This document shows, piece by piece, positions 1 to 34,136 of a stretch of 34,136 nt of DNA. Both the position numbers and the translations under genes were made by a program. The DNA is from Candidatus Poribacteria bacterium (GTDB lineage Bacteria > Poribacteria > WGA-4E > PCPOR2b): NCBI GenBank assembly GCA_028819845.1, contig JAPPKS010000008.1, positions 1 to 34,136 of the forward strand, given 5' to 3'. Within the stretch, counting starts at the first letter, position 1; the number at the start of each line of letters is the position of its first letter. The notes under the pieces were generated by a model that ran no database searches, had not been told where the DNA came from, and saw only the letters and a program-made list of their open reading frames with translations.

Positions 1-63
1 GCAAAAAAACGCTCACCTTCCAGATTACCTGACTTGTGGGTAATAGTAAGCTTGGTAAGGGGG

Positions 64-276
64 GATCAACTGAGTGAATAGGGAGGGCGATAGTCTTGTC
101 TTAATTGTGAGACGTTTCGGTTGCCGGTTGTCGGCGGTAATTGTTTAGTGTGTGGCAATAGGAGAAACAGAAGAGTTATTGGGAATTCGGGGCGGTGATG
201 GTGTTTGGGAGTCATTTGGGATGGGAGAGGTTTTTAAGACTGAAGACTATCGCCCTCCCTATTCGGTCGGTTGATC
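64..276. repeat. MITE-like element with inverted terminal arms
   Basis: The left arm (64-102) and right arm (236-276) are near-perfect reverse complements sharing the core GAATAGGGAGGGCGATAGTC. About 130 bases lie between them, and the interior matches 3003-3135, where the arms are absent. Single arms recur at 7256-7286 (+), 30988-31022 (+) and 32624-32657 (-). No transposase is encoded, so it would be non-autonomous if mobile. No clear target-site duplication was identified. Confidence 0.6.
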
Positions 277-360
277 GTTGGGTTTCGCTCGATTCATAGT
301 ATTTTGTGCGTGGTAGGGTTGACGGGCATGGTTCGTTAAATTGGGTGATTTTTGGTTTAC

Positions 361-643
361 TCCGCTCTACCCAACCTACAAGAACTACAAGAGCTTTAGG
401 TGGTCGTAGGGGCGGGGTTTCCCCGCCCATTGATGAGCCGCATGCGGCGAATTCCCGACCATACAAAAATTATGTGGGAACAAAGGGTTGGGGAACCCAA
501 CCCCTACGAACGATTGCATTTTGAATGTCGTAAGGTTTCCCAGTACTCCACGTGAAATTGTACGTTAATTGGTGAATTCCGCTCTACCCAACCTACAAGA
601 GATGCTACATTGCGGACGGCACACGGAGTGTGCCTGCTACTTT
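361..643. repeat. 283-bp dispersed intergenic repeat, copy 1
   Basis: Runs from TCCGCTCTACCCAACCTAC to GTGTGCCTGCTACTTT and is matched at the same length and high identity by 3224-3506, and from its 404 position onward by 12243-12483. It is packed with palindromes: GGGGCGGGGTTTCCCCGCCC, GCCGCATGCGGC, GTTGGGGAACCCAAC and the hairpin GGCACAC-GGA-GTGTGCC (618-634). It has no believable coding potential. Confidence 0.85.
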
Positions 644-720
644 ATCGCGGCTGGAAGCTGCTCCCACAGGGGGAGGGTCACGAGTCGGAGATCGCTCCTA
701 CAGTGAGATGATTTCTTTTA

Positions 721-772
721 ATTATAGCCTATCATTTAATCAAATAAATCACAGTTCAGACAGTTTTTGAAA
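721..772 (-). repeat. 50-bp AT-rich dispersed repeat, inverted copy
   Basis: Read on the minus strand this gives CTGTCTGAACTGTGATTT followed by TGATTAAATGATAGGCT. The same sequence occurs on the plus strand at 5728-5775, 7402-7456 and 34080-34130. In this copy and the copies at 5728 and 7402 it lies close to a copy of the 32-nt hairpin, so the two probably form one larger composite repeat. Confidence 0.75.
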
Positions 773-787
773 TTTGATTGCGATGAA

Positions 788-819
788 GAAACCGAGTTTT
801 GAAGAAAAAACTCGGTTTC
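788..819 (+). repeat. 32-nt perfect hairpin repeat, copy 1 of 9
   Basis: A 13-bp perfect stem GAAACCGAGTTTT / AAAACTCGGTTTC encloses a GAAGAA loop. The loop (GAAGAA or TTCTTC) gives the element an orientation. Other copies: 5807-5838 (+), 7295-7326 (-), 7490-7521 (+), 8936-8967 (-), 9480-9512 (-), 12088-12119 (-), 12493-12524 (+), 12654-12685 (+). Nearly all lie between genes. The stem could terminate transcription, but copies occur away from gene ends and in both orientations, which fits a REP-like repeat better. Confidence 0.9.
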
Positions 820-875
820 AGATAAAGTAAAGGTCGCCATTCGGAGATCGCTCCTGCGGGGGTTAGGGGATTGGT

Positions 876-1811
876 ATGGTACAGGATATTTTTGAGGCGG
901 CGGTGCGGCAGGCGACGCCGCTGCTGATTGTGGCGCTCGGCGAGGTTATTGTTCAGCGGTCGGGTGTCATCAATATCGGGCTTGAGGGCCTCATGATTTT
1001 CAGCGCATTTATCGGGTGGCTGGGTTCGTACGCCATTCAGAGCGCGTCGCCGGCGCTTGCGCCGTGGGCTGGTATTCTGTTCGCCGGCGCCAGCGGTGTG
1101 TTGCTCGCCGCCTTTTTCGGCTTTTTCGCGCTGCGCTTGAAAACCGACCAGATTGTGACCGGCACTGGCATTAACCTGTTGGCGTTCGGACTCGTGGAGG
1201 TGCTGTACCGCCGCATATTCGGCGCGACGGGCAGGTCGCTCAAGGTGGCTATTTTTGAACCGCTGCATATCCCCGTGTTGTCGGACATTCCGTTTCTCGG
1301 CGGCATCTTGTTCCAGCACAATATTCTCGTCTACGGCGCCTTTCTGGCGGTGCCTGCGGCCTACTTTTACCTGTTTCACACCTATCCCGGATTGTCAATT
1401 CAGGCGTGCGGCGAACACCCGAGGGCGGCGGATGCCGCCGGTGTCAGCGTGACCCGACTGCAAGCGAAATGTGTGCTTTTTGGCGGGTTCATGGCGGGCA
1501 TTGCCGGCGGCTATCTCTCGCTGGTCGACGTGCCGTATTTCAGCCCGGAGATGACCGCCGGACGCGGATTTATTGCGCTTGCAATCGTGGTGTTCGGCAA
1601 GTGGCACCCGGTCAAGGCTTGCGGCGCCGCGCTATTGTTTAGCCTATGCAACGCCGTGTTGAATCGGTTTCAGGCGATTCCCGATCTCGGTTTTATTCCC
1701 TACCAGTTCTTTCTTATGCTGCCCTACATCTTGACGCTACTGGTGCTCACGGGGTTTGTCGGACAGGCGAAACAGCCAGCCGCGCTCGCCGTACCGTATG
1801 AACGAGAATAG
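876..1811 (+). CDS. ABC transporter permease, nucleoside/simple-sugar type (BmpA-associated family)
   Basis: A 311-residue multi-pass inner-membrane permease of the branched-chain/simple-sugar permease superfamily. It resembles the second permease of nucleoside importers that work with a BmpA-type lipoprotein and an RbsA-like double ATPase. The diagnostic segment QRSGVINIGLEGLMI lies near residues 27-41, and the cytoplasmic loop GEHPRAADAAGV near 178-190 is the typical 'GxNxxAAxxAGI' coupling motif. About eight hydrophobic segments follow one another and the length is normal for the family. ATG at 876 is preceded by a weak TTAGGGG-type Shine-Dalgarno that lies in repeat DNA. No partner permease, ATPase or binding protein is present; the upstream side is only repeats and the downstream gene is convergent, 27 bp away. 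Substrate is not determined by sequence. Family call is firm; specificity is inference. Confidence 0.92.
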   Translation: MVQDIFEAAVRQATPLLIVALGEVIVQRSGVINIGLEGLMIFSAFIGWLGSYAIQSASPALAPWAGILFAGASGVLLAAFFGFFALRLKTDQIVTGTGINLLAFGLVEVLYRRIFGATGRSLKVAIFEPLHIPVLSDIPFLGGILFQHNILVYGAFLAVPAAYFYLFHTYPGLSIQACGEHPRAADAAGVSVTRLQAKCVLFGGFMAGIAGGYLSLVDVPYFSPEMTAGRGFIALAIVVFGKWHPVKACGAALLFSLCNAVLNRFQAIPDLGFIPYQFFLMLPYILTLLVLTGFVGQAKQPAALAVPYERE

Positions 1812-1838
1812 CATCGCTCCGTGTCCCCCACTTGCATT

Positions 1839-2879
1839 TTACAACGGCAGGTCTACCGATCTGCCCTGTTCAGCCGACAGGTAACAGGCTTGCATGAGTT
1901 CAGTCAGGTTGCGTCCATCTTGTATGGTGATGGTCGTGGGTTCGCCGTGCAATATGGCGTTAAACCACTGCTGCATCGGCGGCGGGGGCGGCGGAGGGCT
2001 GCCAGCGGCGTATTCCGCTTTTTCGTCGTCGGACAGGTTGCGCGTCTCGAAGTGGACATTCTCTTGTCCGACGGCGATGGAATGAAGCGTCTCGAAGTGT
2101 TTATCGCCGTAACCGCTGACGATGGCGCCGTCGGTGCCGTAGAGTTCGAGCATGTTTGGGCCGTGCCGATGCACCCAAGAGACGTCAACGACGCCGAGCG
2201 CGTTGTTCTCAAATTCAATCACGGAGGCGCTGTTGTCGTCGATGGGGTAGGTGCCGCGGTGGTTGTTAATTTTTGCGATAACGCTCTTGGGCGTGCCCAT
2301 GAGCCACGGTACAACGTCCATTCGATGGCAGCCGAGGTCAAACAGCGCACCGCCGCCGGCGCGTTTTGCGTCGGCGAACCAGAGGCTCGTGTCTCTGAGC
2401 CATCCATCGACCGCGGCGGGATGTGCGATACGTCCTCTGCCAAAGGTTAAATCGCCCAGCAGCCCGTCATCGACGGCTCGTTTGGCGAATAGCAGCCCGG
2501 CGTTGCAACGCGACGGCAGCGAAATCATGAATTTAACGCCCGCATTTTCGACAGCGGCGATAATCTCGTCACATTCGTCGACCGTGATTGCCAAGGCTTT
2601 TTCGGTGAAGATGTGTTTGCCAGCCTCCGCCGCGGCAATCATGACGCGCGGGTGTTCCGACGTCGGCGCATTGACGACGACGGCATCCACGTCGTCCAAG
2701 TTTAGGACGGCGTCGAGGTCGGCGTAGAAGGGGGCGTTAAAGTCGCTCGCGGCTTCTCTCCCGCCGTATTCCTCCTCGTCCCACACCGCAACAATTTGGG
2801 CGTCCGGGTTGTTTTGAACCTCGTTGGCGTATCCTCTGGCGTGCGTGTGGGCGAAACTCAACATTGCGACGTTGACCAT
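1839..2879 (-). CDS. Gfo/Idh/MocA family oxidoreductase with divergent nucleotide-binding motif
   Basis: A 346-residue predicted cytoplasmic NAD(P)-dependent dehydrogenase of the Gfo/Idh/MocA family, which act on sugars, inositols and related polyols. An N-terminal Rossmann domain (about 1-120) is followed by the alpha/beta substrate domain with GGALFDLGCHRMD at 176-188, matching the family pattern GGxxxDxGxHxxD. Two hallmarks are altered. The usual GxGxxG loop reads LSFAHTHARGYA (7-18), and the usual EKP motif reads EKA (93-95). A run of seven prolines sits at 295-301. ATG at 2879 is preceded by AGGAG at a good distance. It lies convergent to the permease and 646 bp from a second family member on the same strand. 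Family is clear; substrate unknown, and the altered motifs leave cofactor binding open. Confidence 0.92.
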   Translation of the reverse strand: MVNVAMLSFAHTHARGYANEVQNNPDAQIVAVWDEEEYGGREAASDFNAPFYADLDAVLNLDDVDAVVVNAPTSEHPRVMIAAAEAGKHIFTEKALAITVDECDEIIAAVENAGVKFMISLPSRCNAGLLFAKRAVDDGLLGDLTFGRGRIAHPAAVDGWLRDTSLWFADAKRAGGGALFDLGCHRMDVVPWLMGTPKSVIAKINNHRGTYPIDDNSASVIEFENNALGVVDVSWVHRHGPNMLELYGTDGAIVSGYGDKHFETLHSIAVGQENVHFETRNLSDDEKAEYAAGSPPPPPPPMQQWFNAILHGEPTTITIQDGRNLTELMQACYLSAEQGRSVDLPL

Positions 2880-3002
2880 GATTGTGTCTCCTGGGTGATT
2901 GGGGTTGGGTTAAGCGGAGTAAATGAGAGACGCGATAAATGTCGAATGGATATCGGTATTTGAATACGTGTGGTAATTGTTAGAGCGGAGCGAACCCGAC
3001 GT

Positions 3003-3135
3003 TTTTGAGAGGTTTCGGTTGCCGGTTGTCGGGCGGAATGATAAATACGATTTGGAATAGAAGAAACAGAAGGGTTATTGGGAATTCGGGGCGGTATTTG
3101 TGTTTGGTAATCGTTTGGGTTGCCGGAGGTTTTAA
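3003..3135. repeat. Dispersed repeat matching the interior of 64-276
   Basis: The sequence GGTTTCGGTTGCCGGTTGTCGG and the downstream GAAACAGAAG-GTTATTGGGAATTCGGGGCGG block match 113-236 with scattered differences. The inverted arms that flank the other copy are missing here. Confidence 0.7.
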
Positions 3136-3223
3136 AAGCGTTGGGTTTCGCTCGATTCATCGGATTTTGGACGTTGGTCGGTTTACCGCAACGAAATGTA
3201 AAATTGTATGTCTATTCGTGTTT

Positions 3224-3506
3224 TCCGCTCTACCCAACCTACGAGAACTACAAGAACTGTAGGTGGCCGGAGGGGCGGGGTTTCCCCGCCCATTGATGAG
3301 CCGCATGCGGCGAATTCCCGACCATACAAAAATTATGTGGGAACAAAGGGTTGGGGAACCCAACCCCTACGAACGACCGGATTTTGAATGTCGTAGGGTT
3401 TCCCAGTATGCCACGTGAAATTGTACGTTAATTGGTGAATTCCGCTCAACCCAACCTACAAGAACTGCTACATTGCGGACGGCACACGGAGTGTGCCTGC
3501 TACTTT
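3224..3506. repeat. 283-bp dispersed intergenic repeat, copy 2
   Basis: Same length and order of internal palindromes as 361-643, differing at only a few per cent of positions over most of its length, which implies recent duplication or homogenisation. It ends about 20 bp before the stop codon of the oxidoreductase gene that follows. Confidence 0.85.
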
Positions 3507-3525
3507 GAGGTGAAGCATTTAGGCG

Positions 3526-4557
3526 TTATTCGTACGTGATTGGCACCGATCTGCCAATCCGAGCCGACTCGTAAATGGCGTCGAAAATTTTGGTGGTGAG
3601 CAGCACCTCTTCCGCCGGGACGGGCGACGGCAATCCTTCGCGGATGGCTTTGTGAAAAGATTCGAATTCGCCGGGTGTGTCGGGGGCGAATTCGGGTTTG
3701 TATTCGACGAGGTGCCCGTCTTTGTCGGTATAGATGCACAATGGGTGGTAGGTTGCGCCTGCCAGGTCGCCCATGAAGAATGTCGTGCCGGTATTTTCGA
3801 TGTGAGCCGCCCAGGCGGATTCCAATGTCACGGTTAACCCGTCTTCGAATCGGATGGTGCCCATAGCGAAATCTTCCACATCGTATTTGGCGCGGTCCCA
3901 ATCGACAGGGTTTACGATATCGTGCCGGTGCCCGAATCTCTGGGCGACCGATCCGAAGACTTCAACCGGCTTGGGGCAGCCGATCATCCACAACAGCACA
4001 TCAAGCTCGTGCACACCGATGTCGATGAGCGGCCCGCCCCCGGAAATGGACTTTACCATGAATGTCGGCGAAAGCCCCATGCCGCGGCGGCGCATGGTGA
4101 CGGCGCGGGCGTAATAGACATGGCCGAAAAGCCCCTCCTCCCACAGTTTGCGCAGGGTTCTGGCGCCTTTGCCGAAACGGGACTGCAGCCCAATCTGCAG
4201 GATTTTGCCCGATGCGCGCGCGGCATTGACCATGGCTTGCCCATCTTCAGCGTTCCCAGCGAGTGGCTTCTCGCAGATTACGTGTTTGCCCGCGTTCAGC
4301 GCGGCGATGGTCGGCGCGGCGTGAAAGTTGTTCGGGGTGCAAACGCTGATTGCGTCAATTTCAGGCATCGCAATCAGTTGATGGTAGTCCGTGAAAACGT
4401 GTTCAATGTCGTAATCATGGGCGCAATACCTCGCCCGCTCTTCGTCTATGTCGCATACTGCGATGACGGAAACGCCTTCGACTTCTCGGTGGCTCACCAG
4501 ATGTTTCGCTTTCCCGATTGCGCCGGCGCCAACGATGCCAACATTAATTTTTTGCAT
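3526..4557 (-). CDS. Gfo/Idh/MocA family oxidoreductase (canonical motifs)
   Basis: A 343-residue predicted NAD(P)-dependent sugar or polyol dehydrogenase, expected in the cytoplasm. Unlike its neighbour at 1839-2879 it has all family hallmarks: the dinucleotide loop GAGAIG at 10-15, CEKPLAG at 95-101 and the substrate-domain motif GGGPLIDIGVHELD at 173-186, where D179, H183 and D186 are the usual active-site positions. ATG at 4557 follows AAGGAGC about 11 nt upstream. It is not closely similar to the other oxidoreductase, so this is not a recent duplication. The 135-bp gap upstream, towards the hydrolase gene, carries two DnaA-box-like 9-mers. Reaction family is certain; the substrate cannot be read from sequence. 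Confidence 0.95.
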   Translation of the reverse strand: MQKINVGIVGAGAIGKAKHLVSHREVEGVSVIAVCDIDEERARYCAHDYDIEHVFTDYHQLIAMPEIDAISVCTPNNFHAAPTIAALNAGKHVICEKPLAGNAEDGQAMVNAARASGKILQIGLQSRFGKGARTLRKLWEEGLFGHVYYARAVTMRRRGMGLSPTFMVKSISGGGPLIDIGVHELDVLLWMIGCPKPVEVFGSVAQRFGHRHDIVNPVDWDRAKYDVEDFAMGTIRFEDGLTVTLESAWAAHIENTGTTFFMGDLAGATYHPLCIYTDKDGHLVEYKPEFAPDTPGEFESFHKAIREGLPSPVPAEEVLLTTKIFDAIYESARIGRSVPITYE

Positions 4558-4612
4558 GGTATTTCTCTGCTCCTTCCGGCTATGGTGCGTCCAGATTGCC
4601 TGTGCAAATCTT

Positions 4613-4632
4613 TGTGGATAATTTGTGGATAA
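4613..4632 (-). promoter_or_regulatory. Two perfect DnaA-box 9-mers, 11 bp apart
   Basis: TGTGGATAA occurs at 4613-4621 and again at 4624-4632, which on the minus strand is the consensus DnaA box TTATCCACA twice, spaced one helical turn start to start. They lie in the spacer between the oxidoreductase and the hydrolase gene. A mirror-image pair lies at 5664-5683. Function (origin, DnaA titration or regulation) is inferred only. Confidence 0.6.
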
Positions 4633-4692
4633 CTCGCCAAGTGTGTATGATTAAAGCCGCGGCGCGTTAATGCCTGTTGCCCCCATTATACC

Positions 4693-5682
4693 TCAAATGT
4701 GCTGAATTGGAATACCGATTTTTCCGACGGATGCGCCGGTGGCGACTATTGGGTAGCCCGGGTGAGACCAGAAGATGCCATTCTCCGGGGCGCGGATAGT
4801 CTCTTGCGGATGGCCGAAGGCGTCGCAAATTTCGGCGATGGGCTGGTATACCTCGACGCAGTCGTATAGGTTGGCTTTATAGTGGACGAATCCGCCGCGG
4901 TTGCTCAAGAGGGTGACGAACCGATCGATGACCACCTGTTGACCGGGGATTTCGGGGTCGCCGTCGATGAACCCGAAATGTTTGAGAACATTGAGCACGC
5001 CGCGCACGCCTTTTTCGATGCTCGCCGGGTTCCATCCGCGGCAGCCGCCGAGTTCGGGATCGATGGTTGGGATACCGACCTCCGGCGCGGCTTGCGCCAG
5101 TTGCCCCTTGGGTCCTTTTTTATCGAAGATGTAGCCGATTCCGAAGGTTCGAGCCAGTGCCAGACAGGCTTCGTGCTGCGGGTGGTTCCGCGATACGCGG
5201 ACGCGGACTTCGTCAATCATTGGGTCGATTCCGCCTTGGTGGAGGTCGATGCAGTAGTCCGATTGTTGGACGAGTCCGTTAAAGAGCCGGTGGGCGATGC
5301 GTTCGCTCGATGTGCCGTCAGATTTGCCGGGGAAGCACCGGTTCATCTTCATCTGATCGACGGGGCTGTGGGCTTGTTGGGCGTGGAATGCGTGGAAATT
5401 GACGATGGGCACGGCGATAATGCGGCCTCGCAGATGCTCTGGGGAAATTTTGCGGATAACCTCGTGGATAACTGCGATACCGTTGAGTTCGTCGCCGTCG
5501 CTTATGGATTGGAGGTAGAGCGTTTTATCCCCGTGTTTTCCGTTGATGAGAACGACGGGAAGCCGCACGGGCGTGCCGTCCGGCAAGGATCCGACTGTGA
5601 TGTAGTCTTCCACGCGTTCTCCCGGTTTAGCGGTGATGGAACCTATGGAGAGGCGGTTATTAGTTATCCACATTTTATCCAC
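4693..5682 (-). CDS. Aspartoacylase/succinylglutamate desuccinylase-like M14-type hydrolase
   Basis: A 329-residue predicted cytoplasmic zinc hydrolase of the AstE/ASPA branch of the M14 carboxypeptidase fold, which removes acyl groups from amino-acid-type substrates. Expected metal and catalytic positions are visible: SDGDELNG at 61-68 aligns with the family HGDExxG motif, so E65 is kept but the first zinc-ligand His is replaced by D62. CIDLHQGG (144-151) supplies H148, and DPELGG (208-213) supplies the probable catalytic E210. The start is GTG at 5682; an in-frame ATG three codons later (5673) is possible, and neither has a strong Shine-Dalgarno. The start codon overlaps a DnaA-box 9-mer. 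Neighbouring oxidoreductases suggest a small-molecule catabolic role. Family likely; substrate unknown. Confidence 0.88.
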   Translation of the reverse strand: MDKMWITNNRLSIGSITAKPGERVEDYITVGSLPDGTPVRLPVVLINGKHGDKTLYLQSISDGDELNGIAVIHEVIRKISPEHLRGRIIAVPIVNFHAFHAQQAHSPVDQMKMNRCFPGKSDGTSSERIAHRLFNGLVQQSDYCIDLHQGGIDPMIDEVRVRVSRNHPQHEACLALARTFGIGYIFDKKGPKGQLAQAAPEVGIPTIDPELGGCRGWNPASIEKGVRGVLNVLKHFGFIDGDPEIPGQQVVIDRFVTLLSNRGGFVHYKANLYDCVEVYQPIAEICDAFGHPQETIRAPENGIFWSHPGYPIVATGASVGKIGIPIQHI

Positions 5683-5683
5683 A
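5664..5683 (+). promoter_or_regulatory. Two perfect DnaA-box 9-mers, 11 bp apart, over a start codon
   Basis: TTATCCACA occurs at 5664-5672 and 5675-5683, with the same 11-bp register as the pair at 4613-4632 but opposite orientation. The second box covers the GTG start at 5680-5682. A T-rich tract follows at 5691-5705. A one-mismatch version, CGTGGATAA, sits at 5464-5472 inside the gene. Confidence 0.6.
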
Positions 5684-5727
5684 ATCGGGTTACATTTTTT
5701 TAGATTTGACGGTGTAAATCAAGCTGC

Positions 5728-5880
5728 CTGGACTGTGATTTATTTGGTTAATTGATGGGCTGTGATTGGGGGGGACATGGTGATTTGGTGTTGAAGTTAC
5801 GTTAAAAAAACCGAGTTTTGAAGAAAAAACTCGGTTTTAAATGGGGGCCGCGATTCGGAGATTGGTCCTACGGGGTAAGG
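5728..5880 (+). repeat. Composite repeat with hairpin copy 2
   Basis: A 50-bp repeat (5728-5775), the segment GACATGGTGATTTGGTG, the 32-nt hairpin (5807-5838) and the 'cgattcggagattggtcctac' module follow one another. The whole block is repeated with few differences at 7402-7553. No gene is present in it. Confidence 0.8.
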
Positions 5881-5917
5881 GATTGCGATTCCCGGCGATG
5901 GATTCAACCACCGCCGT

Positions 5918-6079
5918 TTACTTGCCGCGCTCGCCTTCCTTCCGACTGATGAGCCTGCCAGTTTTTGCATCGCGGCTGCCTCGCTTGCCGCCAACAACCT
6001 TTTCAACAGCCCGTTGAGCTTGTCTTTTTGTGAGTTTGCCGCGTTTGGGCGGGTCTTTAACGGTTCTTTCGCGTCCCAC
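5918..6079 (-). pseudogene. Truncated paralogue of the small RDAxTGR protein
   Basis: On the minus strand a GTG start at 6079, seven bases after AAGGTGA, opens a 53-codon frame. It includes VKDPPKRGKL, QRAVEKVVGG and RDAKTGRLISRKEGER, which align with the intact 83-aa protein at 6233-6484. A block of about 15 residues is missing in the middle. A TAA stop (5918-5920) falls exactly where the paralogue has the GAT codon of KDTAVVET, and beyond it the frame still reads TAVVESI. Homology also continues upstream through the ribosome-binding site. The most economical reading is a decayed tandem copy, though a functional 53-aa product cannot be excluded. Confidence 0.75.
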
Positions 6080-6095
6080 TATTATCACCTTATTG

Positions 6096-6125
6096 AATTA
6101 TGTTTTAAACATCGGTCAGTTGGGC
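6096..6125 (-). pseudogene. Remnant of the 3' end of a TIR-like gene
   Basis: The plus-strand sequence from ATGTTTTAAACATCGG through AGTTGGG matches 6504-6528 at 22 of 25 positions. In the intact unit that segment encodes the last residues (TQPNDD) and stop of the TIR-like protein. It therefore seems to be the end of a second copy of that gene, otherwise deleted, in the correct position ahead of the truncated small gene. Confidence 0.55.
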
Positions 6126-6232
6126 TCAATGGGGGTAAAAAATATCCGTTTGCCGTAGGATGGATTTCGGGGAAGACTAACGCTGTCGCTATGGACTCCG
6201 ATGACCCCGATCCACCCAACCTACAAGGGCTG

Positions 6233-6484
6233 TTATCCTCGTTTATTCGGCCTCGTGATGGTCTCAACCACTGCCGTATCCTTACGGCGTTCGGCTTCCT
6301 GACAACTGATAAACCTGCCCGTTGCTGCGTCGCGACCAACCTTAATGGTCGTTACACCATGGTTCGCCGAAGACTTGCCGCCGCCGTTTTTGCCGTAAAC
6401 GACCTCTCGTACGGCTCGTTTGATTTCGCTTCTTTTGAGCTTACCTTTTTTGGGTGGATACTTGACGATTCTTGGTCTTGCCAC
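6233..6484 (-). CDS. Small basic protein with RDAxTGRFIS motif
   Basis: Recommended start is GTG at 6484, because a consensus AAGGAGGTGA lies at the right distance; an in-frame ATG six codons upstream would place the Shine-Dalgarno inside the gene. The product is 83 residues, highly basic, with VKYPPKKGKLKR and KRAVREVVYGK in the first half and GRDAATGRFISCQEAERR near residues 50-67, then TAVVETITRP. Short proteins with an RDAxTGxF core followed by TTVxE are widespread, but I know of no firm function. It begins 24 bp after the TIR-like gene stop and is almost surely co-transcribed with it. A partner, inhibitor or nucleic-acid-binding role is speculation based on charge and context. Confidence 0.8.
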   Translation of the reverse strand: MARPRIVKYPPKKGKLKRSEIKRAVREVVYGKNGGGKSSANHGVTTIKVGRDAATGRFISCQEAERRKDTAVVETITRPNKRG

Positions 6485-6508
6485 GTAATCACCTCCTTGC
6501 ACAATGTT

Positions 6509-7138
6509 TTAATCATCGTTCGGTTGGGTTGTTAACCATTCTACAATCATGTAAACAAAATCATTATAAATGAGTGCTTCAGCCTCCAACTGAAACTCTT
6601 GGGCAAGTTGAGGTAAATCCGCTTTAAAACCTTGGTAATGTTCCCAAATCTTCCTTCCACCTGGAATTCTCTTACGTCTTGAAGCAGTGGTAAGCCAATT
6701 CCGTACGATGGTTACGATTTCCTCAGCATCGTTGTTATGTGCATGAATGTCTTGCCCTGCAATATCCGAAATAAATGCTTGGTAACGATAGGGTTCTTTA
6801 TCCAATATGAGACAATATTTCCTTTTTTGTACCAGTTGCCCAAATTTTTTTGCACCAAGAAAAACTCCCAATTCCAAAGGCATATTGAATCGAGGAAAAC
6901 CTGAAGCGTTGTCCAATTCCGTTCGCGATATATCATGAATCCCGTACCGGCAATCTTCGATAATGTTATAAATTTTATCAATCCGAACTTCGCTGGCGTC
7001 TACTTCTTCAAGAGCGCAACGGGCAATGAATCCGCAATCGTGCACAGCAAACACCATTGCATCAAACAGAGGTTTATATAGTGAATCAAAGGGGCAGTTG
7101 AGGAAAACACTATCATTATAGTTTTTGGGTAAGCTCAT
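6509..7138 (-). CDS. TIR/deoxyribosyltransferase-like protein
   Basis: A 209-residue soluble protein of a widespread uncharacterised family. Conserved-looking blocks, in order, are FLNCPFD (12-18), DCGFIARCALEE (34-45), SEVRIDKIYNIIEDCRYGIHDISRTE (49-74 region) and RFNMPLELGVFLGAKKFG (83-100). The order of a D-S/R-rich strand end followed by ELGxxLG resembles nucleoside 2-deoxyribosyltransferase and TIR-like folds. On that comparison E89 would be the catalytic glutamate. This is a fold inference from pattern, not a database match. ATG at 7138 has only a weak GAG upstream. A likely promoter lies at 7191-7220, and the small basic gene follows 24 bp downstream. Nucleotide or NAD processing in stress or phage defence is plausible but unproven. 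Confidence 0.8.
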   Translation of the reverse strand: MSLPKNYNDSVFLNCPFDSLYKPLFDAMVFAVHDCGFIARCALEEVDASEVRIDKIYNIIEDCRYGIHDISRTELDNASGFPRFNMPLELGVFLGAKKFGQLVQKRKYCLILDKEPYRYQAFISDIAGQDIHAHNNDAEEIVTIVRNWLTTASRRKRIPGGRKIWEHYQGFKADLPQLAQEFQLEAEALIYNDFVYMIVEWLTTQPNDD

Positions 7139-7190
7139 GATTTGCTCAGTTTATCTGTTAAATCCCTTCGGTCATAAAATTCAGGATAAT

Positions 7191-7220
7191 ATTATGCCAT
7201 ATTTGAAGGACGTATATCAA
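7191..7220 (-). promoter_or_regulatory. Probable sigma-70-type promoter for the TIR-like operon
   Basis: On the minus strand TTGATA (7215-7220) and CATAAT (7191-7196) are separated by 18 bp, giving a leader of about 50 nt before the ATG at 7138. Confidence 0.5.
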
Positions 7221-7255
7221 CGAAAACCAAATGCGAAAAAGCTGGCAATCATGGG

Positions 7256-7286
7256 ATCAACCGGCCGAATAGGGAGGGCGATAGTC
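7256..7286 (+). repeat. Single copy of the MITE arm
   Basis: GATCAACCGGCCGAATAGGG plus AGGGCGATAGTCTT matches the arm of the 64-276 element. No inverted partner is found nearby; a hairpin repeat follows within ten bases. Confidence 0.65.
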
Positions 7287-7294
7287 TTTTATTT

Positions 7295-7326
7295 GAAACC
7301 GAGTTTTTTCTTCAAAACTCGGTTTC
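7295..7326 (-). repeat. 32-nt hairpin repeat, copy 3
   Basis: Perfect 13-bp stem with TTCTTC loop in the minus orientation. Confidence 0.9.
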
Positions 7327-7401
7327 TTTAAGGCTACTTTATCGCGGCTGGAAGCCGCTCCCACAGGGGCGTGATTGTGAATTTCGATGCAAGCCGATCT
7401 A

Positions 7402-7553
7402 CAAGAGTTGTCTGAACTGTGGGTTATTTGGTTAATTGATGGGCTATGATTGGGGGAACATGGTGATTTGGTGTTGAAGTTACGTTAAAAAAACCGAGTT
7501 TTGAAGAAAAAACTCGGTTTTAAATGACTGTCGCGGTTCGGAGATTGGTCCTA
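7402..7553 (+). repeat. Composite repeat with hairpin copy 4
   Basis: Near-duplicate of 5728-5880: the 50-bp repeat, spacer, hairpin at 7490-7521 and the 'cggttcggagattggtcctac' module. Its last bases provide the TAG stop of the methyltransferase gene on the other strand. Confidence 0.85.
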
Positions 7554-8228
7554 CAAGAGCTTACGGGCGACGACGACGGCGATGGGGCCGCGGCGCCAAA
7601 CGCACTCGGCGTCGAATCCGGCGGTGCGGATGGCGTCGAGTTCGGCCTCAAGCGGGAAATAGGTGTCCTCCTCCGCCCATTGCGCGAAATATTCGCGCGC
7701 ACGCGGCTCCTCGATGCCTGAAGCGGCCATGTGATTAATCCAGCTTCGCCACGCCGCGTCGCGTGCCGGGGGTGCGGCTGGCATCGTGGCGTCGGCGTTG
7801 ACGAAGACGCCGCCGGCTCGGAGCGCACCGTAAATCCGCCGGTACAGGCCGCGCTTTTCGCCGATTGACGGAATATGGTGCAGCGCCAACGACGCCACGA
7901 CCGCATCGCAGGGCGGCAACGGCGCATGGAACGACGACTCGGTGAAACGGGTGCGTTCGTCGAACCGTGCGAGCCGCGACCGGGCTTGCGCCAGCATGCC
8001 GCGGTCGATGTCGATGAGTTCCACCGTTCCGGAGGCGTCCGCCGAAAGGATCGCCTCGGACAGGGCACCGGTGCCCCCGCCGAGGTCGAGCGTCAAGTCC
8101 GGTTTTGTGCGGACAATTTCGCGCGCGGCAACGGCGAGCATGGTCTCGTAGCCCGGAATGAAGCGGCGAATCTTTTCGTCGTAAGTGCGGATTTCAATGC
8201 CGAGGTGGCGGTGTACGGAGTGGTTCAT
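7551..8228 (-). CDS. Class I SAM-dependent methyltransferase
   Basis: A 225-residue Rossmann-fold methyltransferase when started at ATG 8228; an upstream in-frame ATG at 8297 would add 23 residues without family character and cross the promoter of the divergent gene. Motif I is LDLGGGTG (47-54), the acidic residue ending strand 2 is in LIDIDRG (71-77), and motif IV reads CDAVVASLALHHIP (107-120). This order is typical of the Methyltransf_25/11 type, and the length is normal for a small-molecule methyltransferase. The substrate cannot be told. The last codons lie against the composite repeat, whose sequence contributes the TAG stop, so the C-terminus may have been altered by repeat insertion. 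It is divergent from the coiled-coil gene at 8347. Confidence 0.9.
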   Translation of the reverse strand: MNHSVHRHLGIEIRTYDEKIRRFIPGYETMLAVAAREIVRTKPDLTLDLGGGTGALSEAILSADASGTVELIDIDRGMLAQARSRLARFDERTRFTESSFHAPLPPCDAVVASLALHHIPSIGEKRGLYRRIYGALRAGGVFVNADATMPAAPPARDAAWRSWINHMAASGIEEPRAREYFAQWAEEDTYFPLEAELDAIRTAGFDAECVWRRGPIAVVVARKLL

Positions 8229-8262
8229 GGGTGATTGACGGTTGTGAGGTCTTGGATTTGAG

Positions 8263-8292
8263 TTGACATTGTACCAAATGCAGTGGTATAAT
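8263..8292 (+). promoter_or_regulatory. Strong sigma-70-type promoter with extended -10
   Basis: TTGACA (8263-8268), an 18-bp spacer and TATAAT (8287-8292), with TG one base before the -10. It points at the coiled-coil gene at 8347, giving a leader of about 47 nt. Confidence 0.8.
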
Positions 8293-8346
8293 CGCAACCA
8301 TAAGGCTAGTTGCGGAAGGGCCGCTTTTGGATTTGAGGAGTGACAA

Positions 8347-8838
8347 ATGGAAGTTTTTGCCAGCTACATTCCCGTCGTTCTTATCGTGTTAGCCATTATT
8401 GCCGGTTATTGGCGGACGACCATGCAATATGGAGATTTGGGGATTAAGTATGGAAATATAATGGCGAATATGGCGACTAAAGAAGACATTCGGAATCTGA
8501 ATAATATAGTGGCGAATATGGCGACTAAAGAAGACATTCGGAATCTGAATAATATAGTGGCGAATATGGCGACTAAAGAAGAACTTCGGGACATAAAAGA
8601 AGACATTCGGGAGATAAAAGAGGAATTCAGGTACATGAGAGATGAAATCAAGGACATGAGAAATGACATCAGGGCGCTTGACGACCGAATGAATCGTTTT
8701 GAAATGCACGTGACTCAACAGTTCGCCGAGATTAAGGGAGAAATCAGCGATTTGAAACGGGATGTCAATACGCTTCAACAATCGTATGTGAATCACCTGA
8801 TTACAGAGCATAACATTAAACCCGCGCAGCCGGGTTAA
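8347..8838 (+). CDS. Membrane-anchored coiled-coil protein with duplicated 16-aa unit
   Basis: A 163-residue protein with an N-terminal hydrophobic segment (about 5-21) and then a long, charged coiled coil up to residue 150. Residues 37-84 are three copies of a 16-residue unit built around NIVANMATKEDIRNL. The first two copies are encoded by a 48-bp direct repeat (8455-8502, 8503-8550) that differs by about one base, and the third copy diverges. GAGGAG six bases before ATG 8347 and the promoter at 8263-8292 support the start. A rho-independent terminator follows at 8876-8902, so it is a one-gene transcript. It shares its plan with genes at 9132-9371 and 32878-33909. Function is unknown; DUF1640-like or bactofilin-type comparisons would be guesses. 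Confidence 0.8.
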   Translation: MEVFASYIPVVLIVLAIIAGYWRTTMQYGDLGIKYGNIMANMATKEDIRNLNNIVANMATKEDIRNLNNIVANMATKEELRDIKEDIREIKEEFRYMRDEIKDMRNDIRALDDRMNRFEMHVTQQFAEIKGEISDLKRDVNTLQQSYVNHLITEHNIKPAQPG

Positions 8839-8875
8839 TCAGCTTGTGCAAGAAATGACCTGTATCGCACCGCCA

Positions 8876-8902
8876 GCCGTTGGTATATGCCAGCGGCTTT
8901 TT
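8876..8902 (+). terminator. Rho-independent terminator
   Basis: Stem GCCGTTGG / CCAGCGGC with one G-U pair, a 6-nt loop and five T residues, 38 bp after the stop of the coiled-coil gene. Confidence 0.8.
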
Positions 8903-8935
8903 ATGTGGAATGGGATTGACTGAGCGAATGCATTT

Positions 8936-8967
8936 GAAACCGAGTTTTTTCTTCAAAACTCGGTTTC
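8936..8967 (-). repeat. 32-nt hairpin repeat, copy 5
   Basis: Perfect stem, TTCTTC loop; followed at 8979-9035 by the 'gcctgctactttatcgcggctggaag' module seen in the 1-875 region. Confidence 0.9.
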
Positions 8968-9131
8968 TTCAACGCGACGGTTGTACACCGGAGAATGCCT
9001 GCTACTTTATCGCGGCTGGAAGCCGCGGCTACAGGTGGTGGGTAATGGGCACGCATAACGGTTTGATCATCGGAGGTATGTGCAGGGAACTGCTCCTTAT
9101 GCGAGAATAAAGCGTCATAAAAGAGACATGG

Positions 9132-9371
9132 CTATTTGGTAACGTGTATGTTGGTGTTTGTGATGTGTTCGATGAGAATGCGGTTGGCCTCTTTGAGGTT
9201 AGCATTGGTTTCATCAACTTTGTTCGCCAGTGTATCGTGTTCTCGCGACATTTGAGAACGCAAATCATCAATGCGTTTGTTGGTTATGTTAGTCGCCCAC
9301 AGTACCACGGCAACAATGACAGCTGGCGGCAACAAAGTTAATGATAGTAAAGCTACAAGTGGTGTTTCCAA
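9132..9371 (-). CDS. Small membrane-anchored coiled-coil protein
   Basis: The start is placed at TTG 9371 because AAAGGAGA lies eight bases upstream of it and a clear promoter lies at 9395-9423. The longer frame from ATG 9410 would begin before the expected transcription start. The 79-residue product has a hydrophobic segment (about 5-26, LVALLSLTLLPPAVIVAVVL) followed by a short coiled coil with RIDDLRSQMS and a C-terminal IEHITNTNIH. The same architecture and a similar C-terminal 'xxHIxNxxIH' signature occur in the 343-aa protein at 32878-33909 (DHINDPEIH). Role unknown; membrane tethering or oligomerisation is all that can be inferred. Confidence 0.72.
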   Translation of the reverse strand: METPLVALLSLTLLPPAVIVAVVLWATNITNKRIDDLRSQMSREHDTLANKVDETNANLKEANRILIEHITNTNIHVTK

Positions 9372-9394
9372 GAGTATATCTCCTTTCGGATAAA

Positions 9395-9423
9395 AGTATA
9401 CTTTAGGCAAGATTTTATGTCAA
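9395..9423 (-). promoter_or_regulatory. Sigma-70-type promoter
   Basis: On the minus strand TTGACA (9418-9423), 17-bp spacer, TATACT (9395-9400), aimed at the TTG-started small gene. Confidence 0.75.
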
Positions 9424-9479
9424 GGTGGGATGCCCTCGACGAGTTTTTGTAGGTTGCGATCGACTGACCGAATTCATTT

Positions 9480-9512
9480 GAAACCGAGTTTTTTTCTTCA
9501 AAACTCGGTTTC
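9480..9512 (-). repeat. Hairpin repeat, copy 6, left border of terminase module
   Basis: Same stem with one extra T in the loop side. With its flanks (TTT before, TTTAACGCAA after) it forms a 45-bp near-identical direct repeat with 12085-12129 on the other side of the terminase genes. Confidence 0.85.
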
Positions 9513-9577
9513 TTTAACGCAACCCCACCTACAATCCCGTCAATACAGCGAATATCCTTCGGTTTTTACGTTTTCAC

Positions 9578-9606
9578 TTGACACTTGTTACTATATATGC
9601 CATAAT
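9578..9606 (+). promoter_or_regulatory. Sigma-70-type promoter, leaderless transcript likely
   Basis: TTGACA (9578-9583), 17-bp spacer, CATAAT (9601-9606). The ATG of the next gene is at 9616, so the expected transcript start falls within a few bases of the start codon; no Shine-Dalgarno is present. Confidence 0.65.
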
Positions 9607-9615
9607 TTTACCATC

Positions 9616-10119
9616 ATGCTAAAGCAAGAATTATGCTTTAGCGAATCGGACATTGACTTCACAATCGATCTCTTCGCGCACTACGGCGGCGGCAAAGCCA
9701 ACGCCAATCGCGTCATTGAGCTTTTGTGTGAGTACTTTGGGATAGCGGACAACGCAAGTAACCATAAACTGTTGTCAAACAAAATCCGCACCTTTAATCC
9801 CAACAGAAAGGATTGCGCAGAGCAGCACCGCAAGCGTTATCGAATGCAACGCAATCACAATCTCATTAACAGGCATCAACCCGACGGAATCTATTCGCGG
9901 CATAAACAGAGAATCTATTACCGCGCCGTTGACGTGTTGTATGAAGAGATGACGCCGTCGCTCGCGCTCAAGGTCATTGAAGCCGAAAACCGATTCGCTA
10001 TCGAAAACAAAAACTTAAACTTACAAGAAAGGATCGAACGCGCATGTTTAGCTGACGATACGGGAGATAGTTCTTTCCGTCATGGCGAAACGCAGCCAGA
10101 TTTACAGCAACCACAGTAG
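9616..10119 (+). CDS. Possible small terminase subunit or terminase-linked protein
   Basis: A 167-residue basic protein not recognised from sequence alone. Visible features are an N-terminal helical segment with FAHYGGGKANANRVIELLCEYF, an Arg/His-rich middle (residues 70-105) fit for nucleic-acid binding, and a helical C-terminal part. ATG 9616 is chosen because the promoter lies directly before it; the longer open frame upstream reads through a hairpin repeat. Its 3' end overlaps the large-terminase start by 38 bp, the classic position of a small terminase (TerS) gene. That role is inferred from position only. An HNH or transcription-factor function cannot be excluded. Confidence 0.65.
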   Translation: MLKQELCFSESDIDFTIDLFAHYGGGKANANRVIELLCEYFGIADNASNHKLLSNKIRTFNPNRKDCAEQHRKRYRMQRNHNLINRHQPDGIYSRHKQRIYYRAVDVLYEEMTPSLALKVIEAENRFAIENKNLNLQERIERACLADDTGDSSFRHGETQPDLQQPQ

Positions 10120-11899
10120 GTTTCTGAAAATCTATCGCGCAAATCATAATGCCCGCGCACTGCACGCCGTCGAGAGAACAGAAGAGGAACAAGACATCTA
10201 TCTCCGCGGTTTTGATGATGTCTTAGTCTTTGCCAAGACCCATTTCCCGGACGTATTCACGGTGAAATGCGGTCCGCACGCGTCTCCTATCCTAAACTGC
10301 ATTCCCGCCGGTGACCGCGGAAGGCGTGCCAATATCATTGCGCCCAGAGGATGCGGCAAAAGCACTTACATCGCCGTCATCTACGTACTCCACTGTGTCT
10401 ACTACAAAGAGGAATACGAGCGCCGCGGATTAATGCCCGATAGCTTCATTCTAATCGTGAGCGGCACTGAAGAACTTGCCACTGACCGCCTGCGCGACAT
10501 CCGTATCAAAATCGAAGACCATCCCCCCTTCCGCCACTTAAAAGGTCAAGCCAACTGGAGCGCTGACCTCCTCGAAACCGCAAACGGCGTTCGCATCTTG
10601 CCCGTCGGCAGGCGCGGCAGAATCCGCGGCCAACTCAAAGACCTTGCCCGCCCCACCCTCATTATCCTCGACGATGTAGAAAACGGTGAGGAAATCCAAA
10701 ACCCCAAAATCCGCGATAAAAACTGGAAATGGTTCAACGAGGATGTTATGCCTGCAGGTCGTATCGACGGCAAGACAAACTTCATCCACATCGACACCGT
10801 AAAACACGAAGAAGCCATATCCAAACGCCTGCAACTCCTTCCAGACTGGTACACCAAATTCTACCGTGCTATTGAGAATCCCGTAGAACTGCGCCACCCC
10901 GCCGCCGAGCCGTTGTGGGAAGCGTGGGAAAAAATCTATACGGACATGACGCTCGAAAAAGACGAGCGCGACCGCCGGGCGCACGCATTTCTTGAGACAC
11001 ACAAGGGTGAAATGCTGGACGGCGTGCAAGAACTCTGGCCGGAAATGCTCTCCTACCTACAAATCCGCCGTCTTATCTGCAATGAAGGATATATCTCCGT
11101 CATGCGCGAGCGCCAAAACTCGATGCGCGACCCCTCGAAAGAAATTTTCAACATGGAGAGCGCCATTCGCTTCAAAATCACGCCCGACGGTATATTGAGA
11201 AGCGACGGACGCATAGTCCACTGGAGCGATATCGCCGGCGCCACAGTTTTCCTCGATTGGGCGGGCGGCAAGGACGCTTACGATTCCTGCTTTGCCGCCG
11301 CCGTGTTCGTCTTGTGGGTGCCGCTGCCCCACGCGAATATGAAACGCCGCCGCGACCCGCTCACCGCCCTCGCTAACGCCCACGCCTACGTGCTTGATGT
11401 CTGGATGGACAAAGTGCCTGTCACGGCCCAATTAGAAGAGACATTTAAACTCATTAAGCGGTGCGTCAGTGCGGTGCCGCATATTCGTTTCGATTCCATC
11501 TTGCTCGCAGTCGAGGACATCCCGAAAGACACCGGCAACGCGATGCACGACATGATTAATCGGGCGTTCGAGGTTGCGCGGAAAGAGTACCAGATGACCT
11601 CGCTCGTCCGCATGCAGTACCACCGGCGAAGCACGCGCAAGTTAGACCGTATCGCCGCCTTGGAACCGCCTATCACCAACGGCTGGATTGCTTTCAACGA
11701 GACGCTATCCGAGGAGTTTATGCGCCAGATGCGGCAATTCCCCACCGGCGACTTCTGCGACGGCCCCGACGCCCTGCAAGGCGCAGCCGAGTTGCCCATT
11801 ACCCGTTTCCCCGCCGAACGGCTTCCGAACGGAATGCTGGAAGACTCGGAAGACGATGAATCCGACCCGATGATGAATGTTGTAAGGAGCTATTTATGA
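10082..11899 (+). CDS. Phage-type terminase large subunit
   Basis: A 605-residue DNA-packaging motor protein: an ATPase that drives viral DNA into a prohead, plus an RNase-H-like nuclease that cuts it. The Walker A motif is APRGCGKST (87-95) and Walker B is LIILDDVE (193-200). The C-terminal nuclease has candidate acidic residues in LDWAGGKDAYD (D392, D398, D401), AVEDIPKD (E478, D479) and FCDGPDALQGA (D560, D563), in the order expected for the family. The length is normal and no frameshift is seen. Translation seems coupled to the preceding gene. No portal, capsid, protease or tail gene is nearby, so this is an orphan, and hairpin repeats bracket the module. It may be a phage or gene-transfer-agent remnant, or a domesticated enzyme. 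Confidence 0.88.
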   Translation: MAKRSQIYSNHSRFLKIYRANHNARALHAVERTEEEQDIYLRGFDDVLVFAKTHFPDVFTVKCGPHASPILNCIPAGDRGRRANIIAPRGCGKSTYIAVIYVLHCVYYKEEYERRGLMPDSFILIVSGTEELATDRLRDIRIKIEDHPPFRHLKGQANWSADLLETANGVRILPVGRRGRIRGQLKDLARPTLIILDDVENGEEIQNPKIRDKNWKWFNEDVMPAGRIDGKTNFIHIDTVKHEEAISKRLQLLPDWYTKFYRAIENPVELRHPAAEPLWEAWEKIYTDMTLEKDERDRRAHAFLETHKGEMLDGVQELWPEMLSYLQIRRLICNEGYISVMRERQNSMRDPSKEIFNMESAIRFKITPDGILRSDGRIVHWSDIAGATVFLDWAGGKDAYDSCFAAAVFVLWVPLPHANMKRRRDPLTALANAHAYVLDVWMDKVPVTAQLEETFKLIKRCVSAVPHIRFDSILLAVEDIPKDTGNAMHDMINRAFEVARKEYQMTSLVRMQYHRRSTRKLDRIAALEPPITNGWIAFNETLSEEFMRQMRQFPTGDFCDGPDALQGAAELPITRFPAERLPNGMLEDSEDDESDPMMNVVRSYL

Positions 11900-12156
11900 T
11901 GACTGAGATAACTGAATCCAATAACCCGAAAAAGGCATCAAAAACGAGCATTCTCAACTTATTTTTTCAAATGCTCACAAATGCTCAACCCCGCAACCCC
12001 GCTCCCTGTCTAGCTTTGTGCCCATTTTCGCTTATTTTCGCATATTCCAAATGCTCACAGAATGCTCAAATCAAAAATCTCAATTTTGAAACCGAGTTTT
12101 TTCTTCAAAACTCGGTTTCTTTAACGCAAGTTTCCCCCTTTTTTTATGGACTGTAA
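11896..12156 (+). pseudogene. Stump of a third terminase-operon gene
   Basis: ATG 11896 overlaps the terminase stop codon (ATGA) and has AAGGAG seven bases upstream, which is strong evidence that a real gene once started here. After about 15 plausible residues (MMTEITESNNPKKAS) the frame becomes low-quality. It passes through short direct repeats around AAATGCTCA (11969-12070) and reads straight through a hairpin repeat copy (12088-12119) before stopping at 12156. The likeliest history is that the next phage gene, perhaps portal, was cut off by rearrangement at the repeat. Confidence 0.6.
12088..12119 (-). repeat. 32-nt hairpin repeat, copy 7, right border of terminase module
   Basis: Perfect stem with TTCTTC loop, in the same orientation as the copy at 9480-9512 and with the same flanking TTTAACGCAA. 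Confidence 0.9.
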
Positions 12157-12242
12157 AAACTGTAATTTTGATTGAAAATTGTGCGATTGAATGTCGCGCT
12201 GTTGATATTTGGCTTTTGTCGCCTGATTGCTTCACGTGCGTC

Positions 12243-12483
12243 TCGTAGGGGCGGGGTTCCCCCGCCCATTGAGCAGCCGGAGGCGGCGAATTCCCGACCA
12301 TACCAATATGATGTGTGAACAAAGGGTTGGGAAACCCAACCCCTACGAATTATCGAATATTGGATGTCGCTAGGTTTTCTAGCGCGCCGCGTGAAATTTT
12401 ACGTCATTTGGTGCAGACCGCTCAACCCAACCTACAAGAGTTGGTACTTTGCGGACGGCACACGGAGTGTGCCTGCTACTTTT
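12243..12483. repeat. 283-bp family repeat, partial copy 3
   Basis: Corresponds to 404-643 of copy 1 with more differences than copy 2, so it is an older member. It keeps the GGGGCGGGG...CCCCGCCC, GTTGGG...CCCAAC and GGCACAC-GGA-GTGTGCC palindromes. Confidence 0.8.
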
Positions 12484-12490
12484 CGTTATG

Positions 12491-12732
12491 AAGAAACCGA
12501 GTTTTGAAGAAAAAACTCGGTTTCTAGCGGCTAAAAACTCGGTTTCAAGCAGCCAAAAAGAGAATTTTTGAAACCGGGTTTTGGGGGGAGGCGTATATTT
12601 GCGTACAGTGTCAGGTTTAGGATGGAAGTGTCGATTTTTGGTGGGTTATCGAAGAAACCGAGTTTTGAAGAAAAAACTCGGTTTCAAGCGGCCAAAAACT
12701 TGGTTTCTAGCAGTCAAAAATCGGTTTTTGGT
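12491..12732 (+). repeat. Doubled hairpin block (hairpin copies 8 and 9)
   Basis: Two hairpins (12493-12524, 12654-12685) are each followed by a tail in which a half-stem (AAAAACTCGGTTTC or close) and AGCAG-CAAAAA recur. The block of about 68 bp at 12491-12558 is thus repeated at 12652-12720. It lies directly upstream of the promoters of the large surface gene. Confidence 0.8.
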
Positions 12733-12758
12733 ACCCTATGAACCTTGGCAGAAAAGTA

Positions 12759-12787
12759 TTGACAGATGTTAAAATCTGTTGTACTAT
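12759..12787 (+). promoter_or_regulatory. Upstream promoter of the surface-protein gene
   Basis: TTGACA (12759-12764), 17-bp spacer, TACTAT (12782-12787). It is the first of two tandem promoters, about 115 bp apart. Confidence 0.65.
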
Positions 12788-12873
12788 GTAGCGGATTCTG
12801 AAGGCGGGTGTTGGGGCGGTTTCGGCTCGGTTGAGCGGGGGCGAAAAAGGTGAAAAAAGTCCCAAGAAAAGTC

Positions 12874-12902
12874 TTGACAACTTGCGGGATCTGTTATATT
12901 AT
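12874..12902 (+). promoter_or_regulatory. Downstream promoter of the surface-protein gene
   Basis: TTGACA (12874-12879), 17-bp spacer, TATTAT (12897-12902). Expected transcript start is near 12909, leaving a leader of about 360 nt before the ATG at 13267. Confidence 0.7.
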
Positions 12903-12908
12903 AGTTAT

Positions 12909-13127
12909 GTGTTGCGTCAGGGCTGCGCGGCGGGTACGCCGGGCGTCCGGGTGCGGCGCGGGAAGTACGGGCTTCATTCTAGACAACTATTCTCTAGAGG
13001 ATCAACAAGCGGCACCCTCCGGAGACACGTTTTGAGTGAGGACAACATTTCAGTCAGTGTGTGGAGGGTGTGTTTGCCCTCACGAGTGAGTCCCGAAATC
13101 CGGACGTGCGGGTTTCGGGGTTTTGTT
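12909..13127 (+). ncRNA. Structured leader or short RNA ending in a terminator
   Basis: Between the second promoter and the terminator at 13092-13124 lies about 220 nt of GC-rich sequence with no good ORF. CACCCTCC (13013-13020) can pair with GGAGGGTG (13063-13070), and CTCA/TGAG (13079-13082, 13087-13090) forms a small hairpin just before the terminator. This could be an attenuating leader of the large gene or an independent small RNA. It matches no RNA family I recognise, so the call rests on the promoter, structure and terminator only. Confidence 0.45.
13092..13124 (+). terminator. Rho-independent terminator inside the leader
   Basis: Stem CCCGAAATCC / GGGTTTCGGG (10 bp with one G-U pair), 8-nt loop, then GTTTTG and further T-rich sequence. 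It sits 143 bp upstream of the ATG of the surface gene and downstream of its only visible promoters. Confidence 0.7.
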
Positions 13128-13266
13128 GATTCTGTTTTATGGTTTATTTGGAAAGGACGACTAACCGATTATGGATAGTTCAACTAGGGCTTGCGAATCC
13201 AGCAAGCGAAACAGACTAAAATTTAATTCTTCAACATACAAACAAGCAAGGAGGAAACATAAAGTC

Positions 13267-16200
13267 ATGTTGAGTAGAATTTCGAAAATGAGTGTACTCG
13301 GTATCGTTGCGCTCATGCTTGTGCTCGGTCTGACGGCGGACGATGCGTTCGCGCAGGCGGCGGGTACGTATGGCGTGGCCGTGACATCGAGTCCGGACCA
13401 CGCTACCGATCCCAGTGAACTACGCGCAGCGGGCACTGCAACGTCGATAACGTTTACCCTCACGGTTGCTGAACGGCAGGATAAAGGAACGCAGGATTCG
13501 CCCGATCCTCCGGCGTCTACAGCGGCGCGCGAAGTCACGATTACCATTCCGCACGAGTGGACGACTCGACCGATTGAGGACAACGGCGACACAGATCCTC
13601 CCGCGGATGCAGGCGAGGTGACGTTTAGCGACGGCACAAACACCGGCAGAACTGTCGGCTACGTTTCGGGCCGAAACCTGAAGATTAAGATTCCGGAAGG
13701 CGCCGCCGGTAACGGCACATACACCGTCGTTTACTACAACGCAACCATACCGCACCGCAAAGGCGACTACAGATTTCCAATCACCAATGCTGATGTCAGC
13801 TTTGTGCAGGTTTCGGTATATTATGTGGCGAACGGTTCGGGTAAGGTGACCTTTACGTCATCTGTTGCCAAGCAGGGCGAGCTCAAGGAAGGCGATGTCA
13901 ATCACGCTTATAACAACCAGTATGTTGCGGTCAGCGAGCAGCCGTTAAACAACGCCGTTTTTAGGTTTGAAGCATTGGGATCCATGCCAAAGGATTCGCA
14001 GGTGAGAGTCACGATGGCTGGTGACGCATTTATGCTCGGGAATCGTCCCAACGACGACAGCACCGCGTCGGTGAGCGGCGCCGGCAGTCCGGAGCTTGCC
14101 CGGGCGGCGGATACCGTGACCGCTACCATCAAAGCGGATGGCGGGATCGAGAAGGGCAGTTCGATTACCATAACCATAAAGGGTCTGAAGGCACCTGAGG
14201 TCGCTGTGGCTGCGGCGCCAAATACCGCTCATTCGTTTACAGTCGCATCGGGAGTTTTTGCGGATCCGGTTGTATTTGCAGATGTCGCAGACGCCGCATT
14301 TCCTTTCACTACGACCGGCCCATCGGGGCGCGGTACACTAGCCATGGCGACCACCGGCGATCCTGCCGACGACCCGCCTAGTATCGCGGACGTTGCGAAT
14401 CAAGCCGTGCAGGAAGGCACTAACCTCAAGACGTTGGCATTTACCATTGCCGGAGATGATTCTCTTGGCGCAGGCGCCAGTTATGAAATTAAGCTTCCGA
14501 GCGCTTTCCCGGCGCCGACGATGGCAATTGCGCCCATCGGCGGCACTGTTGATGTAAACGTTGTCGGACACACGAATGCGGCAAAGCATGACGGCGGCGC
14601 ACGGACACTAAGTGGCCCGCTTCGGGCTTGGGCCGTTCAGACGACCAATTCGCTTACGGCGGCAGTAGAATACCGAGCCGGTCCGATTTCGACGCAGGGC
14701 AGGCACGTCTTCGGGTTCAAAACCAGCACGGGGCCGCACGGCGGATTGATGGATGTCGGCGGCGACGGTTATCCGCGGTACATTGATGTCACGGCGAAGC
14801 ACGACAGCGGTACGTTTGTGGTTAAGGAGAATGGCCAGCCGTTGGTTCGGACTACAGCCGAGGCACAGCACGACGTTCTCGAATTGGTCTTCACCGCCGC
14901 CGGTTATATGCCTAAAGGCGTGGTCGTTTTTGCAGTTCCGACTAATGCGGACACGGATCCGGTACTGTCGCCGGCGCTGCCTTGGCCGCGTCCCCGTAAC
15001 GACAACGGCGACAGCACCCCCGATGTGGGCGAGGTGACGTTTAGCGGCAAAGCCGACTTTGTCATTAACGCCGACGGCACCATTACCGCGACAGGGAACG
15101 CGGCTTGGAACATGAACGACGAGATTAAGGTGACATACAAGAACGTCAAAGTTCCGAAGGGGCCGGATAGCGCCCCTAACCAGCCTTTCGCATTTACTGC
15201 AATGTCACGGTCCTTTGGCACTGGTGATACTGAAAATTTGCACACAAAGATGCATAAAATCGGCGCCGGGCGCACGGCGGACGGCAGCGGAACGTTGGCG
15301 GTTGCGCCGGACAGCGCGAACTCCAACACGACGATCGACGTGAAATTGACTTTCACATCGCAAGGCGACATGCCTGTCGGGTCGGCTGTCGAGGTAACCA
15401 TCCCTGACGGATTTCCCGATCTGACCGGAAATGTGGCAATCGGACAAGAGGGCGTTGCGGCGACCTTGACATCAACGGCGAGGACCATGACCGCCACGGT
15501 TGCGAACACATTGGGCAATAACGGCACACTTGTGTTCGATATCACCGGCGTAGTTACGCCTGCGTCGGGCGGGCCTTACGAGTACACTGCGAAGTCGAAA
15601 GCTCAGCCGAGCGGCACGCTGACGGCGCTTTCGAGCGGAGCTGCTAGGATTACCATTAACCAGGTGACGGCTGGAACGGTGATGTTGTCCACCACCTCTG
15701 CAGAGCCAGGTACGTTCATTGATGATAACCTGACGATTACCTTCACCGCAGGCGCGCAGATGCAGTCCGGTTCGAAGGTTACGGTCGAGATTCCGGAGGC
15801 GTTTACATCGGTGCGCCCGGACAACAACGACGGTATTGATGATGCGGGTGAGGTCTTGCTCACGGGTTCCGCTGACCTTGGAGTCTCTGGCGGCGGGACG
15901 ACGCCGTGGGTGCTAACCGCGACGGTGAATGCTGTCATAGAATCCGGCGGAACGCTGGTTATCACCTACAAAGACGTGACCGTACCGATGGCGGAAGCTG
16001 TGTATACGTTCACCACGATGGCGTCTGTTACCGCGGATCAGGGGCTGCTGCCAGTTTCAGTTCAGCCGACCCTGACTGTCAGGAAGTCTGTCACCGCTAT
16101 CGCGATGGTTTCCGATCCCGATCCGGCAACGGTGTTCACTGGCGAGTCCATTACGCTCACTGTGTCGCTTATGGCTGGAACCGAAGCGGGCAAGGCGTTG

Positions 16201-18546
16201 GGCGACCAGGTTGTGATGCTGTCCGACGGAGACGCGGGCGGTACGTTCATGCCCGCCTCAATCACGATTGCGGATAACACGGGTGAAGGATCCGCCACCT
16301 ATACGAACAGCACGGCTAGTAATCCTACGTATACGTTGACCGCTACATTAGGCGACTTGGATGCGGTTACCGTCGAAGCTACGATTAAGTCGAAGATTCG
16401 CGATCTGACGGTTAACGGCAAGAAAGCGGATATCGTTGTCGCAGCCGGTCAAATGCTCACCGTGAGCGCAATCGGTCAAGCCGGTACGGGTACCGTGACT
16501 ATCAAGGATGCCGACGGCAATAAGGTCGGGCTGACGCGCGCGCTAGATCCGATTGGCGAAGTCGATCCCGACGGCGACCAGCAGTTCCAGCGAGACGTGA
16601 TGCTGCCGGATTCCACTGTCGACGGCGAATACACGGTCAACGTTATGATTAACGACCAACCCGGCACGATTTCGATTACGGTGCTGAACGACCAGTCACC
16701 GCCGACGTTGAGCAACGCCAGTGTGCTGTCCAACACCGATACGATTATGAACGGCAGCGTGCTGACGCTTAGCGTGGACGTTGTCGCGGCAAGCGAGAGC
16801 AATCCGATTGACGACGACACAGTGATGGCGGATCTCAGCGAGGTTGACTCAACGCGCACGGAAATGCTTCCGTTGGGGAAACAGGCTGGAACCGACAACA
16901 CATATATCGCTGTTTACACCATCAGCATGGACAACGAAAGTGCGGATGGCGAAAAGACGGTCACGTTCTCGGCGCAAGCCATGATTGGCGACGCCAGCAC
17001 GGCGACTGCGATGGTCAACTTGGAGAACGATCCGAGCACGCTTGACAGCGTAATGGTACCGGACGATACGTTCAGACCGGGCGATATGGTCACGATTACC
17101 GCGATGGGTACGGCGGGGCAGATGGTGAAATTCACCGTAACGTCCTCCGACGGCACGGCGATGCCTGACGGCAAAGCCATGACGGAAGGACCGGACGGAA
17201 CGTATACCGGAACCTTCGACGTCGTGGGTGATGTCCATACCGAAGGCATGTACGACGTGACGGTCACCATGAACGACAATCCGGCGAAGTCGATGACTAT
17301 GGCAGGTTCGCTGGACATTGGTCCTGCGGGCTACATGTTCACCTTGTCGATTCCGGCGGGTACGCACGCCATACATATCCCGTTGGCGGTTAACATGATT
17401 AACGGCGAAGACGGCATGATTGAGACGGTCGGCGATGTCTACGACGCGCTCGGCGATGCGGTCAACTTCATCATCACGCTCGGCGCTGACGGAAGCTGGA
17501 TGAGCTACCTCGGCGACGATAGTGCGGGCAGCATGGCGGACGCGGCTATCGGCGACGATTCGGGTCTGATTGTTGTGATGAAGAGCGCTGCGACGTTAGA
17601 GTTGGTCGGTGACGCGTTAGGCACCGGCGGCGTTTCCATGGTTAGCATTGAAGCCGGGAACAACCTCGTCGGTGTACCGCTTGATCCGGCGGTCGACATG
17701 ATGATTAGTGACGCACTGGTCGAAGGCGTGCAGGCAATCGCGGTATCCAACGCTGCAGGCGACGGATTCCATAGGATTACGGCAGCCGGCGACATGGGCG
17801 ACGGTCCTATTGAAGGCGGCGTGGGTTACATCGTTGTGGCTACGGCGTCGGCGAGCATTCCGGTCATCGGTTCCGCATGGGAGAACGAAGGCGCCGCGGC
17901 AGCACCCGCAGTGGTGTTCAGCGGTTCGCAGACACCGGTTCTCCATGTTGACGGCGGCGTTATGGATGAGTTCGACATGTTGGCACAGGTTCCCGAACTT
18001 CGTGTCACTGTGAAGAACCTGTCTACCGGCGCTTCGCTGGATACGGTTCTCGGATCGGAAGCATCGTACAGCGCGACGTTTGTTGAGTTCGGACGCCATG
18101 CCGCCAAGGCTGGCGATGTGCTGGAAATCGTAGCGCATTCACCGAACCCGTACGTCGGTGTACGTCCGGTACCGCAGATAGTCGTTAGCGCGGAAGAGGT
18201 GTTGACGAGCCGTATCAGTCTGCCCGACTTGGAACTCTATGAGATTCCGTCGGAGACCGAGCTGTTGGCTAACTACCCGAATCCGTTTAACCCTGAAACG
18301 TGGATTCCGTACCGGTTAGCGAAAGCTGCCGAAGTGACGTTGAGTATCTATGACACCAACGGCGCCTTGGTACGGTCCATAGATGTCGGCTTCAAACCAG
18401 CGGCTGTGTACGAATCACGTGCATCGGCGATTTACTGGGATGGTCGCAACAACTACGGTGAACGCGTTGCCAGTGGCACGTACTTCTACCACTTGACGGC
18501 GGGCGAAGATTATGCATCGACGCGCCGGATGGTGATTCTGAAGTAA
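13267..18546 (+). CDS. Large secreted repeat protein with T9SS/FlgD-like C-terminal tail
   Basis: The start at 13267 follows AAGGAGG at 12 bases; the open frame begins 32 codons earlier without signal. The 1759-residue product has a Sec signal peptide (hydrophobic 9-21, cleavage probably after AFA at 29). Six divergent units of about 150 residues follow, each with an 'MPxGSxVxVxIPxxF' signature near residues 90, 245, 403, 548, 702 and 832. An invasin-type Ig domain (about 940-1042), further Ig-like segments to 1348, and a domain (about 1354-1538) with GTHAIHIPLAVN and GNNLVGVPLD of a kind I associate with Poribacteria come next. The end (1666-1759) holds NYPNPFNPETWIPY and WDGRNNYGERVASGTYFYHL, a type-A T9SS sorting/FlgD-like tail. 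A cell-surface adhesin-like role is inferred. A perfect terminator follows. Confidence 0.88.
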   Translation: MLSRISKMSVLGIVALMLVLGLTADDAFAQAAGTYGVAVTSSPDHATDPSELRAAGTATSITFTLTVAERQDKGTQDSPDPPASTAAREVTITIPHEWTTRPIEDNGDTDPPADAGEVTFSDGTNTGRTVGYVSGRNLKIKIPEGAAGNGTYTVVYYNATIPHRKGDYRFPITNADVSFVQVSVYYVANGSGKVTFTSSVAKQGELKEGDVNHAYNNQYVAVSEQPLNNAVFRFEALGSMPKDSQVRVTMAGDAFMLGNRPNDDSTASVSGAGSPELARAADTVTATIKADGGIEKGSSITITIKGLKAPEVAVAAAPNTAHSFTVASGVFADPVVFADVADAAFPFTTTGPSGRGTLAMATTGDPADDPPSIADVANQAVQEGTNLKTLAFTIAGDDSLGAGASYEIKLPSAFPAPTMAIAPIGGTVDVNVVGHTNAAKHDGGARTLSGPLRAWAVQTTNSLTAAVEYRAGPISTQGRHVFGFKTSTGPHGGLMDVGGDGYPRYIDVTAKHDSGTFVVKENGQPLVRTTAEAQHDVLELVFTAAGYMPKGVVVFAVPTNADTDPVLSPALPWPRPRNDNGDSTPDVGEVTFSGKADFVINADGTITATGNAAWNMNDEIKVTYKNVKVPKGPDSAPNQPFAFTAMSRSFGTGDTENLHTKMHKIGAGRTADGSGTLAVAPDSANSNTTIDVKLTFTSQGDMPVGSAVEVTIPDGFPDLTGNVAIGQEGVAATLTSTARTMTATVANTLGNNGTLVFDITGVVTPASGGPYEYTAKSKAQPSGTLTALSSGAARITINQVTAGTVMLSTTSAEPGTFIDDNLTITFTAGAQMQSGSKVTVEIPEAFTSVRPDNNDGIDDAGEVLLTGSADLGVSGGGTTPWVLTATVNAVIESGGTLVITYKDVTVPMAEAVYTFTTMASVTADQGLLPVSVQPTLTVRKSVTAIAMVSDPDPATVFTGESITLTVSLMAGTEAGKALGDQVVMLSDGDAGGTFMPASITIADNTGEGSATYTNSTASNPTYTLTATLGDLDAVTVEATIKSKIRDLTVNGKKADIVVAAGQMLTVSAIGQAGTGTVTIKDADGNKVGLTRALDPIGEVDPDGDQQFQRDVMLPDSTVDGEYTVNVMINDQPGTISITVLNDQSPPTLSNASVLSNTDTIMNGSVLTLSVDVVAASESNPIDDDTVMADLSEVDSTRTEMLPLGKQAGTDNTYIAVYTISMDNESADGEKTVTFSAQAMIGDASTATAMVNLENDPSTLDSVMVPDDTFRPGDMVTITAMGTAGQMVKFTVTSSDGTAMPDGKAMTEGPDGTYTGTFDVVGDVHTEGMYDVTVTMNDNPAKSMTMAGSLDIGPAGYMFTLSIPAGTHAIHIPLAVNMINGEDGMIETVGDVYDALGDAVNFIITLGADGSWMSYLGDDSAGSMADAAIGDDSGLIVVMKSAATLELVGDALGTGGVSMVSIEAGNNLVGVPLDPAVDMMISDALVEGVQAIAVSNAAGDGFHRITAAGDMGDGPIEGGVGYIVVATASASIPVIGSAWENEGAAAAPAVVFSGSQTPVLHVDGGVMDEFDMLAQVPELRVTVKNLSTGASLDTVLGSEASYSATFVEFGRHAAKAGDVLEIVAHSPNPYVGVRPVPQIVVSAEEVLTSRISLPDLELYEIPSETELLANYPNPFNPETWIPYRLAKAAEVTLSIYDTNGALVRSIDVGFKPAAVYESRASAIYWDGRNNYGERVASGTYFYHLTAGEDYASTRRMVILK

Positions 18547-18568
18547 GTGTTCGCCGCAGAATAATCTA

Positions 18569-18614
18569 TTAGCTGCTAGGCGGGCTAGTTGTGTTGCCTA
18601 GCAGCTAATTTTTT
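18569..18614 (+). terminator. Strong rho-independent terminator
   Basis: A 13-bp perfect stem, TTAGCTGCTAGGC / GCCTAGCAGCTAA, a 14-nt loop and six T residues, 22 bp after the surface gene stop. It separates this gene from the next large gene. Confidence 0.92.
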
Positions 18615-18635
18615 GTTTTAGATTGTTGAATCATT

Positions 18636-18690
18636 GTATTTTCTTTGTAGGTTGGGTAGAGCGTATTTTCTTTGTAGGTTGGGTAGAGCG
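18636..18690 (+). repeat. Two tandem 27-bp units
   Basis: GTATTTTCTTTGTAGGTTGG followed by GTAGAGC is present twice head to tail (18636-18662, 18663-18690). The TAGGTTGGGTAGAGCG core is the reverse complement of the CGCTCTACCCAACCTA seen in the 283-bp repeats and at 18906-18922. Confidence 0.8.
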
Positions 18691-18745
18691 GTATTGTTAA
18701 AACATGTGAGCTAATTCGGATATGCTTGGATTGATTGATAGCGTT

Positions 18746-18845
18746 CAAAATACGATTGATTGTAGCGAAACCCAACGCTTTTGAGTCTCTGGAGATTCGA
18801 GACGTTCGTAAAGCGTTGGGTTTCGCTACAATCAATCGTATTTTG
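18746..18845. repeat. 100-bp palindrome with 35-bp perfect arms
   Basis: 18746-18780 and 18811-18845 are exact reverse complements over 35 bases, with a 30-nt centre that itself contains GTCTC...GAGAC. The arms contain AGCGAAACCCAACGCTT, related to the GCGTTGGGTTTCGCTCGATT near 280 and 3140. Short ORFs on both strands here are mirror translations of the palindrome. Confidence 0.92.
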
Positions 18846-19015
18846 ATGTCGTCATCGATCAGATATCTGAACCGTTTTCACCACAGGAACGGTTGTGAAA
18901 TTACCCGCTCTACCCAACCTACAAAAGCATTTTTTTTAGATGTGTTGTATCGCGGCTGGAAGCCTCTCCCACAGGGTAAGGCAATCAATTTTTTGTTAAA
19001 ATCGAATAAACAACT

Positions 19016-19044
19016 TTGAAAACCGTTGTTGGCTATGCTATAAT
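19016..19044 (+). promoter_or_regulatory. Promoter of the 3125-aa surface-protein gene
   Basis: TTGAAA (19016-19021), 17-bp spacer, TATAAT (19039-19044) with an extended -10 TG at 19036-19037. The implied leader is about 160 nt. Confidence 0.75.
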
Positions 19045-19213
19045 AGATATGATTCGATGGCTTTATAAAATATAATTTGGTCTGGTGTTACAATTTTGAT
19101 TTTTTGTTTGTGTTTTAAGAGAAGTGGTGTGGTTGGTCTTGGGTCGGGCTTACATATCAAAACCCGCGTGTGAGCCGAATTAGTGATGAGCGAAATTTTT
19201 GGGAGGTTGAATA

Positions 19214-22200
19214 GTGTTAAATATCATGAGTAGGGGAAGACTCGCAAGGTATCTGGTTTTGGTTACGCTTGCGAGCGGTTTGGTGATGAGCGGAGCGCAG
19301 TCGGTCCAAGCCCAATCAGTGTTCGTGTTCACATTGAGTGGGACGCTAATGGATGGCGACGGCAACGCGCTCGTGGGGTACACCGTGGAAGCGCCAATGG
19401 CTGAAGCCAGCACATTCGGGATTGGCACTTCGGTTACGGATGAACAAGGGAACTACTCGATCCTTTACAGCGACTTGAACAGGTCGGTCAGCGTTGGCGA
19501 TGTATTTGAGATAACGGTGAAGGATCCGGACGGGAATGTTGTATCGACATCGTCGTATACCATCAGCGCGGAAGATATCGCGCCAAGGATAGGCACCGGC
19601 AGCCACAATATCCAGTTGACGAGTTCCGGATTGACGGTTGCGTTGGGGGAGAATTCACTGCCGGCGGACGGCACCTCGACATCGACCATAACGGTTATGA
19701 TAGTAGACGCCGACGGTGAGCCGGTGAGCGGTGCGCCTCCGACGGTGACATCCGAGAAGGGCAGTATCGGCGAGATTACGGATAACGGCGACGGGTCGTA
19801 TACGGTTGAGTATACGGCGCCGGCGTTGGTGATTAGTGAGTCGACGACGGACACGATTACGGTAAGTTCCGACACGACGGGCGATTCGGAGTCGGTGACC
19901 GTAATGCTGCGGCCGGTTCCGACAGTAATTACAATATCGGTTGAGCCGAGCGCATTCACAGCGGGCGCGGGCGAGACGGGCGCAATCTCCATCTCCGTGA
20001 ACCGCGGCGGCAACGCTGTGGCGGACGCGCAACTATCACTCGGCGTGAGCCGCGCGGACGGCGGCGCGGACGCCGGGGCGGCGTCTGATGTGGCAAACGA
20101 CGGCGGCGGCGCTTACAGCGCGTCATACACACCGGCGAACACGGTGGGCAGAGTTAACATTACCGCAACGGATGCGGTTTCGGGCGCGCGCGAGAGGGCG
20201 TCCGTCAGCGTGAATGCTGGACCGGCGGCGGCAATTATGGTCAGCGCGGCGCCGCCGACAGTATCAAGCAACGGCAGCGCTGTGTTAACGGCGATGGTCA
20301 TGGACGGTTCCGGGAACGGCGTCGGCGGATTGGCGCCGAGCGGTTCGGCGGAGAGCGGCACGGTCGGCGAATTCAGCGAAGGCACGACAGCCGGAAGTTA
20401 TAGCGCGACGTACAGCGCGGGCACGGTTGAGGCAGAAGGAACGGATACGGTCACGGTTAGCGTCGGCGACATTTCCGGTACGGTGGAGATTGGTTTAACG
20501 CCGGTTCCGCCCAAGGAAGTCCAGATTCTCGTCATTTCCGGTACGATTTATAAGCAGGACGGTACGGGACCTGTCAGCGGCGTGAACGTCGAGGTTACGG
20601 TCGGCGGTATGGCGTCACAGACGACGACCTCGGGGAGCAACGGGGGCTACAGCGTTACCATCGTGAATCCGGGCGGCGTTGCGGGCAAGACGGGCGATAT
20701 GGTCACCGTCGTTGTCACGGACGACACCGGGGAACGCGGACGCGACGAATCGGTATTGACGAACGAGGAACTGGGCGACGATACCGCAGCGAATATCGAC
20801 CGTGACGTGAATACCGATATCTTGGCGCGGACGAATGCGTTGGTGGTTTCGGGCGCAGTTTTCCGCGAAGAGAGCACGATACCGATTGACGACGTGTTTG
20901 CGATTACGGTGATGAACACGACGCGCGGGACGGCAGTGTCCGGTTCGACAGACGGAAACGGGATGTTTAATCTCACCTTCTTCGGCACAGATGTTGTGGC
21001 GGAGACGAACGATGAGATAGTTGTAACGGCATCTAGAGAGGGAGGCGAATGGAGCAGCCCGGCGCATTCGTTGTCATCGGCAGAGGTTGAAGACGGCAGA
21101 GCCACGGTAAACGTCCCGACGGACATCAAGGCGTCGACGAACACGCTGGTGGTGACGGGTACGGTTTACTTTGAGGACGGTACGATTGCGGTCGGCGCCG
21201 GTGTGACGGTCACCTCAATGAATGCCGGGAAAGGGCAGGAAGCCAACGGCACGACCGACGCAGACGGCAATTACAGCGTGACCTTCTTGAGCACCGAAGG
21301 GCTGGTTGCGGAAACGGCAGATATCATTACGGTGACAGCGGTGCACGGCGACAAGGGCGACGGCACTGCGGAGCACACGCTCACATCGGCGGAAGTGGAC
21401 GCGCAGCGCGCGCAAGTGGATGTGGTGACGAGCGTAAAGGCGTTCACGTCGTCGTTGGTCGTGACGGGTACGGCGTATTACGAAGGCAGCATGATTCCGG
21501 TCGGTCCAGGCAACGCGGTTACGGTCGTGAACAACGCGAACGGGATGGAAGCCTCAGGGATGACGGATGAGAACGGGACGTTCAGCGTGACGTTCTTTAA
21601 CCCCGACGGGACGGTTGCGGAAACGGGCGACACGTTGACGGTTACGGTGGATGGCGGCGAGAACGGCAGCGGCAGCGCCGACCATACCCTGGCGGCGTCG
21701 GAGGTTGACGCGCAGCGCGCGACAGTGAATGTACCGACGAACATCAAGGCGGTTTCGCCGACGTTCCTGGTGTCGGGCACGGTTTTCCTCGAAGACGGCA
21801 TTAGCGGCGCCCCGGCTGGATTGACGGTTAAGGTCGTGAACGAGACGCGGGGGATTAACGCCAGCGGAACGACGGTTGCGGGCGGCGGATACGTTGTGAC
21901 GTTCTTGGAGACCGAGGCGGCGGCAGTGAAGACTGCGGACGTGTTGAACCTCGACGTGTACGTATTGGCTGCCGATGAGACTTCGGTCGGCGAGACTTCG
22001 ATTACATTGACATCCGCAGACGTGGTTGCCAACAGAAGAGACGGCGTTGATATTACGACCAGCCTAGTGGCAGACCCGACGCATGCGTTTTTGGTTGACG
22101 GCATGGTCATAGATCCTGCCGGCAACGTTGTTGGCCAAGGCGTTAATGTGCGCGTAACTTTGGGCGGACACGACCCGATGGCGCTGGAGACCTACGAGAA

Positions 22201-25200
22201 CGGCGGGTTTAGCGGGACGTATTTTAACTCGGACACACCGGTTGCGAGCGTATACGACAACTTGATTATTCAGGCGGTCAACCGCAGCAACGGCGATTCT
22301 GCGTATATGTCGATGCAGTTGGCGTCGCACCACGTTTTGGCGCAGCGCATCGAGATTACGGTTAATCTGATACCGGACAACGAGAGTCCGGTTGCGGTGT
22401 CACGGGTAAGCCAGCGGTTCCTCGACACGAACGAGGAGACAACGTTCGATGCGAGCCACTCGACGGACAGCCCGTTGAACAGCCAACTGATAGACACGTA
22501 TGTGTGGGATTTCGGCGACGGCACGACTGGCAGCGGTATAACGGCGACGCACGCCTATTCGAAACCGGGGCGGTACCTTGTGACACTGACGGTTACCGAC
22601 CTTGCGGGCAACTTCGGCACGGCGGAGCGCGAAATCTGGGTGAGCACGGTACGGCTCGGCGGTATTTCGGTGAACACCCGCCATGCACGCGAAGTGATTG
22701 ATAAGATTATCGGCTTGGCAATTGCGCAGACTGATGTTGCGATAGCGAAGGGCGGCTCTGACGCGGTTCTGGATATGATACGCGGGAATCCCGCGCTTCA
22801 AGCGGCTGTGATTGCGGCGATTGGCGATTCGCTGCCGCCCGGACTCATACCGGCGCAGCTACTCGCTGACGATTTGCCGCTGATATTCGAGCAGTATGAG
22901 AACATTGACTTAGAGAACTTTGGAAATGCGGTGACGGCGCGAGTCGGCCCGGAAGGCGGCATCTTGGGGTCGGCGACGCCCGGCTTGACCAGGGTGGTGA
23001 CGGGCGACAAGTTGGACCTGTACCTCGCCACGCCGCGCGCAGATGTCGGGCACGTTACCTTCAGGTTCGACGAGGTGACGCGCGATGCGGAAGAGGTTAT
23101 CGACAGCCTGCCGCACACCTTCCACTTGGAAGAGGAGCAAGCGATACTGCTGCTGCCCTCGTGGCCGGGTTCCGGTTCTGACGGCGCGTTCGCGGCGGTG
23201 ACGCTGATGTTGGCGTCCGAGGAACTTCCGTCGGCATACCACAATTTGATTTCGAGAAACGCATGGTCTTACCGGGATACGAGCGATTACGAACCGGCGT
23301 CCATGAGCCCGCGGATGATTAACGGGAAGCGGGTCTGGGATGTCCAGGTCGATATCGATCCCGGAAAAATCTACTACTACTATTACGCTGTTGAACTGGC
23401 GTATCCGATCCAAACGCAATTGGGCGCAGAGTTGACGCAATACGCCATGCCGGATCCGCGCAACCTACAGTTGCAGGACCGCGGTCTGGTTGAGGCACTG
23501 TTCACACCGGAACTTCAGGCGGCGATTGCACCGTTGCTGAACCCGGTCATAGCGGGAATTTTGAGCGGTCAGCCTGCGACCGTGGACGATGTTGCGGCGG
23601 GGCTTACGCCGGAGTCGCTGTTCGAAATTTTGGGCGCGATTCTTAACGCTGCGGCACCGTTGGTCGAGCAGATGGCACAGACGCTGGATTCGCAGATGAT
23701 TTCCGTGTTTACGGTTCCATTGGTGAACGAAGCGCAGTCGCTCTGGCACACAAGCATTGATTTGTCGGCTTTCGCTGACGGGATGCATACAATTGACGCG
23801 AACGCTTTTGATTCTGAAGGGGTTCAGATAGATAACCGCCCGGTTTTCGGCAAGACGTTCATGCTGGACAGGGCGGCGCCGGCATACAGTGTGTCGGTTG
23901 CACCGGGTGAAAATTCGTCAATGTATATGCGCGATGACGGCGTGTTGATTTCGACGGGTCTGCCGCCGGTAGGCGATGGCAGCCCGATGGCGTCGCTGCT
24001 GTTATCTGCAAGCCCGAACGGCGACGTTAGCGATGTTGCGGAAGGGTTGTACCAGATAATTCCGTACAGCGACGATCCGGCTGTGCAAGGGTCGCAGACT
24101 TGGGTAAACATCCTTTCGAGCGAAATGGCGCTTGTGTTCCAAGGGCTGACGCTTGACGATTTCACGGCGTTCTTGACGACGTTCCCGGATCTGCTGACGT
24201 TGAACGCACCCGCGGTTAACGGCGGCGTGCCGGCGCAGATGGCGATGATGATTCGCGGCGCGAACGGCGACCCGGCGTTGATTGTCGGTGAATACGGCGT
24301 ACGCGTTGCGGCGCGGGATACGGTGTTTAATATGTCGACGGATACGGCGCCGATACGGCTGAACATTGTGCCGCCGGATCCGGATCAGGCGATGGTGGTG
24401 CGGATATCGCTCGGCGATTGCAACGGCGACGGCGATACGGACGACCTGTATGAGACTGGCGCTCCTGCGGACATGATTCTGTTCTCGGATACGCCGAACG
24501 TGATGGTGACGGCAGAGGTGACGAAGCAGGTTCACCCGATTACGTCAATCTTGTTCCAGTACCGGACGGGCGACGCCGAATGGCAGGATATCGGTATGCT
24601 TGAAGGCGAGATGGTGGCTGGCGCTGCCGAGGGTTCGCAGTACGATATGGCGTGGAGCATAGACAATTTGGGCGTTATGATTCAGGCGGGTATGCCGGTC
24701 ATGCTGCGCGCGGTTGTCACGAATGCGCTCTCCATATCGGACGATGAAGCTGCGGAAGCGGCGCTGAATGTGAAAGACCATCCGTGCCCAATCGAGGCGG
24801 AGATTCACGCGCTTAACCACACGGTTAACGACCACAACCCCGACAGCAATGCGCCGCGCGGCATGATTTCGCTCATGGCGGTAACGCGCGAACTGACATC
24901 GCCGCACACGGCGAGCGTGGTTTTTGAAGTGCGCCGCACGCAAGGCGAGGAGTGGCAGGCAATCGGCGAAGTGGCGATAGCGGACAGCGTTGTCGAAGAA
25001 GCCATTGTTGAAGCCATTGAAGAGGCGTTGGAAGAGGTTGTCGAGGGCGAGGACAGCGCGGTATTCGTACCGACTCGCCGTGTATGGTCGCTTGAATTCG
25101 ACAGCACTGCAATTGACGATACGATTATGGTGGGCGACGCCGCCGAACGAGACATGACACTGGATGAGAATCCGTACGTGCTGCGCGCGGTGGCGGTTGA

Positions 25201-28200
25201 CGACACTGGCGCCCGGTATGCATCGTCGGAAGAAATGTCACAGAGTTTCTCGGTGGATAACATAGACGATGTGCCGCCGCTGACAGGTACGGCGATTACC
25301 CAAATTTCGGACGCTGCGGGGGCGATTGAGCCGGTTGACGGCGTGTATACGGTCGGCGGTATCGTTGACGAAAGCGTTGACTCGCCGTTCGGATTGGTGG
25401 TGTCCGTGCCGATAGCCCCTCCGATTACATATAACCGGGTCGATCTGCTGATTAACCGCCGCAATGAGGATGGCAGTCTCGGCGACATGGTCAGCGAAAT
25501 GCAGGCGGAGATGGGCGAGGAGAATTACACCGCTACGGTTGATGTATCAGCCCTAGAGAACGGTGCGTATTTCTTCCAAGCTTTGGCGATGGATGAGGTC
25601 GGGAATCAAGAGGTGCGAGACATCGCATTTGCGGCTATGATTCATGTAGCCAACTTCATTCCGCCGCCGGTTATCGATCTGAGCGGGCAGACGCTGAGCA
25701 GGCAGCCGGTTGAGGGAAGCACGGTTGAGGAGTTTACGGAAGCGTATCCGGGCGGATTCCCAGTTTCCGGGGATTACGTATTCACGGCGGGCGGCATTGC
25801 GTTGAACGCCGGCGATATCGACGTCCTCGTCGATGGGGCGTCCGCGAATGCAATGGGGGCGCTCACGGTCGATACGATCGAAGAGGGCGCGTCTAGCACG
25901 TTTATGTTGACGCTCGACACGACCATGTATGCGTTGGGCTATCACGAGTTGGCGCTGCAGATTACGAAGCGGAACGGCAGCATCAGTTTCCCGTTGGCGC
26001 CGCTGTTTGTTGACAATGAAGCGCCGCAGTTGGCGGTTAATTCGCCGATAGCGAACGACGAGGTCAGTGCGTTGCCGACGACGCGTGCGGCGTATCATGA
26101 CGGCGCAGGCGCGGGGATTGAACTATCGTTCGTTACCATTAGCTTGATGAGGTTGACGCCGCCGGATATGACGGCTGTTGATATTGTCGGCAACCAGGTT
26201 CTGACGGATTTGACCGATTTGGTGTATACGCGGCGTGAAATGCTGCCGGCTGGTGTATACCGGGTGATGGTCACGGTGACTGATATCGTTGACAATACGA
26301 GCGAAGCATCGGCTGACTTCACGGTGGTGACGACGTTGCCGTCTGTGGCTATCCGTTCGCCGAATCCGGGCGAAATCGTCGGCGTGTCACAGCCGCTCAT
26401 CAGCGCGGCGTTCTCGGGCATCGGCGCAAGTGTGACATCGTTCACGATTGACGCCGGCGAGGAAATCACGGATGCGGCAATAAGCGGAAATCGGCTGGAG
26501 TATACGCCTGGCGTTTTGGCGGAGGGCGACCATACGGTGGCTATTACCGTTACCGATGCCGAAGGCAATACGGATGACGACAGTGTGACTTTCACGGTCA
26601 AGACTGCGGATACGACGCCGCCGCTGATAACGGAGGCGAGTCCGCAAGGGGTTATTAAGTCTGCGTCCGCGACGTTGTCCGTGGCAGCCTCTGACCCGGA
26701 ATCCGGAATTGCCAATGTATCGTATGCGCTTGACGGCGGCGACGCCGTTGACGGCATGACCCGCGAGGTTAGCGGATTGGAGTCGGGGACGCACACGGTT
26801 ATGGCGGTCGCCACGAACGGCGCCGGTCTGGAAAGTTCGTTCAGTTGGACATTCACGGTCGAGTTGGATACGACGCCGCCGGTAATTTCCGCAGTTGCGC
26901 CTCAGGGCATTGTTAAATCTGCCGAGGCGGCATTGTCGGCGACAGTGACTGACGAACAGTCGGATGTCTCGAACGTGACGATAGCGCTTGACGGCGGCAG
27001 TGCCGAGTCTGTTGCGGTTGACGGCGGCGGTGTGAGCCGTAACGTCAGCGGACTGACGCCGGGGACGCATTCGGTAACGGTTGTCGCTACGAGCGGGGGC
27101 GGTTCCTCGACGCATACCTGGACGTTCACGGTCGAGTTGGATACGACACCTCCTGTCATTTCCGAGGTTGCACCGCAGGGCGTCATCAAAGAGGCGTCCA
27201 CTACGATTTCGGTGGCAGTCGGCGATGAGCAGTCGGATGTAACGCGTGTCAACATTGACTTAGACGGCACCGGCGCAAGGGCTGTTTCAATACGGGAAGG
27301 CCGTGCTAGCCGGGTGGTTAGCGGGCTTACTCCGGGAACGCACACCGTGACGGTGACGGCAGAGAGCGCCGGCGGTACGTCGAGGCATACGTGGAAATTT
27401 ACGGTTGAATTGGATACGACACCGCCCGTCATCTCGGCGGTTTCACCGCAAGGGATTATACGAGAGGATTCGGCGCGGATTTCAGCCGCAATCGGTGACG
27501 AGCAGTCGGATATCACGAACGCGACGATTGCGATTGACGGCGGTTCCGCTGGAACCGTGACGGTGACGAACGGACGTGCGAGCCGCACAGCCAGAGGCCT
27601 GGAATCGGGTACGCATACAGTGACGGTAACGGCGACGAGCGCCGGCGGAACTTCGACGCATAGCTGGGCGTTTACGGTTGATTTGGATACGACCCCGCCC
27701 GAAGTTTCGGCGACATCGCCGCACGGCACAGTGCTTGTCGAGAATCCGGAAATCTCAGTCGCGGCGAGCGATAACCGCGGCGGACCGCTTGCGATTAGAA
27801 TTTCGGTCGAAGACAGCGCAGGGGTTCGGGTCGGCGGCGATGCCGAGGCGAGCGATGACGGAAGGTCTGCGACCTTTGTCCCGTCGGCGGGGCTGACCAC
27901 CGGGACGTACTCCGTCAATGCAACTGTCAAAGACGAGAGCGGGAACGAGTCCTCGGCGAACTGGAGTTTCTCGGTAATTATCGATACGACACCGCCGAGC
28001 GTCACGGGCGTAACGCCTGAAGGCGAAGCGCGGGTCTCCGAAGAACGCAGACCGATGATAACGGCGAGCTATACCGACGCCGGTGCGGGGATTGATATGA
28101 GTTCCGTGGTGATGATGCTCAACGGAAACCCGATCGTGCCAACTTCGGTTTCGGCGACTCAAGCGGTTTACATGCCGCCGGCAGACCTCGATTTTGGCCG

Positions 28201-28591
28201 TCACACGGTTCGGTTGGAAGTCTCCGACATTGCGCAGCCGTCTGCAAACACGGCGGTGCACGAATGGAGTTTCGTGCTTGAGGACGGCAAGGGGCCAATC
28301 TTCCGCGGCGTGCTGCGGAATTACCCGAATCCGTTCAAGGATAGTACGACCGTTTCCTTCACGCTGGCGCGTGAAGCGACGCTGACGATTGAAGTTTACG
28401 ATGTCACGGGGCGGCTGGTTCGGGTCTTGGCGCAAGACGAGGTTCGAGAAGCCGGTCATAATGAATTTCCGTGGGATGGTAAGACATCGGCAGGCGACGT
28501 GCTGGCTCGCGGTGTGTACTTCGCTCAGGTTATGGTGACAAGCGAACCGAGGCCAGAGGTAATTGTCCTGAGAATGGCGCTGTTGCGCTAG
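19214..28591 (+). CDS. Giant secreted Ig/PKD-repeat protein with T9SS/FlgD-like tail
   Basis: GTG 19214 is chosen because GGGAGG lies seven bases upstream. The 3125-residue product has a signal peptide (hydrophobic 13-26, cleavage after VQA at 33). Two to three invasin/Big_1-like domains (about 105-432) precede six carboxypeptidase-regulatory-like repeats of about 105 residues (about 436-1055, each with an 'LVVxGTVxxxDG' strand). A PKD domain (about 1056-1145) contains YVWDFGDGTT. A long middle has one calcium-loop signature D1735-C-N-G-D-G-D-T-D-D, and an acidic Glu/Val-rich run lies near 1930-1945. Five to six Ig-like units of about 90 residues, each opening with DTTPPVIS-type sequence, span about 2466-3020. 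The tail (about 3030-3125) has NYPNPFKDSTTVSF and a 'GVYFAQV' strand. Surface display and adhesion are inferred. No enzyme domain was recognised. Confidence 0.9.
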   Translation: MLNIMSRGRLARYLVLVTLASGLVMSGAQSVQAQSVFVFTLSGTLMDGDGNALVGYTVEAPMAEASTFGIGTSVTDEQGNYSILYSDLNRSVSVGDVFEITVKDPDGNVVSTSSYTISAEDIAPRIGTGSHNIQLTSSGLTVALGENSLPADGTSTSTITVMIVDADGEPVSGAPPTVTSEKGSIGEITDNGDGSYTVEYTAPALVISESTTDTITVSSDTTGDSESVTVMLRPVPTVITISVEPSAFTAGAGETGAISISVNRGGNAVADAQLSLGVSRADGGADAGAASDVANDGGGAYSASYTPANTVGRVNITATDAVSGARERASVSVNAGPAAAIMVSAAPPTVSSNGSAVLTAMVMDGSGNGVGGLAPSGSAESGTVGEFSEGTTAGSYSATYSAGTVEAEGTDTVTVSVGDISGTVEIGLTPVPPKEVQILVISGTIYKQDGTGPVSGVNVEVTVGGMASQTTTSGSNGGYSVTIVNPGGVAGKTGDMVTVVVTDDTGERGRDESVLTNEELGDDTAANIDRDVNTDILARTNALVVSGAVFREESTIPIDDVFAITVMNTTRGTAVSGSTDGNGMFNLTFFGTDVVAETNDEIVVTASREGGEWSSPAHSLSSAEVEDGRATVNVPTDIKASTNTLVVTGTVYFEDGTIAVGAGVTVTSMNAGKGQEANGTTDADGNYSVTFLSTEGLVAETADIITVTAVHGDKGDGTAEHTLTSAEVDAQRAQVDVVTSVKAFTSSLVVTGTAYYEGSMIPVGPGNAVTVVNNANGMEASGMTDENGTFSVTFFNPDGTVAETGDTLTVTVDGGENGSGSADHTLAASEVDAQRATVNVPTNIKAVSPTFLVSGTVFLEDGISGAPAGLTVKVVNETRGINASGTTVAGGGYVVTFLETEAAAVKTADVLNLDVYVLAADETSVGETSITLTSADVVANRRDGVDITTSLVADPTHAFLVDGMVIDPAGNVVGQGVNVRVTLGGHDPMALETYENGGFSGTYFNSDTPVASVYDNLIIQAVNRSNGDSAYMSMQLASHHVLAQRIEITVNLIPDNESPVAVSRVSQRFLDTNEETTFDASHSTDSPLNSQLIDTYVWDFGDGTTGSGITATHAYSKPGRYLVTLTVTDLAGNFGTAEREIWVSTVRLGGISVNTRHAREVIDKIIGLAIAQTDVAIAKGGSDAVLDMIRGNPALQAAVIAAIGDSLPPGLIPAQLLADDLPLIFEQYENIDLENFGNAVTARVGPEGGILGSATPGLTRVVTGDKLDLYLATPRADVGHVTFRFDEVTRDAEEVIDSLPHTFHLEEEQAILLLPSWPGSGSDGAFAAVTLMLASEELPSAYHNLISRNAWSYRDTSDYEPASMSPRMINGKRVWDVQVDIDPGKIYYYYYAVELAYPIQTQLGAELTQYAMPDPRNLQLQDRGLVEALFTPELQAAIAPLLNPVIAGILSGQPATVDDVAAGLTPESLFEILGAILNAAAPLVEQMAQTLDSQMISVFTVPLVNEAQSLWHTSIDLSAFADGMHTIDANAFDSEGVQIDNRPVFGKTFMLDRAAPAYSVSVAPGENSSMYMRDDGVLISTGLPPVGDGSPMASLLLSASPNGDVSDVAEGLYQIIPYSDDPAVQGSQTWVNILSSEMALVFQGLTLDDFTAFLTTFPDLLTLNAPAVNGGVPAQMAMMIRGANGDPALIVGEYGVRVAARDTVFNMSTDTAPIRLNIVPPDPDQAMVVRISLGDCNGDGDTDDLYETGAPADMILFSDTPNVMVTAEVTKQVHPITSILFQYRTGDAEWQDIGMLEGEMVAGAAEGSQYDMAWSIDNLGVMIQAGMPVMLRAVVTNALSISDDEAAEAALNVKDHPCPIEAEIHALNHTVNDHNPDSNAPRGMISLMAVTRELTSPHTASVVFEVRRTQGEEWQAIGEVAIADSVVEEAIVEAIEEALEEVVEGEDSAVFVPTRRVWSLEFDSTAIDDTIMVGDAAERDMTLDENPYVLRAVAVDDTGARYASSEEMSQSFSVDNIDDVPPLTGTAITQISDAAGAIEPVDGVYTVGGIVDESVDSPFGLVVSVPIAPPITYNRVDLLINRRNEDGSLGDMVSEMQAEMGEENYTATVDVSALENGAYFFQALAMDEVGNQEVRDIAFAAMIHVANFIPPPVIDLSGQTLSRQPVEGSTVEEFTEAYPGGFPVSGDYVFTAGGIALNAGDIDVLVDGASANAMGALTVDTIEEGASSTFMLTLDTTMYALGYHELALQITKRNGSISFPLAPLFVDNEAPQLAVNSPIANDEVSALPTTRAAYHDGAGAGIELSFVTISLMRLTPPDMTAVDIVGNQVLTDLTDLVYTRREMLPAGVYRVMVTVTDIVDNTSEASADFTVVTTLPSVAIRSPNPGEIVGVSQPLISAAFSGIGASVTSFTIDAGEEITDAAISGNRLEYTPGVLAEGDHTVAITVTDAEGNTDDDSVTFTVKTADTTPPLITEASPQGVIKSASATLSVAASDPESGIANVSYALDGGDAVDGMTREVSGLESGTHTVMAVATNGAGLESSFSWTFTVELDTTPPVISAVAPQGIVKSAEAALSATVTDEQSDVSNVTIALDGGSAESVAVDGGGVSRNVSGLTPGTHSVTVVATSGGGSSTHTWTFTVELDTTPPVISEVAPQGVIKEASTTISVAVGDEQSDVTRVNIDLDGTGARAVSIREGRASRVVSGLTPGTHTVTVTAESAGGTSRHTWKFTVELDTTPPVISAVSPQGIIREDSARISAAIGDEQSDITNATIAIDGGSAGTVTVTNGRASRTARGLESGTHTVTVTATSAGGTSTHSWAFTVDLDTTPPEVSATSPHGTVLVENPEISVAASDNRGGPLAIRISVEDSAGVRVGGDAEASDDGRSATFVPSAGLTTGTYSVNATVKDESGNESSANWSFSVIIDTTPPSVTGVTPEGEARVSEERRPMITASYTDAGAGIDMSSVVMMLNGNPIVPTSVSATQAVYMPPADLDFGRHTVRLEVSDIAQPSANTAVHEWSFVLEDGKGPIFRGVLRNYPNPFKDSTTVSFTLAREATLTIEVYDVTGRLVRVLAQDEVREAGHNEFPWDGKTSAGDVLARGVYFAQVMVTSEPRPEVIVLRMALLR

Positions 28592-28615
28592 TGATCCGAA
28601 AGGATTCCTTTGTGA

Positions 28616-28647
28616 TTGCGGGAGTGGGTTGAACCCCGCTCCCGCAA
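28616..28647 (+). terminator. Hairpin after the giant gene
   Basis: Stem TTGCGGGAG / CTCCCGCAA extended by an inner GGG/CCC, but without a T-tract. It may slow or partly end transcription or protect the 3' end, allowing read-through into the barrel gene. A small ATCC-GAAA-GGAT hairpin precedes it. Confidence 0.45.
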
Positions 28648-28692
28648 TTGCAATCATGAAAAGTAGATACGCAATACGTTAAGGGGGAAAAC

Positions 28693-29631
28693 ATGTTTCA
28701 AATGAAGCAGAAGTTGATTATTAGCGCAGTAGGGTTTATGGCGCTCTTACTCGCCTTTGCACCGATTTGTCTTGCGAGCGGCAATGCTGCCCCGTATCTT
28801 CGGGACGGCGTCGGCGCACGGTCAATTGGGCTGGGCGGCGCGTTTACAGCCATCGCCGACGACGCCACCTCCACAATTTGGAATCCTGCGGGCTTACCGG
28901 CGACTGAGACGCTCGATTTTACGTTGTCCCGTGTACCGATGGCGTTCGATAGCACAAAGAACTTCATGGCAATTGTTAAAGGGCTGGGCGAAAACACCTC
29001 AATCGGTTTTTCGTGGATGAATGTCGGCGTTGACGATATCATGGAGGTCAACTCGAACAACGAAATTACCGGGAATCGTTTTAACTACGATTCGAATGCG
29101 CTGGCGTTGTCGTTCGGGCATGCGTTGGAGAGTTTTAATCTTGGTGCGAGCGTGCGCGTGCTTTCCGATGCGGTCGGATTGGATGCATTCGATGGGGTGA
29201 CGAGTTTTGGCGGCGTAGATGTGGGTATGTTGGCGCGCCCGGGTACGTCATTCAGCTACGGCTTGGCACTTAGGAACCTCGGTGGTGTGGTTGGAGACGA
29301 GAGCGTACCGATTCTCATTGGCGGCGGGGTTGCCTTTCATATACTGGAAGGACACCGTGCGACGATAGCCTGCGATGTGGAGCACGAAATCGGCATTCTG
29401 GACGAAAGCCCCACAAGCGTTCGAATGGGTACGGAATACCGCATTGCGCGAACCTTTGCGGTACGCGGCGGTACACAGGCGTCCAAAGACCGCCAAGCGC
29501 TCTTTGTCGGGTTTGGCGTTGACGTTGGCGGGCTCCAACTCGATTATGCACTGAAGGCTTTGGAGCGTGCGAGCCGCAGTTTGCAAGACGCGGGCGAAAC
29601 CCATTACGTGTCACTGTCTTACGGATATTAA
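28693..29631 (+). CDS. PorV/PorQ-like outer-membrane beta-barrel protein
   Basis: A 312-residue exported protein with an N-terminal signal (hydrophobic 8-27, cleavage near CLA at 28). The family signature GVGARSIGLGGAFTAIADD follows at 39-57, then STIWNPAGL at 60-68; it is typical of the PorV/PorQ (UPF0164) group. The rest alternates amphipathic strands and ends in aromatic YVSLSYGY, as expected of an outer-membrane barrel. In type IX secretion PorV-type barrels receive substrates and pass them to the attachment machinery. Here the gene stands 101 bp after a giant protein with a type-IX-like tail, which supports a functional link but does not prove it. AAGGGGG six bases before ATG 28693 supports the start. 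Confidence 0.88.
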   Translation: MFQMKQKLIISAVGFMALLLAFAPICLASGNAAPYLRDGVGARSIGLGGAFTAIADDATSTIWNPAGLPATETLDFTLSRVPMAFDSTKNFMAIVKGLGENTSIGFSWMNVGVDDIMEVNSNNEITGNRFNYDSNALALSFGHALESFNLGASVRVLSDAVGLDAFDGVTSFGGVDVGMLARPGTSFSYGLALRNLGGVVGDESVPILIGGGVAFHILEGHRATIACDVEHEIGILDESPTSVRMGTEYRIARTFAVRGGTQASKDRQALFVGFGVDVGGLQLDYALKALERASRSLQDAGETHYVSLSYGY

Positions 29632-29731
29632 TTTTTACATAGACGCAAGCGAATTTCATCGCAACTCGGCGTGAAAGGTGTGCTTACGTTCTTATAGCGA
29701 TACAATTTTAACGTACAAAGGAGAATGCCCG

Positions 29732-30610
29732 ATGAAGATGATGAAATCCACCTTTAGCTTGGCGATTATTCTTTATCTTTGTGTCTATCTGACGGGTGCG
29801 CCGTTCGTACTCACTGCTTCCGCAAAGATTACGCCGATAGATGTGGATGAACCGACACACTTTTACGAGATTCAGAAAGGCGATACACTCTGGCATCTCG
29901 CGAAAAAATACCGAAAAGATGCGCTGTTGTGGATGGAGTTCAAGAAATATAACATTTTTACCAACCCGAATCTGATTTATCCGAAGGAAATGCTGCAGGT
30001 CAAAAACGGTTGGGGATTCCCCGGCGATGAGCCGGTAATGATGGAAGAGCCGCCAATGGTGGAAGAGGGTCCGTCCGAGATGGACATGCTCAAGATGAGC
30101 ATGGATGAGAAGTTGGATTCTATGTCCAAGACGATAATGAAGCTCAAGCACAAGGCGGGTGAATCCCACGAACATCACAAGAAACTGAGCGGCGATGTCG
30201 GCAAAATCAAGGGTATGCTTAAGGCGCACGACAAAGCGTTAGAGGGGTTGAGTAAAGCCGCCATGTCGCACGCTGAAGAGACCAAGAAGGGGTTGTCGAA
30301 GGTTAAGGGCAAGATTAAAGACTTGAACAACGACCTGAACGCAAAGGCTGAGAAGCTGGGCGAGAAGCAGGCAAAGACGATGATGATGCTCGGCGAGACG
30401 ACGGAAGCCATGAACAGCGAATTCGCCAAAAATGCGGAGCGGGTCGACAAGCTCCAAGCCGGCGTTGATGAGATTCATTCGGAACTTCACCACTGGAGAG
30501 GTGAATACAGAGATTCAACGAGCACGGAACGTACGCTGGGCGCGCTAGCAATCTTGGCTGGCGGGATTGCAGTGTTTACACTGAATTCGCTCGGTGAAAG
30601 TCTCGATTAA
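29732..30610 (+). CDS. LysM-domain envelope protein with coiled coil and C-terminal membrane segment
   Basis: ATG 29732 is chosen for the AAGGAG eight bases before it; the open frame begins 18 codons earlier without a site. The 292-residue product has a signal sequence or N-terminal anchor (6-24, possible cleavage after ASA at 31). A LysM domain (about 43-90) includes YEIQKGDTLWHLAKKY and the NLIYPKEML end typical of the fold, and should bind peptidoglycan. A Met/Glu-rich linker, a long Lys/Glu-rich coiled coil (about 113-262) and a hydrophobic segment near the C-terminus (about 270-288, LAILAGGIAVF) follow. It lies 100 bp after the barrel gene on the same strand. A role in tying the outer-membrane surface module to the cell wall is a context-based inference. 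Confidence 0.88.
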   Translation: MKMMKSTFSLAIILYLCVYLTGAPFVLTASAKITPIDVDEPTHFYEIQKGDTLWHLAKKYRKDALLWMEFKKYNIFTNPNLIYPKEMLQVKNGWGFPGDEPVMMEEPPMVEEGPSEMDMLKMSMDEKLDSMSKTIMKLKHKAGESHEHHKKLSGDVGKIKGMLKAHDKALEGLSKAAMSHAEETKKGLSKVKGKIKDLNNDLNAKAEKLGEKQAKTMMMLGETTEAMNSEFAKNAERVDKLQAGVDEIHSELHHWRGEYRDSTSTERTLGALAILAGGIAVFTLNSLGESLD

Positions 30611-30637
30611 GGCGAAGTATTACACCAGTAAAAATTT

Positions 30638-30696
30638 GCAGGGGCGGTGCCGGAGGCATGAGGATGTGCTCGGGTGCGTTGTCCCTGCTTTTTTTT
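30638..30696 (+). terminator. Rho-independent terminator
   Basis: GCAGGG (30638-30643) pairs with CCCTGC (30683-30688) around a GC-rich apical region, followed by eight T residues. It closes the surface-protein group. Confidence 0.75.
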
Positions 30697-30732
30697 ACCT
30701 GTTAACCGGCGACAACGTTGCATGACGCAAGC

Positions 30733-30856
30733 GGGGCAAGATGCCCCGCCTACAGTTGGAGTAGGGGCAAGAAGTCCCGGCTACGGTGGGAGGAGGCGCA
30801 AGATGCCCCGCCTACGGTTGACGTAGGCGCAAGATGCCTCGGTTACGATGGGAGTA
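30733..30856 (+). repeat. Four tandem 31-bp GC-rich units
   Basis: Units at 30733-30763, 30764-30794, 30795-30825 and 30826-30856 share GGxGCAAGATGCCCCGCCTA then a less conserved GxTxGxxGTA. The first contains a GGGGCA-AGA-TGCCCC hairpin. The copies differ at several positions each, so the array is not very recent. Confidence 0.85.
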
Positions 30857-30987
30857 AGGTGTTGTAGTTCGATGTTTCATCGGGAAAGCCGGGTAGGATG
30901 CCTCGCCTCGTGTGGGAGGCTGTTCGCCGGCGGCATTATGGTAGTATTAGGGCGTGTTGACGTGTGTGTGGAACCCTCTGTCGTAGG

Positions 30988-31022
30988 GGATCGACCGAGT
31001 GAATAGCGAGGGCGATAGTGTT
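30988..31022 (+). repeat. MITE arm, left border of the AccA-like cassette
   Basis: GATCGACCGAGTGAATAGCG with AGGGCGATAGTG. It carries GAATAGCGA instead of the GAATAGGGA of the arms at 64, 236 and 7256, and shares this variant with the inverted arm at 32624-32657. Confidence 0.6.
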
Positions 31023-31054
31023 TCTCAGGTCACCCTGCCCAGAGTTCGACCGCT

Positions 31055-31120
31055 GGCACGAAACTCCCAACCATATAGATATGGTTGGGAAAAGAGGGTT
31101 GGGTAACCCAACCCCTACGA
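31055..31120. repeat. Partial relative of the 283-bp repeat
   Basis: Contains the palindromes CCCAACCATAT-AG-ATATGGTTGGG (31066-31089) and GGGTTGGGT-A-ACCCAACCC (31096-31114), then CCTACGAATGG. It corresponds to the 'ccgaccatac...gggttggggaacccaacccctacgaa' part of the larger repeat and ends just before the AccA-like gene. Confidence 0.7.
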
Positions 31121-31136
31121 ATGGTCTTGGGGGGGA

Positions 31137-31760
31137 ATGCTACAAGAAATCGATAGGTATTGGGACGGAATGCATTCGGAAGGATTAGACTGCACAATCA
31201 CAAAATTCATTGAACTCTACGGCGACCGCACCGGGCAGAAGGGCGATGGCGTGCACGGCGGGGCGGCGTGGATAGGCGGCGAAAAATTCGTGCTGCTCGC
31301 GTCGGGCGGGGAAAATGCTCCCGATGCGGCGGATTGGCGGCGCATGTCTCGGCTGGCAGCGCTGGCGCAACACCTTCGGCGTCCGGTGCTTCTGTGGGAT
31401 ATGCCGCTGCAGGTTGTCGCGACGGCGTTGCAAAAGCAGCCGCTGGTGATTAACGAGGCGATTCAGGATTGTAAATTGGCGTTGTTAAGGATGCGCGTTC
31501 CAGTCATTAGCGTCTTCAAGGAACGCTTTCCGGTTGTGTTGGCGCCGGAGATCGCCATGGTTGATGGCGCGGTGATTGTGTCGGATCATCCGGAGTTGCT
31601 CGCCTCAATAAGCGAAGATTTGCCGCCTATCACCATGGCTCGCAATGGGAAACACAACCTGGCGCAGGAAATTTTGGGGCTTTTTGAAGGGGTATCGAAA
31701 ATCGGCGGGGTGGATTTGGAGCGGCGGCGCGTCGAACAGATTCGGAAAATCACGATGTAA
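31137..31760 (+). CDS. Truncated, probably inactive AccA-like carboxyltransferase paralogue
   Basis: A 207-residue protein related to the alpha subunit of acetyl-CoA carboxylase carboxyltransferase, normally about 320 residues, which transfers CO2 from biotin to acetyl-CoA. FIELYGDR (24-31), GGAAWIGGEKFVLL (41-54), RLAALAQHLRRPVLLWDMP (72-90) and LALLRMRVPVISVF (114-127) follow the AccA order. The N-terminal helices are missing. The glycine-rich GEGGSGGA-type oxyanion loop, expected after residue 127, is replaced by KERFPVVLAPE, so catalysis as in AccA is unlikely. ATG 31137 sits right after a repeat and has only a G-run upstream; ATG at codon 12 is an alternative start. The frame is intact for 207 codons, which argues against a dead gene. 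Role unknown; a regulatory or structural pseudoenzyme is one possibility. Confidence 0.75.
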   Translation: MLQEIDRYWDGMHSEGLDCTITKFIELYGDRTGQKGDGVHGGAAWIGGEKFVLLASGGENAPDAADWRRMSRLAALAQHLRRPVLLWDMPLQVVATALQKQPLVINEAIQDCKLALLRMRVPVISVFKERFPVVLAPEIAMVDGAVIVSDHPELLASISEDLPPITMARNGKHNLAQEILGLFEGVSKIGGVDLERRRVEQIRKITM

Positions 31761-31946
31761 AGAGATTGAATTACGGGTGCATTTGTGTTAACATAGGTGG
31801 CGCGGTTAGGGTGTCGAAAAGGGTTGCCCCTACAACCGCGCGTAGCCGAAGCGGACATTCAAAGATGGTCGCAATAGGTTGCGGAAAACCCAATGATTCG
31901 CATCCTTATTTCCGTTTTCCACTGGGGAAAGTGGTAGATTCCTCTC

Positions 31947-32573
31947 ATGCTAGAACGTATGTTCAGAGGCAAAATCAGTGTGTTTCTTTCGCTCGTTGCG
32001 AGGAAGTTGGTATCAATTGGCGTGACGGCGAACATGATTACCTTGATCGGCTTTTGCGTTAATGTACTTGCGGCATTCTTTTTGGCGACCGGGCGGCTTG
32101 TGCTTGCGGGTGTATTGATATTGTTCGGCGGCACTTTCGATATGTTGGATGGCGCGGCGGCTCGCGCGGCGCCCAAATCTAGCGAATCGGGCGCGTTGTT
32201 GGATTCGGTGGTTGACCGGTATTCGGAGGGAGCGGTCTTTCTCGGAGCGCTCATCTACTTCTATGTAAACGAAAAGCTTAACGGCGTCGTCCTGGTTTTT
32301 GCCGCCATGATTGGATCAATCCTTGTGAGCTACGTCCGCGCCCGTGCGGAAGGGCTGCGAATCGAATGCAAGGTTGGATTTATGCAACGTCCGGAGCGAA
32401 TCGCGGTCTTGGCGTTCGGTACTTTGATGCAGGGTCTTGTCGGAAACCACTTCCAAGTCGTCCAGTCAAGCGGGCTGGTTCTCATCGCTGTAATTGCTAT
32501 TCTCGCCATTACTTCCCACATCACTGCCGTCCACCGGCTTGTTTTTTCTCTTTGTGAATTGAGTAATCGATGA
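31947..32573 (+). CDS. CDP-alcohol phosphatidyltransferase (phosphatidylinositol-phosphate-synthase-like)
   Basis: A 208-residue integral membrane enzyme that joins a CDP-activated lipid to an alcohol. The complete family signature is present: D65-x2-D68-G69-x2-A72-R73-x8-G82-x3-D86-x3-D90, in FDMLDGAAARAAP and SGALLDSVVDR. About six membrane segments surround it, with the catalytic motif following the second. The size and the short N-terminal part fit the phosphatidylinositol-phosphate or archaetidylinositol-phosphate synthase branch better than phosphatidylglycerol-phosphate synthase, but the alcohol cannot be fixed from sequence. ATG 31947 is the first in frame after a stop at 31935; its Shine-Dalgarno is poor. 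It lies 186 bp after the AccA-like gene, both connected with lipid chemistry. Confidence 0.93.
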   Translation: MLERMFRGKISVFLSLVARKLVSIGVTANMITLIGFCVNVLAAFFLATGRLVLAGVLILFGGTFDMLDGAAARAAPKSSESGALLDSVVDRYSEGAVFLGALIYFYVNEKLNGVVLVFAAMIGSILVSYVRARAEGLRIECKVGFMQRPERIAVLAFGTLMQGLVGNHFQVVQSSGLVLIAVIAILAITSHITAVHRLVFSLCELSNR

Positions 32574-32877
32574 ATTGATGCGATGTCCGAGATGAGTGAG
32601 CCGCGAGTTGGAGATTGGAAGTGAAGACTATCGCCTTCGCTATTCGCTCAGTTGACCCCCCTCAGTCCCCCCTTGGTAAGGGGGGAGGTTTAGGTGCGCG
32701 GCTTGGTAAAGGGGAAGGAGAGTGTGCGCGGTGTCGAATCATTCCCCTCCTTACGAAGGAGGGGTTAGGGGAGGTTGAGGATGGTGTGTTGGGGATTGGA
32801 GAAGAATATCCACTTGCAAGGGATTGAAGATGGTTAAGCAAGGGAGCGGGGTTGTTTTTTTGGCGGCGCTGAAGGTG
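32574..32877. other. Gene-free spacer with repeats
   Basis: Contains an inverted MITE arm (32624-32657), the palindrome CCCCCCTTGGTAAGGGGGG (32668-32686) and CCCCTCCTT-ACG-AAGGAGGGG (32745-32765). A related GCTTGGTAAGGGGGGATC is at 50-66, next to the first MITE arm. Confidence 0.7.
32624..32657 (-). repeat. MITE arm, right border of the AccA-like cassette
   Basis: On the minus strand it reads GGTCAACTGAGCGAATAGCG then AAGGCGATAGTCTTC, an inverted match to 30988-31022 sharing the GAATAGCGA variant. Confidence 0.6.
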
Positions 32878-33909
32878 TTAGGCGCTTAATGTGTGTATTT
32901 CCGGGTCGTTGATGTGATCCGAAATTTTCTGGTCAATCGCATTCACCTGTTCGGTGAGTTTACGTTGTGCCGCACTCATTTCTTCGCGGAGGTCGTCTAT
33001 CCGACTGTTGGTATCGTCAATTCGGCTGATAGTCTCATCAATCCGACTGTCAATACCATCAATGCGTTTGTCTAGGAAATCACGCATGACTGTCGACGCC
33101 GCATACATTTCTTCCTTGGTTGGCACATTCGCAAACTTCGCATCAAGCAGCTTTTCAAAATGCTCAGATCTCGCAATTGACGATTTATCGAGTTGTTCAA
33201 TGCGATCATCTGAAGATTTTTCGAGCTGGGCAATGAGTTTGTTTGTCGATTCTTCAGAGTGTGCAATCCCAGCATTTAAAGACTTATCGAGTTGTTCGAT
33301 GAGTTTGTTTGTCGATTCTTCAGAGTCTGCAATCCGGTCATTTAAAGATTTATCGAGATGCGCAATGAGATTGTTTGACGTTTCTTCATAGTGTTCAATG
33401 CGATCATTTATAGATTTGTCGAGTTGCTCGTAGCGGGCATTTAAGGAATTTACGAGCAGTTCAAAGCGATCATTTATGGATTTGTCGAAATGCTCGAAAC
33501 GCGCATTTATGGAATTTTCGAATATTTCCAAGCGATCATTTATAGATTTGTCGACATGCTCGAAACGAGCATTTATGGAATTTTCGAATATTTCAAGCCG
33601 ATCATTTATGGAGTTTTCGAATATTTCAAATCGCGCATTTAATGAATTTTCAAATATTTTCAAGCGATCATTTATAGATTTGTCAACATGCTCAAATCGA
33701 GCGTTTATGGAGTTTTCGAATATTTCCAAGCGATCATTTATGGATTTGTCGAATATTTCTAAGCGAGCATTTAAGGAGTTTTCAAACTGTTCAAACCGTT
33801 TATCGAGGCGTCCAAAAAAGAAGTTTAATACGCCGATAACCAACCCGCCGCCCGCAACGATCGGCACCGCAATTGCCGTGATGATTTTGACAACGTCGAT
33901 CCAACTCAT
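32878..33909 (-). CDS. Membrane-anchored hendecad-repeat coiled-coil protein
   Basis: ATG 33909 is preferred to ATG 33924 because GGAGGT lies seven bases before it, inside the longer frame. The 343-residue product has an N-terminal membrane segment (about 6-32, IITAIAVPIVAGGGLVIGVL). Some 20 consecutive 11-residue units follow (about 36-265), alternating DKSINDRLEIF-like and ENSINARFEHV-like forms, so that the DNA repeats in 33- and 66-bp steps. The last 75 residues turn to a heptad pattern with RIDETISRIDDTNSRIDD and end in DHINDPEIH. Eleven-residue periodicity predicts a straight or slightly right-handed coiled coil rather than the usual left-handed type. Function is unknown; a membrane-tethered rod is all that follows from sequence. 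A promoter is visible at 33933-33962. Confidence 0.85.
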   Translation of the reverse strand: MSWIDVVKIITAIAVPIVAGGGLVIGVLNFFFGRLDKRFEQFENSLNARLEIFDKSINDRLEIFENSINARFEHVDKSINDRLKIFENSLNARFEIFENSINDRLEIFENSINARFEHVDKSINDRLEIFENSINARFEHFDKSINDRFELLVNSLNARYEQLDKSINDRIEHYEETSNNLIAHLDKSLNDRIADSEESTNKLIEQLDKSLNAGIAHSEESTNKLIAQLEKSSDDRIEQLDKSSIARSEHFEKLLDAKFANVPTKEEMYAASTVMRDFLDKRIDGIDSRIDETISRIDDTNSRIDDLREEMSAAQRKLTEQVNAIDQKISDHINDPEIHTLSA

Positions 33910-33932
33910 TCCGATTACCTCCATTTCATGAT

Positions 33933-33962
33933 ATTATACCACAATGCCGCCCAAAATGTCGA
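33933..33962 (-). promoter_or_regulatory. Promoter of the hendecad-repeat gene
   Basis: On the minus strand TCGACA (33957-33962), 18-bp spacer and TATAAT (33933-33938), preceded by GTGG as in the 8263-8292 promoter (GTGGTATAAT in both). The predicted leader is about 20 nt. Confidence 0.65.
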
Positions 33963-34011
33963 GTTTTCGTATGTTGGGTTGAGGGATTGACGGCGTATGT
34001 GTTGAGTGCGC

Positions 34012-34136
34012 CGCGATTCGGAGATTGACCGTACGGGTTGTTGGCAGAGGTTGAAGGTAGTGTGTTGGGAAGGAGAGTAGACTGTCTGAACTGTGATTTG
34101 TGTGATTAAATGATGGGCTGTGATTGAGGGAATTGA
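34012..34136 (+). repeat. Repeat modules at the right edge
   Basis: Contains the 'cgcgattcggagattgacc' module (34012-34035) and the fourth copy of the 50-bp repeat, CTGTCTGAACTGTGATTT onward (34081-34130). The window ends before it can be seen whether a hairpin copy follows, as it does at 5807 and 7490. Confidence 0.75.

What the first reader, a model, noticed from the sequence alone, without database searches (positions are those of the whole stretch)
5918..7138. TIR-like protein plus RDAxTGR small protein form a unit that was duplicated in tandem and then partly lost
The intact pair (6509-7138 then 6233-6484, 24-bp gap, shared promoter) is followed by a second, decayed unit. That unit has a 53-codon small gene with a 15-residue internal gap and a TAA where the paralogue has GAT. 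Upstream of it are the homologous ribosome-binding site and a 25-nt match (22 of 25) to the 3' end of the TIR-like gene. Duplication of both parts together argues that they act as one module. A nucleotide-processing enzyme with a small basic partner resembles effector/partner pairs in defence or toxin-antitoxin systems, but that function is inference.
Basis: partly seen in the sequence, partly recalled or inferred. Interest (0 to 1): 0.75.

Follow-up and report, generated by a model that had tools for sequence, protein, structure and literature searches.

The report
TIR enzyme with swappable small partner
This is a two-gene module, found here in at least five bacterial groups, in which an unannotated immune-type TIR enzyme sits beside a small helper protein whose end piece is exchanged between genomes, so it looks like an unrecognised family of bacterial self-defence switches, although its function has not been tested.

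Summary
In detail: an intact TIR-like gene (6509-7138) and a small gene (6233-6484) are followed by a relic of a second unit (22/25 nt match, 0 of 1000 shuffles). The relic is not a recent copy: it is closer to units in sister genomes than to its neighbour.

The pairing is a real family. All 40 distinct intact Poribacterial TIR-like genes are followed by a gene starting with the same ~30-residue tag. Behind the tag sits one of several ends: RDAxTGRF (as here), DUF2188, GIY-YIG-like, a DncV-like cyclase, a ThsB-type TIR, a 600-residue unknown, or almost nothing. In other phyla and viral contigs a small partner (DUF2188, or a tag-like helix) lies directly upstream.

The larger protein matches no family library but folds like SPARTA and TIR-STING TIR domains. 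Its invariant R83-x-N85-x3-E89 has the spacing of the SfSTING NADase site R78/N80/E84.

Some copies lie in phage structural operons, beside a type VI retron, among Thoeris-type TIRs, or between hsdS and hsdR. Best reading: an NAD-cleaving TIR effector controlled through a tag-docked partner with interchangeable ends. Pairing, tag and swapping are shown by sequence; catalysis, control and defence are inferred.

The parts
6509..7138 (-). TIR-like gene (209 aa), predicted NAD-cleaving TIR-fold enzyme with a C-terminal helical region (residues 161-204)
6872..6892 (-). R83-F-N85-M-P-L-E89, predicted NAD site and catalytic glutamate
   Evidence: invariant in 23 diverse members; aligned with the NVxxELG of CAP12/PCTIR TIRs; same spacing as SfSTING R78/N80/E84
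6485..6508 (-). 24-nt gap with ribosome-binding site AAGGAGGT
6233..6484 (-). small basic partner gene (83 aa): constant tag plus RDAxTGRF end
6395..6484 (-). constant ~30-residue tag (ARPRIVKYPPKKGKLKRSEIKRAVREVV), the candidate docking helix
6248..6352 (-). exchangeable RDAxTGRF end, modelled as a strand-helix-strand mini-domain
   Evidence: pLDDT about 77-90 in the read-through model; stands alone in other loci
6100..6124 (-). relic of the 3' end of a second TIR-like gene (22/25 nt)
5918..6076 (-). decayed second partner gene: 15-residue in-frame deletion, premature TAA
7191..7220 (-). possible promoter of the pair (TTGATA-18-CATAAT)
   Evidence: weak
7406..7554 (.). direct repeat copy flanking the segment
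5722..5871 (.). direct repeat copy flanking the segment

Best explanation
The pair is an effector-regulator module of biological conflict, most likely anti-phage. The TIR-like protein is an NAD(P)+-cleaving effector of the SPARTA/TIR-STING type, using R83, N85 and E89. The small protein docks on it through the constant tag helix, probably on the C-terminal helical region, and keeps it inactive until its exchangeable end (here RDAxTGRF; elsewhere DUF2188, GIY-YIG-like, a CD-NTase or a TIR) meets an infection signal. The TIR enzyme then assembles and depletes NAD+, arresting the cell. Shown by sequence or model: pairing, shared tag, exchange of ends, fold, conserved site, defence-type neighbours of several copies. 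Inferred: binding, inhibition or activation, NAD cleavage, phage defence.
For: Pairing: 40/40 distinct intact Poribacterial genes have the tag gene downstream; outside, a small partner lies directly upstream in nearly all intact loci read. In 19 genomes chosen for having this pair there are only 24 DUF2188 genes, 19 of them beside the TIR-like gene. Tag: a profile from non-Poribacterial helices finds all 85 Poribacterial tag ORFs and 5 other Poribacterial ORFs among 10,664; tag-to-helix hhalign 95.5%, E 1.4e-8; a Poribacteria-only tag profile exceeds shuffles at p<0.05 in 17 of 31 other partners. Exchange; partner class follows the TIR tree, 12 changes against 24.1 shuffled, 0 of 200 as low. 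Enzyme. Context: phage structural operons, type VI retron and ThsB/TIR-TM neighbours, between hsdS and hsdR.
Against: The read-through co-fold did not place the tag helix with confidence (pLDDT about 55, pTM 0.68). No Pfam, NCBIfam or PADLOC TIR model matches the window protein. Low-complexity basic partners can imitate the tag: 14 of 31 were not above shuffles, and the helix segments for one search were picked by eye. Defence neighbours are a few examples, not a tested enrichment; the window itself has none obvious. No functional data.
Confidence: 0.55

Rival explanations
1. A classical toxin-antitoxin pair: the TIR-like enzyme is a toxin, the small basic protein a labile antitoxin; the exchanged ends only tune stability or binding and sense nothing.
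For: Two small coupled genes; partner first with overlap or gaps of a few bases outside Poribacteria; frequent decay of copies and isolated relics; a Panacea antitoxin gene near one copy.
Against: Partner ends include whole enzymes (DncV-like cyclase with GS..DxD motif, ThsB TIR), which is unlike an antitoxin. Gene order is reversed in Poribacteria.
Confidence: 0.25
2. Roles reversed: the partner end is the effector (nuclease, cyclase, TIR) and the TIR-like protein makes the nucleotide signal or is the regulator that releases it through the tag, as ThsB signals to ThsA.
For: Some ends are known effector or signal domains (TIR, GIY-YIG-like). TIRs such as ThsB are signal makers. A shared core with variable partners resembles a regulator with variable effectors.
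Against: The commonest ends (DUF2188, RDAxTGRF, nearly bare tag) have no recognisable catalytic motif, so these versions would lack an effector.
Confidence: 0.13
3. A housekeeping nucleotide-metabolism enzyme (deoxyribosyltransferase-like) with an unrelated small neighbour.
For: Deoxyribosyltransferases, BcmB and DNPH1 are among the fold matches.
Against: Patchy distribution (7/385 Alphaproteobacteria, 4/369 Gammaproteobacteria, 28/345 Bacteroidota), plasmid and viral copies, many decayed copies; the best fold matches are immune TIR domains.
Confidence: 0.07

Closest known systems
SPARTA (short Argonaute with TIR-APAZ)
   Same: Best structural match of the TIR part (8oz6, E 7.8e-5); a two-gene unit whose second protein controls a TIR NADase.
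   Different: No Argonaute, no APAZ domain; the partner is a small tagged protein with exchangeable ends.
TIR-STING (SfSTING / CAP12) of CBASS
   Same: TIR fold match 7un8, E 6.9e-4; same R-x-N-x3-E spacing as R78/N80/E84 (PMC9402430); profile alignment to CAP12/PCTIR TIRs; some partners carry a DncV-like cyclase.
   Different: No STING or other cyclic-nucleotide-binding domain; most partners are not cyclases; sequence too distant for the Pfam model.
Effector-associated domains (EAD principle; Kaur 2020, PMC8195603)
   Same: A constant non-catalytic helical piece recruits varied effector or signalling domains to one core.
   Different: Here the constant piece is about 30 residues and is found only on the partner, never on the TIR-like core (0 of 161), so it would bind the core, not another copy of itself.
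PADLOC candidate PDC-S16 (DUF2188)
   Same: The DUF2188 partners match it, so that database already lists this domain as a phage-defence candidate.
   Different: Its name marks it, as I understand it, as a single-gene candidate; here it is one of several partners of a TIR-like gene that the database does not model.

Membership tests
TIR-domain NADase (SPARTA / TIR-STING type) | TIR fold | tested here: met
   10 PDB matches at E below 0.001, all SPARTA or SfSTING TIR proteins; model pLDDT 81, pTM 0.84
TIR-domain NADase (SPARTA / TIR-STING type) | catalytic Glu with NAD-contacting residues | tested here: met
   invariant R83/N85/E89, aligned by hhalign, spacing as in SfSTING
TIR-domain NADase (SPARTA / TIR-STING type) | match to a curated TIR family model | tested here: not met
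   no match at E up to 1 for the window protein; 10 of 23 relatives match CAP12-PCTIR_TIR only weakly (best 0.011)
TIR-domain NADase (SPARTA / TIR-STING type) | NAD+ cleavage | not testable with these tools
   needs an enzyme assay
CBASS | CD-NTase gene | tested here: not met
   absent from the window pair; present as a tag fusion in a few other Poribacterial loci
CBASS | effector with a cyclic-nucleotide-binding domain | tested here: not met
   the 209-aa protein is a TIR plus about 50 helical residues; no STING or SAVED match
Thoeris | ThsA plus ThsB genes | tested here: not met
   no ThsA or ThsB match in the window pair; ThsB only as a tag fusion (L101) or neighbour (L230) elsewhere
Type II toxin-antitoxin | small adjacent partner gene, translationally coupled | tested here: met
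Type II toxin-antitoxin | toxicity neutralised by partner binding | not testable with these tools
   needs expression assays; the co-fold did not place the tag
EAD systems | same adaptor on core and effector (homotypic) | tested here: not met
   0 of 161 TIR-like ORFs carry the tag

The most novel reading that the evidence does not exclude
A general immune architecture in which one compact TIR NADase is plugged, through a ~30-residue docking tag, into many interchangeable sensors. It would give a role to the orphan domains DUF2188 and RDAxTGRF and create two-gene cyclase-TIR systems in which the cyclase is physically tethered to its effector rather than acting only through a diffusible signal.
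Probability: 0.3. Interest if true: 0.88.

Novelty: new variant of a known kind. Interest (0 to 1): 0.7.

Why it matters
If right, it adds an unnamed TIR family spread over at least five bacterial groups and gives two widespread orphan small domains (DUF2188, RDAxTGRF) a testable job as regulators of a TIR enzyme. The tag with exchangeable ends makes a simple prediction: moving one end to another tag should change what triggers the enzyme. The cyclase-tag fusions ask whether a CD-NTase can act while bound to its effector.

Tried and rejected
Sequence searches of the window proteins against Pfam, NCBIfam, PADLOC, PHROGs and PDB gave nothing, so relatives and folds had to carry the argument. Recent tandem duplication was rejected by the identities. 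RDAxTGRF as a shortened DUF2188: rejected, hhalign probability 0.3%. Phage collection: no match, although viral contigs do hold the module. Co-folding through the in-frame TAA (read as Q) gave no confident docking of the tag. Standalone partner rows misaligned to the TIR N-terminus and were dropped. In the adjacency control, 33 of 605 other ORFs had a partner-like neighbour, inflated because loci are centred on the module. Literature: DUF2188 is mentioned in 7 papers, none on defence judging by titles and abstracts; searches for the pairing or for Poribacterial TIR systems found no description.

Full report
WHAT IS IN THE WINDOW. On the minus strand lie a 209-codon ORF (7138-6509), a 24-nt gap with AAGGAGGT, and an 83-codon ORF (6484-6233). 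Downstream, a second small ORF (6076-5918) aligns with the first, lacks 15 residues, and stops at a TAA that replaces GAT; the frame beyond still reads TAVVESI. Upstream of it, 25 nt match the 3' end of the large ORF at 22/25; in 1000 dinucleotide shuffles the best was 19. So a second unit once existed here. It was not made by recent copying: the relic protein is 37/63 identical to its neighbour but 44/63 and 42/63 to the partners in G020 and G018 of the same family. The segment is flanked by two ~150-nt direct repeats (5722-5871, 7406-7554; 91%), the only full-length copies of an interspersed repeat with at least 50 hits in the genome.

THE LARGE PROTEIN. It matches nothing in Pfam, NCBIfam, PADLOC or PHROGs. 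Relatives occur in 45 of 85 Poribacterial-phylum genomes, 12 of 64 genomes of the phylum of a Latescibacterota MAG, 28 of 345 Bacteroidota, 7 of 385 Alphaproteobacteria and 4 of 369 Gammaproteobacteria, on alphaproteobacterial plasmids and in viral contigs. AlphaFold with 17 relatives gave pLDDT 81, pTM 0.84. Foldseek on that model found SPARTA TIR-APAZ, TIR-STING, deoxyribosyltransferases, BcmB and DNPH1. On a second model with more diverse rows, all 10 matches below E 0.001 are SPARTA or SfSTING TIR proteins. Across 23 diverse members F12 N14 C15 P16 R52 H68 D69 R83 N85 M86 P87 E89 L90 G91 S124 D125 G128 D130 H134 are invariant. hhalign to Poribacterial CAP12/PCTIR TIRs gives 82% (E 1.1e-5), aligning RFNMPLELG with RARQNVIFELG; the DUF2188-type subfamily gives 87%. 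In SfSTING the site is R78, N80 and catalytic E84 (PMC9402430); the window protein has R83, N85, E89 at the same spacing. NAD(P)+ cleavage is therefore a strong prediction, untested.

THE PARTNER. Every one of 40 distinct intact Poribacterial TIR-like genes is followed by an ORF beginning with a constant tag, roughly MARxRxxKxPPKRGKLTxxQIxRAVxKV. Behind the tag: RDAxTGRF (window type), DUF2188 (PF09954, 2.8e-15), a GIY-YIG-like end (weak matches only), a DncV-like CD-NTase (PADLOC cyclase 3.6e-130; GS..DxD motif present in four of the five copies checked), a ThsB-type TIR with winged-helix-like end (1.1e-22), a 600-residue unknown, or a short tail. RDAxTGRF also exists as a 45-residue orphan elsewhere in Poribacteria.

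OUTSIDE PORIBACTERIA the order is reversed: a small gene ends within a few bases of the TIR-like start, or overlaps it. Many of these are DUF2188 proteins. In 19 genomes chosen for having such a pair there are 24 DUF2188 genes, 19 of them the pair itself; because the domain is rare, chance adjacency is negligible, but the genomes were selected for the pair. Most other partners carry a helix like the tag. A profile from 19 such helices, none Poribacterial, finds all 85 Poribacterial tag ORFs and 5 other Poribacterial ORFs among 10,664. I chose those helices by eye, so I also ran the reverse test without selection: a Poribacteria-only tag profile beats 200 shuffles at p<0.05 in 17 of 31 partners. 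RDAxTGRF-like ends also recur in Rhizobium, Sphingomonas and Sediminibacterium partners.

THE TWO EVOLVE TOGETHER. On the Poribacterial TIR tree the partner class needs 12 changes (least possible 6) against 24.1 shuffled, 0 of 200 as low; DUF2188 and GIY-YIG types each form one supported group, while cyclase and short types are mixed. The pair is thus inherited as a unit, with occasional exchange of the end.

CONTEXT. Viral-contig copies sit between phage head and tail genes or just before the tape-measure gene (L149, L155), beside a type VI retron and an integrase (L152), or among two ThsB genes and TIR-TM (L230). The ThsB-fused pair lies between hsdS and hsdR (L101). In the cyclase loci no further effector gene was seen next to the pair by reading the ORFs. 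These are examples, not a measured enrichment.

MECHANISM. I infer a TIR NADase held by, or assembled through, a tag-docked partner whose exchangeable end reads the trigger. The C-terminal helices of the TIR-like protein (161-204) are a plausible dock. A read-through model (window 7138-6236 with TAA read as Q) modelled RDAxTGRF as strand-helix-strand at pLDDT 77-90 but left the tag helix at about 55, so docking is neither shown nor excluded. A simple toxin-antitoxin pair and a reversed-role model remain open.

NOVELTY. TIR enzymes controlled by a partner are a known kind. This family, its tag and the exchangeable ends were not found in the family libraries or papers searched. The closest idea in print is the EAD principle (PMC8195603), but the tag is absent from all 161 TIR-like ORFs, so it is not homotypic. 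I file it as a new variant of a known kind.

Noticed in passing
L152:3299-4554: A type VI retron (HTH_VI 1.9e-32, RT_VI 1.4e-75) lies just upstream of the pair in a prophage-like contig; whether the pair belongs to it was not tested.
   Followed up: partly
L186, L188, L189: TIR-like proteins in Bacteroidota with a long C-terminal extension that resembles a formylglycine-generating (SUMF1-type) domain by eye, followed by another conserved gene.
   Followed up: no
L095, L117, L125, L134: A ~600-residue tag-fused partner with no Pfam or PADLOC match for the one copy scanned (L117).
   Followed up: partly
L205, L206, L208: Bacteroidota TIR-like genes whose upstream neighbour looks like an ordinary TIR protein instead of a small partner.
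   Followed up: no
L073, L076, L077: Orphan 45-residue RDAxTGRF proteins downstream of an aconitase-like gene in several Poribacteria.
   Followed up: no
L238-L267: CAP12/PCTIR TIR genes are abundant and often in short arrays in Poribacteria (44 of 83 genomes).
   Followed up: no
window 789-815, 5808-5834, 7299-7325, 7491-7517, 8940-8966, 12092-12118, 12494-12520, 12655-12681: Interspersed near-palindrome AAACCGAGTTTTGAAGAAAAAACTCGG, 8 exact copies in the window.
   Followed up: partly
window 8347-8838: ORF with repeated NIVANMATKEDIRNLN units.
   Followed up: no

Follow-up and report, generated by a model that had tools for sequence, protein, structure and literature searches.

Why should a bacterial chromosome carry an intact phage DNA-packaging enzyme with no capsid genes beside it? 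The window analysed here, a stretch of 34,136 nucleotides from the genome of a sponge-associated bacterium of the Candidatus Poribacteria, holds a large terminase subunit gene (terL) directly preceded by a candidate small subunit gene (terS), and no portal, coat or tail genes anywhere in its 34 kb. Terminases are a standard phage marker gene, and lone terminases would inflate prophage counts; the locus also allows one to ask, in a form open to testing, whether selection can act on packaging specificity by itself as an element. Our analysis favours, at a probability of roughly 0.4, a phage-derived TerS-TerL module that has been uncoupled from capsid genes and is still kept; in the manner of a satellite or of a split gene-transfer agent, it would most probably work in trans on capsids made elsewhere.

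An intact terminase pair among host genes

The window TerL matched the PHROG family phrog_38, 'terminase large subunit', with an E-value of 2.2e-56, and in tblastn it aligned over as much as 94% of its length with phage terminases, at an identity of about 25%, while its NCBIfam terminase matches were weak and fell below the cut-off. The nearest described phage TerLs, those of Paenibacillus phages Unity and Heath and of the Mu-like Burkholderia phage KS10, are only about 25% identical. A single-sequence scan of IMG/VR found no close viral relatives, and an alignment scan of the same collection returned distant relatives only, at 23-37%. The AlphaFold2 model of the protein has a mean pLDDT of 84.7, and in Foldseek it matched solved terminases across both domains (PhiV-1 TerL at E 1e-15, T4 gp17, HK97 and D6E), together with entries for the nuclease domain only, from herpesvirus and G20c terminases; a sequence search of solved structures with the TerL profile gave no match, though the fold search did. 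The GC3 of terL is 0.67, like that of its neighbours (0.65-0.76 for most). The original prediction of a complete large terminase with Walker and nuclease motifs is borne out by the family match, by motifs that are invariant across 21 aligned sequences (Table 1) and by the fold matches. Judged from sequence and model, the window terminase is real and intact, with both catalytic domains present, and it is predicted to be active in packaging.

Table 1. Features of the terminase locus, in window coordinates
Feature	Position	Strand	Basis
terS candidate, 167 aa from ATG 9616	9616..10119	+	overlaps TerL start; homologous to relatives' TerS
Sigma-70-like promoter TTGACA-17 nt-TG.CATAAT, directly 5' of terS	9578..9606	+	consensus match only
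terL, large terminase subunit, 605 aa, ATPase and RNase-H-like nuclease	10082..11899	+	phrog_38; Foldseek; invariant motifs
Walker A APRGCGKST	10340..10366	+	A87, P88, R89, G90 and K93 invariant, 21-sequence alignment
Walker B LIILDD	10658..10675	+	D197 and D198 invariant, 21-sequence alignment
Nuclease motif FLDWAGG (D392)	11249..11269	+	D392 and G396 invariant, 21-sequence alignment
Nuclease acidic residue E478	11513..11515	+	invariant, 21-sequence alignment
Nuclease motif DGPDA (D560, D563)	11759..11773	+	D560, P562, D563 and A564 invariant, 21 sequences
Left bracketing copy of the dispersed hairpin, not counted as part of module	9480..9512		one of 61 genome copies
Right bracketing copy of the dispersed hairpin, not counted as part of module	12088..12119		one of 61 genome copies

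The possible small subunit proposed at the outset also held up, with a corrected start. Its reading frame overlaps that of TerL, and its product is homologous to the TerS proteins of relatives, matching that of locus L018 at E 5e-6 (blastp) and having in common with the relatives a near-invariant R..NP motif (N61 P62). The promoter-like sequence agrees with the consensus at 11 of 12 positions, has a TG ahead of the second hexamer and ends 9 nt 5' of the ATG; because of it, terS most likely begins there and not at 9430, from where a longer open reading frame, an unlikely start, would read through a hairpin. No family matched the window TerS in searches that included PHROG and NCBIfam, and its model is all-alpha, with no PDB match in the fold search.

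The original prediction that the 34 kb hold no capsid, portal or tail genes was likewise correct, and the neighbours are host genes. Pfam matches identified a transporter permease, GFO/IDH dehydrogenases, an AstE/AspA-type hydrolase, a methyltransferase, a LysM protein and a CDP-alcohol transferase, and further open reading frames encode coiled-coil proteins and a pair of giant secreted proteins with repetitive sequence. We found no integrase among the window's open reading frames, no tRNA in the window and no recognisable attachment sites. Satellite-type integrase, regulator and replication genes were also absent, the module consisting of TerS and TerL only; there was no match to known defence families, and Rfam gave nothing at gathering score on the terminase cassettes. 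Searches with tblastn and 25 phage structural queries revealed no structural phage genes or debris beside the window terminase or any other lone (orphan) copy. Across the whole window genome, profile searches for the portal and the coat of the related phage family detected neither, and capsid genes diverged beyond those profiles would escape detection; PF04860, the sole generic portal family searched besides the related ones, was not found there either. As an aside on the neighbourhood, the giant secreted proteins (13171-18546 and 19214-28591; 1791 and 3125 aa) have similar C-terminal ends (NYPNPF...) that resemble sorting domains, and a coiled-coil open reading frame at 8347-8838 contains three 48-bp tandem repeats at 8455-8598.

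Bracketing hairpins, empty sites and selection

Direct repeats at 9477-9522 (46 nt) and 12085-12129 (45 nt), identical save for one extra T, lie on either side of the pair, and the original prediction took this 45-bp bracket as a sign that the terminase had been gained between repeats. The repeated sequence is real, and its left copy folds into a hairpin at -16.8 kcal/mol (z -6.2), but the bracket is no evidence of a unit: the hairpin belongs to a dispersed family of 61 copies in the genome, nine of them in the window (at 789, 5808, 7296, 7491, 8937, 9481, 12089, 12494 and 12655). By extended similarity, the two bracketing copies come only fifth among the 36 pairs that can be formed in the window, and the copy at 9481 is nearer in sequence to that at 8937, on the same side of the terminase, which leaves repeat-mediated gain unsupported. 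A role for the two hairpins in bringing in the terminase, as its ends or as sites of recombination, strikes us as far-fetched, despite the 45/46-nt match between the two sides and despite a 21-mer, AACTCGGTTTCTTTAACGCAA, that occurs exactly in the genome only at the two bracketing sites (near-copies with one or two mismatches lie at 11 others); the other orphan terminases lack a common bracketing pair of this hairpin, and the one empty site that we could align, described below, shows neither repeat nor target duplication. We rejected hairpin-mediated insertion since the bracketing pair is an ordinary one within a dispersed family. The occurrence of the hairpin family on the window contig and on many other contigs of the assembly argues against a misplaced contig. 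The nine GAAACCGAGTTTT hairpin copies of the window are densely clustered, at 789-12685.

The empty site involves two related stretches of one assembly, L018 (G027:C32) and L240 (G027:C24), whose flanks are 79-91% identical. L018 contains a 3.9-kb piece, made up of TerS-TerL and two genes upstream of it, that L240 lacks, and there is no target duplication. We thus saw no transposon-type ends, as there was no target-site duplication here and no common ends among the genus-g5 copies, whose DNA conservation covers promoter, leader, terS and terL only. The flank genes of three other orphans (L022, L023 and L026) occur without a terminase in sister species, in a rearranged context; the comparison of L023 with G009 was discarded as a clean empty site, the flanks lying on two contigs with a terminase in neither, which amounts to rearrangement. 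No empty site could be aligned for the window copy or for its paralogue on contig C30 in genomes of the same family, synteny downstream of pth being broken in G001-G008.

Purifying selection on TerL, which had been proposed as a check, is evident among L022, L023 and L026, where dN/dS is 0.12-0.18. Their dS of 0.75-0.77 compares with 0.66-0.98 for host genes between both species, and because dS is close to host-gene divergence we consider these three copies old. Differential loss of old copies and later movement are alternatives that both fit the three loci, and the low dN/dS of orphans may come partly from an earlier life in phages.

Lone terminases and capsid clusters across the phylum

A census of 84 genomes of the phylum, all of them MAGs, established that the same two genes do recur in relatives: nine genomes carry the TerL family, as 14 near-complete open copies plus fragments. 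All 14 main copies are open and motif-intact, and 11 of them are lone TerS-TerL pairs amid host genes, at differing sites. The window genome itself has a second lone pair, on contig C30 beside degP, with a TerL that is 43% identical. In our tree, all 14 rows of poribacterial TerLs fall into a single clade (support 100/100) separate from Clostridia prophages and viral contigs, and orphans occur in every sub-lineage. The three remaining copies (L016, L017 and L025) lie near phage structural genes; L016 and L017 have a portal match to phrog_156 at E 3e-13, and the L025 terminase is about 8 kb from a coat-portal-scaffold cluster. The capsid and portal genes beside these three copies show that the family came from phages. 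Such genes at the window's own site in relatives, which the original prediction had named as the mark of an ordinary prophage remnant, were not found, and no relative has a terminase there.

Portal and coat genes are distributed quite differently. Profiles for each returned five near-complete copies, and all 10 sit in multi-gene clusters, so that 11/14 TerL copies are unlinked versus 0/10 for portal and coat (Fisher p 1.5e-4), a comparison in which portal and coat copies of one cluster are not independent and which gives p = 0.005 against the five portals alone. Four terminase carriers (G022, G033, G073 and G079) have no related portal or coat detectable by profile searches. Decay was seen in G009:C36, a degraded cluster with portal fragments and a TerL fragment, and as one TerL fragment in G079.

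The orphan cassettes show some structure of their own. An extra gene of about 155 aa, of no known family, lies directly 5' of terS in L018 (7728-8201) and L020 (502-957), the two versions being 39% identical; as these cassettes belong to two genera, their common gene implies that the orphan form has been inherited or transferred as a unit in its own right. The genus-g5 copies (L022:4760-4975, L023, L025, L026 and L021), as well as L015 and L019, have a promoter, a leader of 100-250 nt and a conserved hairpin of the intrinsic-terminator type before terS. In five sequences, 5 of the 22 pairs of the leader hairpin show double compensatory change, and an attenuator or small RNA is possible; we rejected a leader RNA as a general part of the module, since it is absent from the window copy. 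TerS differs strongly between L025 (7895-8488) and L026 (8089-8658) though their TerLs are 76% identical, and the leader 5' of TerS is 87% identical over 77 nt, an apparent swap of the DNA-recognition subunit.

Phage-like clusters were found at G027:C24, G038:C2, G012:C123, G009:C32, G007:C172 and G083:C194. They have a P22-like order of portal, scaffold, coat and connector, and a TerL of the window clade is present in three; the window lacks those structural genes, and several of the clusters lack an adjacent terminase. One coat-connector-portal-scaffold cluster occupies the same place in two species of genus g5 (G012:C123:104454-115441, L243 and L025; G009:C32:90575-102144, L252), within more than 50 kb of common host gene order; the G009 contig ends 5 kb past the cluster, and an adjacent terminase there could lie beyond. 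Identity between the two genomes is about 70-93% for host genes, 96% for the coat and 88% for the portal, and the dS of the cluster, 0.46-0.86 against 0.66-0.98 for host genes, is host-like. Host-like dS together with the common gene order suggests that the cluster has been present since the species split. Vertical inheritance with the host is a gene-transfer-agent-like trait by published criteria (PMC9662315), and on these sequence comparisons we regard the genus-g5 cluster as a gene-transfer-agent candidate; our literature search brought up no gene-transfer agent in the phylum Poribacteria. Glycosyltransferase and nucleotide-sugar genes recur next to poribacterial capsid clusters in several genera (L241, L239, L243 and L261).

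A terminase without a capsid

What, then, keeps these pairs in the chromosome? The original prediction offered a phage or gene-transfer-agent remnant or a domesticated packaging enzyme. The orphan module stands, and it may be domesticated, but the plain prophage remnant is disfavoured, although any one copy taken singly may be such a remnant. That explanation holds that each lone TerS-TerL is the residue of a prophage whose other genes are gone, and it gains from the phage derivation of the family, from the existence of structural-gene clusters, one of them degraded (G009:C36), and from the TerL fragment in G079. We nevertheless think it unlikely on balance, because decay does not readily account for a bias that affects terminases only (11/14 versus 0/10), for 14 main copies that are all open and motif-intact, for the lack of structural debris next to any orphan, or for the retention every time of an identical two-gene set with its own promoter or leader. 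A split gene-transfer agent, in which the genome has a domesticated capsid cluster that the terminase serves from a different locus, would explain intact terminases elsewhere in genomes whose capsid cluster sits at one common site with host-like dS (G009/G012), and GTA genomes are often spread across several loci (PMC9662315). RcGTA and BhGTA are indeed built from phage-derived chromosomal genes over several loci, as in Poribacteria. The genus-g5 capsid cluster resembles them in its apparently vertical inheritance. The terminases do not, since they occur in several copies, are sporadic and lie at sites that relatives do not share, as would not be expected of a GTA part handed down vertically; moreover, profile searches detected a related portal or coat neither in the window genome nor in G022, G033, G073 or G079. 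The missing capsid argues against a split agent in the window genome and leaves foreign shells or some other use, and we consider this explanation improbable.

Reuse by the host for something other than packaging, such as DNA processing or defence by interference with phage packaging, seems to us likewise improbable and, if anything, more so. An enzyme that is intact in a genome with no related capsid, a TerS that diversifies fast beside a conserved TerL, and the extra genes of some orphans (L018, L020) are what one might expect of it. However, known defence families gave no match, the full packaging ATPase and nuclease have been retained, and the distribution is sporadic (9/84 genomes).

We therefore return to a maintained module that would package in trans. 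The pair has in common with tailed-phage packaging modules the TerS-TerL order, both TerL domains and the catalytic motifs, and differs from tailed phages in having no portal, coat or tail genes nearby. We suggest that it originated as the packaging module of a poribacterial tailed phage and is now a chromosomal transcription unit of its own, without capsid genes. TerS would still pick the DNA start site, perhaps within or beside terS, as in headful phages, and TerL would cut there and pump the DNA into procapsids that a co-resident phage, or a GTA-like capsid cluster elsewhere in the population, provides in trans. The pair could in this way move itself plus flanking host DNA, for which lateral transduction is an analogy (PMC12829572), and would enter new cells by homologous recombination. 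Entry by homologous recombination would need no integrase and leave no fixed ends, which matches what we observe. The intact genes, the promoter-like sequence, recurrence at different sites, the terminase-only bias, the lack of debris, purifying selection among related orphans and the one empty site all speak for a module that has been uncoupled and kept, as do the lone modules outside Poribacteria described below. The related capsid clusters in the phylum could supply shells; against packaging in trans we count that no pac site was found for the module. Since the window genome has no related capsid, any shell used there would be either one made by a phage of another cell or one too far diverged for our searches to recognise. 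If trans action is real, the pair would amount to a minimal means of mobilising the host chromosome.

A more specific possibility, which we hold to be rather unlikely, is that the module is a capsid-less packaging parasite of two genes and a presumed pac site, which would spread in foreign phage or GTA shells, having neither an integrase nor fixed ends. It would resemble PICI/SaPI phage satellites and lateral transduction in redirecting packaging with a terminase part of its own and in moving flanking host DNA; it would differ from those satellites in lacking integrase, replication and capsid-remodelling genes and in carrying TerL besides TerS. No kind of satellite yet described would be as small as such a parasite, and counterparts of it would exist outside Poribacteria.

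Our literature search found no paper on lone or domesticated terminases, and among genome matches in the tree the nearest relatives of the poribacterial TerL clade are also lone terminase modules, in an unclassified bacterium (L051:7839-11554) and in a member of the Vampirovibrionales (L052:6169-9965), with no portal or coat within the 20 kb examined. Unlike the window pair, both carry a DNA-methyltransferase-like (adenine-methylase-like) gene and a ParB-like gene before TerS-TerL, and short integrase-like open reading frames lie nearby.
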